A stretch of DNA of 64,000 nt. It comes from Macrocystis pyrifera. Taxonomy: Eukaryota > Sar > Phaeophyceae > Laminariales > Laminariaceae. Below are positions 1 to 64,000 of this stretch, one piece after another; the first letter of the stretch is position 1; every line of letters starts with the position of its first letter. Location: positions 124,001-188,000 of the forward strand of contig JASSKH010000026.1 in NCBI GenBank assembly GCA_031763025.1, written 5' to 3'. The position numbers and the translations under genes are program-made. The notes beneath the pieces are model-generated. The model had not been told where the DNA came from, searched no databases, and was given only the letters and a program-made list of their open reading frames with translations.

Positions 1-894
1 CGGATCTGTTCCTTCGAAGCACACGATATAGTAGATAAAGATGAATCCGAGTCTTGGTCGCTGTACTGTAAAAACAAAGAAACAAAGAAACAAACAGACC
101 TGAACAGACAAGCAAACAAACAAACAAACAAACAAACGAACAGGCAAACCAGCAGACAAACTCGCCCGAGTCTGTGTTGGGCCGCTGAATGGCGGAACCG
201 AGCTGTGTCGTCGGATCGCTGAAAAAATCAAAATAAAGCTGAGGAGCTTTGTGTAAAATCCAAATAAAGCTGAGAAGCTTTGTGTAATAATCCCCAGCTG
301 CTGCTCCTGCTCCGGGTCCACGAAGGTTCCCGATGAGCGCGCCGCGCTGAAAAAACGATGGCTCAAAAACCTGTTAAGAATATTCGATGATACTCCTGCA
401 CAGTAGGCTGCAAAGGTTGGCGCTGTCAGTCGTTAAACTGACCGAGCAGACACGCTGTGTGTCCAGGATGTGAAGAATGGATGACTCTTGAAAAAAAGGC
501 CGCTTGAGGGCAATAAAGGCTTAGGACGACGAACCGTGGTAAGTTCAGATGCGGTTTGACGAGTGAACGTGGGGGGTGTGCGAACACTCCAGTTCCTCAG
601 TCTTGATGGCCTCTTACAGCAACGTCTATCGGCGGCTTGTCGCTGCAACTCGTCGACTACAAGAACTGCTGAAAGGCCATCTAAATATCCCGTTACTCAT
701 AATGCGGTGTAATTAGTTGAACCGCAACTTACGAAGCATTGACTCAATAGGCTATGTACATACGGCCTATTTCTTAACACGATGCACTCACTGATATGAT
801 AGGCCAAGCCTGAGTCAGTTCGTAGAAGCCCCTCCAGGGTATATATATATAATATCGCTTAGAATACACAAGACAAGGAAGAAAGGGGGAGAAC
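1..894. other. No gene recognised; simple repeats
   Basis: No reading frame here looks like a conserved protein. A CAAA-type simple repeat lies at about 70-146. Two adjacent copies of a roughly 31-bp unit (AAATAAAGCTGAGNAGCTTT core) lie at about 226-292. The segment leads into the Gag relic that follows, but I found no recognisable 5' LTR in it. Confidence 0.5.
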
Positions 895-904
895 ATGAAG
901 TACA

Positions 905-960
905 CACACAACAAGAAGAAGAAGAACAAGAAGAAGAAGAAGAAGAAGAAGTGGAAGAAG
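905..960. repeat. GAA/AAG microsatellite
   Basis: Nearly pure AAG/GAA trinucleotide tract. It encodes a lysine run if read on the plus strand and lies just upstream of the Gag relic. It is more likely simple repeat than part of a protein. Confidence 0.85.
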
Positions 961-1029
961 GCGGCGGATAAGATACGTTCCAACCCGCTGACCGTTCCAC
1001 ACAGAAACACGCATATTTCCTGTGTGGAA

Positions 1030-2262
1030 CTCCCAAATACCGTTACACATGAATCCATACACCAAGTACGTGAGCACTCCGAACAACGCTTCTCAGGCCA
1101 GTTCTTCCAGTTCCTCCACGGGCGGGAGTGGCAAGCCTTCGCCCCCGAGGTCACGACCAGCTCCAAGAGGCAAGTGGTTCCCTCGCTGACCGATGTTTCT
1201 TCCGCCGCCCTCCTTGGCCGTTTGATCGTGCCCGATGACTGCGCCATGCCCGTATCGTTTACCCTTGCTCATGCCCGCACATCGGCGATCGACTCCGCTG
1301 CCGTAGCCGCCGCGAAAAAGCGCACCGCCAACGTTCAACTGTCGTACAAACACCTGGTGCTCAAAGACATCTCTCGTGTTTCAATCCTACATTTTCCCTC
1401 TTCGATCAATCCTTCCGATGCCGCGTAACAACTCACTCGTTCGGTCAAGGCCTCCGAGTCTGATATTCTCATGATGTGCTGCGATGGCAGCCATGAAGGC
1501 CTTAATTCCATCGATTGGATCCCCGGTTGGGAGTACCCCCTCCAGAAATCCCTCGCGCGTGCCATCACGCCTGACACGCCCACGACCACCCCTCTCACTA
1601 CGTTGATGGATGATGTTTTTGGACAGGTGTCGCGCGCCCTCGCCGCTAGATCGACGAGACCGGAGGCTTTCACGCTCCTCCTGAGGTTACTGAGCAACGA
1701 CGTCGACCGCACCGACACAGGGGGCAACTACACCAAGTTGCACAATTTTGGCGCGCCTAACGGGATCCCCTTTTGCGGTATTAGCCGTGCATTTCGAGGG
1801 GTGGTGTCGGCAGTGACCGGGACTGAGCGTGTTTCGGCACCGGGGGTGGAAGTTGTTCTGCAGGTGGTTCGGATAGCAGTTAACGAGCAGTACCCCAGCT
1901 TGATGCCCACGCTGTAACCGGGAGTTTTGACTACGGTATCGAGGCCGTTCGGCACTTTGGACGCCATGTGGTTGGTTTTTGAGACTCTCGCGAACAATAA
2001 GAGACCTTCCGTCAACGACGCAAAACATTTTTCTTTGCCTGCTTCTTCGACGAGTGTGCGGTCACCCGCCCCGTCGAGGCCCCGGCCCGCCAGCAATGGT
2101 TGCGGCCAGGGCCGGACGCTTCCCCAGTCGCCTTCATGGCAGACGGGATCACGCAATAATCCGTTTATGCTGAATATCAACGAATCCATCCCTGACTGCC
2201 TCGACCCATGGCTTGACACCTCTTCCAACTGCTGGCCCCTAAAAAGAACACCACTACGCTGA
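1030..2262 (+). pseudogene. Gag-like region of decayed Gag-NADAR retroelement
   Basis: This is a long stretch of one reading frame broken by three stops, at about 1426, 1915 and 2260. Read through the stops it gives a continuous protein resembling the Gag/nucleocapsid-type ORFs I associate with brown algal and other stramenopile retroelements. The part around 1471-1917 contains a helical capsid-like segment ending in a VVRIAVNEQYPSLMPTL-type motif, followed by a Ser/Pro-rich linker at about 2040-2110. The stops and later frameshifts mean it is not translated as a whole. The nature of the family is recalled rather than searched, so the capsid assignment is an inference. The zinc knuckle and NADAR segments downstream belong to the same decayed unit. 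Confidence 0.55.
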
Positions 2263-2278
2263 AGTTTACGCTGTTTGC

Positions 2279-2560
2279 ATGTCCATCAAGACCGAGGACC
2301 TTCCCCTCTGGAGCGGCCTACTTTCATCATCTGCTCGCGCGGCCGCCCTCAGCGAAAACCGAGGTCGCTGCTTGAACTGCCGCGAAGACTCACACTCCCT
2401 CAGACAGTCTAGACACCCCTTCCAAAACCTTGGCGGTATTTCGAACTCCGACCTCGGAACGCTCGGCGACGGTGCAGCGTTCCGCCATTGGCAAGAACGC
2501 ATGATCAGTCACCGCCGCGAGAACAAATCACGACCGAACAAACACAACCAGAGGAAATAA
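2279..2560 (+). pseudogene. Zinc-knuckle segment of the Gag-like protein
   Basis: A 93-codon open segment in the frame next to the preceding Gag. It carries the motif CLNCREDSHSLRQSRHPF, a CX2C pair followed by two histidines, which resembles a degenerate nucleic-acid-binding CCHC knuckle in which the last Cys appears to be replaced. A conserved-looking tail with LGTLGDGAAFRHWQERM follows, then a basic Arg/Lys/Asn-rich end typical of nucleocapsids. It is separated from the upstream part by a stop and a frame change, so I treat it as the same broken gene and not as an independent one. Confidence 0.6.
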
Positions 2561-2582
2561 AAGCGTCGGCTCGACCACTCGC

Positions 2583-3840
2583 ATGGGCATCACCACGGCC
2601 AAGGTAAACAGCACAGACAAGGTAACGACTAAAAGACACACGCGGAACGAGGACACCAACAGCTTCACTCCGGCCATCACGGTGGTGGTTCGACCGCCCC
2701 TGCCTCTTCCACCGCAGCTCTCGCCTCGGGGATCCGCTACGATGCTTCGCATAACTCGGGCGGAAACTCGAAGGGACGCCAGCCAGGCACCTTCCGCGCC
2801 TGTAACTGACAGGTCGACGGCGGTTCGGCCCCTCCTGCTCGTCCACCGCCAACATTGCCGGGAGAAAACACGTTGATTTCACAAGATGCTCGCGTCCCAG
2901 GCTCGCTCAACGCTCGGCGCCGACCTGCCCCGCTCCCGCCCTCGTACTTGGGCCCGACGCAGCGACTCAGCCTCACTGGATTGACCGGGGAGCCCCCGGG
3001 CGTCTTCCCCGGCGTCGGGAGCCCGCGCCTCAAACGCCGCTCCCCCCTCAACCTGGGCACCAGAGCAGGCGCGTCACACGCCGCTCTCCCGAACCACGCA
3101 CCGCGCAGCACCACGAGTGTCGCGCCGTCACATTTTGTTCTCAGCGAGGGTGTCCCCCTCCTTCACCTCCCGTCCATGCGTTGGCAGTCGGTTTGAGGTG
3201 CGAGAAGGCCAACACCGAAACCCCGAGATCTCGGTTGAAGCTCGACTCGGCGTTTCCTTGCAATAACTGTGGTTGTTCCACCCTTTTTCCAATTAAGGAG
3301 GAATCGACAAGATCAGCTACCTCGTCCCCTTTCCCCACCAGGTCTACAGGACGGAAGCCGTATCCGGTGGACCCTTTGTTGCCCCCCACCCGAGCACCGT
3401 TCTTGAAGTCGTCTACAGGGTCTGCAGGTCCTCTTTCATCTTCGCGCACGCCACTCCACGTGCGCAGCGCTCCTTCGGCTGCGTTGGAACTGGAGAAACT
3501 TGACACTGCCCGTCGAGCCAGGGGTGACTCCACGGCCTCCGGTCAGATCAACCGGACAGTATACCCGTCAAATTCGGAAGAATTGCAGCTCACGTCAAGC
3601 ACAACGGGCTCAAAGCCCCCTTCCCCCCTTGATCTAGGAATGAGACCATCGGGCGCAGCAAGAGAACCTTCTGGCGATTTTTTGCCTACGGGCAATGGTG
3701 ACACAGAGACAGTATACGTGGAACCGGACTCGCCTCGTGCACCAGGGACTCAGTGTTCTCAGGGAAGGACACTCCCCCCCACACACACCGCAACTGCGGC
3801 CACAGACGACTCGGCACCGTCGGTCTTTGACCCTACCCTT
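2583..3840 (+). pseudogene. Linker between Gag and NADAR parts, frameshifted
   Basis: Open segments run through three frames (2583-2876, 2855-3196 and 3181-3963). The encoded peptides are Pro/Ser/Arg-rich with no domain I recognise. I see no reverse transcriptase, RNase H or integrase motif. The segment therefore looks like a low-complexity linker joining the zinc knuckle to the NADAR domain, with several indels. This absence suggests the element is non-autonomous, although a deletion of pol cannot be excluded. Confidence 0.45.
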
Positions 3841-4440
3841 GAGTATTTAACGGAGCGGGTGGTACTTTTCTGGCAACCCCCCTCCTATTTTTCGCAGTGG
3901 TCACCCTCGTATTTTGTCGTTGGAGATGTGTATTTCCTGCGCGGAGCAGTATATGACGGCTGAAAAGGCTCGCCTTTTTCAGGACCACGTCACAGCGGAG
4001 CGGATTATGGCCTCGTCAGACCCACGCGAGCACAAAGGCCTCGATCGCGGCGTGCATAACTTCGACCGAGCTATTTGGGACCGCGTTCGGGAAGACGCCG
4101 ACCTTGCTGGTACTTTTGTCAATTCACGCAGAACCCGACCATGAAGCAGCCCCTATTGAACACTGGCACTAAAACTTTGGCTGAAGCCAGCCCTTGTGAC
4201 CCTGTGTGGGGCATCGGGCTCCGGGCAGACGACCCCGAGGCTCAAGATCCCCCTCGGTGGCGTGGGAAAAATTTGCTCGGGAAAGCTCTTTCCGCCGTTC
4301 GCGACACCCTCCGTTCAAGTGAGGCCGGGTTGGCACACCCCGCCTCCTCTCATCAATTTTGGACTCCGACCACGCCTGACAGAATTCATGAGATTTCGCC
4401 AGCGCCTCCTCGTCCTTTGGTCGTGGCCCCCGCATGCCCA
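3841..4440 (+). pseudogene. NADAR (DUF1768, YbiA-like) domain, frameshifted
   Basis: The three pieces of this domain lie in frames 1, 2 and 1, with indels near 3931 and 4118. Visible NADAR signatures, in order, are CAEQYMTAEKARLF, a DPREHK segment leading to a GRG-like turn (here DRG), FDRAIWDRVRED, QFTQNPTMKQ, LLNTGTKTLAEASP, DPVWGIGL and WRGKNLLGKALSAVRDTL. NADAR proteins are N-glycosidases or ADP-ribose-related hydrolases; bacterial YbiA and RibX-type members act on early riboflavin intermediates. Position and orientation place this domain at the C-terminus of the Gag-like ORF and just before the LTR. The reading frame is broken, so this copy should be inactive. The domain call is firm; its role in the element is unknown. 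Confidence 0.8.
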
Positions 4441-4599
4441 GGTCCTCCCTTGGAGTTTTCGACCAGCCTTTTTACGCGCCCGCTGATCACTGCGGGTGGA
4501 ATGGCGATGGCTTTCGTTGACGATTTATTCCTGCCCCTTAGGGCTAGGCCTTCCTTTCTTCTTTTTTTTTTTACGTTCCTTGTCGGCTTCGTTGCCGCG

Positions 4600-4938
4600 C
4601 CGTGAGGAACCGCATCTTCGACTCATGTTCTAGTTCGTGGAATCGGGGTTTCCACGAATTTCCCATAATTTGCACATACGGCTCATCAGAGTGGGCTAGC
4701 GTTATGATACTACCTTGAAGGAGGCTGAAAGCCAGGTAATTACCTGGGGTCAAGTTATAGGATCGTACATGGAAAACCAGGGAGATACGAGCTCGGCTCT
4801 TAGTCTCCTTGAGCACGAAAGGAATAAAGCTGCTCCTCTCCTATCTCTAAGCAAATAACACACGTGAGTACCAACGAGAACCGACTTAATAGGCAAACCT
4901 GTCCAGAGATACAAAGCGTCACGACCTTGATCTTAACA
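4600..4938 (+). repeat. LTR-like repeat at the 3' end of the Gag-NADAR element
   Basis: About 340 bp align by eye with 54730-55110, including shared blocks such as CCGCATCTTCG, GGAATCGGGGTTTCCACGAA, CGGCTCATCAGAGTGGGCTA, GCACGAAAGGAATAAAGCTG and CGTGAGTACCAACGA. The better-preserved copy starts TGTGGG and ends ACA, as LTRs do. The conserved stretch just upstream (about 4500-4560, TTCGTTGACGATTTATTCC) is also present at about 54600. The internal AATAAAGC could serve as a polyadenylation signal. Confidence 0.6.
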
Positions 4939-4950
4939 CCCGCCTCCCGG

Positions 4951-5127
4951 AGATGTGTTACACAATACCACCAGGTACAAAACCAAAAAAAAAAAAAAAA
5001 AACACAACAAGTACACAGAGCAAGGCGAAGTAAGAATGGAGATGTGTTACACAATACCACCAGGTACAAAACCAAAAAAAACACACACACACACAATAAG
5101 TAAACAGAGCAAGGCGAAGTAAGAATG
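4951..5127. repeat. Tandem duplication, about 89-bp unit
   Basis: Two head-to-tail copies of a unit beginning GATGTGTTACACAATACC and ending near GGCGAAGTAAGAATG, at about 4951-5039 and 5040-5127. They differ mainly in the length of an internal A tract and a CA microsatellite. Confidence 0.9.
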
Positions 5128-5660
5128 AAAGGTAAGAACAGGCAAACCGATACGGACCTTTTTTTATAACAGCAACAACAGTGTATTAGTATGGCCGACA
5201 ACACGTTGGTATCGATATATCTCTCCACTCGTCAATAGCACGAGTGTCGAAGCAATAACTGTTATTGTTGGTGAGTCTATTGTCCGGGGTCTTTGTTGTC
5301 TTCGGGGGGGGGCACGGTCTCAGGGGAACCGTGGTTGAGGAAAGCGGGAAGGAGATGCCAGACAGGGAAGCAACGAATACCAGACCGACTAGCGGGTACG
5401 TAGAACCTGGCCGCGATACCCGCACCACAAACTGTTGCGGCTGCCTGGAGGGTGCCTTTGTGGTGCTTCCGTATCTATCTATGGTGTGCAGTCACTTCGC
5501 ACGAGTACATTTTGCATCATATTTCTTATTTCTACATGTTCTTGTTTGTTGTTGTTCTCACATTATTCACTCATCGCCACAATACAGTCCGTGGTCGTAA
5601 GACAGGCTTCAATAACGCTGGAGTGGAATACTGCTGAATTACCTTAGGAGGGAAACTAAA
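5128..5660. repeat. Dispersed repeat copy; no gene
   Basis: The part around 5337-5480 (CCAGACCGACTAGCGGG, then a TGTTGCGGCTGCCTGGAGGG-like block) is similar to sequence flanking both sides of the Ty3 element (near 46060-46111 and 51050-51130) and to 45775-45860. It is an old interspersed repeat of unknown class. The short ORFs here are not convincing. Confidence 0.5.
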
Positions 5661-7195
5661 AACGGGAAAATACTGCACATGTTATGAAGCACTGTAAACA
5701 AGGAGCTTCGCTCAGGAAGGAAAAGTACAACATATTACCCAAAGCGGGCAGAGGTTCATGCTTTGTTTTAATTGTGTAGTTGTAGTTTTGCTGTTGTAGT
5801 CGCAAACTGGCGACTTGACAATGCCAAGAGTCCTGCCGCCATGCTTTAGGAATATAAGCACCTCGGACGCCACGTGTATGTGTGAGCACAACACCATACA
5901 CACGTACGAGGTATTCCTTTCTGAAGCTCTCTCTCCACAATCAATCGCTCCTCCACCGCCACCTCCACTACCACCTCGTGTACTCGCTCCACCAGAAGAT
6001 GGCGCATACGACTTGGATCGCTTTAGCGTGGGTGAACGGTAAATCGCGGACATACATGTTACTCATTGGTCCGAGCTTGCACGTGCTATGTTGTTGTGCG
6101 GAGAGAGAGCCTCACCAACTTCAACGAAGGAGAGCCTGTCGTCTCACCCCTGAAAACAAATAAGTTGGAATTAATCAATTATGTTGAAAGTAAGTGCAGG
6201 ATCGGCTATCTCGCTCAATTTAGATGGGATTTGGATTCCGAGTCGAGTATTGAGCATCCAGTTTTCGTTTTTTTTTTTTTTTTTTTTTTTGTGATAGCTT
6301 GAAAATAGTGTCGGATCGGTTGTCTCGCTCAGTTTTGACGGGATTTTGATTTTTAGTCCGGTTCGAGCATCCATCTTGCGACTTTTTTCGGATATTTTTT
6401 GGTCGGATTTTTATGTTGAATTTAGTGTAGGTTTTTTATCTGAAATTAGTGTGGGATTTTTGTTACCTTAGATTTAGCGTGGGGACTTGTATCTTGAGGC
6501 AAGTGTGAGGGAGCAAAGAAAGCAAAGAACGCAGAGAAAGGAATTACTTTTCCGAGGGAAAATAATGTGGCACGATGAGCAAGCACGCAAAGAAAAACTG
6601 AAGAGCGCAAAGAAAGCAAAGATCGTAGAAGCGACGATTCTTTGTCATAGACTCGCTGAGCGCGAGGCAGGTGTTTAATCAAGCGAAAGAAAGGCAACCA
6701 CATATTTAAGTAAGTTCATTTATACTGAAATTAACTGCGAGAAATCGCACACCTCAGCGGGGGCCACCGGAACAGTGTGTTTTCGACACCTCGCATCAAA
6801 AACGGAACGCTGTGATCACATGACGATTTAAAAGAACTTACCGGTAGATATTTTTCATTTTTTTCAGTTCTGGCCACTTGGATTTAGAGACCCCGCCCTG
6901 TCCGAGTGTTTTCCTTGCTGACCTTTCTGCGTTAGGGTTTCGAAAGAGGACTGTTGTTCCGGGTGCCCTCGACCTCAGACAAAACATAATAAGTGATATC
7001 AGCTTACGTGTGTATCACAGACATATTATACGCGCTGTACGAGTCGTGGCGGAGACCGAGGAGACAGCATAAATATTTCGGTATATAAATACCCGCGAGA
7101 AAAAAGGTAGGATGAAACAAATCGACGTCGCATTCGAAATCGGACTCGATATTTAGTCTACTCTTCACGAAAAAAAACGTGTTTAGTGGTATCCC
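5661..7195. other. No gene recognised; partial tandem repeat and poly-T
   Basis: Two related blocks, about 6190-6265 and 6305-6375, share GATCGG(C/T)T(A/G)TCTCGCTCA and GAGCATCCA. A run of more than 20 T lies between them at about 6269-6291. Several TTAGTGTGGG(A)TTTTT-like repeats follow at about 6420-6490. I see no protein-coding signal. Confidence 0.5.
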
Positions 7196-7630
7196 ATGAC
7201 GCCCACGGGGGAGGTGGGTGAAATTGTGACGAGTCTCCCTCGTCCATTTCCCCCTCTTCCGTCTCCCATTTTAGCTTATGTACGCGGTTGGCCTGCCCCC
7301 CACTCTGTGCAGCCTCAGCAGTCAATCCCATTCAGAAGCCGCGTTTTCAGCCTGCAACTCCCCGTGCCTTCAACACGCCCCACCTCGCCCCCTGCCCCGG
7401 CTGCCTACCCAGCTATTCTTTCCTTCCCACCAGCCTCTTGGAGCCCACAGTAGGTCCTCCATATTCGACCGTACGTATCCCGTGAACGCCTGCGACGCCC
7501 ATATTTCCTGTCCCTGTATCATCCACGGCGGCGGGGCTCTAATCGCCACCAGCCTCGTTGTTCCTCCTGTCCTTTTCGAGTGCCGCGCGAAGTCTCCGGT
7601 GTCAGTTCCGCCACTTTTCCCTTCCCTACG

Positions 7631-7790
7631 ATCTCCGTTTCTCCTCCACCTTCTCCAGCTCACTCATTAAGCAGTACGCCGCTTGCCCTCTCGTCAACAT
7701 CTCCCATCTCCATTTCTCCTCCACCCTCTCCAGCTCACTCAAAAAGCAGTACGTCGCATGACTTCTCGTCCACACCTCCCATCCCCTCCT
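7631..7790. repeat. 75-bp tandem duplication, Ser/Pro coding pattern
   Basis: Two head-to-tail copies with a period of 75 bp, each containing TTTCTCCTCCACC and CCAGCTCACTCA and an AAGCAGTACG(C/T)CGC core. The period is a multiple of three, so a plus-strand frame stays open and reads as a Ser/Pro-rich repeat (SPPPSPAHS twice). The preceding 7196-7630 is C-rich with the same compositional bias and no recognisable domain. Confidence 0.8.
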
Positions 7791-7861
7791 GCTCCTGTAT
7801 GTCAATCAGTGTGGCGTTCTCCCCGCCCGAGATACTGCTTCGGAAATACTTGAACAGCTCC

Positions 7862-8370
7862 GCTCGGCCGACCCCGTCGTCGCTCGGCCCACCACGTCGC
7901 TCGCTCGGTCGACCGCGCCGTTGCTCGGGTCTGCCGCGTCGTTCGCTCGATCGACCGCGCCGTCGCTCGGATCGGTCGCGTCGTTCGCTCGGTCCGTCGC
8001 GTCGCTTGCTCGGTCGACCGTGCCGTCGTCGTTCGGGTCCGCCACGTCGTTCCCTCGCTCGGTCGATCCCACCGTCGCTCGGTCCGTCGAGTCGTTTGTT
8101 CGCTCGGCCGATATCGCCGTCGCTCGGTCCGCTGCGTCGCTCGACCGATCGACCGCACCGTCGCTCGAGTCCGCCGCGTCGTTCGCTCGATCGACCGCCC
8201 TGTCGCTCGGGTCCGCCGCGTCGTTCGCTCGCTCGGTCCGTCGCGTCGCTTGCTCGGTCGACCGTGCCGTCGTGGTTCAGGTCCGCCACGTCGTTCCCTC
8301 GCTCGGCCGATCCCACCGTCGCTCGATCCGTCGAGTCGCTCGCTCGATCGACCGCGCCGTCACTCGACCT
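7862..8370. repeat. TCGA-rich minisatellite open in several frames
   Basis: A dense array of related units built from CGCTCGGTCGACCG and CCGCGTCGTT, roughly 45 bp each, with a higher-order duplication about 240 bp apart (7988 and 8227 share more than 90 near-identical bases). The repeats lack stop codons in several frames on both strands. This creates long but low-complexity ORFs: 267 codons plus strand (7580-8383) and 246 codons minus strand (7735-8475). I treat these as repeat artefacts and not as genes. Confidence 0.85.
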
Positions 8371-8390
8371 CGTCGTTCCGTAGTTGGGTG

Positions 8391-9458
8391 GGTGGCGTTG
8401 GGCCGCCTTCGTCGCCCGCGATCGCCCGGTCAGTCGCACCGCCGGTCGCCCTCGGCCGCTCTTGTTAAGTATCAACTGCAGTAGGAGTTGTATGCAGCAG
8501 TAGTATTGATACGGTAGTATATCCTGCTGGTGTTTGTCCAGTAGTTTTTTTGTTTTCCTGATTTGAAGTCAATACCTTGGTTTGTTCTCTCTGGTACGAA
8601 AACGTCACCTGTGTCCCTTGGGCCTGATAGCAAATGGTGCTCCTTGGGCCTGCACGCGAAGCCACGAACACAGGAATAGAAGCGCGTACAGTCCAGCTAG
8701 CTCTACCCTTGGAGGCCTCGGTTGGATTCGATGTGGCTGGGAGACTCTGCGTCTTTGTTTTCGGAGATTGTTGTTCCTTGTGTTCTCGGAGCGCAAACTC
8801 TCTCTCTCACACACGCTCTCTCTCTATCTCTCTCATCGAGGTACAAGGAGCTGACATGACGGAAGCGACCCTGCCATAAAACGCCACAGAATATGTCGCA
8901 AGCCCCATGAGGTCAAGACCTTGCAGCTAGAAGCGGCCTTCCTCGGCCGTTTGCATCAGCGCGCAACGACCTCATAAACGGCGTTAGTCAATCCCGCTGA
9001 GCGAGCCGTGCTTCTACAAGGTGATTTCATTTTTGTCACGATCGATGCGCTGTAGCCAATTTGCGAATGATTTCGCTGCCCGTACCAACTTTGGCACAAG
9101 CCATTGTCTACAAGCAATTGTCCCGCGGGTGGCGCTGGGTCGCGTAGCTCAAGGCGCAGGGCTCCTCTGAATCCAAACGTTGGCCCAGGCTGCTTGTATG
9201 TGTGTCCGCTACCGATTCGCGCGGCGGTATACTCGACAACGTCGGAAGCGGTTTGGAACCAGATTTTTTCCCTGTGACGGGGGATAGACAGACAGGTTTT
9301 GAATATCCGGTATAGAATACTCTAGGTTGTAAACCTAGTGATTTACTGTGAAGTAAGCAAGCCAGACTTCATGATGTTCTCCTATTGCCTCGGGATAGTG
9401 TCGTCTAGTCTTTGATGTAGTCAAAATGCGATTTCTCTCAGGACTTACCGGGCATGAC
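8391..9458. other. No gene recognised
   Basis: Contains a CT-rich microsatellite at about 8798-8842. The remainder shows only short ORFs without recognisable motifs. A tRNA-like D-arm sequence near 9140 lacks a T arm and was rejected as a tRNA. Confidence 0.5.
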
Positions 9459-9736
9459 CACGAGCAATCGTCGGCAGCGGCGGGTGAAACGTGTAAAGCA
9501 ACCTCCGCGAGCGCGTGGCCGTGGCTTGCGTGAGCGTGGGTGTTTCAACAATTGTCTTGGAAAGATACTCCAGTATTTTATAACGTGAAAACGAATTTTG
9601 CAGACGCGGAGTGCGATTTGTCACCGAAGTTTCCGAACAGAACCACGAGACTTTGACGGGAAGCGGCGGGTGCCACGTGTAAAACCACCACCGCGAGCGC
9701 GTGGCCGTGGCTTGCTTGAACGTGGATGTTTCGACG
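9459..9736. repeat. Two direct copies of a ~90-bp GC-rich block
   Basis: Blocks at 9459-9552 and 9642-9736 share GCGGCGGGTG, ACGTGTAAA, CCGCGAGCGCGTGGCCGTGG and a GTGG(A/G)TGTTTC end. They are separated by about 90 unrelated bases. The function is unknown. Confidence 0.75.
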
Positions 9737-9884
9737 ACGGCAAAAAAAACTGAGTTTAAAAAAACACGGTCAAGAAAATACAGAGTTTTTTCTAGTGGAA
9801 ACAGAAACTAAGCCCTGAAGAGATTTATAACCAGTACATCTGTTGTTTTTTCGCCCCCTTGAGGCATGCATGTATCCAAGTATT

Positions 9885-10180
9885 ACCCGTACCCGGACCT
9901 TCTCTAGGTCATGTACGCCTGTGTCACAATACCAGGAACTTATGCGAATTATTAAAGACTTCATACCCGTACCCAGAACTTCTGTGAGTTATGTATGACA
10001 TCCACACCCGTACCCAGAACTCCTGTGAGCCCGTGTCACAACACAACATTTTTATACCTGCCCGGAACTTCTGTGAGTTCTGTACGCCCATGCCACAATA
10101 CCCGTAATGTCCGTGAGTTCTATAAGACTTCTATACCCGCACCCGGAACTTCTGTAAGTTATGTATGACTTCCTTGCCAG
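9885..10180. repeat. Minisatellite with CCCGTACCC-GAACTTCTGTGAG units
   Basis: At least five imperfect tandem units of about 50-65 bp, each containing a CCCGTACCCGGAACTTCTGTGAGT-like core (TTCTGTGAGT) followed by TATG or TACG. The units diverge progressively across the array. Confidence 0.8.
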
Positions 10181-10689
10181 TACTCGGAATCCACAAACCC
10201 CACAGGAAGTAGCTTTGCAATCTTCTCTATATCATTTCTAATCTTGGCTTCATACCCCTTTCCAAACAAATCACTTTCTCCGTCATCGCAAGTGATCTTC
10301 ACAGACGCTTCGGTACTGCCTCTGCATATTGTACAGTAGGCACAAAGCCTCCGCACGCATCATTGTTTTATAGGTTATGAGCCTCGCCTTTTGATCTACA
10401 CACCGACTGGCACTACGCAACAATGTCTCGCTGAGCTCGTCAAGCTCTACAACCTCCAAGAATCTCGAAGAAAGATCACGTCGTCAAGTGCGGAGGAATA
10501 TGATTTTCCCCCAGTTATTTGAAGATCAGCCCCGACTCAACAGCACCATCGATGTTCATCAAGTTCGTCGGGATTATTTTAGAGAAACAATTGCTTCACG
10601 ATATCGCGCACCAAGCAGGTATAAAAAGAGACTGATGTCGTGCTGTCAAGTGCGAAGCACGTACGAGTACTCGTACGGAGTCTGGCTTC
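10181..10689. other. No gene recognised
   Basis: A 65-codon minus-strand ORF at 10159-10356 (a CAYCTICRGSTEASVKITC-type peptide) could be an isolated exon, but nothing supports it. The rest is unremarkable. Confidence 0.35.
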
Positions 10690-10965
10690 ACGCTCTCACG
10701 CGCGAAGCTCGTATCAACGTTACCGTCACGCCGTATGCTCGAAATACGTCACACGACTATTTTGTGCGTAATCACACGCAAACCATGTTTCGATGCTACT
10801 TCCACGATGTACGCACGAGAAACATCGCACGGCTGCTTCTGTGCTACCACACACAACGTTGGTCTCAAGACTATTTTCACGCTGTACGCACGAGAAACAT
10901 CACACGATTGGTTTCTGCGCTATCACGCTATCACGCGCAAAGTTAGTTTCAAGCCCGTTTCACCC
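10690..10965. repeat. Tandem repeat with TGTACGCACGAGAAACATC units
   Basis: Three to four units of about 65-70 bp. The two best copies (around 10790 and 10865) share ACG(A/C)TGTACGCACGAGAAA and CATC(G/A)CACG. More diverged copies lie upstream around 10700-10790. Overlapping plus-strand ORFs reflect the repeat. Confidence 0.75.
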
Positions 10966-12480
10966 ATATCACGCCAGAAGTATCATACGGTACACGCCAA
11001 TGAAAAAATATTCTCCAAGCCCACACGGCAGAAACCTCATAATTGTAGAGTCAGTCGGCGGCAAATTCAGCGGACCTGACGACGTATGGAATAGCACGCC
11101 TTCCTGGGGTCTCCAACAACCTGGAGGGGTATTTATGCCCCAAGCCCGGATACATTCGTCATTGCCCATCTTCTATGGCGCGACGGCGAGATGTGACACA
11201 CAGCCAGGTCGTTGATGAATTGCCTACTCAACCTATCACGGGGAAAATAACTTCAGCCGTTACATTGGCTACTACTCAGCCTGGCACGGGAGCAAAACCT
11301 CATGCCAACACGGAGCAAGCATCGCCAATATCATCACCCCAACATGGGGCAGCCGAACTTGTGGCGTGATCATTATCATCTACTAGTACTGCTGCGACTG
11401 CAACAGCTCCCACTGAGCGTTCTACGTCTACTACAACTACGGACGCATCATCGTTGCCTCCAGAAGGTATGAACTAGTTCTTCTTCTTCGAAGCTTCTAC
11501 ACGTTGCACGTTTACCGCGACTACATGCATTTTACCATCGCTTCTAGAAGGAATCGACTACTTTCTCCTCTCAGAGCCGTCAATCGTTACCACCGAGCCC
11601 GCCGACGTCAGCGGCGCCTCCAGACACTTCATCGACAACCAGCAGAATCGAGAGCCCTAAGCTGAATACATATGGCAGTGAGCCGCTCCCGAACGCACAT
11701 CGAAGATCTGCAACAGTTCCAAAGCCGGCTCTTGGCCGCACAAGTCATGGCGTAGCTTCAAAGTTCAAGAGTTGTGCAAACGATGACTTAAAGGTCTGAA
11801 GCTTTGTCCATAGCGAACAGTTGGCGGCGCGCCTGCACAACACTATGATACCCGTGTTTTGCCGATGACACGGGCAAGGCGAGGGGGGATAGTATGAAGG
11901 GCTTATATAACTAATAACAATATCTGTCCTGCGGAACCTTTTCGTGCAGTACCCCTCAGCTATCCAGGCACCCAGTAGATACGGCGTCGACTTCGCCAAC
12001 ACAGGCCCAGAACCTCGTTCGAGACCAAATAGGGGACGATATGCAAGTGGTGGCGCGCCGTCTCGCCTTTCGTCCGCCCCCGCTGTATATCACCATCCTC
12101 CGGCTTCGGGTTGTATAATCCCAGCTCCCGAGTGTCACGCTGTCAAAGTTGCTGCCGCGAAGGTGGCGTCGCCTGCTGCTGCGGCTACGCCGACGTGATC
12201 GGTGGTAGCGACGGTGACGGCGGTGGCGGTAGTAGCTAATACAACAGCGGTGGCGGCGATGACGGTGGTGTCATCGGCGGTGGCTCATGCCGTACGCTCG
12301 GGCCTACCGTGTTGGATTAAAGGGATATATCCTACTCGGTCTGCGCTGACTTGGCAGGGTGGCAGGCTATCCCTTGTAACCAACACATACACAAATACAC
12401 TAGTGCAAGCAGGGTAACGCTCAGATGTGATTAACGAATTGCTTTAACTACTTTAAAGGTGTTCAAAAACAGTAGAGTCC
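10966..12480. other. No gene recognised; Thr/Ser- and GGC-rich fragments
   Basis: Short plus-strand open segments at 11175-11369 and around 11390-11660 are rich in Thr, Ser and Pro and might be remnants of a low-complexity extracellular protein, but splice junctions cannot be set. A GGC/GCT trinucleotide-rich stretch lies at about 12150-12290. This segment includes the space downstream of the minus-strand membrane-protein gene. Confidence 0.35.
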
Positions 12481-12708
12481 AATATGCTACAACACAGCAT
12501 ACTATAAGTAGCGCCTCCTCTTTTCACTGTGTACACGCGTTCGACAGGTGAGACAGCGAAGAGCGTCAAGATCTCAACCCACTTCTTCGGTACCAAGGCA
12601 AACCATATTTGTTTGATACTCCGCCTTGTGCTTCTCCATCAAGTACGCTACGACCAGCTGCCCAACGTCCGTCCACAGCATCCATCCCTCACAATTCTGC
12701 TTGAATTA

Positions 12709-15700
12709 TCAAATCGCCGTACTGGGCGACTGGCTTGTTTGCACTTTGATCATGTTCCGCATGCTCTTATATGCCGGTGGTGCTCCCCTCTCTCCGATAC
12801 ATGTGCTCTCGACTTCCTTGGGGCCTATTTTATGCTTCGATTTCGAAATGCAACGATTGTAAGCCGGTGGAGCTTCCTGTTCAAATTCCTTCTGCTCGCA
12901 GGCACCCTCTGAACTTTTGTGCCGCAAGGAAGAGCCATGCGTTATTCCTCGTCCTTCTTTCGTGCTTGCTTCTGTTGTGAATGGGTCCTCGCGTACACTG
13001 CCGCCCTCTGGGCTGAATGATGTGCGCAGGGTATACACTGCCTCGGCGACGACTGCCAACACCATAAGTATGTTCACTGCAATCAGCACACCGCCAAACA
13101 TTTCCGCGCTGTACTCCCGCTCGTCTGAAACGTCCACCTTCGCCAACAACGCCAAAAACAATGACAAGAATACAACTATATTTCCGACCCGAGACAACCA
13201 CACGTCCGATTCCGAAATATACGGATCCGTCGACTCGAAAACAATAATAAACATGAAGGCCAAAACAATTGTTGTGGCGACCTGAGCTGCCGTGTTTGGA
13301 AACGTGAAGACAATTATGCCCGTGAGGCAAACACGCCGAGCACACTCCACAAGTTCATAGTAGAACCGACTAGGCTTGTACGGCTTCCACAAGTCGCCAG
13401 TCGACTGACACTCAGGGGATGTATCACATATCCGTCGATCACCGTCTCTCAGTAAATCGCGATTGCGGAACAGAATAACCGCGTAGAGGAGCGGAATACC
13501 AATCGGGTATACAGCGATCATGAAAGCTGCGTAAAGTTGCAGAGCCTTGTGCTTTGTCGAATCACAAAGAATGGCGTAATCAGCGCGGAGATATGTGAAC
13601 CCATCGTCAAGACTCTCACAGGCGAACATACGGAAGACGGTCGCCGACACCGACGAGTACACGAAAAACGCCAGAAGGAGAACGGCAGAGGCGTGCTTCC
13701 GCCGCACAGCTCCGATCGCTTGTGGAGAGCTACTGTTCCTCCGCATGGCCACCAAGTATGTTCCCCAAATGAGACACAGCAGAGCGATGGGTCCGATCGT
13801 AGCCGCTAAAAGGCGGTCATGGAAGTCGACGGCCGCGAAGCACCCAGCCGAGAGCACCCAGCCGAGATCAAAACTCACGGCGGCAGCGATGCGGTCTAGA
13901 AAAGCCCCGTAGCTAGATGGGTATCTGGCGTTCGCGACGTCATCGAACTGCCGCAGGCGAAGGAGAAATACAAAGCGGACACAGTACGAGCGGCAGCTGT
14001 AGTAATCTCCACGTTGATACTACTGTAGATATTGCATAATACTGTACTGTATTCCAGTAAATATGTGAACAATTGAGGTATTATCCAACCTACAACAATA
14101 TATGCTGTCGTTCGCTGTGGGTTCCCCTTGGAGTACGTTGTGTCGTGCCTGTGAAACTTGGGGATGGTTCCACCAGGGATGGGTAATGGACGAGGCCCAG
14201 ATGTTATCACGAACAAGCACACGCCAACCGTATAATAGCCACTTTCTACCGATGGATGCGCGTTCAGCAGCTGAACTTAGTGGATTGCCGCTGTAATTAC
14301 CGCTTGCCCCCACATACCTGGGTGAGAATCTGCCACGTGACGATGATTACTTTTAAGCCCTGTAGCGGCAAACGCCGTATCAGCCCATGGAGCATCATCG
14401 GCAATCTACCGGGCTGCACCACTTGGTCTGTGGAGACCTTCGACATCATGTAGAGAACGAAGACCACGCCAGCGATTGCAACAAATGCGCCAACGAGTAC
14501 CGCCAGCACAAGCTGTTTCCAGTCATTCATACACCGCCGGCAAGTGTACGACAATGTTTCTGCGAAGCCACTGGTGCATGTAGAGCAATCTGCATGGGAT
14601 AGTTCGGGGAAAGGGGACGCTTAGGGGACAAGTCGGCTTTTTTTGCCGCTTGTGGGCATACACTGGCCGTCAGTGGACATGTATCGAAGTATGACGCGTG
14701 TATTCTACGCATGTTGCATTTATGCCGACATCTACAGTTTGCTACATCGGTGTTTGACGCGTCAGGTAGGTGTTGTGAAACACTCACAGGGCCCGGTGTA
14801 GCCTTGCGCGCAGTATCCAGCAGACCCAGTCACACCTCCTTCGCACGCATCCTCGTTGTAGCAGGCTAGGATGCCATTGCCTCTGCTCGTGTTTGTTGCT
14901 CGCCAGTAACCCTGTTCTATCTCCAAAGTTTCCAGAGTGACTCCTATTCCGTCGCTTTTGGAGTGGTCGTACTGCGCTGTGCATGTCAGACCACCCACGT
15001 TCCCCACGTCGCATTTCTTGAAGCATTCAGGGCAGCCATCGCAAATAGCGTTGTAGTGGTCGTCGTCCTGCGGTAACAACGTGGTCCGAAAGGATTTTAC
15101 TTCATGATATACACTATGCGCCACTCCAGCGGTACATGGAGAGGGGTGCTAGCCCTGTCGGCATGGACTGGCGACCGGATTGTACCATTCCACGTGCAAA
15201 CCTCCATCGAGCATAAGCCTTTGCGTACTCACGCTCCAGACAAGGAAGTAACGTAGTTAGGATCAAGCCTTACAACATACCTGGTACTAAACACGCGAGA
15301 ATCAAGCTTTTCTTGTAGTACTGCCCGTGTAAGGCCTTCATGCTAAGCCTCAAGACAGTGCCTGGCTCTGGAGCAAGGGATATGCAGGGGAAAAATAGGG
15401 AATCAGCACAGGTCTGACCACGCCTCTACTCCCCGCCATCTTACCAATCCCACCCACCTCCACGATGTCCAAGAATGTCCCCGTATCACAGAGCAGCAGG
15501 TTGCCAGAAAACAACACGTGCGATATGTTCGGGATATACCCAATGTTACGCACGGCGGGAGCTTCATCGTAGGCCCCGTTGTTCTCGAACTCGCAAGAAA
15601 TCAACTCTGCGGTGCCAGCCAGCCTTACACCACCCCCCGACCGAGCTGTGTTGTTGACGAACCTGGTGTTCCAAAATTCATCGTAGCCCGCAACACTCTC

Positions 15701-17260
15701 GACGGCGCCTCCAGTTGCCGTTGCAACATTGTCTCGAAACAAGCAGCCGTCGTACCTTACCGGGTACTTCGTTTCGGGTTTCTCATACCAGCCGGTTGTG
15801 GTGGAATATATGGCGCCCCCAACCGTGGCGGAATTCTCGTCAAATATCACGGCCGTCCAAGCAAGGTCTCCAGGGCCAGATGAAAGGTACAGGGCGCCTC
15901 CTGCATAAGTTGCACTGTTCCGCGTAAATGTTACCGCTTGTTCCGCACCACCCCATAACGAAACATTCGAGTTTCCACGCAAGGCTATCGCACCTCCGTT
16001 GGAGCCGGAGTGGTTGTCCTCGAACATTGTGATGCCATCGAAAACCAAATTAACGCCATCAGCATCAACGTCGCGCGCATCAGAATGTATAGCACCACCC
16101 TCTTCAAGTGCGGAATTGTGGGAGAAAACTGTCTCGCCACCTAATTCGACATTTGAACTACCGATATATATCGCGCCTCCCGTACCCTTGGCCGTGTTGT
16201 AGCTGAAGTTTGTCTTTCCGCTCCCAGACACATTTGAAGTTATGATGTTGAGAGCGCCTCCACTCGAGACAACGGTGTTATTCGTGAAATACATCTCCCC
16301 GCTCCAAGACACGTTTGATTGCAACAAATTAAGCGCGCCGCCTCCCATGCTGTGATCGGGTTTGGGTTTGTTGTTGATGAAGCTTGTTTTCCCTTTCCAT
16401 ACGCAGGTCGAGATCATCAGTTGTACCGCCCCTGTGTTATTTATAAACGATGTGTCCCCGACGAACGTCAGGTTGTTGGGTCCGATTCCAAACAAAGAAC
16501 CAGTGTGGAAGTCGTCCGTATTGCTAACGAACGTCGTGCGTCCACTCCACAACGCATTTGCCCCGACCCATACACTCACAGCAGAACCTGCGTCTGACGC
16601 TGAATTTAACTCGAACGTAGTTTCCCCGCTCCACGAAACACGCACGTCGGCCCCGGCGTACACAGCACAGCCATCCACATCGCAACTATTATTGAAGAAC
16701 GTCGATACACCGCTCCAAGATACCACGGAGTCTTCGCCTGTGACGTGGACGCCGGCACCGGAAGTACCTTCGTTGTCCTTAATTGTAGTCTCACCGCTGA
16801 AGGAAACAGCAGAATCAATGACACGCATAGCACCGCCTTTGTTTCCCTGGAAGGTCGTGTTTTGCAGAACTAAAATGGAGGAAACGGCATTGATAGCCGC
16901 ATCCCCGAACTCAGCAAAGCCGTTGGTGAGCTGTAAACTGCTCAAGGTCAGCGAAGCCTTGCTGATCACGAAAAGTTGAGTTGCCCCATCCCCATCCACA
17001 CTAGCATCCGCATCCATACCCATGATGTTGAGGGTAGACCCCTGTCCAACCGCGATAGGAACGTCTACAACCACGGCACCATGCCATTCCACATTGAACG
17101 TCCCACCCGAGCAATTCACAACCTCTGCTAGAAATCCCGCCCCGGCTGTATCTTCCACCGTGTAACTCTCCGCCGTGGAAAAGCAAGGGTCAACAGCAGC
17201 GTACTGGCAAGCATGAAATGCGACCCCTATGAGGAGCAGCCACATAGAAACACGTACCAT
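12709..17260 (-). CDS. Pmp-like beta-helix, Cys-rich, multi-pass membrane protein
   Basis: Four-exon model: 17260-15458, 15067-14788, 14589-14318 and 13947-12709. All introns are GT-AG and the frame stays open for 1197 residues. Residues 1-22 are a signal peptide (MVRVSMWLLLIGVAFHACQ). Residues about 25-600 hold more than ten repeats with (V/N)SWSG.T.F..N and GGAI/FxxN motifs, as in Pmp right-handed beta-helices, with many N-glycosylation sequons. Residues 602-715 are Cys-rich (CDGCPECFKKC, then YCSTCTSGF across a junction). From about 718 to 1090 there are roughly eight hydrophobic segments, including FDLGWVLSAGC. The cytoplasmic tail has two PPAY motifs (1145-1148 and 1175-1178). It is probably a cell-surface adhesion or sensing protein; no ligand can be named. 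The first 5'ss (GAG|GTGGGT) is the least certain; an extra small exon using the nearby GTAAGA is possible. Confidence 0.85.
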
Positions 17261-17475
17261 CCTCGAACACCTGCGGAGGGGGGGAAACACGTGAACCAAA
17301 GACAACGGAAGATAATCAACCCCTCCAAACGAAAGCATAGCAAGAAACAAACGTACCTCAGGCAGACTGAATGACCCCGCACGCCTGTGTGTTCGCTTCA
17401 GACGTTCTACGCCGCACGTTTCCTGTTCGAAAGAAGGTGCCAAGTGGAAACACGGGTTCGGGTGCGTTCCTGCCA
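17261..17475 (-). other. Probable 5' UTR with intron of the Pmp-like gene
   Basis: Upstream of the chosen ATG the sequence shows a plausible intron: a donor CTGAG|GTACGTTT at about 17355 and an acceptor with a C-rich tract, CCCTCCGCAG, at about 17277, just before the start codon. The frame stays open to an ATG at 17476, but the signal peptide begins at 17260. I therefore prefer a spliced leader region over an N-terminal extension. Confidence 0.45.
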
Positions 17476-17499
17476 TAGAGCGTCCGCACGGGCTCGTGA

Positions 17500-17509
17500 T
17501 GGTATATAT
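17500..17509 (-). promoter_or_regulatory. Candidate TATA box for the Pmp-like gene
   Basis: Read on the minus strand the sequence is AAATATATACC, about 30 bp upstream of 17475, where the transcript model begins. The position suits a TATA element. No other promoter evidence is available. Confidence 0.4.
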
Positions 17510-17539
17510 TTTCCCAGTACCAGGTATCTATTCACAGGA

Positions 17540-19396
17540 AACACAGGAGGTAGGGGTGATCGTCAACATAAGTGATCCGACCAACAGCAAAAAACTTTGG
17601 AAACCTTGTGAAATGTTTCTGTCACCAGCCCACTTCCCCATCTGACATGGAAGAGTGACTGAACCGACCCGAACTATATCCAGAGGCTTATAGCTGCTAC
17701 CTTTTACCTACATAGGACGAGTAGGAAAAGAATGCCAAGCCTGAGAAACCGCTGCCCAATCTACCAGAGGCTGCAGCATCATATGCCTGTTATCATGTAT
17801 CATGCGAGTGCATAATGATGTCGCTACACTCAAACAAGTTCTGGTAATTGCATTAAGGCGTGGCTGAATACGTCGTCGTGCGTCACCATACTGGGAAGAA
17901 AACGCACACCCATAGAAGGGAGACAAGCGCTATTACCTGCAAGGAGAAGAGCCTTGCAAACATTGTATCTGGTACAAGAGGGGTTCCGCCGCGGCAGGCA
18001 CATGCACGCCGCTACTCCGCGTATGCCCGCAATGGGTTATATATATGTAGGTACGGTAAAATAAGCAAAGGTCGCGAAAGGGACAGTACTGCCGAGGGGT
18101 ATTATGTTGACGTTGGAGACATATTTGCGAAATAGCCGAAAGAACCCAGTAGCATTAAGGAACAGTCGGTAGACGGCGATGTCGATGGTCGTGTATCGAA
18201 CCCCAACACACACTATGCAGATACACGTCAGGTATCACATCCAGTAGAAGTAATATGATTACCAATGACGTGCACGACACCACTGCCGCTGTCACATTGA
18301 CGTTCTCGTCGTTATCTAACTGTGCATGCGACATCCACCCATGGCACAGTACAGCCGCCATTCCTGCCAAACATCTACACAAAGTTGTGTCCGCACTTAT
18401 ACTGGAGGGAACACTACTATACTACTATACTACTGTACTACTGCCACCATGTATACTACTACGAGTACCACGAGTTGTGAGCGGCTAGTAAACTACTTCA
18501 TTGACTGCCAAGATTGCAGCTGCCAGCTGCTGCTTTGTGTCGATACCATGTCCTACGTGGGCTCACGGCCCTCCAACGGAGGATGATGCTAATAGCAAAC
18601 ACCTTGATTGCGTTGTTTTCTGGCATACATACATATGTACGTTTTCTATGTTTGTTTCTCAGTCAGAGGCGGATGAACTGTTTTTGGTTGTCGTACTGAT
18701 AGGACGTATACGGAGGTTTTTAGAAGAGCGCCGGTAACTTTCTATGGGCGTTCTGCCAAAAATCAATGAATAACAGATGCTGCATTGTATCATATTACAG
18801 TAGGTATTTCTTGCTCATGCGATGCTCGCGCCTTCGAAAACATGGGTTTTATGTTTTGAAACAGGCCAGCGGGCCAACTCTTCACCGTTCGACATACTTC
18901 TGCGCTTAGGTCGGAGCCATCCCACAGTAGGGGTGTTCCCGTCGTTCCTGAGCCCCTCACATTAGGAACCCAATATCTCACCCGATAAAATCCTTGGAAG
19001 AAATTCGTTCGGGCCATCCGACCGGCACTTGTATGGGCTAGTCCTAAATCGGATATACGAGTAAATTTTTCTTCCTAACTGGTAGTTCCTCACTTAAGGA
19101 ACTGAATTGGTCAGAAGCCTTTCGCCCAAAAAGTGCAACCCCTACCGTGGGGTGACTCGTCGGTCACACTTGCCCTCGAGCAGGCCACCGAGCAGGTCCT
19201 TCTTTGGCGAGGTCGGGGCAGGCGAGTATGGTGGCGGAATAAGCTAAGGAAACGGTCCACCTCTCATCGAGAAAAGGGCTTCGAAGCGCGGAGAAGACTC
19301 GGAACTCAACACTGCGACGACACGCATCTGGATATGATATACCAGGTTTAGGTTTATAGGGTATTGAACCTCCAGTAGCCATCGGACGAAAACTCC
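17540..19396. other. No gene recognised
   Basis: Contains a (TACTA)n-like microsatellite at about 18412-18440 and scattered short ORFs. None shows a domain or a plausible splice model. Confidence 0.4.
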
Positions 19397-20400
19397 ACTA
19401 CTGCGTAGTAACGACACCTATTGACGGCGTTTGATAGACAACGATTGAAAAAACACAGCCACCCAATGTAATATATTAAACCTGAGATATCACAGAAGGT
19501 AGATGTAGTCCTGTTTGATATGGACCTCGCGACCGACTATTATTGGGGAAAAAAATGTTTTCTGCTTCCCGCTTTCTTCTGCTTGAGATATTGCGGAATC
19601 GCACGCGGCCCCCTGCAAGTATCACGCAGTCTTGTTTCATTGCATTCCTAAGTAGGCCTTCCTGTCTGCCTGTCTACTGCGTCGTAACGACGCCTATTGA
19701 CAGTATTTGATAGATAACAAGTGAAGAAACACCGCCACTCCTTGTAATACCTCAAACCTGAGGTGTCACAGACGTCAGAAACAGCACTGTTTCATATGCA
19801 CCTCGGAACTGACTATTCTGTATGGAAAAAAATATATTTCTATTCTCGCTTTCTTCTACTCAACATGCTACGAAATCGCACGCGGTCTACTGCAAGTATG
19901 ATGCAGCCTTGCTTTATGACATTGTTAATTTTGCCCGCCTGCGTGCCTGCCTGCCTGCCTGCCTCACTGCCTCACTGCTGTCTTTCCTGTCTGTCTATCT
20001 GTATGTCGTCTTCATTTTATGTCAGCCTGTCCCTCTGTCTGTCTGTTCGTCTGTCCCTCTGTATGTCTCCCAGTATCTCTGTCTGTGCATCACGGTTGAT
20101 CTGAGTGCGAAATCTGTGCAACATCGATTCCGGCCAACCCGGCGTCTACAGAAGCTGGAGAGCCGTCGCTAGCGCTTGGCACCTGTGTCGTTGCAAAACG
20201 TCTTGACCTAGCTTCAGTAGCCGTATACTCGAAGCTCCTCCAGCGTGATTCATGCTTCGACTTCCAGAAAGGATGTGGAGGTATTGGTTTATAATATGAT
20301 GTATAGTTTACCTTTTCGGAATTTTTGTGACTTGGAACCCAGACGGCCTACGTACTGCACACGTATGAGGCAGCCTTGCCCCATCATCATAATATTATTG
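19397..20400. repeat. ~275-bp tandem repeat, two clear copies and a diverged third
   Basis: Copy 1 (19397-19657) and copy 2 (19675-19945) share GTAACGAC(A/G)CCTATTGACAG, AACCTGAG(A/G)T(A/G)TCACAGA, a GAAAAAAAT tract, GCTTTCTTCT and AAATCGCACGCGG. A third, partial copy at about 20300-20400 retains the end (CTACGTACTGCA, GCAGCCTTGC). Copy 2 is followed by CCTG and CTGT microsatellites (19938-20085). Confidence 0.75.
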
Positions 20401-20974
20401 ACAGAAGTGTTGATCAAACGTGCTTGGTATCAATAGGTTCATGAATATCTGGTCACCTCGCCAATCATGCCCTCTGAACGTGAGGGGGGGGGTGAAATTT
20501 GTTCAAGAGGGGCAATATCGCCTCCACGTGGGAGGACCACATGAGAGTGAGTGATGGGGTGCTGAAACAACACTACAGTATACCCTGCGATAAATATCTC
20601 ACCTAGTGCCAGTATTAAATAAGAGGGGACGATCCACATACATCCTAACACTAGGCATGCGTGGCAAGAGAAAACAAAGTCGGGCATGTGTCGAACTCCG
20701 TGTCTCCATGAACTTCCAGCTGCGTCTAAACTACGTCAGGCTCGTGTTTCGTGCCTCCATCTCCATCATATCCTTGGCTGGTTCTGTGTTTTATGGAATG
20801 GCGTTGTGGGGGGTGAACGCAAAAGTTCCATATAAAAAACGTGTACCAGGTATGTATCGGGTGTGTATGGACGTATACGGTGTGTTCAGCCAGTAGGAAC
20901 ACGTTGACTATCAGTCAGTGTAGTACAGGAGGGCTGGGTAAGGTAGTTTCATAAACAGTCATATATTAAGTCGC
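20401..20974. other. No gene recognised
   Basis: Only short ORFs. It precedes the LINE relic. Confidence 0.35.
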
Positions 20975-22460
20975 CTACCCTTGACTCGACCTTCGTTGAC
21001 GAGCTTAAAAGTGTGGCCTCCTTGCATGCCGCTGGGAGACGTCCCGTCTACATACGAGGTCGAAGAAGTGATCCGGGGATTGGCGAACCGCATGGCGGAT
21101 GGGTCGGATCGCGCCCCCTTCCCGGTTGAACTCTTGGAGGTCCTGGCCAACGAAGGAGATTTGGACACCGTGGTAAAATTCTGCGATATTGTCGTCGCTG
21201 TGTCGAGGGTAGAGGGCGTGCCGCAATAATGGAAAGGTCGTGGCGCACGCCAGCAAAGTACCCCTCAAAGTCGTCGCGGGCTGCCTCAGCGACTGCTGCT
21301 TACGAGAAGTGACCCTGCCGGAAGAGAAGCGTGGCTTTAGACCCCAGCGACTGACGGCCGGCATGATGTCCGTGGTGCAGCGCCTTCAGGAACCATCGGA
21401 GAAGAAGGACACCACGCTCTTCGTGTGCTTTATCGACCTCACCAAAGTCTACGACTTCCGAACCCTCCTGTAGACTGTCCTTTCTCGCATTGACATGCCA
21501 CCGAGAATCCTCGCCGTCACACGCCAACTCCACGATGGTATACGAGCATGTGTGCTACTGGGCGATGGCGAGTGCTGGGATAAGTTCGACGTGGACCAGC
21601 GTCTAAGGCAAGGGTGTGTACTCGCGCCATTTCTGTTCAATATGTTTCTCACGGCGGTGCCGCGCGTGACCGAGAATGCAGCCATCATGGACAGCATGGT
21701 GCAAATCTAACGAAAGAAGGAGGAAGGGCAAACCGGGATCTCAAAGTCGAGGTAATTCACTGAATTAATAGAACATGAACGTGTTTCGGGCGGTATAAGA
21801 TGGAAATACTGACCCCCCGGATCTGCGCTTGCGCCGGAAGATGTGGCAGCTGAAAGCTGAGGTACTCGAGACAGTACTGTACGGGTGTGTCACGTCGACC
21901 CCTAAAATCGGCTGAGTGCGACAGACTACGGCAGGTCCATCATACCATGCTCTTCCGATGCCTGGAGCACAAAGACTACACCGTACCCTACGTGCACGCG
22001 CTTGTCAAGACAGAGTCCGAGAGCATTAAAGCGACGGTGCGATACTTTGCGCGGGTTCGTGGCACTCATGGGAGCGGAGCGTCTGCCGAGGAGGGTGATA
22101 TTTAGGTAAATGGTCATGGCCAAGGGTTACCCCAGTAGACAGGGAAAATATTGAATGGGGTGCTTTGAGGAGGACGTCAACGAGTTCATCATCAAGTCCG
22201 AAGGGTGTCGCGAGGTAGCACAGCAGGCCGGTGGATGGTTTTGATGGGTCGAGGGCGGGGCGGAGGCCTACATGCGCAAATGGCATGACGCGGAGAAGAG
22301 TGATGCGGCGAAGCGATTCGCGACGGCTGCAGCTGCGACACGGACCGTTGACATCAGTGCGCGCAGGGGAAGGAGGGGGGCGGGGAGAGGGGGGGGGTCT
22401 GCCCAAAATGACTGACAACTGGTGTATAGTCATCACCGTCATGATGCGTGCGTGCCTTCC
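20975..22460 (+). pseudogene. Decayed non-LTR (LINE) reverse transcriptase
   Basis: Frames 2 and 3 together recover parts of a LINE RT. Visible pieces are EVEEVIRGLANRMADGSD (about 21060), then GFRPQRLTAGMMSVVQRLQE and LFVCFIDLTKVYD (RT motif A, about 21330-21455), then RQGCVLAPFLFNMFL (RT motif B, about 21610-21655). The YADD catalytic block that should follow is missing. After about 21830 there is the KMWQLKAEVLETVLYGC-type segment and degraded C-terminal sequence in other frames. Stops at 21229, 21473 and 21710, several frameshifts and the loss of the catalytic loop make it dead. It may be 5' truncated, as LINE copies usually are. Confidence 0.8.
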
Positions 22461-22900
22461 CAGTACCGTAAGAAATTAGCGTGGGGCCACCCGGGCTCCC
22501 TCGCCTTTCTGTACACCTCCAGTGCCTGCCTTTTGCTTCCCCCCCTTTTCTGTGTATTATCCTGTGTTTTCTCTTTTTCTCTTACCGGGTCAGTGGGGTC
22601 GGGGTTTAATAACCGCGCGGGGCGGTATCAACCCGCTGCTGCTGTTGCTTCTTCTGCTGCTACTGCTGGTGCTCCTGTTTCGCTCTTTTTTCGCTTTATG
22701 TTTTACGTTTAATTTGACCTCTTGTGAACGCGCGTGCGTATTCGTAGCTACGAGTAGCTATTTTCCTATAGTATTATGTATCTCTACCGTGGATCATTTT
22801 TAATGTAAGTATTGGATTGGCTTAGCCCTCCTGCTCGGGCAGGAGGTTTCGTCTGGCGTTCCCCCCCGCGCTGGGTAGACCAACGTATCACGTCGTTTGA
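22461..22900. other. Low-complexity sequence after the LINE
   Basis: C/T-rich stretch with a CTG/CTT trinucleotide tract at about 22636-22680. No gene is seen. Confidence 0.5.
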
Positions 22901-23279
22901 ACGGGCTTAGTACGTGTAGAAGATCTCGGTATAGAAGCACAAGAATGCTAATCCTACGGCCGGGTAGGTGGGATGGTCGCAAGAAACAATTCTGCTCCCG
23001 AGGTTTCGGAAGCGAAAAGAAGACTTGACCTCGTCACGATACGAATTCCGAGACATTTCGATATCATCGATGGTTCCATTATTTGTTCCAAATTTTGAGC
23101 CCATGGATTGGATCGCCATTTTCCTTGAGGTTCTCTTCCACTTCAGAGTTATTGGAGCCTGTCCCGCGACCACGTACTACTTATTAGTTTTTGACGATGA
23201 TTTAATACGAGAACAACAACAGGACGTGTGTGTTCATAGGATGCGGCAATCGGCTGTGGTTGTTTGGTATCGTTTTTGA

Positions 23280-24480
23280 GACAATGTGATGGGAGCGTGC
23301 GCTGCCGAAGGCCAAGGTTTTCGATATGCGTACTTTAGGCAGCGATTCGGGCAGGGTTCCGCCGCATAGTTCATGTGCCAAATAGGCTGTTGAGGACTCG
23401 TGCTCCGTATAGTGGGATGACATTTTCTGCAGGGGCACGGGCCAAGGTGTCTGAGAGTCCTGCACCGAATCAATAAAATGGAAAATCGTACACCGTTGTG
23501 TGAGCTATGTATCTTCAGAAGAAGCACGGGTCAACATACCCGCGTCGTTCAGCATTTTACCAGCATTTTACCGAGTAGAGGGTAGAAGACTCTTGCACAT
23601 TTGTTTCGTCGGCCGTTTTGTGAGCTGGTATATTTCGCAGATGCACGAACCACAGAATGTTTGTCCAGGGTGATACTGTATGAACAGTAGTAGTGGATAT
23701 CCGGCAGAGGCGAGAGCCAAGGTTCCCGAAGTGGCGAATGAGGCCGCGGACTCCATTTGGCGAGCTGATATCTTCGCGGCCGCACGGACCTAGCACCCGC
23801 GTTGTTCAGAACCGCATTGATAACAAAGTCGCGCTACGCCGTCATGTCAACTGTTAATGGCAGTTTCGTCAGAGGTGCAGGTCAAGGAAATCGTTTCATT
23901 TCGGGCCAAACGGTTTAAGGAGCGTGCGCCGTTTGTTGGGCTCGTACTCTCGGCAGAAGCACGAATCAACGGATTTGTTTCGGTCAGTCACGTCGCGTGC
24001 TACGGTACGAGTCGCTCCAACTTTTCTCAGATTCCTCACTTTTTGGAGCTCTGCTATCTCTCACCCAAAGCTGACAGGATGACCGAATCAAAATGAGAAC
24101 ATTCTCATGTGGCCGTAGTAAGTACGCACCCGAAAAATATTGCGAAAAATGAATGGCATTCAGGCGATATTGCGTATGTAGTCCCCGTCAGTCAGAAATG
24201 TTTTCAGCATTAAGTGCTGCCTCCATTTTAGCACGGGTCAAGGGCGGTGTAGTTTCGGCAGAGGTAGAGGCCAAGGCACCTGCGTCGTTTCTGTACGGAA
24301 TCGGTGATTGAGGACGCGTCCCTCGTCTGGTGAGCTTGTATCTTTGGCAAAGCGCGGCCAGACGTGACCGCTCTCTACCCAATCGCCAATCTAGGATGTG
24401 TACAATGCAGTTGGGTGAGGCAGAATTTCGGCGGAGGCACGGGTCAAGGCGCCCGCTTCGTTCTGTACCGAAAAGAAAAG
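23280..24480. repeat. Highly diverged tandem array with GGCAGAGGCACGGGTCAAGG core
   Basis: About ten recognisable cores resembling TTCGGCAGAGGCACGGGTCA, followed by AGG(C/T)(A/G)CCCGCGTCGTTC and GTACCGAA. They occur at roughly 23430, 23510, 23630, 23700, 23775, 23868, 23950, 24255, 24345 and 24425, so the spacing is about 70-120 bp in most cases. Many are preceded by GAGCT(G/T)GTATC. This is old tandem DNA with no coding signal. Confidence 0.6.
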
Positions 24481-24851
24481 GGAGGAGGCGTTCGCATTTA
24501 TGTGAGTAGGACCTCTTGTGTTGCGATGAATTATTTTATATGGTGGGACTCCGACTAATTATTTCATTTCGGATGGCGGGATATTCTCATGAATGTATGT
24601 GTCTGCTCTGTGTTGTCGTTCAGTTGTGTGAATGGTGAACCCGTCCGCAGTTTAGGTACCATGATCTCGGGTACGGTATGGTAAATATCGAAGTCATGGC
24701 CAGAGCTGGTCGATGACGGGCAGCTAAATTCCACGGGATTGCCGAGAGGCAGGAGTTATGGTCCGCGATTTGCTTTCCGCTGGTGTACGTGCCGTGTGGC
24801 TACTGTTGTTTCGCCGAAATACTCAGGTAGATTACCAGGTACCTGGTGCAC

Positions 24852-24892
24852 GTTAAAGTTTAGTTTAGTTTAGTTTAGTTTAGTTTAGTTGT
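24852..24892. repeat. (TTTAG)n microsatellite
   Basis: Seven to eight uninterrupted GTTTA units followed by a T run. It lies immediately upstream of the tyrosine-recombinase relic. Confidence 0.95.
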
Positions 24893-24895
24893 TTT

Positions 24896-25284
24896 TTTTT
24901 GGCCCCGATAGTGGCGTTTGATTGTGGTGACGGCAAGCGGACTATGTGGACTCAGACGCAGGCTACGAAGGCGCTGCGACAGGTGGAGCCAATGGCGAGA
25001 GTGCAGAAGGAGGGGTTTACGCTGCATTCCCTCAAGTTGGAGGTGCCATGCGCCTGTCGCCCACACGTACTTCTCCTGGGATGCTGAAGCGCGAAGAACG
25101 ATGGGCGTCGGTGGCATACCAGGGGTACATACGTAACCATGGGAGAGATACACAGCAGTGTGTGTCCGGGGTTGTAGTAGATAGATTCGAAAGACTGCCA
25201 GAAGCAGCCAGGGCAAGAGACTGTGCAGAGAAAAATATTATTTATTGTGAAGAGAACCCCGAGAGTGAGCGCGTGGAGATATAA
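24896..25284 (+). pseudogene. Tyrosine recombinase (integrase-like) C-terminal relic
   Basis: The first frame gives GKRTMWTQTQATKALRQ and then FTLHSLK, equivalent to the HxLR box of tyrosine recombinases, with the Arg replaced by Lys. After one frameshift near 25035, a second frame continues GGAMRLS, KREERWASVAYQGYIRNHGRDT and VSGVVVD. This matches the C-terminal end of the fold, including the R-W segment and the tyrosine nucleophile region (AYQGYIRN). The catalytic domain upstream of the HxLR box is largely missing. Such recombinases occur in Crypton and DIRS/Ngaro elements as well as in phage-like integrases. No reverse transcriptase is nearby, so a Crypton-type origin is possible but not proven. 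Confidence 0.65.
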
Positions 25285-27054
25285 GTGAGGAGGGCGGGGG
25301 GGGTGTACTCATATGTCATGCATGACGGTAGTCGTATGATCATAGACCCGCGCATCCCCACAATACCGGGACCGACAACGTCGGATTTTCACCGACTACG
25401 CAGACATTGCTTGCACCAAGCTCGAAGCGCCGTGAGGAGTTGGGCGAGTCTCATGATGGGTGAGCTGCATCCTATTGATACTAACAATCGCTTCTGATAA
25501 ATACGGGGGTGGGGAGAGTAGAGAGGAAAGAGCATACGTACACCAAGTCACCCACCGTGGCGAGTCGAAGGCCGGCGAACACGGAGTTTCCGCCGGATGG
25601 AGTGGTAGTTGATTTGCGTGTGCACGGATGCTAGAACAGGGGCTGTGTGAAGGTCAGCCCCGGGCTTTCCCCCTGGCTATCCCTCTTCGATCGAGGGGTG
25701 ATAAATAATGTACTGACACAATTCGACAGCAAAGTACAAGATCTTGCTCGAGGGTGAGCCGCACGGACTACGCTCCCACAAAAAAACGATTGTACCATTT
25801 CCACTCATTGCCGGTGATCGGCGCAGACCTCCCCTCACACTTCATATAGAGAGATCATGCTCCATTTCGCGACCGTGGGGGCCGATTCTGACTCCCTTGG
25901 GCTGGTCTACTGCTGCCGTGCTTTCGGTGGGGTTGTTGCCCCATGCCATATGCATTCCGGGGATACCAAGTGAAACTAGACCTGAGTACAGATAGAAGTA
26001 GCGCCCATTCACGTTTCGACACCCACTGACTGTGGATGGAATAACAACACATATATTTCTTACTTTCCCGAATAAAGTTGGGCCTTAGTTTATGGCTGAG
26101 TTGTTTACCGCGTGTGAGCCCACACTGCATTCTATGTGTCCAATCGCGAAACGGAACTTTGTGATTTGCAATCGCCTCAAGGATGACGGAGATGATATAC
26201 GTAGCATATGGGTATCATAACCGAGATAGCTGTGCTTTGTCCTCACCTTCGTACGATGTATTGTATACAGCCGAGTTGCGGCCAATTGATGCGTGCCCGA
26301 GGATGCGTACACTTGGGTTCCTGCAAAACCTCCACCTGCGGGTCAATTGCTAGGTGTGGTCAGTGCTCCTGACTACGAAAGTAGCGACCCGAACAACACA
26401 GGCGACCCATCGCACATATATTAAAACGTTAACTACCTTTCCGCGAGTAATAGGGGAAGGAACCCCGATAATGGCCGATCGCTTAATATCTCTATTTCAT
26501 GGAACTCTCTGCGGGTGGGTACGCTGGTAGGGCTCATTTTGTCGTTTCCATCTCGCTCGAGGCCGCACCCAGAGCTCCTTCCGCACATACTCGTTTTCAC
26601 GCACGGAAAGTCATATGCCCCTTGTATCAAACGCAATCTACACGAGATCAATCCACGTACACGTTCATACTAATAGTGCTTCGACGCAACACCAGTGGAC
26701 AAACACGCGTGTTAGCGCTTGAGAGCAGTCAGCCGGTATTGAAAAGCTATATTGTGGCATCATCAAACTAAAATATCAATTTCGACACCATCACCATCAC
26801 CATCATCATCATCTACCGAGCGGCACTATATTAAAAGGAGATACAGTACGCGTGCCCTGTGCCTGGTTTGTGGAATGCACCGAGTTCTCGATCAAGCTGA
26901 TAAAATTTTGGGCCTGCGTACAGGTACCAGGGTGTGGTGTGTGCCTGGCGGTATACACCAACGTACGTGTTGCTTGAGACAACTAAAAAACAGGAGAGAG
27001 CGCGGCAGAGGTCGTGAAAAGGAAACAGGCTGCGCGCATGTGAAATTGGCGAGC
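25285..27054. other. No gene recognised
   Basis: Short ORFs only. A CAT-type microsatellite lies at about 26783-26815. Confidence 0.4.
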
Positions 27055-27156
27055 TCTGACTGCAGAGGGGGCGGGGTTACCATCTTCGCTCTGTATCGCT
27101 GTATCACCCCCAAGCGAGGAAACGAAGATGGCAACCCCGCCCCCTCTGCAGTCAGA
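27055..27156. repeat. 102-bp fold-back with 34-bp arms
   Basis: Arm 1 (27055-27088) and arm 2 (27123-27156) are inverted copies with one mismatch in 34, separated by a 34-base loop. The arms begin TCTGACTGCAGAGGGGGC. No clear target-site duplication is visible. It could be a small MITE or a structured RNA element. Confidence 0.9.
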
Positions 27157-28560
27157 AGCTGTCACATTCAACATGTACGTACCCTGTTGTACCTGGTGCC
27201 TAATAAATTATACAGGACGCGCATCACGTAGCGCGAGAAGCACCTCTTTCCGTACGATACTTCGGCTGCGCACGTCGAGCTTGCAGCAAACTATTGTAAA
27301 CAACCTTACTCAAATAGTCCGACCCTGAACTGTCTCGCTCGGTATATTATCCCACCTCTCAGTCCTCCTCGGCCGGTAGTTACCGACGAGCATGTTAGTA
27401 GGGATAATTCCTCGAGCTATTTCGGGCCGATTCGGATCACGTCTTTCCAGTACTTGCCGGCGAGCCTTTCCCCTTTTTCATTCTGTTTATTTCGTTGTTG
27501 TTTTTTGTACATAGACTTACTAGTCCTAGTATTTTACCTCAGCGGGCTCGGTTGGTACATTCCTGGCCTTGTAGAGCTCCCACTTGAAAAACGCCTCCTT
27601 CTATATTACTTGCCGGCGTGGGCCGTTTTTGTTTTCTTGTTTTCGTGTGCGTGTGCGTATACAGAGCACGGCAGCGCAGGCGAGAGCGGCGTCATCGCGG
27701 ATGTCGGCGGGCGCTGGCGGGTAGAGGGGGGGTGGAAGGAGTGCGGAGTCCATTTTCGTGGCTAGGCGTCACGTGTCCATCTAGACACGAGGGAAGCATG
27801 AACGGGCTCTGTCTGGTCGCCTGCTCTTGGGATGAATCGAATATGTACGAATGTGTAAGGATCGTTTCGAAAAGTAAAATAACTGCGGTGCTTATTTTTT
27901 CGATTAAGGTCAAGTTCAGAGAGAGAGAGCTCCGCGGTCTGAGCACCAACATGATCGAGCAGCAAACGAGGGCCACGGTGAGCACCGGGCTTCACGGGAG
28001 GTGGGCTACGGGGCTCACTGGGCTAAAAGGGAGGAAAGCTCGACCCGGTTGGAATCGATGGCGAGGTGGTCGCGAGAGGGGCAGGGAGCGTACGAGGCTG
28101 ATAGAAGCGCATCGAGATCGTTTCTGTTTTTTTTGCGAACCGCACTAGGAGTTCCAAGCAGGCGGGGAAGGAAAATTCCAGAGGGGACGCACAGTATATT
28201 GTATTTGTTCACATTTCATGTTTTTGTTTTGTTTGGGCATCGATTTTCATTTAATTTTGGGGTGCTGTGCCGTCCTGTGTTTTCTCTTTCGTGCATATCA
28301 AAAGACTTATGTTCGTTCCACCACATGCTTCGAGCTGGGCCAGCCAAAAAATGGGTAATCAATCCAGGGGTCGTATCTCGTGAACCACTGATAATCAGGA
28401 CTAAATAGTTGGGGGTACTGACGCTGACACTGACACTACATTGCTCGACGGCTGTAATATTTTATATAGCTGGGAAGGGTTGACACAGTGAGGAAGAAGA
28501 CCATCTACCGTGGTACTCTACTCGTGGGGATGTACGAGCAGCGGGGGGTTGATATCCTTT
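27157..28560. other. No gene recognised
   Basis: A plus-strand ORF of 176 codons (27618-28148) has a composition unlike a folded protein and no known motif. I leave it as non-coding. Confidence 0.4.
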
Positions 28561-28599
28561 AGAAGGTCGACGAGTTGAAAAAAGGTGAAAGAAGAAGGT

Positions 28600-29200
28600 C
28601 GGCGAGTTGAAAGATGCTGCTGCGGCAGCCGGGGCAGATGCCAATGCGGAAGAGGTGAACGCTGTTGCCCTTGCTGCGGCTGCGGCTGGTGAGGACGTGG
28701 CGCATGCTGGAGGTGAGGTCGACAGGGATATGGAAAATGTAGCTATTGGAGAGGGTGCAGGGGCTGTTCAAGGTGGCATTGGGGGTCACCAGGGGGGGTC
28801 GCCGGTGAGGGTGTTGGGATACCGATACCAGCGGTAGATCAGATCCACGAAAATTCCCTCCGCATTACTACGATTATCGAGCAGCTCACGGTTGCTCTTC
28901 TACTGATTCAAGGGTTGGCTGAGCAAGTCAACGCCTTGCAACATAATCAACCGGGAGTTGGGGAGGGGGCTCATTTGGCGAGGGGAGGGGGATCTCAGGA
29001 GGATGGGGTGGGTGTCGTGTCGAATCCCAATGAGGATATAGAAGAAAAAGAGGCAGCGAAGCGACGAATAGCAGCATGGAGCAAGGACAGCACCAAACGA
29101 TTTTATGCGATGGCAGCAGTAGTGCGTCGTTCACCAAGGAGCGTATTCAAGAAATGCTCGGGGAAGATCTGGTAGTGAACGACGCTGTGTCGAAGATGTT
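28600..29200 (+). pseudogene. Broken ORF interrupted by the TIR element, left part
   Basis: A degenerate coding region spread over three frames. It starts with an Ala-rich part (KDAAAAAGADANAEEVNAV), continues with a helical segment (LRITTIIEQLTVALLLIQGL, then AEQVNALQHN) and ends with FTKERIQEMLGEDLVVNDAV just before the insertion at 29200. Frameshifts lie near 28810 and 29075. The helices look like coiled coil. I do not recognise the family. The same reading frame continues after the transposon at 33652. Confidence 0.5.
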
Positions 29201-29202
29201 CA

Positions 29203-29745
29203 CACCCCGGACAGCTCATGAGCTAGCTCATCTATCTTGTATAGCTCAAGCTTCGAAAACATGTGCAGATGAGCTACCGCCTATAGCTCAAGCCGGGGGA
29301 AACATGTGTAGCTCATGTAGCTCCCATAGCTCATCTCGTCGGGGGCAGATGAGCTAGCTCATGCAGCTCCTATAGCTCAGCCTGGGCAAATGTGTGTAGA
29401 TGAGCTATCATCTATAGCTCAAGCTTTGAAAACATGTGCAGATGAGCTACCACCTATAGCTCAAGACAGGAGAAACATGTGTAGCTCATGTAGCTCCTTT
29501 AGCTCATCTCGGAGGTAGATGAGCTAGCTCATGTAGCTCCTATAGCTCAGTCTAGGAAAATATGTGTAGATGAGCTATCCCCTATAGCTCAAGCCTTCAA
29601 AACATGTGCAGATGAGCTACCACCTATAGCTCAAGCAGTAAAACATGTGCAGATGAGCTATCGCCGATAGCTCACCCCCGGAGAACGTAATCATAGCTCA
29701 TGTACGCAGCTCATTGTAGCTCTTTCTCGGCAACATTTGCGTGTA
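29203..29745. repeat. Left subterminal array of AGCTC palindromes
   Basis: Tandem units of about 42-45 bp, such as GATGAGCTATCGCCTATAGC, then TCAAGC(T/C)TTGAAAACATGTGCA. Each unit holds a GAGCTA(T)-N4-(A)TAGCTC dyad. Blocks of GTAGCTCATGTAGCTCC(T/C)ATAGCTCA alternate with them. The array degrades after about 29690. It matches the right array (33170-33630) in the same orientation. Confidence 0.9.
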
Positions 29746-31122
29746 AGATAAGTAGCTGAAAAAGCCCACCCTCAGGGACAAGTGCGCATGTATTTTTGGA
29801 ATAATATGGGTTGTGCAGCTTACCATGCATATTTTCAATTTCAACGAGGGTACGAGCGGCAGTCAATATCGATGTTACTATTGGCATTTTTCGCATACTC
29901 ATACTACAGTGAACATGATTAGTGTGGCTACTGCTAATAGTAATGGTGCGCTGCAACGCCAGCGAAAAAACAATCCGCCAACCCATCCACCCACCACCCA
30001 TTCTTAAGGCTATATTGAATCGCAGCATCATCTGAATCCCGGACATACCGTTCCTTGAACACCAACAAGGTGCAAAGACGAGACAGAGAGGCAGACACGA
30101 AAAACTATCCATTAATAGTACATCGCCAAAAAAACACGCAAACGGATGAACTGCTGTGAGGGACATCACAAAACGAAACACAGCAGATCCGCCGCTGCCT
30201 CAGTTTATCCCTAAGGCATCTACGTGAAGCTTGAGCTTTCCCCTTCGTGCTCGTCGAAGACGTCCTCGTCAGACTGGGTAGCTGTTCTGCCGGGTACCGT
30301 ATACACCGCCTAAACCCGCTTGGTGGTGGTATGTCACGAATGGCAGTCTCCTTTGGTCTCCTGTTGGTAAGCGCAGCGTGAGAAGGTGCACAGGCCCTGT
30401 AAGCGCTAAACAAGCGAGGCATCTCGAACACACATCATCATGCACAGTACTGCTGTATTATTTGAAAAATACGTATAGGTCAGCTGCGAAAGAAGCGTAA
30501 AATACATCAGCCGCCGACAAGAAACAACAAACTGCTGTACGGCCATCGTTGCTGCTGTGTTCGTGCGAGTACGGTTAATAAACACTAAACACCTGGACGA
30601 AAAATAAAACCCCACACAGCTACGAGTACAGCTCGCTTCATAGATACATGTACATCCACCTTGCGACTACAGTAGTACATTTTCCCCTACCCTTCAACTA
30701 CTCCAGAGAAGCACACAGATTGGATGATGTAGCTCGAACAGCAGTATCATGGTCTAGGTGGGCAAAATTACACGACCTCCGAAACACGCACCTTGCTTTC
30801 GGCCTGGGTTGACCGTTGTCCTCATCCACATCGATGGCGTTGTTGTTGGGATCCACATCCATCGATGGACCCGCTTGCTGCCCGGCGCCAGCCTGGTCTA
30901 CGGCCGACGCGCCGCTAGAGCTGCTGCCCCGGGTCGTGGGCACACTGGGGGTGTTGCTGTGCTGTGTCGTTGTTGTGTTTTGTGCAAGCGCCCCTTGTCT
31001 CTTGAGGTGTGCGTGGTTACAGCTGACAGCCGCTATGTAGCTGTTGTGGTCAAAAAGCGAAAAATAAATTCAAATTCTGCCGGGTGTCGACCAGATCCGA
31101 TCTACTGCAAGCTGACGTATTT
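29746..31122. other. Unique interior of the outer TIR element
   Basis: Sequence between the left array and the nested element. It holds a 156-codon minus-strand ORF (29711-30181), rich in Met, Cys and Leu, with no domain I know, and the acidic open segment listed separately. No DDE or RNase-H-like transposase motif was found. Confidence 0.45.
30770..31060 (-). other. Acidic Ser/Gly-rich open segment, possible exon
   Basis: The minus-strand frame stays open from about 31060 and reads YIAAVSCNHAHLKRQG, TTTTQHSNTPSVPTTRGSSS and MDVDPNNNAIDVDEDNGQPR. It ends at a plausible donor, AAGCAAG|GTGCGT, near 30793. The composition resembles the disordered N-terminus of a nuclear protein. No following exon was found. 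It could be the first exon of a lost transposase or ordinary low-complexity sequence. Confidence 0.3.
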
Positions 31123-31130
31123 CAAAATTT

Positions 31131-33053
31131 CACACCTCGGATAACGTAACACTCGGATAACACTTATCTACGTTATGGGGCCTAACACAGGAACGTGGTA
31201 ACGTACTAACATAGTGTTAGCACTAGAGGAGCGATCACGGTAACGCAGTAACACACTGTTAACTGGAAACCCACGAACGTGCACGAGCCTTAACGTTATG
31301 TTGCTGCTCGGTCTCGTCCAGCTCTGGTACAGTAACATTATGTTATGCCGTGATCAGTCCTTGAACTAACACCGTAACACAGTGTTAGGCTTTGACCAAA
31401 CACGTACGTTATCACTCTAACATTCCCAGATCGATATCCGCATGTTTACTAACACGATAACATAATGTTATTGTCGACGCAGCGTTAGACGTAACACAAT
31501 AACATTATGTTACCCTTGGGAGGAGTGTTATACATAACACCCTATAACATAACGTTGCCATGTTCGCCAGCACTACTAACACATAACATTGTGTTACAGA
31601 TAACACACTAACGTAACATAACGCAATGACCAGCACTACTAACACTACGTTATCTGGACCCCCCATCTGATTGCCTTAGGGTCGGATAACGTAACACTTA
31701 ACGTACGTTAGATACGTTACAGTCTTAGCCGGCCCATGCCTAACATTATCTTAGGATGTTAGCCTAAATGCGGAAGTCCCTGTAACATTATGTTACGGTG
31801 TTACCGTCAGTAAAGATCTGATAGTAACATTCCGTTACCGTGTTACCATAAAAACCAATCCGGGTCTAACTTTATGTTACTGAGTTACCGTTGGGGCCGA
31901 AGTCGTTCTAACGTGATGCTACTACGTTACCCTTTGGATCTTCCCGAGATCTAACATGTGTTACCTGTGTTGGTGGTAAAGCGGGCGTGTGGGAGTAACA
32001 TAGCGTAGCCGTGTTATTCAACTTCGCCGAAATCCCAGTAGGGGATACCTCCAAAAATATCCCCGGGGGGGGGGGGAGGATAGCATGGCATCCCCGGTAA
32101 AAAACGTCTCCATATTTTAAAACCCCAAAACAGGGGATATTTAGGATGGATCCCCGCAAAAAAAAAAAACGCATCATTTGTTTTTGTGGAAACCCCACCA
32201 GTACGTTATCCATCTATAACACATTACGTTATCCATCTATAACGTAATCTGCACACTCGCACGTACGAATTAACACGGCAGTAACATATTGTTGCGTTTA
32301 GATTGGGGGTGTACGTTATCTACTAACTTGTGTCACTACATACATTGCATACGAGTTAACAACATTAACATAATGCTATTAATAGTGTTTTATCGATCAT
32401 ATACGTTATCCGTTTGACGTATGTTATGTTGTTATGGTGGCAAGACTTCCGTAATACCCTCACATATACCGTCGCTCGAAACGGACTGCTGCTGCGGCTG
32501 ATACAGTAACATAATGTTAACATTGTATTGACCATGCGCGTCATCTCTCTAACGTGTGTTACGATAGCCCCTAGGAATTTCACTAACACACTAACATAGT
32601 GTTATGTACGCGTTTATTTGGCCGTGTACGTTATCCGTCGAAAGGGTGTTACGGTAGCACGAAGAATCCCGCTGACACACTAACATAACGTTACTCGCTA
32701 CGGGCTGATGCCGCTAACACGGTAACATAATGTTAACGTTTTAGTGACCATGTATGTTATCCCTTTAACGTGTGTTACGGTAACCACCAGGAATTTCTCC
32801 AACACGCTAACATAGTGTTACTCGCTATGGGATGCATACCCTAACACCGTAACACATATACTGCGGTCAGTACGAGATCAAGGTAACACTCTAACATAAT
32901 GTTACGCGATCGCCCGCCAATATCATAACACACTAACACTATGTTATCACAAAATCCAGAAAGCAGTTAACGTAGTAACGTAATGTTACGTGTTTTTTTC
33001 GCTGACGCCCAACATTAACATAAAACGTTAAGTGTTACGTTATCCGAGGTGTG
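31131..33053. mobile_element. Nested TIR element with 8-bp TSD and TAACATAATGTTA array
   Basis: The ends are inverted repeats identical over 23 bp, beginning CACACCTCGGATAACG. An exact 8-bp duplication, CAAAATTT, flanks the element at 31123-31130 and 33054-33061. The element is 1923 bp long. Nearly all of it consists of about 27 dyad-symmetric motifs with consensus TAACATAATGTTA, spaced irregularly. Around 32400-32840 these form a higher-order repeat of about 100 bp with ACGTTATCC and GTGTGTTACGGTA. It has no coding capacity. The first 11 bases match the outer element's ends (CACACCTCGGA), so both should use the same transposase class. Confidence 0.9.
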
Positions 33054-33164
33054 CAAAATTTATAAAATATAATACCACATGCTGTACCTGGTACGTACAA
33101 CAAATATATGGTTGTTTGTGCTGATGTCGTTCTATTTTGCGTACTTATATTGGTCACTTATACA

Positions 33165-33640
33165 GTTCATGAGCTAGCTCATCTGTCCCCTATAGCTCAA
33201 GCCTTGAAAACATGTGCAGATGAGCTATTGCCTATAGCTCAAGCTTTGAAAACATACGTAGATGAGCTACCGTCTATAGCTCAAGCTTCGAAAACATGTG
33301 CAGATGAGCTATCGCCTATAGCTCAAGCTTTGAAAACATATGCAGATGAGCTACCGCCTATAGCTCAAGCCAGGGGAAACATGTGTAGCTCATGTAGCTC
33401 CTATAGCTCATCTCGGAGGTAGATGAGCTAGCTCATGCAGCTCCTATAGCTCACTCTGGACATATATGTGCAGATGAGCTATCCTCTATAGCTCAAGCTT
33501 TGAAAACATGTGCAGATGAGCTACCCACCTATAGCTCAAGCCAAGAAAACATGCGCAGCTCATGTAGCTCACGTAGCTCACCGGTGAGCTAGCTCCTTAA
33601 AGAGCTAGCTCGAGCTACCGTGAGCTGATCTGTCCGAGGT
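33165..33640. repeat. Right subterminal array of AGCTC palindromes
   Basis: Same motif family as the left array: TAGCTCAAGC(C/T)TTGAAAACA and (A/C)GATGAGCTA, with GTAGCTCATGTAGCTC blocks. It ends in CTAGCTCGAGCTACCGTGAGC before the terminal repeat. It starts with TTCATGAGCTAGCTCATCTG, similar to the start of the left array, so both arrays run in the same direction. Confidence 0.85.
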
Positions 33641-33651
33641 GTGAAGATGTT

Positions 33652-34245
33652 AACAACGTGCTCCGGGATCCGCATCGACCAGTTCGCGCCAAAGAAAGGG
33701 GTCTGGGGGGGGGTCTGTGGACAAAGGGATGCTGTCGGGAGTGGAAGGGACTGTTCAGGACCGTTTCGCAGCATTGGCGAGGGATTTCGAGGTTGTTTTG
33801 GGGGAATACGCTCGGGCGGGGGGGTTTCTTCAGGAACTGCGTGAGATTCGACAATTATAGTTGTTCGCGTACGCACCGAGATACCAGGACGTCCTCACAG
33901 GAGAACTCGGGCTGCATAGATGTATCTGATGCGATTACCGCGACGATTGATCAGGATTTTGTGGACGTGTCAAAAGGGGTCGGAGACGTGTGTAGCGGCC
34001 GCCATAAAGTCGTCTTTTCCGAATGGTCCGCCCATGCTGGGTCAGAGTGTTCCAGAATTGCCGCCGCCAACAAAAATCCGAGGACTCGCTCAGTAACTGA
34101 TAAAATTAGAGGGGTGCAGCAACAGGTGGTATTGCAATCAGTGATGGGGGGATCGAAGAAGAGGAGTGGAGAGGGAGGAGGAGCTCCGTCGGGGAAGAAG
34201 AAGGGCACACCGACGGGTTCTTTCGGTTCGAATAAATTAAATTGA
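33652..34245 (+). pseudogene. Broken ORF interrupted by the TIR element, right part
   Basis: After the target duplication the frame from the left part continues as LTTCSGIRIDQFAPKKGVWG. A frameshift near 33710 leads into LSGVEGTVQDRFAALARDFE, then VVLGEYARAGGFLQELREIRQ, a helical segment in a second frame ending at a stop near 33860. A third frame carries DAITATIDQDFVDVSKGVGD and a basic end (KKRSGEGGG, KKKGTPTGSFGSNKLN) to the stop at 34243. The family is not recognised. The gene was decayed in addition to being interrupted. Confidence 0.5.
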
Positions 34246-34894
34246 AATTCAGGTTGATTTATTTTATTGTTTTGGTCAGATTGCATGTCCGAATCGAAAA
34301 ATAACTACGTAATTAAAGCAAGTTGCCTCGAAGATTTTTATATTTGAAACGAGGGTCTCATGTCTCATGCGGGTCAATCCGTCAAAAACACAAACAGCAT
34401 GCAAAAACCGGCTTTAAAACAAACATTTGTGTCCTCTTTATCGGGGTCAAACCGCTACTCATTAATACTACTGTTCGCGGACGAATACCACTAAAAATAA
34501 CTGTCGAAAAGGGCTTAAAACTTGCAAACTATATTTATTTCGTCTCCCCGATTTCTTTAATAAAACTCAAAGCACGTCAGCTGTGAATTCAACCCGAATT
34601 CGGTAAATAAACTCCCCTTCAAGTGTTTTCGGCAGTCACTTTTTTTTATTAAAAACTAAAGAAGCACGTCAGCTATGAATTCAACCGGTCGGCAGACCGG
34701 TCGATACTCAACTTTGCAAGCTCTACGTGAACCGTCCGCGCGTTTTCCAATATTTCCCCCGCGATTGACTACTGGCCGGTGACTCCCTTGTGACTATTTA
34801 TTTGTGTTTTTTGAACTTATAACATTGATTCGTTGTAAATTGGCCAATCAGCTGTTCCTGAACCTTTTCGCCTCCCCGAATTCAGAAATAATTA
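34246..34894. repeat. Dispersed repeat; part recurs inverted at 38555
   Basis: The block at about 34660-34795 (CAGCTATGAATTCAACC, CGATACTCAACTTTGCAA, GTGAACCGTC, GCGATTGACTACTGGCC) recurs in inverse orientation at about 38555-38705. CGTCAGCTGTGAATTCAACC-type sequence also occurs at about 34573 and 36572. Confidence 0.65.
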
Positions 34895-34999
34895 TTACGG
34901 GGGTCTATAGTTAACAGGACCTATGGCATACATAAAAACCTATATATTTAGGTATTTTTACTAACAATATTTGGTCCTGTTAACTATGGACCCCCGTAG
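34895..34999 (+). mobile_element. 105-bp MITE, copy 1
   Basis: Inverted ends TTACGGGGGTC(T/C)ATAGTTAACAGGACC, with TA on both sides (34893-34894 and 35000-35001). The interior is AT-rich (ACCTATATATTTAGG, CTAACAATATTTGG). A TA target duplication points to the Tc1/mariner group or a related class. Confidence 0.9.
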
Positions 35000-37192
35000 T
35001 AGTTCCCCTTTGCTGTGTATTCCAGACCCTTTTAGAATTGCAGGGATGGGCGCTGTGTTGCCACCTGCGCGAGCTTCGATTTGAGGCGCGTCCGTGGCGC
35101 TTTGTGGTCCGCATGTTATGCCAGCCTTGGCCAGCCAATTATTTTCTATAAGAAACTAAGAAAGTTCCGATCAGAGCGCGAGAACCCAAGCCAGCAGACA
35201 AAATTGGCGAGAGCCAGCTTGCCGTCCAATATTCCATACTACAGTGTACAAATTTTAAAGCTCAACGCTGCGTCAAAACAAACGAAGCCATCGAACTCTA
35301 AGCCTGCGCGGCCTACGAAAAATAAAACCAAACGTACTCGAGAAGGAGCTCTCGGCATTTTATTTGCAAGTCGCCGGTTTGTGTCTACAATCGTGAGCCT
35401 CTCTGTCTCCTTCACTCGCATGTTGTTCTCTTCCTTGTGAGCGAACGTCGCGGGGGGCGGAAACCGCCCGCGTAGCGAAGCGTCTTGTATTTATGTGCGG
35501 CAACGCAGGATGGGCACGACTGTTTGTGATTTCTAATCCAAAATGTACTTCATTCATCCGTTGTGCGTATCATATTGGGCATTTCTCACCTTGGTTGTGG
35601 AGGCTTTTGCTGCTCAGAGGGCGATCGCGCCAGGCCAGCTGGAGGTAACTGCCTTCGTCAGCAAGAAGGAGAAGCTGGAGGGGTGTTACCCAGAAGGGGG
35701 CGCTTTGGGACTGATTCTACTGATGATGTAGGCCCGCAATGCTCTCCACCGGACGGCCCGGTCGGTACACACACACGAGGTTGTAGTCCAGGAAGAACTT
35801 TCTTTCGGGGTCTTCCCGTGTCCGTGTTATCACTTGCCATCTTGCCATGCTGTCAGTTGCTGGACGTTTTCTTTTGTATGTATCGGAGAGGCTGCGTTGC
35901 TCGCTGCGTTTGCCAAACAAATAATAATAAATCCAGTTATTTCAGGTGCCACCGATTGACCTAAAGAAAAACAAAAGGGAGAATTGCCCAAAAAGCGCTC
36001 CGCACATTCCCGGGGTGAATACTGCTGTGATTTGATATCAGGGGGGGGTGGGGGGGGTCAAACCCTCCTGTGCAGCCAGGCGTGGGTATGGGGCCCCTTT
36101 TTTTTTTTTTTTTTTTTTTTTTTCATCATCACTTTTACTTTCCAGCCCACTCGTAGGAGGTTTTACCCTCGACGATCTTCTGGACAAGCCGTGGTCACAG
36201 GCGTCCCTTCTCCCCCCCGGTACGTGCCTTTAGTTTTTGTCGCGCATACTGGAGCAGTATGGCTACCAGGTGCGAACCAGGTATATTGTCCTGACGATAC
36301 TGCTGTTGTACTATCAATATTAATACTGCTTGTACCAGGTAGTATATACCAGGTATACAGCAGTATCATATTAATAGTAGTGCTTCTATTCTGTACGTAC
36401 TGCCATCACACTGACAAATCAACAACAAGGTAGAATTGTGCTGAGAATTTGCGACAAAAAAGGAGAGACCAGCTCGGCTGTTTCCTATGCGGTTCGATTT
36501 CGAAATTCTGACTTGTGTTTTTCGATCTCAAAAATGATGCCCGTGCTATATTTTACAAATTTTGAAATACGCCAGCTGTGAGTTCGACTGATTAAATTGC
36601 AAAATCCGACCGGATTTTTTTTCTTGCGCCAACATCCGACGGCTTGGGTCATCTAAAATGGCATGCTCTCTAAATTCAAGATGTTATCTACGACAGCAAA
36701 TTATAACAATAGCAGCAGAACGATCGATCAGTTGGATGGTCATACAGCTATATAGGGATGTTGAATCGCTCCCGACGCGCGGTCTGCGAACGGCGCGTCC
36801 CTCCGTGGCCAGACTGCAGTCGGCTGGCACGGACTCGGGCCTAGAGACCAAGAGAAGCGCACTCGGCGCGCACCTCTCCGTGGATACGGACTCGTAGACT
36901 ACACAGCTTATTGCTGTACAGCAGCAGTCAGTCTCATTGTGAACCACAAAATACCAAGACACAGGTTGACTCTAGCGCACTCGCCACGTCTGTTCGCCGC
37001 CGGACCAGAGGCAGTCACAGCCTTGGCTCGGACGCGCGGGTCCTATGCGCAGTGCAGCGCACCCAGCGCGTCTCTTCGCGGCGCCAGACCACAACAAGAG
37101 CAGTTGATCTCGGCGTTTGCTCTAATCTGTGCACGCCCAATAAATCTGAGTTTTCCGCATAGCAAGACTCTTAACGATTTGCCAAGTTCCTA
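35000..37192. other. No gene recognised
   Basis: A 119-codon plus-strand ORF at 35081-35440 (Lys/Ser-rich) has no known motif. A poly-T run lies at about 36099-36123. Palindromic TACCAGGTA and TATTAATA motifs cluster at 36270-36375. Confidence 0.4.
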
Positions 37193-37297
37193 TTACGGGG
37201 GACCATAGTAAATAGGACCAAATATTGTTAGTAAAAATAGTTAAATATATAGGTTTCTATGTATACCATAGGTCCTATTAACTATGGACCCCCGTAA
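37193..37297 (-). mobile_element. 105-bp MITE, copy 2, opposite orientation
   Basis: Same length and sequence family as copy 1 but inverted. The ends are TTACGGGGG and CCCCCGTAA, flanked by TA (37191-37192 and 37298-37299). Inverted, its interior matches copy 1 over almost its whole length. Confidence 0.9.
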
Positions 37298-37918
37298 TAT
37301 CTGAAAATACGATCGGGTCAAAATCTGAATCTAAAAAATCGAACCGCATACGAAGCAGCCTCGAGAAGTGCCGTTTGTGTCCTGGAGGGAACCTGGGGTG
37401 AACCTGGAGGGGATCAGCCAGCTACACCCACCCCACGTCGATTTTCCGCCAGCTGTGCGTAGGCCCTCATGCTGCAACGGCGAAGGGCACACCATCAACA
37501 ACCAGCTGGATATATTAAAAATGCACAGTCAGTCATGTTTGTATACCAGGTATACAGTAGTCTACCCAACGGAGCAACCAGGAGCTGCCCAAGTGCCTCA
37601 TTCGCCCTCTTTGCTGCTGCGTGCGTCTTAATCGACCTTGCCTTCAGGCCCGAATCTACGCGACCCCGAATGATGTATGCATCCATTAGGCCGCGCTGCA
37701 GCAGTGCAGAGCTGCGTGGGCCGCCCTCTCATCCTCTCGGTGCTAATGTTCTTCTCACATGCTCGTGTTGGGTGATGCGTGATGCGGTGCAACTCTTACA
37801 GCAAACAGCAGCAAAAAAATCGTGCCAAACAATAGTCCTCGATCGAGGAGGTCCACCGCGCTACGGGCACTCTCGCCTTTCTTTGTTGGGTCAGCCGGTA
37901 ATATGGGCTGTATACGTG
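37298..37918. other. No gene recognised
   Basis: Only short ORFs in unassigned sequence. Confidence 0.35.
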
Positions 37919-38106
37919 CAGTGGAAGTATACCCCGGCGAGTACCCGTCCCAAACGGGTACTTGGGTAATTCTGAAAGTGAAACCCAAACCCGTCGCGGG
38001 TAACCCGGGTTTTCAGACGAAATAAAACGGGTTCAACGAGTACTCCCGGGTAAACCCGGGTACTCGGACAACCCGTTTTCGTTTACGGTCGTCGAGGGGT
38101 ATTACA
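37919..38106 (+). mobile_element. CGGGT-rich MITE-like element, copy 1
   Basis: Starts CAGTGGAAGTATACCCCGG and is filled with palindromic CGGGTACCCG and AACCCGGGT motifs. The right end is uncertain, near GGGGTATTAC at 38106. The start is similar to hAT-type ends (CAGTGG). A matching copy lies at 40060-40225. Confidence 0.5.
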
Positions 38107-38554
38107 AACGGACGACAGCGCGTGCTACAATTTGATGTCGAAACCACTCGCTAGCCTGCCGGCAGAAAACACGAACATCACCTCCTGCGCTGTCGGATCA
38201 CCCTCTCTCTGCTATTTCACAGGTGTGTGCATAGTGCTTTTCATATATCAAGAAGAAGAAGAGCGGAAGAGGCCAAGAACATTGTATGTACGATAATACT
38301 ATCATAGTGAGATTCACCAACAAACAAACGTAATTGTACGTCAAGACCTGCTGCAAAATTTACAGGGAGCATTTAAAATTTCCAGTGTCTTGGTGTGCCT
38401 ATCACGTGTGAACTGCTGTAAACCGACTTTCGATTGTCTTGTGTACCCCGGCCCTCACGTGCCGACCTCCTGTTTCAGTGCGCGAAATGATACTGGCCGA
38501 AATCAAATGGAAATCGAGCCTGCTGTTGTGAGTATTATCGTCTCGTCGACCCTG
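38107..38554. other. No gene recognised
   Basis: Short ORFs only. Confidence 0.35.
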
Positions 38555-38705
38555 GTAGCATCCAGGGGAGTCACTGGCCAGTAGTCAATCGCGAGGGAAA
38601 TAATGGAAAACGCGCGACGGTTCACGCAGATTGCAAAGTTGAGTATCGACCGATCGGTTGAACTCACAGCTTACATGCTTTCGGTTGAACTCACAGCTTA
38701 CATGC
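38555..38705 (-). repeat. Inverted copy of the 34.66-kb repeat
   Basis: Read on the minus strand it carries GTGAGTTCAACCGATCGG, CGATACTCAACTTTGCAA, GTGAACCGTC, GCGATTGACTACTGGCC and AGTGACTCCCC, in the same order as 34660-34795. Its start has a 27-bp tandem duplication (GGTTGAACTCACAGCTTACA). Confidence 0.75.
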
Positions 38706-40059
38706 TATACCTACCTGGCAAAACCATCAAACAGCAACAACAGAGTATATATTCAAAAATAAAAATAAAACCTACCTATAATATACCATTGTATACCTGA
38801 TACATGAGTTTGTATCCCATCGTTCGTTACACGTGGTTTCGTATGCCATCGTGCGTTGTAAAAGGTTTCATTTTCGTTGTGTATGTTAATCCTGAACCAA
38901 CCATGCAAACGTGCACGCGAAGGACGTTAACGTATCCCACTAGTAGTTGATATTTCGTAGTACATGACTGACACACTATTAATAGTAAGTCAAATCATGA
39001 TCATACAAGCCCGTGGTTTTTACTACGCAAGGGGTGACATGACTAGACGTCTACCACGAACAAGTGCAAAACTCATACATCAACTACTGCTGTACAATGC
39101 CTTGAATGGTAGAAAGCCACAAACCTGTCGCTCTTCTTGAATGTTCAAAAGCGGTGCTGGGTTCTCCAGTATTACGCCTTCAAACATTGGGGGGCGATGT
39201 GGGTTCCAGGTTCTCGACCAGACCGTCGCATGGGTATTGTCCCGCGGAGGTCCCACCATTCGCCGAGGTCGTGGATATCCGTATATCTTATTACCCATAT
39301 TCCTGGACTATTTGTTGTCGTCAGCAGGGATGTCGTCAGCAGTGACATTGTCCCGTGACAAGTAGTCACTGCAGATTGGAACGCAAGGCCCGTGCTTCGC
39401 ACACACACACTCTTCCTCTCCCATCATCATTGATGGTTGTTTCGTGAGATCATCCGTACCGATCCTATACCAAAACCTGGCGTGTCCTACACGCTACACC
39501 CTCTAAGAAAGGGAAGTGCCATAGATGTCGAGTCGAACCTGGGGGTCCTCCCCACACAGTCAGTAGAAATAAAGGCAATCGGTTTGCCTCTTGATGTTCG
39601 AACAGTAGTAGTAGTGGTAGTGGCAGTAGCATGTCGCATGCTGTGCCTACTGCCTGATGTATACGTACTCGTACCTGGTTTTTTTTTGCACAGCTGCACA
39701 ACATGATGAGTACTGTACCGACATTATAGATCAAATGCCGTATTTTGCGAGTAGTAGCGTGTAGCATGTGTATGGTTGCCCACGAAGAAGCACATACCCA
39801 CACCTACTGTATGTATGCCCCTGAACGGAGCACATTCAGGTAGCGAACGACAGATTGACATAATCTGCGCCACAGCTATTAATAGTAGGTGGCGTTCCCA
39901 GGTCTCCATGGCGGGCATCCTCCGTGAAAACCGTACAGAAGGCATGGGTATTCAGCTCTGAAAAATGGATATAGTACCCCTGTGGGACCCTGGGCCCTGG
40001 GGACCTCGTTTTGTGGTTTCTGAAGGTATATTGTGAAGCATACTAAACGGGGGACATGT
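38706..40059. other. No gene recognised
   Basis: Several TATTAATA palindromes (38970, 39878). Overlapping short ORFs on both strands at 39080-39410 are not convincing. Confidence 0.35.
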
Positions 40060-40225
40060 CAAACTTTCGGGTACCCGGGTACTCGAACCCGCCGAGTACC
40101 CGAGTTTTTGTCACCCCCAAAACCCGCGGGTTCCAAGTCAAACCCGAACCCGTCACGGGTTTTGCCCATCCGGGTTGAACCCACCGAGTACCCGGGTTTC
40201 GATCATCCGGGGTACACCTCTACTG
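40060..40225 (-). mobile_element. CGGGT-rich MITE-like element, copy 2
   Basis: Read on the minus strand it starts CAGTAGAGGTGTACCCCGG, matching the start of copy 1 at 15 of 19 positions, and is dense in CGGGTACTCG and ACCCGGGTTT palindromes. The other end is not clear, so it may be truncated. Confidence 0.5.
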
Positions 40226-40596
40226 TATAGGCACACTATGATAGGAGCACTACATATGCGGAGGTCACGATGGGCAGCAGCAGCACACAGCAGTCATGCA
40301 CAGAGTCGCAACGCCAAACCGTCACTCAATCCTCAGTCGCAGACAAAATGCGGGTGGTGACTGCTACTGAAGACCCGATTCGAAACCGCCTTCGCATCAT
40401 TTTGAACACCCTATGTCATCGACAGCGCCTTATTTGTAAGACATGTCTTACGCACCTTAACCACTACCACTGTATCTGATTGGCTAGTTTGGCCCTATTT
40501 CGCCCAAGAAGCCACCTCCACATTTCTTTCGAACATAGTCGGAACACAGCCCCCGCGTGACAAAGCCGTGTGGATGGCCCTTGCGGGCCGTGTATA

Positions 40597-40662
40597 AGGT
40601 CAGGGTTAGCGTTGGGGTTAGCATTAAGGTTAAGGTGAGGGTGAGGGTGAGGGTCGGGTTGG
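40597..40662. repeat. Degenerate telomere-like GGTTAG/GGGTGA tract
   Basis: Reads AGGGTTAGCGTTGGGGTTAG, then GGTTAAGGTGAGGGTGAGGG: imperfect G-rich hexamer repeats reminiscent of TTAGGG. It is too degenerate and short to be a telomere. Confidence 0.6.
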
Positions 40663-40878
40663 GTCCTGTCGGCACTCGTTCACCGACAGTAGATCGCCTT
40701 TGGATGCTTTGTCTTCTGGTCCTCTCGTGTAAGACATGCTTTACAAAAAGGCGCGCCCTGTGTCATCTGTGTGCCCAGGTACTATCAAGACTTGCGCGCG
40801 TGACGAAGTTTGTAGATTTTGAATCGTGCCTTGGTTGCTTGCTCACTTCCACGGAAATCCTACTACTGTAGTAACAGC

Positions 40879-41750
40879 ATGATCTCCATCCTAGTAGATG
40901 GCGACTTTAGCTGCAAAATTATCGCCGCGCAGTTCAAGCACGAGAACGCCAATCACCACCCCGCAACGGATTCTGGAGATAGAATGCCCCGCTTCCTCCG
41001 CGCGGCGACGCTCGGCAGTCCCTCTTCCGTAGAGAAGTTCGTGGCCTTTGCCATGGACGCCACGGTACGGCGGGAGCGAGGTATCCGCGCTTGATGTGGC
41101 CGTTCTCATGGGGCACGGAGAAGCAATAAGAGCCCTCCTAGAGCACGGGCTAGACATGGATGACGCCAGCTCCGACGGGGAGACGGCGTTGTATCTTGCC
41201 GTGTTTCACGACCGATTACACGGAGACCTCGTCGACCTGCTCCTGTCGGCCGGAGCGAACATCGACGCCCGAACGATGGGAGGGTTGACGACCCTCAATT
41301 ACGCGGCCCTGCATCCGGATATGAGGTGCGACAACGTAGTACCCATGCTCCAGCAGCGCCAAGCGGACATGGAATCGATGATCACTTGCTGCCGCTCGCC
41401 CCTCAACTACGCGGCCCAGTTTGGCAACCTCACCGTGACTCGCGCCTTGCTAGCTCCCGGTGCAGACGTCACGCTCCGCTTACGAAACTTCAAGAGGGCG
41501 CCGCTGAACGTCGCGGCCTCATACAACCAGGTCGGGGTGATCAAGGAGCTCGCCCGGCATAGCGTTGACCTGGACACCGCCTTGAAACACGCTGGCTGCA
41601 CCGCCCTGCACGAGGCCGCGTGGGAAAACCATGTGGGTGCCGTTGACACTTGATACCCTCGTCGAGGCCGGGGCAAGCGTCACCTCGCAGACGATCAGCA
41701 ACGAGAGTACCCCGCTCCTCGCCCTCGGGGCGTTTCGCGTTTCATTTTAG
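40879..41750 (+). pseudogene. Ankyrin-repeat protein remnant
   Basis: Three frames recover one ankyrin-repeat protein. Frame 1 (40879-41094) ends at FLRAATLGSPSSVEKFV. Frame 2 (41048-41653) holds about six repeats, with SALDVAVLMGHGEAIRALLE, GETALYLAVFHDRLHGD, LLSAGANIDARTMGGLTTLN, SPLNYAAQFGNLTVTRALL and GCTALHEAAWENHVGAVDT. The frame shifts again near 41646 to TLVEAGASV. Each piece has typical G-x-T-x-L-x-x-A-A and L-L-x-x-G-A-x motifs. Two indels break it. The original protein would have been a modest intracellular binding protein. The repeats resemble large ankyrin families of brown algae, which I know from memory only. Confidence 0.75.
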
Positions 41751-44700
41751 CTCCGTATCCAAAATCGTCTACTGTGTTTCACAAAACTGCGGATTTGTGC
41801 CCGATTACTACGAACAAGCGCCCTCCGTATTAATAGCAGTGATGTCTGCCACCTACTGCAGCCCCCAGCTGTCTGCTGTCCAGAAGTGTAAACGCATACT
41901 GTCAAGGCGCGTATGATAGCGCCCACGTTTATGGCGCGTCTCCGGATGAGTTTTTGATAAGCTCTCGCTGTCCCCAGACGATAATCCTCCCGCAGCCTCC
42001 CGTTCCAACTCAACGAGACCCGGCCAATACGTATACGTTCGTGTTTCAGAAATGTTAATGTACAACTATTAATATTAATAGTTAGTTTTTTAGGGTGTAC
42101 ATGCTGAAGAGCTCCTGCTTCTCCTCTTGCCCGGCGTACGCCGTCGCACCGCACACTATACCCGACAACCATATGTGTTTCGACCTACCCCCCCCCCCAC
42201 TGCAGTTGGTTGCTCTCTCTGGAGGTGGCCACACCAAGAAACAAATCAATCCATTCGACGCTGTTCATCCATACCAGGCATGCAAGAAGGTCCGCCTCAC
42301 AAGCGGCTACTATCAGTAGGATGCAGGTCACCCTCCTTGTGACTCGCGGAACACCTCACGGCGCTTCGCGCTTGATGCAGCAAGCAACATCTGCCTGGTC
42401 GATGAAAACCCGACGTGCTCCGTCCCGGTGTTGTAGGAACGCGATGCGAGGGTCATGGTCATACGACTACGGCCTTGCGTGACACATGACCCTCCCCCTC
42501 CCCCCATCCCCCTATCGTGTTGAGACGCCCCTTTGAGTCACACCACAGCAGTAAGGGAGGGTGTTCTTGGGGCTGCCAATTTAAGACTGACGGGGCTGTT
42601 GTGTGAGCAACTACAGTACGTACCCAAAGCACGTGCAAGCTTATTTGGGTTGTAGTATTGTGTTTGCTGTTTATACAATTAAAAGTGGTGGACCGTTTGC
42701 TGGTGATTGTGCCGCGCATATATTTTTGCGTACTTCGGTAGTTATTTATTTTATTCATCGTGCATACTACTGCACGTATGCCGTCCATCGGGTTGTTCGC
42801 GTGTATGTAGAACTTTCCGCACTTCGGACACTTCGGATAGATCAAATAAATCATTCTCGCTTCATGATCTAGATCCTTTAGGACGCGTAGATTCCTGATC
42901 TGTATGCTCTAATAGCTCATGTTGCCGGGTGGAAGCCGTATAAATATGCTTGGTCTTGTAGCACACATACATGAATTGTACTAAACAGATCCTGCACAAC
43001 TTATCATAACAGCTGGTTAGGATCTAAATGATCTAGATGATATATCTGTAGATGATCTATCTGATCTGTAGATGGTCTGTCTGACGAATGCAACTTTTCT
43101 TATAATACAAAGTCACTTTTTCGGGTGACGGGCGGCGTAGAGCTCCTCGTGTTGCATAGTATCGCGGTGGGACTCAACCACTTGCCCCACAGCCAAGCTG
43201 CCCAGCGAAATGAAATTCACTAGAGTTTAGCTTGGCTTTCAAAGTGCAGCATACAGAACCGACAGAGCATCAAAGGAAGAGAAAAAGAAGATGTTGCTGA
43301 GTGGGGTGTGGTGCAGTGGGCCTCAGCTTGACGCGTAGACAGAACAGGCAGAATATACCAACAAAGCAAAGAAAGACAAGAAAGAGATGTTCCAAGTTGG
43401 GTTGCACTGGAATTCGAATGAGGTTTGAATCGGGGCTGGTCCGATATTAATGTCGTGATCCAAAACGTGAGGTATCCCCCGATTACACATATATTGGTAT
43501 GGCTCAGCCACTTTCCTCACGGCCACGCCTCCCAGCCAAGCGATTCACCCGATCTTAGTTTTATCTTGTGTTCTTGGGCCTTGAGTCGAGGATGATCTAC
43601 AGTATGCATTGTTGTGAACCCCCCTTTTTTTGCCTTTGCCCCACCCGCTTGCAAACAGGTGGCGCCCGAGGCTCGAAACAGGGAATGCTCCGAATCTACT
43701 GCATCTCGGACGTAGCGGCTCTTCACCAAAAATGCGGCGATGATGTGCGGAGGGTGCCCCCCCCCCCCCCGCCCCGCTCAATGCCGTACATGGGTTGGTT
43801 GGTTGTCTGGGCATTGCTAGTAGCGGGTGGACGGGTCCCCTACCCTTCGAGCTCCATGGTATCGTCTCTTGTTGTGAGGGCAGAGACCAGACGAAAATCG
43901 GTCGTCGTGCGCATGTTAGTCTGAATGATGCGTGCGGGAGCGGCATTGGTACTGGACGCGTTCTGCGATAGAGGTAGCACATTTCCGCTAATAAAATGGT
44001 TTCTGAATGACGAGGTTCCTCAACCAGAAATCGTGGGAATTGCCAATCTTGCTTCGAAACATGACGATATTGTACACTCGGGCCATGGGATTTTTCGTCG
44101 GGATGTAATTTGATTTTTGCTGAAGTCAGCGTTCGGATGAGGGATGGAGCTCCTCAAGGTCAAGTGAGGAGCCTCAGACAATTTAGGATGAACCTCTATC
44201 TTAGAACGCCTCACTGTAGGTGCAGCCGTCTTTCGTTCATCGCGTGTGATTGAAGTGAACGGGGTGTCCGCAGACCCTACGAAGTATGAGGGTGTCCAAC
44301 CGAGAACCGAAGGATGTTGATCATGTTGCAGATGTCCGCGGCTGATGACTTGGTTCCCGTTAACGGTGTCGTGCCTGTACCCCTCGTTTGCATGGTGTAT
44401 ATATGTATTATTTCTGGCGGGGTGGTGGTGGTGGTGGTGGTGGGGCTAAGAAATACCATTAGGGTATCTGTAATGCCACTTAGTGGTTTTAGAGACTAAA
44501 CTCAAAACAATGACACTTTGTACATGTTCGTATGTAATTATGTACTGGTACCAGGTGCTGCCTGGGGTACCTGCTATGCTGTGTAATAGGGTCGGCAAAT
44601 TGACGCCCTCGTACTTGTTCATTTGGTCAGCTCAAATGCCTGCCTGCGCCGGATCTAGGCGGGCGTCCAACATGCCTTGTTGAACGAGTACCTGGTACGA

Positions 44701-45352
44701 GCTGGTTCTAGCCAGCGTCTCCAATTTAAATTTGCACCCTGGTTGTCGAGAGTTGGAAACTGAAATTTTGGCAGGGTTTCCGGTACACCATGGAGGTGAA
44801 ACACCAGGTATGCTTCAGGTCAAGACTACCTGTAAACACAACGCCCAATCGCTTTCTTTGGAATATCAAATTTTCACTTTTGGGGTGATATTCTTAGGGC
44901 ATACCAGGGTACCTAATGTTGTTTTTAGGTATTTATGGCAGCATTTTGACCCTCAAGACGTCTGTCTGTCTGTCTCTCCGATGGGAACAGTCCTCCTCTA
45001 TTGTACCACTAATCGTGCCTCATATATACTGACTCCTCCCGCTTGTATCATTGGTGACATGCAGTGGTGCCGGCCCCCCAGTAAGAAACTGGATACTGAC
45101 CCAGGCTAGGTTGGTCGATTTCTTATTTAAGAAAGGTTGTGTCCCACACGAATTTCAGTATAACTGCCCCAGATTTTCTTATTTTCCCGGAAGTGTCTTG
45201 GCTGGGTTTCTTGTTGGGCTCTTGATTTTTCGAGGTGTGATATAGGCCAGGTGGATCTCTCTCAATGCATCTCGATTGCTGGCGAGTGCGTGCTGTATCT
45301 TTCGTACCCTGTACGATGATATGGCATTGCGTTGTCTGCTCTCCTTTTGCTT
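41751..45352. other. No gene recognised; short repeats
   Basis: A GATCTA(G/T)-rich run lies at about 43020-43085, a GGT-rich tract at 44422-44444 and C/G homopolymers at 42190 and 43757. Small ORFs on both strands (43545-43982 and 44732-45109) show no known motif. Confidence 0.4.
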
Positions 45353-45447
45353 TCTCACAATGTGCTGAGCGATTACCCAATCTGGTATTGTTCGGAACGA
45401 TTGCTGGCGGGGAGAACCCGAGACCTGGCGGACAGTTTAGGACTTGA
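45353..45447 (+). pseudogene. Short LINE fragment
   Basis: Reads ERLPNLVLFGTIAGGENPRP in one frame. This resembles the C-terminal region of LINE ORF2 families related to the 21-kb relic. It is an isolated fragment of about 30 codons. Confidence 0.45.
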
Positions 45448-46111
45448 TATAGATGCATAGTCGAAGACGTTAGAGGGTTCCGAGCCATCGAAGGGTCAAC
45501 GGAACACTCCCCCTTGGTGTTTGGAGTTGAGACCGCGCTGCGGTCCACTGCAGACAAAAAAAAACAGGGAAGTGATAGCGGGGGGTCCTTGAAGCGGCCG
45601 AACGGTTCATGGTGCGGTGGCACGAGAATGAGGCACACCTGAGCAGGCAGCGCCGCGCATCCGCCCTTGCCCAAGGGAATGGGGGGAGTGGGGGCAACAG
45701 GAGGATTAGAAAGAAACCCGACCAAGGGAATGCGGGAGGGGGGGCAACAAGAGGAGTGGAAGGGAAACCGTGGTGAACGAAAGTAGGAAGAAGATGGCAG
45801 ACAGATTAGCAAGGCACCAGGCCGACTAATAGCAAGTCAACATGTTATATATACTACTCGTGCCGCCACCTGGTGCAGCTAGTTCGAACGTGGTCTTCCT
45901 TTGCCTTCTTTTCCTTTTGGCGCTTAATCCTCTGTGATTTTCATTTTATCACTTTATCTTTCGTTTTTTTTTGTCCTTATGAAAGGAGCCATGTGGTGTG
46001 GGTGGATGACGAGCCTGCTTTGCTTGTTTCTTATTGTCTGACGCATCCTCTCCGGGGGTGGGGCATAGTTGACGAACGCAGGACGGAGACAACAGACTGG
46101 TTCGCAAGGTA
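45448..46111. repeat. Older dispersed repeat at the left flank of the Ty3 element
   Basis: Blocks at 45775-45860 and 46060-46111 match sequence around 5337-5400 and the right flank at 51050-51130. The CAAGGTA at 46105-46111 joins to the CCAGACCGACTAG at 51054 if the Ty3 element is taken out, matching the 5.4-kb copy. I cannot assign the repeat to a class. Confidence 0.55.
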
Positions 46112-46343
46112 TATGGCCTCTGCCAGATGATATCAGCAAGAGGGCTTCCAGCGAGGGACTCCACCAGTCTCGCTGGCCTCGCACTCAGTAAGTCTTGTTC
46201 TTAGAGCTTGTATTATCACGGAGTGATCCTCATCGGACCACGAGCCAGGTGGCTAGGGGACATCACACAGGATCCCCGGCCACTGCTCCACTCACACATG
46301 CGATTACACTGAAACCTCCACGGCTTGGTATCTTTTGGCTACA
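46112..46343 (-). repeat. 3' LTR of the Ty3 element
   Basis: 232-bp direct repeat identical by eye to the other LTR. On the minus strand it starts TGTAGCC and ends GGCCATA. A GGGGGTG polypurine-like tract precedes it at about 46345-46350, in the position expected for the plus-strand primer. Confidence 0.95.
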
Positions 46344-46421
46344 GCACCCCCAAAGCGAGTTCACTCGACACGAACGAGCTTGACAAAACCAAAAAACCAA
46401 GACGAAATCGCATGCGGCAAA

Positions 46422-49400
46422 TCACAAATCAATGCTGAACTCTGAAGCAATTTTAATCTTGAGCGCACGGGTCATCCGTAATTTGCGCAATTCCTTCACG
46501 ACGAATTCAGGCGCAGCAGAATAAATCGACCGCAAAGACTCCCACGTGCGCTCCTCTGCTTCGAAACCATCCCAATCGACCAAGACAATCACCTCGTTGG
46601 CATCATCTTCGGCCACATGCACCAAAGCATTCATGCGGCATTCACCCTGCGCAAAGGAATGTTGGAAAACATCCTTCAGATCAGCGGTGACGTTCAACGT
46701 CGCATCCGCATAAAATCGTAAACGAGCCACGTGAGCTTGATGCACCTTCCCAGAAACGATGTTCTGAACTGAGTACACATGATCATGATCAGCTGCTACC
46801 ACACGCCACGGACCAGTCCATGTGGACAACAATTTCGGTGTGGCACCCTGCCGACGAACACGAGCATACAACACGAAATCACCAACCGCAAATTTTGGCA
46901 ACACCACCTGGCCCTGAGCCTGTTTACGTTTGTTGTCGCGAGACACGGCAACAGCTGCGCGAATATCGGCGCAAAATCTCTCCTGCTCTGCAACGACTTC
47001 ACGGACGTTCGCACGCAACAAGTCAGCATTCATCACGTCAACATTCCACCTGCCATCAGACTCAGAAACGAGCGCCGAGAAATCGGTACGCGGAGCACGC
47101 CCAAACATCACGCTGTACGGAGTGCTTCGGTAACGTTCACGAAACGAAGTGTTCAAGGCCCACTGAGCGGCCGGCAAAACATCAACCCACTCCGAAACCT
47201 GACGACGCTGTTCTGACAGAATGGAACGCAGAGCACGTACCACCTCTTTTACCATGCGTTCACACGTACCGTTCGACCACGGCGTGTAAGCGACAGCAAA
47301 ACGATGTTCGATGTGCAACGCGTCGCTCAACAAAGCAAGCACCCTGTTCTTGAAATGCGTGGCGGTATCACTCACCCACACACGCGGCACCCCCAAAGTC
47401 TTACACCAGGCTAGCAAATGCTTCGCTGTGACCTCGGCTGTACAAGCCTCGGCCGGTTCCAACGCCACGTAGTTGGACAAATCATCCATGATGACCAAAA
47501 CATATCGGAAACCATCCTCATCAGGCAGGCCATCGCTACCTTCGGGCCCGCTGTGGCCAACATACAAAAAATCAAAGTGCACCACTTCTCCCGGAGCGGT
47601 ACCATGCACCGTGTCTCCGTAGGGACGAGGAATGAGTGCACCTGCACGCGTGTCTACACAGTGCAAACACTGGCGAACGAATTCGCGAACCTGAGAATCC
47701 ATGTGAGGCCAAACACAATATTCCTTCAGGCGAAACAAAGTCGGCGCCACACCACGGTGACCAGCCGAGCGCATGTGCGCGCACACCATCAAACGAGTTT
47801 GAAGAGCAAGATCATCCGGCGGAATCCACAAGACGTCACGCACCCCAACACGCACACGAAACAAACCATCATCGGCCAAGGTAGCTTGACCGAAGGTTGT
47901 CGAAAATTCATGAACACCAACGCCGATACGAGCGACAGACCTTTGTTGCGAGGCACGAATCACATCCAATGCGGGAAGCGAATCGTCAGCATTACATGGG
48001 CTGTGCACGGCAACCGAACGAACAGGCACCGTAGGAACTTTGACCCAACGAGACAACAGATCCCCCCAACAGTTTCGATCGCCAGGGATGTGTTCGATTG
48101 CATAGCGGTATTGTCCTAAAACACCCTTCCAATTCTCTAGGCGTTGTGCCATGGTCTTTGTGACCGTCGTGACACACTTCTCCGGATTGAAAATGTACTG
48201 CAAGTTTCGATGATCAGTAAAGATATGAACACCACCCCAAAGCAGGTATTCGAGCCTCCGGAACGTATTAACGATCGCAAAACCTTCTTTGTCGACAGTC
48301 GCCCAGCGCAACTGCGAACCTGTGAACGAACCACTCAGAAATCCGAGAGGCTCGTGAGACATGCTTTCCAACGCCAATCCACTGCGAAATTCGTGTTCAG
48401 GCACTTGGGTGAGAAAACTACCCCAATGGAAATCAGAAGCGTCAGGAAACATCAAAACAACGCACCCGGGACGAGGATGATGAAGCGGCACTGCTTGCGC
48501 CACCAAACCCCGTGCGGCATTCCACGCCCGCACCCGATCCTCCGTCCACGCGGTATCCTTGATGACACGATTGCGCGCCACTCGCTTAGTCCGACGTGTA
48601 GCCCCAACAAGGAGCTCCTCCAAAAAATCACGTAACGGTGCTACCGTTTCCGCTAAACGTGGTAACGATGTACGCAACCAGTTGACAGCCTGCAAGAATT
48701 GCATTAGTTCTCCAGCGTTTTCGGGACGACGCATTTCACTTAAACCTTGCACTCGAGCGGGGTCATGGGACACGACACCATTGGAATACACCTTACCACA
48801 CCAGACCAGTTCACGAGAGAAGAAGGTACACTTGTGGGCGGCGACAAACAGTCCAACATTCTCCAGGCGTTCAAGAATGTCATCAAGCAGCTGCAGAAGA
48901 GCTTCTTCGGTGTCTGCGAAAAAGAAAACGTCATCGACCCAAACTTTGCAATCCAAACCACGCAACACTTCAGTCATGACACCTTGGAAATAAGAAGTCG
49001 CATTCAAAACACCTTGGGGAACACGGGTAGGCGTGAACAAACCGTCGCTTGTCGCCATGGTGAAGACGTCTTGCGCCTCCGGAGCCAAAGGCATCTGCCA
49101 GTACCCTTGAAGTAGGTCCAGCTTGCCGAAGAAACGCGCCCCCAGCAGATCTCCCATGTCTTCATGGTTGGGCATGACGCCCGGGGACTTCTCCACCTGT
49201 GCGTTCACCGCCGAGTAGTCGCTCACCAAACGGAAAGAGTCCTTCTTGGGCACCGCCATCGCCGGACTCGCCCACACCGCCTGGATGTTGTGGTAGACAA
49301 AGCCAAAAAACACCAAAGCAGCAATGCACTTCGAGAGCCAGTCCCTTTTCGTCGGTTCGTACCGACGTGGCGTTGCCTTGACAGGCTTCGCCTGTTGCTT

Positions 49401-50177
49401 CAGCTGCACTCGCATCGGCTCCACTTGCGCTGGCGGATCACCACACAGCGCACGGCGAAAAGCACCCACGCGACGAGCCAAAATTTCGCGCAAACGGGTT
49501 GCTCCGCCGACGCTTAATCCACTCTGCTCTGCCTGCTGCACGCTGTCCTCCAACGCCCGTTCTCGGGCCGTCCGCTCCTCCTCCGGATCCATGAACATGT
49601 CTGGCCCCCGGTCGACCAAATGTTCCACCGCCTTGTCCTCCGGAGCATCCACCGTAGCCTCGGTCTGAAAAGCACGCACGGAAACCGTCACTCTGCGCGC
49701 CGCAAGGTAACTCGGAGTCTCCACACCGGTCGATACCGGCACTGCGCGAGGGCGAAGCTTCTCCAGAGCTTCACGGTAGACGTCGATGCCAAGAGCTTTC
49801 ATGGTAGCCATGCCAAACAGAACGACGTTATCTGTACCAGGCATGACCGCGAAAGTGATGGGCTCCAATTTCACCGCTCCCCACGGCGTCCGTACACTCA
49901 CGGCAATCGGCACCGTTTTGTGCGTGACCATCACTGAAACACCCGTAGCGGTTTTCGCCTGCTGCGGGCCATTTTCGAACGGAATTTGCAGATCGGCGCC
50001 GCCGAAATGCGAAGACAGCTGCTGAAGTAAGCCGACACCGATGGACGTGAGCGCCGACCCCGAATCAAGGATCACACGCGCCATCAGCGAACCAACCGAC
50101 CCTGGCAAAGAGAGATCAGCGCGTAAACACTCAGCGCTGCGATCGACAGGCACTTCACCTGCCGTTGAACTCCGCAA
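46422..50177 (-). CDS. Ty3/Gypsy Pol polyprotein with C-terminal chromodomain
   Basis: 1251-codon intact ORF. Protease DSG motif at residues 38-40. Reverse transcriptase about 300-500, with FRLVSDYSAVN, LDLLQGYWQMPL and the catalytic VDD at 414-416, where YxDD is usual. RNase H about 570-710 (FPDAS at D579, TDHRNL at 654-659). Integrase: zinc-binding H801, H807, C837 and C840; catalytic D869, D937 and E973 with D-x35-E spacing; then a GPW-type module near 1121. Chromodomain-like end about 1180-1230 (VLVDWDGFEAEERTWESL). The stop at 46424 is before the 3' LTR. The listed start (a TTG in the overlap with gag) is only the ORF limit. Translation likely depends on shifting from gag (+1), although a past deletion is equally possible. 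Confidence 0.93.
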   Translation of the reverse strand: MRSSTAGEVPVDRSAECLRADLSLPGSVGSLMARVILDSGSALTSIGVGLLQQLSSHFGGADLQIPFENGPQQAKTATGVSVMVTHKTVPIAVSVRTPWGAVKLEPITFAVMPGTDNVVLFGMATMKALGIDVYREALEKLRPRAVPVSTGVETPSYLAARRVTVSVRAFQTEATVDAPEDKAVEHLVDRGPDMFMDPEEERTARERALEDSVQQAEQSGLSVGGATRLREILARRVGAFRRALCGDPPAQVEPMRVQLKQQAKPVKATPRRYEPTKRDWLSKCIAALVFFGFVYHNIQAVWASPAMAVPKKDSFRLVSDYSAVNAQVEKSPGVMPNHEDMGDLLGARFFGKLDLLQGYWQMPLAPEAQDVFTMATSDGLFTPTRVPQGVLNATSYFQGVMTEVLRGLDCKVWVDDVFFFADTEEALLQLLDDILERLENVGLFVAAHKCTFFSRELVWCGKVYSNGVVSHDPARVQGLSEMRRPENAGELMQFLQAVNWLRTSLPRLAETVAPLRDFLEELLVGATRRTKRVARNRVIKDTAWTEDRVRAWNAARGLVAQAVPLHHPRPGCVVLMFPDASDFHWGSFLTQVPEHEFRSGLALESMSHEPLGFLSGSFTGSQLRWATVDKEGFAIVNTFRRLEYLLWGGVHIFTDHRNLQYIFNPEKCVTTVTKTMAQRLENWKGVLGQYRYAIEHIPGDRNCWGDLLSRWVKVPTVPVRSVAVHSPCNADDSLPALDVIRASQQRSVARIGVGVHEFSTTFGQATLADDGLFRVRVGVRDVLWIPPDDLALQTRLMVCAHMRSAGHRGVAPTLFRLKEYCVWPHMDSQVREFVRQCLHCVDTRAGALIPRPYGDTVHGTAPGEVVHFDFLYVGHSGPEGSDGLPDEDGFRYVLVIMDDLSNYVALEPAEACTAEVTAKHLLAWCKTLGVPRVWVSDTATHFKNRVLALLSDALHIEHRFAVAYTPWSNGTCERMVKEVVRALRSILSEQRRQVSEWVDVLPAAQWALNTSFRERYRSTPYSVMFGRAPRTDFSALVSESDGRWNVDVMNADLLRANVREVVAEQERFCADIRAAVAVSRDNKRKQAQGQVVLPKFAVGDFVLYARVRRQGATPKLLSTWTGPWRVVAADHDHVYSVQNIVSGKVHQAHVARLRFYADATLNVTADLKDVFQHSFAQGECRMNALVHVAEDDANEVIVLVDWDGFEAEERTWESLRSIYSAAPEFVVKELRKLRMTRALKIKIASEFSIDL

Positions 50178-50610
50178 AATACTTTTCCATAGCGGAGTTT
50201 ACCATCATCGCGCGGTCTTTGACGGATGTTTCACCGCCCTGCTTTTCATCGCGCCTCATTGAGAGAACGCGACGCAAGTCCGCTGCCGCCCGCGAGGTGT
50301 CAAATCTGTTGCTGGTGGTTGTGTAACCAGCGTGCTGCCTAACAGCGTCCAACAACTCCGAGGCGGTCATCGTAGTCTGATGCTTGTAAAATCCCTCAAA
50401 ACACCGATGAATGTAATTGGGGATAAGCTGGCCCATGCTCACTTTGGAGTGCTGAACCACCCCCTGAGCGTTGGCGAGCTGCAGCCGTTCCTCATAATCG
50501 AGGTACGCTGCGTAAAAAACACGAGAGGCCTGCTCGGTCCACACCTCTCCGTATTTCGGTGGAGTCAGAGACTCCCCTACCACCAGCGGCGTGCTTGCCG
50601 TGTGCGCCAT
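50155..50610 (-). CDS. Short Gag of the Ty3 element
   Basis: 151 codons from the ATG at 50608-50610, 207 bases after the 5' LTR. The sequence reads like the N-terminal part of a capsid-type Gag (LDYEERLQLANAQGVV, then MGQLIPNYIHRCFEGFY). No zinc knuckle is present and typical Gags are two to three times longer, so the C-terminal part may have been deleted. It ends with AGG TGA in a frame that must be shifted by +1 to enter Pol; the two frames overlap by about 45 bases. Confidence 0.75.
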   Translation of the reverse strand: MAHTASTPLVVGESLTPPKYGEVWTEQASRVFYAAYLDYEERLQLANAQGVVQHSKVSMGQLIPNYIHRCFEGFYKHQTTMTASELLDAVRQHAGYTTTSNRFDTSRAAADLRRVLSMRRDEKQGGETSVKDRAMMVNSAMEKYFAEFNGR

Positions 50611-50817
50611 AATCCACAGCAGTCCACCTGGACTCTACTGTAATAACGGAGAAACTGCCGCCTGACCTGTGCGTCCTCCAGCTCCCGGAGCGTCCTCCCC
50701 TGCTGTGCGCTTCAAGCCGTTTCGATCCGTCCAACGGGCCAACTGCCTTCCCAGCTGTGACCCAATACTCCGCAGCCGAAAACTCCTCCAACAGAAGTTC
50801 CGCGAATATCTAGATAT

Positions 50818-51049
50818 TATGGCCTCTGCCAGATGATATCAGCAAGAGGGCTTCCAGCGAGGGACTCCACCAGTCTCGCTGGCCTCGCACTCAGTAAGTC
50901 TTGTTCTTAGAGCTTGTATTATCACGGAGTGATCCTCATCGGACCACGAGCCAGGTGGCTAGGGGACATCACACAGGATCCCCGGCCACTGCTCCACTCA
51001 CACATGCGATTACACTGAAACCTCCACGGCTTGGTATCTTTTGGCTACA
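50818..51049 (-). repeat. 5' LTR of the Ty3 element
   Basis: 232-bp copy identical by eye to 46112-46343. Its inner edge overlaps a perfect 14-base palindrome (AATATCTAGATATT, 50805-50818), where the tRNA primer-binding site is normally found. Confidence 0.95.
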
Positions 51050-51400
51050 GGTACCAGACCGACTAGTAGGGGGACCCTGGCTACGCTGCTCGTATCACGA
51101 GGTGTTGCGGCTACCTGGAGGGTGCTTTGTGCTCCGGTTTGCCTGTCATTTCTCTTGGTTCATAGTGTTGTTTGTATGCAGCAGGTGGTGGTGCTGTTTC
51201 TTTAGCTGCCACATATCCGGAGGGGAGGCACGACACACTTTTCTTTTTTTTCTTTCTTCTCTTCCGATTTTTTCTTGTTTTCTATTTTTTGTTCGATTTT
51301 TTTTTGTTTTTCTCTCTTTCGTAGAACGTGTATGTCGTGCCTGCCGTATCCAGTATAACGACATGACCTTGCATTGTCTGCTCGGCCCACACAGTGCATA
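51050..51400. repeat. Older dispersed repeat, right flank of the Ty3 element
   Basis: Begins with the target copy GGTA and CCAGACCGACTAG, then GTTGCGGCTACCTGGAGGGT, matching the 5.39-5.46-kb copy. CATTGTCTGCTC near 51375 also occurs at about 45335. A T/C-rich tract covers 51237-51320. Confidence 0.55.
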
Positions 51401-51407
51401 ACAGTGT

Positions 51408-51727
51408 AGTATCTCTGTGGCGTAGTTTTGTGACCACAGAACTTGTACTTGTATCTCTCTAGGATTGAAGAATCGACACGGACATCGGTTGTGCTGGATG
51501 TCGACAGGTAGAAAGAACGGTTTAATGTGAAGAACACCCACAGCGCACTGTAGTGCTACTGCAGTAACTACTGTTGTTGCGTTACAATGTAGTATGTATC
51601 TCTGTGTCGTGGTTCTGTCACCACAGAGATTGTATCTCTCTAGGATGAAGAGTCCGCACGGGGACACTGAGTGTGCTGGACGTCGACAGGGAAGAAAGAA
51701 CGGTTTAATGTGAATAACACGCACATA
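51408..51727. repeat. Tandem repeat, two copies about 180 bp apart
   Basis: Copies at 51408-51548 and 51590-51727 share GTATCTCTGTG, GACCACAGA, GTATCTCTCTAGGAT, GTGCTGGA(T/C)GTCGACAGG and GAAAGAACGGTTTAATGTGA. The copies are separated by about 40 unmatched bases. Confidence 0.85.
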
Positions 51728-53608
51728 TCTAGCGTACCCTCGATCACTGGTGAGTTTGGTTAACTTTGGCGTACAAGTACATACAGTACTTTCTGGCGTC
51801 GGTTCCCCCCAGAAAACCACCGCCCAACTTACATGAATAACTTACAAACCCACTTTTTTCTTCTGCTGAAACTGGAAAAATAATCCCGCACTGAATTCCA
51901 AGTACTACTGTTATGAATACTCCCAAAACGTATACGAGGTATTATCTACCTGCAGGCAGCTCTGCGGGGGTTATCACGCTTGCTTGTACTCTTGATGCTG
52001 CAAAATGTTGTTTTTGGTGTTGTTGTAATCACATTGACTCCCAAATCAAGAAGTTCGTGGTCAAACGAAGGTGCTGGAGCCCTATAGGAAGATCCGAAAA
52101 CCATTTTTTTTTTTAAACGGCTGGGAAGCCCGACGCTTCCCACCTAAAAACACACGAGACGATGATTATCCCACACTGATTACAAATGGTGGCATGAGCG
52201 CAGCTCTTGTACTGTCGGGTACACACTGATTCCTGTAGTAGTGCGTAGCTTGTCCCGAAGACCGTGCGTGTAGCTCTTATACACACCAGTAATACATGCC
52301 AAGTATTAATACAGAGTATTCAGAACCCACGATGGACCACAGACCATGTATCCCCCTACACAGTATGTGCACAAACCTTTCTTTATTGGTTCCGTATTAA
52401 TTGCGGTAGGAGTTTTTATTGATAGTAGGCCTTGTCGGTTACGGTATGGCACGGGGGTGGGGTGGGCATAGTAATCTGGACCAGAAAAGAGGGGACGCCA
52501 GCAGGGTGGATCCCTTTTTGGGAAAGCCTCCTTGTTGTATGGGGAGACAGTGATTGAGTATCACTCCGTGAGCGATATCGCAGCTCTACAACAGCACGAC
52601 AAAGTAGAAAGAGGCTAGGAACAAACAGAGCTTATGACGAATGCAGCGATCGCTGCGGCGGCCGCCCCGCTCCCTTTTCGTCGGGTGCGGAACTGGCTGA
52701 AATGCAAAGAAAGGAGGACCTGGAATTTGTAATGCTGACCGTGGAGTACTACAAGAGCATCGGCCCGCGCCAGAAGGAGCCGGGCGCTGGCGTCGGACGT
52801 CGGAGCGAATTGGGACCACGAAGAACTCAGCGCCTCGCGAGACCCCGGTGGAGTCGATATTAGTTTGGTGGCTTCTGAGAGTGTAGTGTAACCACGAACG
52901 AGGTTTTACTGCGATGATAAATCCCTCTACTGCTGTACGAAGTTGGGCATAGTAATGCATAGCAATACATAGTAATCAGAACCCACGATGAACCCAAAGC
53001 CATATGTATCCCCCCATGTGCGTCTACACACACATTTTTCTGCGTTAGGTTCTCATTGCCGTGAAGAGCGTCGATTTCGTCGCCCCGAACTCGCAAAACA
53101 AATAGTTAACTCTATTTCCAGTGTATATTCCTTTTTGTGTATCTTAAACTGTACCAGCCAGTTTTGTTTGTATTTTTTAGAAGAAATGCGTATTTTTGTT
53201 CTGAACGTTCGCACAGGGGGGTGCGATCGTTTTTTTCAGGCGCTCGATTTTTCAGAATGGGAAGGCTGCCGAAGTGTACCGAACCACTACGGATTTTTTT
53301 AATTAAAGGTGCTGACCGAGAGCCTTCCGAAAGTATAATGTTCGGTTTTAAAAGGACCCGTATCGTTGTCGAGAGAACGTACGCCGAAAAAGGACATTGC
53401 GTCGAAGGGTACATTGCTAGACTCGCCTTAGCTTATGTCGCTCCTGGTTGCGCGAGCCACACCGCTTGCTCGAGTATCATTCCGCGATAGAGTGTCCGGG
53501 TAGTTTTAGCTTGTTTTGCCTGCTTTCGTGTACCCGTACTTTCGGAGTTGTTGTTAGAAAATTCGCAGCGTCCACGGGTAATCGGCTACAGCCTTGCAAG
53601 TTAGAGGT
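51728..53608. other. No gene recognised; one 85-bp direct repeat
   Basis: Sequence at about 52318-52400 recurs at about 52975-53060 (CAGAACCCACGATG, TATGTATCCCCC, TAGGTTC). A plus-strand ORF at 53137-53490 (117 codons) has no known domain and is listed as unconfirmed. Confidence 0.4.
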
Positions 53609-53765
53609 GTGGGATTGGTTGTGAAGTGCCGCATCTTCAATACATTCTCCGAATTCTCCGTATAGGTTTCATTCGTGCCTGAGTTTTCTATGAATCTGCA
53701 TATACGGCCCTTCAGGGTGGGCTAGTGTCATGGTATCCCCTCTCCCCTGTTGCGGCATTATGCTT
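53609..53765 (+). repeat. Diverged LTR fragment of the Gag-NADAR family
   Basis: Starts TGTGGGATTGG and continues with a GCCGCATCTTC block, then CGGCCCTTCAGGGTGGGCTAG, like the start of the 54730 copy. It is shorter and more diverged. Confidence 0.5.
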
Positions 53766-54569
53766 TGTAGCAATCATCCCCTCATCATACCTGGCAGGCG
53801 TTATCGCCTGCCTTTCTGATGAGCGCCTCGCCCCTTCGGTCAGAAAACTTATGGTGAGGAAAGCAGCAACTAATACAAGAACTTATACCTTGTAACCTTG
53901 TGTGAGTGACCAGAGCAAAGCCAAAGGCATCAACCTGCTAGCAGTAGTCGGTCCCTAGGTCCATACTTCCTTAGTAATTACACTTAACACATGCAACCTT
54001 GCGCAAACCCAACGTTCTTCACGGGGTGCTTCCATACCTGTGCGATGTTTGTATGCCCCGCATATAGTCGTGGCGGCGCCTTCGGCGGTATTTAGCACAC
54101 TAATCATACCAGACAAAGTACCACATATATTAGGAGTGTTTGCTGTGTTTTTACGTGTTTTTGGTTGTCCCCCCCCCCGTAATACTGCAAAAAAAATGAA
54201 ATTGTCTCACTTTTCGCACCCAACACCACGGGTGCGGCTCTTATAGTCATACTGAAAAAAGTGGAACCAGGTACCTGGTATCACACTGCTGCAGTCCCAA
54301 GTAGCTTTTACTTCTGTGCATGCAAGGGTGGGTGGGTACAACGCTTCTGGTGCTGCAAAAAAACTACCCCACACCACGAGTACGACGTACGAGAATTCCC
54401 AAGCAGGTTGCCTTCGAAAAACGATTGTGTGTACACTTCCTTTTTGCCGCTGCAAAACGGATCCCATACTAACCCCGAAGAAGTCTGTCCCCAAAAGAGC
54501 CCTAACAGGTGCATTTCTGTCGAGGTATATATTTTTATATACATTACCTAATAAACCCTCACTTTCTCG
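53766..54569. other. No gene recognised
   Basis: Short ORFs on both strands only. Confidence 0.35.
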
Positions 54570-55110
54570 CCCCACCCACGTTGTGGGTGGCATGGCGATG
54601 TCTTTCGTTGACGATTTATTCCTGCCCCTCAAGGGTAGGCCTTCCTTTCCTTGCCCCTTAAGGCTAGGCTTTCCTTTCTTTCTCTTTCTTGACGTAGCTT
54701 GCCGGCTTCGTTACCTTGCTGTTCAGAGGTGTGGGAGTGGGTTTTGAGGAGCCGCATCTTCGGCTAATGTTCTAGCTTGTGGAATCGGGGTTTCCACGAA
54801 TTCCCTATAATTCTACAAGTACGGCTCATCAGAGTGGGCTAGTGTTATGGTACTGCTTTGAATGAGGCCGAAGCCCGGTAATTACCTGTGTAAAGGCACT
54901 GGGATCGTATTTGTAGTACTTGGGGGGCGTATCGTAGATGGAAAACGAAGGGTTTTCCCGGCACGAGCTTGGCTCCCAGTCTCCGCGTGCACGAAAGGAA
55001 TAAAGCTGATCTTCTTGTATCTCTAAGCAAACAACAACACGTGAGTACCAACGATTACCGGCCTAGTAGGCAGACCTATCCAGGGATACAAAGTGTCCCG
55101 ACCTTGAACA
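54570..55110 (+). repeat. LTR and adjacent 3' end of the Gag-NADAR family
   Basis: The part at 54590-54700 repeats the conserved 3' internal sequence (TTCGTTGACGATTTATTCC) seen at 4520, and 54730-55110 is a full LTR-like unit starting TGTGGG and ending ACA. No Gag or NADAR coding sequence lies upstream, so this is a truncated copy. Confidence 0.65.
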
Positions 55111-56950
55111 CAACAGCTTGAGAGGTGAGCACATTGACGACACGAAGTGGCTATGATTCTAGCGACGGCCACTGCGTGATTGGATGATATTCTACGACAT
55201 GGTGTCCGAGTCACAACGGTTGAATGCAAGGAGGCGTATACGGCACGTGCGCGACATGACATCTCCTACCCGTATAATGCCGGACGCTCACGCTGTTTGT
55301 AGGCGCTTGATAACGCCAAGATTGGCGATGTATGTGCTAGTCGCTATCGAGGAGTCCCCAAGCGGTTAAATGTACACCACTGCTTGCTGTCATCTGCAGT
55401 ATAAAGCTAGTGCAACTAGTGCATATGACGGCTGTCGCTAGGTAACGTAGGAACTCACGCAGCAGGGAATTGGTAAATGCCGTCAGCGTGCGTGCGTCGG
55501 GTCCCGGTCTGTCGGTCGGTCGATGACTTCATCCATCTCGAAAGGGATACTTCCCTGTATTTTTACATCTAGAGCGCCGTGTAACTTTGGGACTCTCAAT
55601 GTCCGCCTCTGAAGGTAAGAACCGCTTGGGCATTGATACCGCAACACCGAAACATTCCGCATATTTTTAGACTTGACGGCAAGCGTTTTCGACCTTCACC
55701 GTTGTTCGCACGCTTCAGGCACGTGGTATTGGGTTCTAGGCCGGCCGTCCCCCCCCCCCCCCCCGCCCCCCCGCCGATTATCCCTCGAAGGTAATCAGTG
55801 GATTGTCGCCGCTCATCACGGTACGGCGCAGGATTGTGGATTATTTTCATTATTTTATAGCAGGTACCGTTTTCGACGATACACTCTCACCCCCTCCCAC
55901 ACCCCGCCCCTGCTGGGGATACGGCGGTATAGCCTCCTCGGCGTTCGACACGTTTCGTCGCGAGCCGTAGCTTGGATATCATACTTGCGCTCTTCTAGAA
56001 AACGAACCAGCTCACACACGTGATGAGTGTTTGACACAATCAATGGGGCCCGCCTTCTCTAAAGTGTGCTGTCGGTGAAGCCGAGATCGGCTGCCGCCCC
56101 TCTCTATGCAAACTGGGGAAGGGTGGATCACCGGAGGCGCCCTGCTGGAGGCATAGGCCAGTTTTTATGCGGTTGGGCTCCACTGTATACCACCGGCCGG
56201 CGCAGGGGGGGCTCATTCAAACCGATACTTGAGCAGTAAGTGATCTGCAACAGAGATTGAGACTACCCCAGAATATATATAAAGCTGAAAAATAGAAATA
56301 GGGTAATTCTGGGTCGGGTTTCAACGGCAATTCCTTCATGCTTGGATTTTTCAGAGGCAGTACACTAGTACATTGACCCAGGGAGGAAAGAATGTAAGTT
56401 ATGCTTGGCGGGTTTCGCGCTTGATGCGCTCAGCCAAAGTGGGCCCAACGTTATTATATTGCAGCAACTGCTAGCAAGAAATGAGACGCACGTGATGACG
56501 GGGACTACTAACTATTAACTCATTCGGTCCTTACTTCGTTACAGAGGGAAAACACAAATGTACCGCTTTCATTAAGGGGAAGCAAAAATAATCGAAAAAC
56601 GTCCTGGGGGGAAAAACGGGTGCCAGGTACACGATAAAAAAAACGCGATATTCTTCGGTTTCCCCCCAGCCAGGCCTTTTTTTTTGTTTGTGGTTCCCCC
56701 ATGCTGCTGTAAATAATGGTCGATTCGGCTTTAGGAAAAGATATCAATCCGCACGTTATGTTGAGAAGATATGTATGTTCAGAAGACGCGATGATATAGG
56801 CGAGGCCAGCAACCAACCAACGTTAAATAAAAGGCACAACACCCATCCCAAGCACACCTGGCTGTGACCAGCTGTCCTACTACTGCAGGAGACAAGTCTT
56901 CTTGAGACCGTCAAGAAGCCTGTTCTGATGGGTTTGTGCAGCAAGGCCTG
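55111..56950. other. No gene recognised; poly-C
   Basis: A C run of more than 20 bases lies at about 55748-55770. Other sequence is unassigned. Confidence 0.4.
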
Positions 56951-56956
56951 CGGTGG

Positions 56957-57300
56957 TATTCTTTAAGCGCGTCAAGTCCTGCTTTGGTATTTTTGAGCAC
57001 TTCAAGGCAGGCCTATTTCTTCTGGAGTGCGTCAAGTTCTTTTTTATGTTTTTGGGCGCGTCAAGTCCTGTTCTGATTTTTTTAGCACTTCAAGGCAGGC
57101 CTATTTGGTGTTTTTGAGCGCGTCAAGTCCTGTTTTGGTATTTTTGAACCCTTCAAGTAAAGCCTATTTTGGTGTGTTTTTGAGCGCGTCAAGGCCTATT
57201 TTGGTATTTTTGAGCGCGTCAAGCAAGGCATATTTTGGTCTTTCTAAGCGCGTCAAGGTCGCGTTTGGTATTTTTAAGCGCGTCAAGTCCTCTTTTTGGA
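56957..57300. repeat. Minisatellite, TTTTGGTATTTTTGAGCGCG units
   Basis: About ten imperfect units of 30-45 bp, each with GCGCGTCAAG(T/G)(C)C followed by a T-rich (G)GTATTTTTGAG part. A plus-strand frame stays open across it (57027-57389) because stops are rare in the unit. Confidence 0.9.
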
Positions 57301-57514
57301 CTCTGTGTATAAATATAGAGAGGATCGTGGTAGTGACTAAAGACAGACGTATTCAGAGTAGTTTAATGTTGTACGGGGGCGGTCAATGAAGGGCCAGACA
57401 GCGGTCTTCTACCATGAATACTATGTTCCTGTGAGTGATCCTGGGGTATCAATGATAAGGACAAAGTTAAGTAAATGTAAAAGACAGTAAGGTCGGGCCC
57501 AGGTTTTTTTTTTT

Positions 57515-57662
57515 TTTTTTAGTGCCTCGGAGAGCGAGAGGAAACCCCTGTCCACACTTATTTCTCAAGTTTTCGTGTACCGGTTCGAACCCGGTTCGTT
57601 TCTTCCACCTTAGTCAGGCCTATCTCTGACCGTCATTAAAGTGTGGTTTACTCCGAGGCCCA
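57515..57662. repeat. Small element bounded by GCCTCGGAG inverted repeats
   Basis: GCCTCGGAG at about 57524 and CTCCGAGGC at about 57651 are inverted. A long T run precedes the first. Inside is a perfect T-arm-like sequence, ACCGGTTCGAACCCGGT, containing a B-box-like GGTTCGAACCC. It lacks an A box and a full cloverleaf, so it is not a tRNA; a SINE-like origin is possible. Confidence 0.4.
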
Positions 57663-58559
57663 GGTCTACACTCGAGTTGATTAAGTAAGACGATGCCAGA
57701 ATCAAGAAATCGTCTAAGTCATTTACACAGTTGGTGGCTATCCTTGGCTATTTTAATATTACATTTTTCTGTCATCCGGGAATGTCCCGCTCAAATCTCC
57801 ATCGCCTATAGTCAGCATCCATGTATACTGGTACTTCGTATAGGGAAAGAAAAACCCAGAAGGACGTCGAACAAGGAGACTACAGTAGTTTCACGTTCAG
57901 GTAAAAAATTAGCGTTTTAGAGCTGAAATGTGCTGTCTGAAGTCAACCTTTCTGAAGTCGGCGACCAGGCATGACGCGCGCCGAAATGACATCATTATCA
58001 TCATAACCAATCATCGTCAATCAGCATCATATCGGACGGTTTGGTTGAAGCAAAGGTTGACAACGATTTAAAAAAAACATTGCTTTCGAAATTTAGACAA
58101 AAATCCATCATAATCTCTCGTTCATATTTTGTATCATTATCATTACCAGGTATATACCATCACCACTGACATTACGTTAGCCCTCTGAAAACGTCCAGCT
58201 CAATCATCGTTCTCTCAGATGGACAGCAGCTATTAATAGTACGGACACGAACGCCAAAACACATACCACAACCAAACCAGGAAGCCAAACCTTCAGATAA
58301 CGTTAACTTAACTTACATTTTATGGCTATTAATATTACACTTGCAGCAATATGCCCTCCGACAATGTCCCGCTCAAATTTCGATCTCTCACCGGGAGTCG
58401 GAACGAGAAAACCACACAAACAGGACCGAAAACGTAAGCCAAATCGTTCGGTAATGTGTCACTTATTTCCAGCACATTACATTGCTGATCGAAGCATTCG
58501 TTCAGAGTAAGCCGACCCAACCCCGACCCCAACGTAAGCAGTTAATCTGCTTGTGTCAC
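57663..58559. other. No gene recognised
   Basis: Short ORFs. Several TATTAATA and TACCAGGTA palindromes. Confidence 0.35.
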
Positions 58560-58860
58560 TACTAATAGCGCACCCACCCACCGCCATCCATGTGCTGCCG
58601 CACACCAACCCCAACACAAACACCAACCCCACTCCCGATCCTAACCCCACCCTTTTTTCTTTTCTTTTCTTTTTTCTTGAATCCTCCCGCGGATTGGTAA
58701 AAACATAGGACAAGCTCAACACACTTCCACGTATAAAATGCGTGTCGTGTATCAAGTTAACCCGTCGCTCCCGTTGTAACCTCAGTCCCAACACCAGCCC
58801 CAATCCCAACACCATCCCCAACACCATCCCCAACACCGAGCGAAGTAGCTCTGAAGCTCG
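58560..58860. repeat. CCCCAACACC-type C-rich degenerate repeat
   Basis: Two stretches (58590-58650 and 58785-58845) of ACCCCAACACCA and CCCCAACACCATC units. A T/C tract lies between them. Similar C-rich arrangements recur at 60400-60450. Confidence 0.6.
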
Positions 58861-59271
58861 TAAGTCTACCATTACGTCAGCGCACAAGCAAACATAAACG
58901 TGTACCAGAATGTAGAATAGTATATCGACACTTGTGGCGACCCTGGGTGACAGTACCGGTCGACCTACACTTTTACACCGGTCACAAGATTCCTTTTGAA
59001 CCTTGACCAAAAACGTCTGCCGTACGGTGCAATGTACCACGGTGATACCGTGGTATTGCAACCTCTCCGGCCCCTTAAAACGGCGTGCGACATACCTGGT
59101 ACAATTGAAACTCCAAAGCCTCCAAAAGGATGTTGTTATATTCTACTTTTGTAATGCAACAGATGTATACCTTGTACCAATATCTCCCCGAAATTTACGC
59201 TCACGGCGTGTACATCATGCTTATATAGCAGATAATGGCACGTACCAATCTCACCCCATCCATGCTATTTT
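58861..59271. other. No gene recognised
   Basis: Only short ORFs in unassigned sequence. Confidence 0.35.
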
Positions 59272-60033
59272 CGTACCTGGTACGCGTTTGTTCTGTTTGT
59301 GCAACTGCTGCTGCTTGCTGTGCATCGACTGATAACTCCAAGCCCCAGCCTTGAAACTTCAAACACAAAGAACTGCATCAAATAAATATTCGGCAAAATG
59401 TGTGACACTAGACTCACTACACTCAACGGCCCGCACAACCAAAACTCGTTCCTCGCCCGGATGGCAAATCGCAAGCCGCGTGCAGGGCCAGACCATTAAT
59501 AGCACTACAGATTGTACGTGTGATTGCTATTAATGGTGTATAGGAGGGGACAGCGCCACCTCAGCGTGGTACTATTATGATTCCAATATCTCACCCCCTA
59601 CCAGGTACGCGCTATGATGGTTTTGCAACTACCGCAAGGCTGTGCATCGACTGAGCTTCCAGGTCTCAGTCTTCACACTGCAAACGCGGCCCACTCGATA
59701 TTCTTGGGTGCAATGTCTGTGACCTGACTCAACTTTCTCACAACACACAGGCATTCTTGTACGTATTCAACCACTGCGGTGCGTTGGCTGAGATTTCGAG
59801 CCTTTGTCCTCACACGCCAAGCGCGAACCATTCCACCTCTTCTGTGTATCACTGTCTGAACCCTACATGCTTAGCTAGAAGAAGTGCAGACGCACACGCA
59901 TACACAGCGAAACAAGTTCCTCGCTACTACTCGAATGGCGAAATCTCACGCCGCGTGTAATACCGCTCCGAACGATCGGCACCGTCACTCTTTACGAGAG
60001 GACAGCGCCAACTCGAGCGGCATTGTACTATAT

Positions 60034-60105
60034 GCATCTCCCCATACTATACACGCCTTCGGTTTGCATTAAAAACCGAACTCATCTATAGTATGGGGAG
60101 ATGTA
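60034..60105. repeat. Hairpin with CATCTCCCCATACTATA arms
   Basis: Arms at about 60035-60052 and 60087-60104 pair perfectly over at least 17 bases. Inside lies a second pairing (TTCGGTTT with AAAACCGAA) around a GCATT loop. Confidence 0.85.
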
Positions 60106-60194
60106 TTCGTTGCGCTTATATCCTTGGTTCTGCTGTTCATCGACTGAGATGGTACGTGTTAGTCTACACACTTACAAACGAATAGTACCCTCGA

Positions 60195-60277
60195 TATGCT
60201 CAGTACAAGGGGGGGAGGGAGGGAGGATATGCTCGGTACAAGGGGGGGAGGGAGGGAGGGAGGGAGGGAGGGAGGGA
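60195..60277. repeat. Duplicated GGGAGGGAGGG tract
   Basis: ATGCTC(A/G)GTACAAGGGGGGG followed by GGGA repeats occurs twice, the second copy longer. The runs of G could form quadruplexes. Confidence 0.85.
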
Positions 60278-60616
60278 CGCTATCCAACTGCCGACACAGC
60301 CAACTCATTCCTCACTCGGTTGGCAAACCGCACGCCGCGTGCAGTGCCACCCGCTGAGCGACGATTAACATCACTAGTTGATTTTTACATGAGACACTCT
60401 TGCCCTCCCCACACACCACAACAACACCCCTCTCCCCCCCCGCCGCCCCCCTTTTTTTTTCTGTTTTTACGAGAGGAAATAAAGCTCAAGCTCACCACAC
60501 TTTCATATATGTGTGTCGTGTCAATTTTAACTCGTTTTTTTTTTATCCCCCACCCTATGGTCATACGACAACGGCCATGTATGACAATGAGTACACCCCC
60601 CCCCCCCCCCGTAACG

Positions 60617-61240
60617 CTCCCACCTCCCACCCACCTCTGCATGAGGAACACACCCCCGCAACCCTCCCTCCCTCCCTTATACGGCGATAGGGTACAGTAG
60701 ATACATCCCCCCTATTAATATTGGACCCAAGCCTAGCCTTACGTTGTGCAGGCCGGACACATCCATCCACCCACCCCCCCCCCCCCCACCCCCCTTCCAA
60801 CCCCACCAACCTAACCCTCTCTCCCCCCCTCCCTCCTTCATAGTGCGGACGCACACATCCCCAGTATTAAATACCCAAGCCCACCCGTACTTCGTATAGG
60901 CCGGACACATCCCACCCTCCCACCCACCTCTGCATGAGGAACACATCCCCGCAACCCTCCCTTCCTCCCTTATACGGCGATAGGGTACAGTAGATACATC
61001 CCCCCTATTAATATTGGACCCAAGCCTAGCCTTACGTTGTACAGGCCGGATACATCCATCCACCTACCCCCCCCCCCCCCCCACCCCCCTTCCAACCCCA
61101 CCAACCTAACCCTCTCTCCCTCCCTCCTTCCTTCGCTTCTAGTGACACAGTGACACACGCGTCCCTGATAGTGTGGACACACACATCCCCAGTATTAAAT
61201 ATCCAAGCCCACCCGTACTTCGTATAGGCCGGGCACATCT
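60617..61240. repeat. Tandem duplication, unit about 296 bp
   Basis: Copies at 60617-60912 and 60913-61240 share long blocks such as CCACCCACCTCTGCATGAGG, TATACGGCGATAGGGTACAG, CTATTAATATTGGACCCAAG and CCCACCCGTACTTCGTATAG. They differ by C-tract length and an insertion of about 30 bp in copy 2. Confidence 0.9.
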
Positions 61241-61292
61241 ATCCAAGCCACCCTCCCCTACAGTGCGGTGTGGAGACACGCCTCCTTCCCCC

Positions 61293-64000
61293 CTAGTAGA
61301 CCCAGGCCCACAGCCGGGAGCCGTCGTCCAGGTTGCCGCGAACGTTGGACCAGCCCTGGAGAGTGGATACATCACCGTCCATGACCGGTTCGACATGGTC
61401 GGTGGTGCCCGATGATGCTGCTGCGGATGCTGCGTTAGATGAAGCCGAGGAGATGATGCCGGTGATCATCTTGGTGTTCGAGGTACTCGTGCTGTTCCCG
61501 GAGGAGCCAGAGGAGGACACGCACACCACGAACTTCGTCTCGGCCCCGTGCTTTTTGGCCACCTGATGATGATGATGATGCATGATGATGATGATGATGA
61601 TGCCAATGGGGGGGGGGGGGGGAAGACAAGGGAAGCGAGCGGCCAAGGTGTTGCAATTCGCGCTTAGAATGACGTAGAGTTGAGATAGTGACACTTTTAG
61701 GGTGGGTGGGAGATGGCTAGGTAAGGTTTGTACCATGCGATCGGGAGTTGCCTCTACTGCAACCGAGGTAGAATTAACACGCGACACAGATATTTCATGT
61801 GTGTGTAAGTACAGTACAGTACAGTACAGTATGTTCAGCATAATAAACACCTTTAGGACTGCACTCCCGTGTGGGGAGGAAATGACTTGGAACTACTGCA
61901 GACTCAGATATATGTTGTATTTAGGGTGCAGCATTACGGAAGGTGTTAACCTTCACTTTTTATTATTTACCCGTCCCCCGAGGTATGTATGTAAAAAAGG
62001 CAACATAGCAGCGTCAAAGCATTGAAGACACAAATCAACTCAATGATAATGGATACTGATTTAATTTTGCCGTTGATTGCTTAATCACGATTGTAAATAT
62101 GAGAATCTCGTTTGTATGCATTCAGCAAAGAGAATCAAATAAATAATGACGGACTTCGAATTTTTCATCATAATGAAAATTCTGATCGTAAATAATCGCG
62201 TAATATGGTCAACTTGTCAACTCAAGCGTTGGCTATTTTTGTTGTTTGGCAATACTACTCGTGTATAGTTGCGTCAAGAGATTGTGAACTACTACTGTAA
62301 TACACAGCAGTAGTGTGTGTAGTCGGGAGGGCGGGGGGGTGCGCCCGCTATGTGACCCTGCTACAGATATCACAATATCACAATATCACAAAATCGCAAC
62401 ATTACAATAATATCACAATATCACAATACAAAATATCACGATAATATCACAATATCACATTATCACAATATCACAATAATAGATCAGACCTACGACAAGG
62501 AGGGAGATGGAGAAGCATGCAGGGAAAAGAAAATGACAGGTAGAACGGATGGAAAAAAGAAACTACCATCACAATATCACAATAATATCACAGTATCACA
62601 ATATCACAATGTCGCAATATCACAATATCACAATAATAGATCGGACCCACGACGAGGAGGGAGATGGAGAAGTGTGCAGGGACAAGAAAATGCCAGCGGA
62701 TGGAAAAAAGAAGGTATCAAGTACCTACTATTGTATGATACGACAAGAGCAAAACGTGCGAAACCTCGATCTACCTACCAGGTATGATAGAACGAATGCA
62801 TGAGCGAATGGCGATTTTGAATGTGATGGATGGTTCAGCCCCTTCCCATTTACACGAGTAGCATACCTACATTAGAACTGCGCGCACGTTTGGGGTGGGC
62901 AAATTACTTGGAATAAGTGTGGAATCATTTTTTTTTTGTGGTACGTAAGAGCGAAAGGGTCATCTTAAGACTGCACATACCTTTCGGTGAAAAATATATA
63001 CTACTGTAGGTACGAGTGGGCGATCGTTTTCGCACTGTGTTTTTTTAATAGTACTATTGTGTACCAGGTATATCATTTCGTCCTTTTAAGGGATGAGCTA
63101 CGGTCCGTCATTAATAGTTGAACTGAAACTTCTTGCCAACAGCACGACACGACACGAAACGACACGACACGACCCACTCACCCCACGCAGCAGGCGGCCC
63201 ACCCCGTTCCCCGTCTTGTACAGGGGGGCTCCCCACTGGGGCCCCACGAAGACCAGCCCACGCTGCCTCAGCTCCTTCTTGGCCCTCGCGGACCTCAATC
63301 CCCTCACGAGCCATTCCATGCTCTCGCCACTAACGCACCCCCTCTTGACTTCTTTCGTTACCGTGGCGGCCTTGTTTCTGTTGTTGGTCGCCATCCTACA
63401 GCAGAGAATGTCCTGGATGACGTTCGTTACTGCGGCCTTGTCCAGGGGGGGGGAGAACATGCCTCCCAGAGGGTTGTCCGAGAAGGTCCTCGGAGTCGGC
63501 GGCAAGTCCTCCTCCATGGGGGGGGAAGAAGCCAGAGACGATGGCAGCGGTAGCTGTGCGAGCGGCGCTGTAGACGGCGACGGTGCCAATGCGAGCGGCG
63601 GCGGCGATTCGATATCGTCCGGCGGCGGCGGGGGGGGGTAGTCGTCGCCCATTGAGGACGAAGAAGCCAGCGATGGTGATAGCGGCGGGGTCGGCGGCGG
63701 CGTAGCATACCCCTCATCGCTGGAAGAGGAAAGGGGTGGCGGGGGAGGCTTGTCGGGCCCAGGGGAGTTGTTGGAGTTGTTGTTGCTCATGTCACAGGCA
63801 TCCACGGCGATCCCATTGGCGCTGATTGCTGCTCTGTCGGCCCGGTTGTGAGCCATGGGCGACGACGGTGACGGGGGCGATGCCGATGCTTGGGAGTCGG
63901 TGGCCCCCTTCTCGGTGCACGAGGAAAGGAGGGGCGGGGGCATGTCGGACCCCCGGGAGTCGTTGGAGTCGGAGTCGTTGTCGTCGTAGAAGTCGAAGGA
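61293..64000 (-). CDS. Proline-rich protein, C-terminal part, runs off the window
   Basis: Exon 64000-63182 is open to the window edge. It has an acidic start (SFDFYDDNDSDSNDSRGSDM), a long Pro/Ser-rich region with YPPPPPPDDI and EEDLPPTPRTF, then a folded-looking part with AAVTNVIQDILCCR, RGCVSGESMEWLVRGLRSAR and ELRQRGLVFVGPQWGAPLYK. It ends at a good donor, CGTGGG|GTGAGT. I propose a final exon 61566-61293 (VAKKHGAETKFVVCVSSSG to GSRLWAWVY stop), with acceptor CATCATCAG and matching phase 0. The intron (about 1.6 kb) would hold microsatellites. The middle part weakly resembles a DEP-like fold (SGESMEWL), which I would not rely on. Function is unknown. The first exon is solid; the link to the last is inferred. 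Confidence 0.55.
61567..61613. repeat. ATG/CAT microsatellite and poly-G
   Basis: TGATGATGATG runs followed by a stretch of about 13 G. It lies at the edge of the proposed last exon of the minus-strand gene. Confidence 0.9.
61614..62366. other. No gene recognised (within proposed intron)
   Basis: A TACAG microsatellite lies at about 61809-61830. The remainder is AT-rich with no coding signal. Confidence 0.4.
62367..62720. repeat. ATATCACA arrays within a duplicated block
   Basis: Two arrays of ATATCACA/ATCACAAT (62367-62480 and 62569-62636) alternate with two copies of a unique spacer (AATAGATC(A/G)GACC, GAGGGAGATGGAGAAG, GGATGGAAAAAAGAA). The arrangement is a tandem duplication of array plus spacer. 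Confidence 0.9.

Follow-up and report, generated by a model that had tools for sequence, protein, structure and literature searches.

Nested transposable elements of Macrocystis pyrifera with a common terminal tip, private palindrome arrays and a 42-bp register

Results

Two nested elements with exact 8-bp duplications and a common tip

Two nested elements with terminal inverted repeats (TIRs) in the brown alga Macrocystis pyrifera carry private palindrome arrays that keep a common register of 42 bp, or four helix turns. They lie in a 64,000-nucleotide stretch of DNA (contig JASSKH010000026.1, positions 124,001 to 188,000; hereafter the window). The initial annotation had proposed the nested pair, its 8-bp duplications and a common terminus combined with private arrays; the geometry common to these arrays and a gene remnant in the outer element are new here. 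The 1923-bp inner element sits inside the 4443-bp outer one, which measures 2512 bp once the inner element and one duplication are subtracted.

29193 to 29200, unstranded: left target duplication of the outer element, AAGATGTT, an exact match to 33644 to 33651
29201 to 33643, unstranded: outer TIR element, delimited by its 8-bp duplication and inverted ends in a blind scan
29201 to 29211, plus strand: left tip of the outer element, CACACCCCGGA
31123 to 31130, unstranded: left target duplication of the inner element, CAAAATTT
31131 to 33053, unstranded: inner TIR element, with no recognisable coding sequence
31131 to 31153, plus strand: left terminal repeat of the inner element, 23 bp, perfect
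33031 to 33053, minus strand: right terminal repeat of the inner element, 23 bp
33054 to 33061, unstranded: right target duplication of the inner element, CAAAATTT
33633 to 33643, minus strand: right tip of the outer element, CACACCTCGGA in minus-strand reading
33644 to 33651, unstranded: right target duplication of the outer element, AAGATGTT

Identity between the flanks extends over 8 bp and is lost at the ninth position, both for AAGATGTT around the outer element and for CAAAATTT around the inner one. Blind scanning of the window for exact 8-bp duplications next to 10-bp inverted ends (at most one mismatch, 150-12,000 bp apart) returned three pairs, namely the outer element, the inner element and one artefact within the palindrome array; ten Markov-simulated windows yielded no pair in seven cases and one pair in three. 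Scans with other duplication lengths, run without such a control, gave seven pairs at 7 bp, none at 10 bp and, at 9 bp, two that each fall within the arrays. Flank comparison and blind scan together confirm the nested pair with its exact duplications, and the perfect 23-bp inner repeats were found as annotated. Inverted ends with a duplication of fixed length, the hallmark of TIR (class II, DDE-type) DNA transposons, are present at both elements, the length being 8 bp in each; ends, duplications and nesting order show that a younger element (inner) inserted into an older one (outer).

The 11-base tip CACACC(T/C)CGGA is common to all four ends, its sole variation being one C/T. The two outer ends agree at 16 of their first 25 positions, CACACC[C/T]CGGACAG[C/A]TCA, with a first mismatch after six perfect bases. 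Comparison of the two elements by blastn gave no match at E ≤ 0.01, and the best match at E ≤ 10 was the tip; on this sequence comparison, the 11-bp tip is the only alignable stretch between them. Self-search of the window by blastn revealed no further copy of either element. The 31 bp at 36547-36577 resemble (93.5%) the outer sequence spanning the inner insertion point and hold a single CAAAATTT, a resemblance weakly suggestive of an empty-site paralogue.

Unrelated arrays on one 42-bp register

29213 to 29722, unstranded: outer left array, built of AGCTC/GAGCT half-sites; period 42-43 bp, higher-order repeat of 170 bp
31207 to 31596, plus strand: inner lattice group A, part of its sites with an extra TAAC half-site 8 bp upstream
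31741 to 31921, minus strand: inner lattice group B, inverted, with an extra GTTA half-site downstream and five sites exactly 42 bp apart
32282 to 32988, plus strand: inner lattice group C, with a residual higher-order duplication (117 nt, 82%)
33171 to 33626, unstranded: outer right array, in the orientation of the left one; period 42-43 bp

The inner palindrome TAACATAATGTTA has 4 exact copies, and the count rises to 13, 21 and 26 when up to one, two or three mismatches are allowed (the Markov mean for up to three being 0.93), so that the "about 27 copies" initially counted hold as copies with up to three mismatches and not as exact ones. Neighbouring spacings are exactly 42 bp in 12 of 25 cases, against a maximum of 4 in 20,000 null draws, and lie within 1 bp of any multiple of 42 in 17 of 25. 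From one block to the next the register shifts (39, 45, 56, 60, 89, 101, 141 and 373 are found among the spacings), which is why a Fourier periodogram over 10-90 bp peaks at 40.9-41.0 and not at 42 (score 0.62, against a maximum of 0.59 in 300 null draws); the spacing test is the stronger of the two for a 42-bp period. Sites are spread over the inner element from end to end, as far as about 780 bp from the closer terminus, with TAAC at -8 in 10 of 25 and GTTA at +9 in 19 of 25. Weak sites found by weight matrix fell on the lattice in 0 of 4 cases, which with an expectation of 0.3 is uninformative. Sites and spacers were compared at 12 inner sites (five from group A left, four from group B left, three right): the nine left-half ones (13 bp) are 82% alike, whereas their spacers, constant in length, are 30% alike against 25% by chance; within each left group the spacers retain some similarity (0.34 in one, 0.41 in the other). 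Other spacer tests drew, from the 25 inner palindromes, on 19 sites in one and on the 12 exact-42 neighbours in another.

TAGCTC occurs 39 times in the 2512 bp of the outer element and at 0.11 per kb elsewhere in the window, which bears out the AGCTC-dyad array first noted there. With anchors located by five hand-chosen TATAGCTCA variants, 17 of 19 within-array spacings measure 41-43 bp, and TRF independently reports a period of 42/43. AGCTC-to-AGCTC distances are 9 and 18, and the unit spacers are 57% alike (15 units).

Half-sites are spaced 8-9 bp apart in the inner and outer arrays alike. The unit profiles are unrelated: for 23 of the 25 inner sites (31545 and 31640 being omitted as off register) against the 19 hand-chosen outer anchors, the best score is below the null mean and is reached by 0.785 of 2000 shuffles. 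Given this result, and a blastn comparison that finds the tip alone, sequence homology between inner and outer units was rejected; a tip at four ends together with unrelated units supports the common terminus and private arrays initially proposed. We note that a rule of same lattice, different word has two elements as its base and that 42 bp could coincide; by a rough, uncomputed estimate, such a coincidence has a chance of about 1 in 6 if whole-turn spacings alone are allowed.

Coding content

Six-frame Pfam searches of the nested element returned nothing at E ≤ 1, and among them no P transposase (THAP domain), VANC protein or Mutator-like transposase; neither a KDZ transposase (zinc-chelating CxC domains) nor a hAT transposase (BED, RNase H-like, hATC) was found in six frames of either copy. 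Both elements are probably non-autonomous and would rely on transposase from a source outside them. Within the outer element lies a decayed gene remnant, for which database searches gave two relatives, P0121 and P0122.

30220 to 30286, minus strand: putative last exon of the remnant (ending in SDEDVFDEHEGESSSFT and a stop) preceded by an AG acceptor, as read from the sequence beyond homologue coverage
30792 to 31009, minus strand: gene-remnant exon, homologous to P0121/P0122 down to 30809 and ending at an AAG/GTGCG donor

Near the start of the latter exon, the match to P0121 is spread across three frames. The relatives came from a short ORF query (2 relatives among 8 candidates at E ≤ 1); a longer contiguous query, which made relatives of about 330-1051 aa eligible, gave 140 candidates, none at E ≤ 10. 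P0121 and P0122 have no Pfam match at E ≤ 10, and P0122 has no PDB relative. One sub-threshold match of the remnant ORF to Pro_Al_protease (E 0.12) was taken as chance.

Among viral contigs, the inner tip, inner lattice and outer unit patterns had no match, and the search for the remnant protein gave 36 pattern matches, none confirmed; the inner tip occurred 0 times in prokaryote genome contigs. These misses say little, since brown algae are not expected in those collections. In the titles and abstract openings of openly accessible articles, neither such ends nor transposons with palindromes on a 42-bp lattice were described.

Discussion

On balance, we lean towards reading both elements as non-autonomous class II transposons that belong to a single 8-bp-duplication group, each combining a conserved cleavage tip with a changeable, helically phased array. 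The tip CACACC[T/C]CGGA would act as the cleavage/strand-transfer signal for the catalytic core of the same or a closely related transposase, and a separate, fast-evolving DNA-binding domain, belonging to the transposase or to a second element-encoded protein, may read the half-sites private to each element, TAAC/GTTA for the inner and TAGCTC/GAGCTA for the outer one. Paired subunits would bind every 42 bp, that is every four turns, on one helix face, and the resulting cooperative row of protein could coat and synapse each element; the binding words would be free to change between families and the spacing fixed because protein architecture sets the spacing. One terminus with private subterminal sites, as initially suggested, fits these observations and is strengthened by the common register; its transposase reading is a candidate, an accessory protein being possible as well, and the rapid divergence initially suggested for these sites is conjectural.

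Among better-studied elements, excerpts of one source describe Ds elements with a common 11-bp TIR and subterminal AAACGG repeats that bind Ac transposase cooperatively, and state that Ac needs 200 bp (PMC3260210). The inner sites extend some 780 bp inwards, beyond this figure, so that a coating or accessory protein fits better. According to the same excerpts, some Ds1 elements without Ac hexamers are still mobile (PMC3260210), which counts against the explanation above. More tentatively, recognition in this transposon group may be split between an invariant 11-bp catalytic tip and an interchangeable address array, whose word is replaced entirely from one family to another and in which the 42-bp lattice and the 8-9 bp half-site spacing are fixed. 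Phased filaments would then extend over the full length of each element, and families would diversify through swaps of DNA-binding specificity on an unchanged architecture, leading to self/non-self targeting among elements whose tips are identical.

As to superfamily, KDZ is favoured at about an even chance and hAT is possible; the 8-bp duplications of both elements are consistent with either, as annotated for Zisupton-like and hAT classes (PMC12730594, PMC12810828, in part). Duplications of 8 bp are described for Zisupton and fungal KDZ1 (PMC12730594, PMC12810828) and Kyakuja ends are reported as 5'-CA..TG-3'. In Ectocarpus, KDZ elements are abundant, with 8 families (1.8% of the genome) against 4 hAT families (0.05%), and include giant families with nested insertions, some presumed non-autonomous (PMC12477816, excerpts). 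Differences are that Kyakuja duplications are 7 bp (PMC12730594, PMC12810828), that Cryptococcus KDZ2/KDZ3 have duplications of 4-8 bp and long TIRs (PMC12810828), that fungal KDZ1-3 have TIRs of 139-241 bp whereas the ends here span 11-23 bp, and that the available parts of these sources do not mention phased palindrome arrays for KDZ. No KDZ domain was found in these two copies, both probably non-autonomous.

The ends of hAT elements usually start with CAGNG, whereas those found here start with CACAC. VANDALs are Mutator-like and are not known to have the TIR and 8-bp pattern found here; the subterminal repeats of CACTA/EnSpm elements are read by the accessory protein TnpA. From excerpts of the sources, hAT elements (Ac/Ds, Hermes) resemble the present pair in their 8-bp duplication and short TIR with subterminal repeats (PMC3260210, PMC10368747), the repeats being cooperatively bound in Ac (PMC3260210) and two BED domains binding an STR1-STR2 quasi-palindrome in Hermes (PMC10368747); in Ac/Ds, however, part of the subterminal repeats is shared besides the TIR, whereas the present elements have the tip in common but not the word. 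CACTA/EnSpm elements likewise have CAC..GTG ends, but the CMCT group has duplications of 2-5 bp (PMC12730594, in part), and the 8 bp at both elements led us to reject EnSpm/CACTA (CMCT) membership. In Arabidopsis, related VANDALs each have their own tandem motif arrays outside the coding parts, and diverging VANC proteins encoded by the elements read them (PMC5735166); such arrays are present here too, as a resemblance only, and the excerpts of that paper do not mention a helical lattice.

This resemblance leads to an alternative that we hold to be rather unlikely, in which an anti-silencing protein encoded by the element (compare VANC of VANDAL) targets the arrays and coats non-coding parts against host silencing. 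VANC targets are often tandem repeats and vary considerably among related elements (PMC5735166, PMC10398659, in part); the outer arrays lie outside the gene remnant, and the inner element is mostly array, far beyond the needs of a transpososome. Against it, 5-methylcytosine is negligible in Ectocarpus, which also lacks H3K27me3 and H3K9 methylation (PMC12477816, excerpts), so that the mark removed would need to be another, e.g. H3K79me2; the word "periodic" is absent from the VANC paper (PMC5735166), a weak hint that its authors noted no fixed period; and no VANC-like protein emerged from the six-frame search, although both copies are non-autonomous. Less probable still, the 42-bp period may be a memory of tandem duplication by replication slippage in both elements, the arrays being satellites with no binding role. 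The 57% spacer identity and 170-bp higher-order repeat of the outer arrays speak for such a history, as does the significant residual spacer similarity of the inner array, which with its one 117-nt, 82% repeat shows that part of the register was inherited from tandem duplication. Neutral decay would, however, erase sites and register together, and the left inner sites are well conserved and 42 bp apart with spacers close to chance; the sites are moreover dyad-symmetric, and this reading would require two unrelated arrays to have arrived at one period by chance.

In a further, improbable explanation the arrays are parS-like sites for a ParB-like accessory protein, as reported, together with a DNA methyltransferase, from giant algal transposons (e.g. 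Sola1-1_Ec32). Element-specific palindromic sites would suit such a protein, but the six frames of the nested element hold no ParB or methyltransferase fragment and the reported carrier is Sola-1. We consider it very improbable that the period of 42 bp reflects a protein repeat 14 residues long: on its plus strand, the outer right array has a frame open for 118 codons (ORF 33066-33422, containing PIAQALKTCADEL and a repeated PIAQALKT-CADEL), yet the frame is lost repeatedly in the outer left array, mismatches between outer units show no codon-position bias (0.338/0.303/0.329), and in the inner lattice, of equal period, no frame stays open beyond 101 codons. Frame loss and absent codon bias led us to disfavour a coding reading.

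Should the rule of a common tip and lattice with private words hold in more families, transposon ends could be resolved into a signal for cutting and an address specific to the family, two things that are usually intermingled there. A single scaffold would then offer a naturally occurring series in which each DNA-binding domain is matched to its binding word. It would become possible to test directly how families of transposons avoid cross-mobilisation, and whether such arrays assist transposition or the evasion of silencing in a lineage with negligible 5-methylcytosine.

Nested elements with a common tip

The initial annotation placed one TIR element inside another, each with exact 8-bp target duplications, and both placements were borne out:

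29201-33643, outer element, flanked on both sides by AAGATGTT
31131-33053, inner element, flanked on both sides by CAAAATTT

Neither duplication extends beyond 8 bp, and the inner terminal repeats are, as had been claimed, perfect over 23 bp. Scanned blindly for 8-bp duplications flanking 10-bp inverted ends, the entire window yielded three pairs (the outer element, the inner element and one within the palindrome array), compared with 0 or 1 pair in each of ten Markov controls. The outer ends match imperfectly, with CACACC[T/C]CGGACAG common to both, and the 11-bp tip CACACC[T/C]CGGA is present at all four ends of the two elements. This tip was the top match in a blastn comparison of inner with outer element, which gave no match at E<=0.01. 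Past it lie TAAC half-sites in the inner element and AGCTC half-sites in the outer one.

Since the inner element is completely enclosed by the outer element, in its non-array part, the outer was the earlier arrival. At another place in the window, a paralogous 31-bp sequence spans the inner insertion point and carries a single CAAAATTT, lending slight support to insertion of the inner element with duplication. Joining 29021-29200 to 33652-33891 reconstructs the site as it was before the outer insertion, and there a single frame runs through 119 codons without a stop (..SFTKERIQEMLGEDLVVNDAVSKMLTTCSGIRIDQF..); the outer element may therefore have inserted into an exon or a different element. 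Pfam searches of its flanks (2.4 kb on the left in six frames, 3 kb on the right in three forward frames) found nothing at E<=0.1.

Array geometry

Within the inner element, 26 sites match TAACNNNNNGTTA at no more than one mismatch, and neighbour spacings are exactly 42 bp in 12 of 25 cases and deviate by at most 1 bp from a multiple of 42 in 17 of 25; among 20,000 random placements, at most four spacings were exactly 42 bp and any single spacing occurred at most five times. The sites form three blocks of alternating orientation, and some of the sites carry an additional, third half-site lying 8 bp beyond the palindrome (TAAC at -8 in 10/25, GTTA at +17 in 5/25). Anchors in the outer arrays, located with five TATAGCTCA variants, are spaced 42, 43, 46, 42, 42, 43, 43, 42, 42, 41 and 26 bp apart on the left and 42, 42, 42, 42, 43, 43, 42 and 43 bp apart on the right, with TRF periods of 42/43 and 170 bp. 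The AGCTC half-sites lie at distances of 9 and 18 bp from one another and, in contrast to the outer ends, both arrays point in the same direction. Profile comparison of the inner and outer 42-bp units, in all registers and on both strands, revealed no similarity. Arrays with unrelated words (half-site sequences) have a common 42-bp register, with half-sites similarly spaced at 8-9 bp; this rule of common register and private word across two families is based on two elements. B-DNA has 10.5 bp per turn, so that 42 bp corresponds to four turns.

Age and constraint

The outer units are young tandem copies, with spacers 57% alike. Inner spacers, compared with the extra half-site columns excluded, are 30-31% alike (left half; all 12 tested sites) against 25-26% expected, and 34% and 41% alike within the two left groups. 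The left-half sites are 82% alike (n=9), and spacer length is constant inside blocks despite the low spacer identity. Because spacers have diverged while sites and spacer lengths are kept, the inner array probably originated in tandem duplication, after which little survived except the sites and their distances, a pattern expected of selection on phased, putative binding. It departs from a perfect lattice in several respects: the register slips from block to block, four weak extra sites (too few to weigh) are off register, a plain periodogram is marginal with its peak at 40.9 bp, and the right third retains a 117-nt duplication (82%). The longest palindrome-free stretch of the inner element, 32030-32190, contains homopolymer runs of G and of A as well as recurring GGGGATA/TATCCCC, and is possibly a further small insertion.

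Coding content

Six-frame Pfam searches of the nested element found no family at E<=1. The outer element carries a gene remnant:

30792..31009, minus strand, exon-like stretch with AAG|GTGCG at its end
30220..30286, minus strand, putative last exon: an AG acceptor ~0.5 kb further on, then an acidic C-terminus and stop

Two database proteins from ENA contigs (P0121 and P0122) are similar to the first exon, the two identities being 74% and 76%. The P0122 match extends beyond the exon through the presumed intron, with changes of frame, indicating that DNA related to the outer interior is present elsewhere, and the start of P0121 matches in three different frames, so that the outer gene copy looks decayed. 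The Ser-rich, acidic segment of the remnant could, as a guess, be a transposase tail.

Superfamily

An 8-bp duplication fits both Zisupton/KDZ and hAT. A CACTA/CMCT assignment does not fit, the duplications described there being 2-5 bp (PMC12730594) against 8 bp here. Fungal duplications are given as 8 bp for KDZ1 and 4-8 bp for KDZ2 and KDZ3 (PMC12810828), and the Ectocarpus account reports eight KDZ families (1.8% of the genome), four hAT families (0.05%) and 51 unclassified DNA families (PMC12477816). From duplication lengths and Ectocarpus family abundance we favour KDZ for both elements, as a roughly even call; they may instead belong to an unclassified group.

Rest of the window

12709-14019, minus strand, hydrophobic membrane-protein-like ORF; no Pfam match
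15350-17527, minus strand, Chlam_PMP-repeat protein; one relative 97% identical
46112-51050, Ty3-type retrotransposon; pol ORF (RT, RNase H, integrase) 46422-50198, minus strand
34893-35004 and 37190-37299, near-palindromic element of ~110 bp (ACGGGGGTCCATAGTTAA..TTAACTATGGACCCCCGTA) present twice in opposite orientation, the copies 91% alike
4501-5400, 89-bp period; portions recur at 54745-55107 (85-87%)
7857-8367, internally repetitive; several frames open, encoding Arg/Ser-rich repeats

Among the 120 relatives of the Chlam_PMP-repeat protein that are listed, out of 127, the named eukaryotes are Ectocarpus, Laminaria, Ascophyllum and Scytosiphon, which marks the window as eukaryotic DNA of a brown alga. 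Together with the hydrophobic ORF downstream, the Chlam_PMP-repeat ORF possibly forms one brown-alga gene (12709-17527). An ankyrin-repeat ORF also lies in the window. The Ty3-type element is probably a recent insertion, its two flanking 233-bp direct repeats being 100% identical; no clear target duplication was found at the repeat ends as drawn. The ~110-bp element looks like a fold-back MITE.

Mechanism

Both elements have the anatomy of non-autonomous cut-and-paste transposons. The main rival account of the arrays is that they serve an accessory anti-silencing protein like VANC, as described in PMC5735166 and PMC10398659. If M. pyrifera resembles Ectocarpus, where 5mC is reported as negligible and classical repressive histone marks as absent (PMC12477816), this argues against a direct copy of the VANC system. 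The most economical model is a bipartite end, in which the tip would be read by the catalytic core and the array by a DNA-binding domain. For Ac, the terminal 200 bp are reported to be required for full transposition and the transposase to bind subterminal AAACGG repeats cooperatively, and some Ds1 elements without these repeats are described as still mobile (PMC3260210); in Hermes, two BED domains are described as binding the quasi-palindrome that a pair of subterminal repeats makes up (PMC10368747). Unlike Ac/Ds and Hermes, the elements described here combine a common tip with an array word private to each, and have the same spacing although the words differ.
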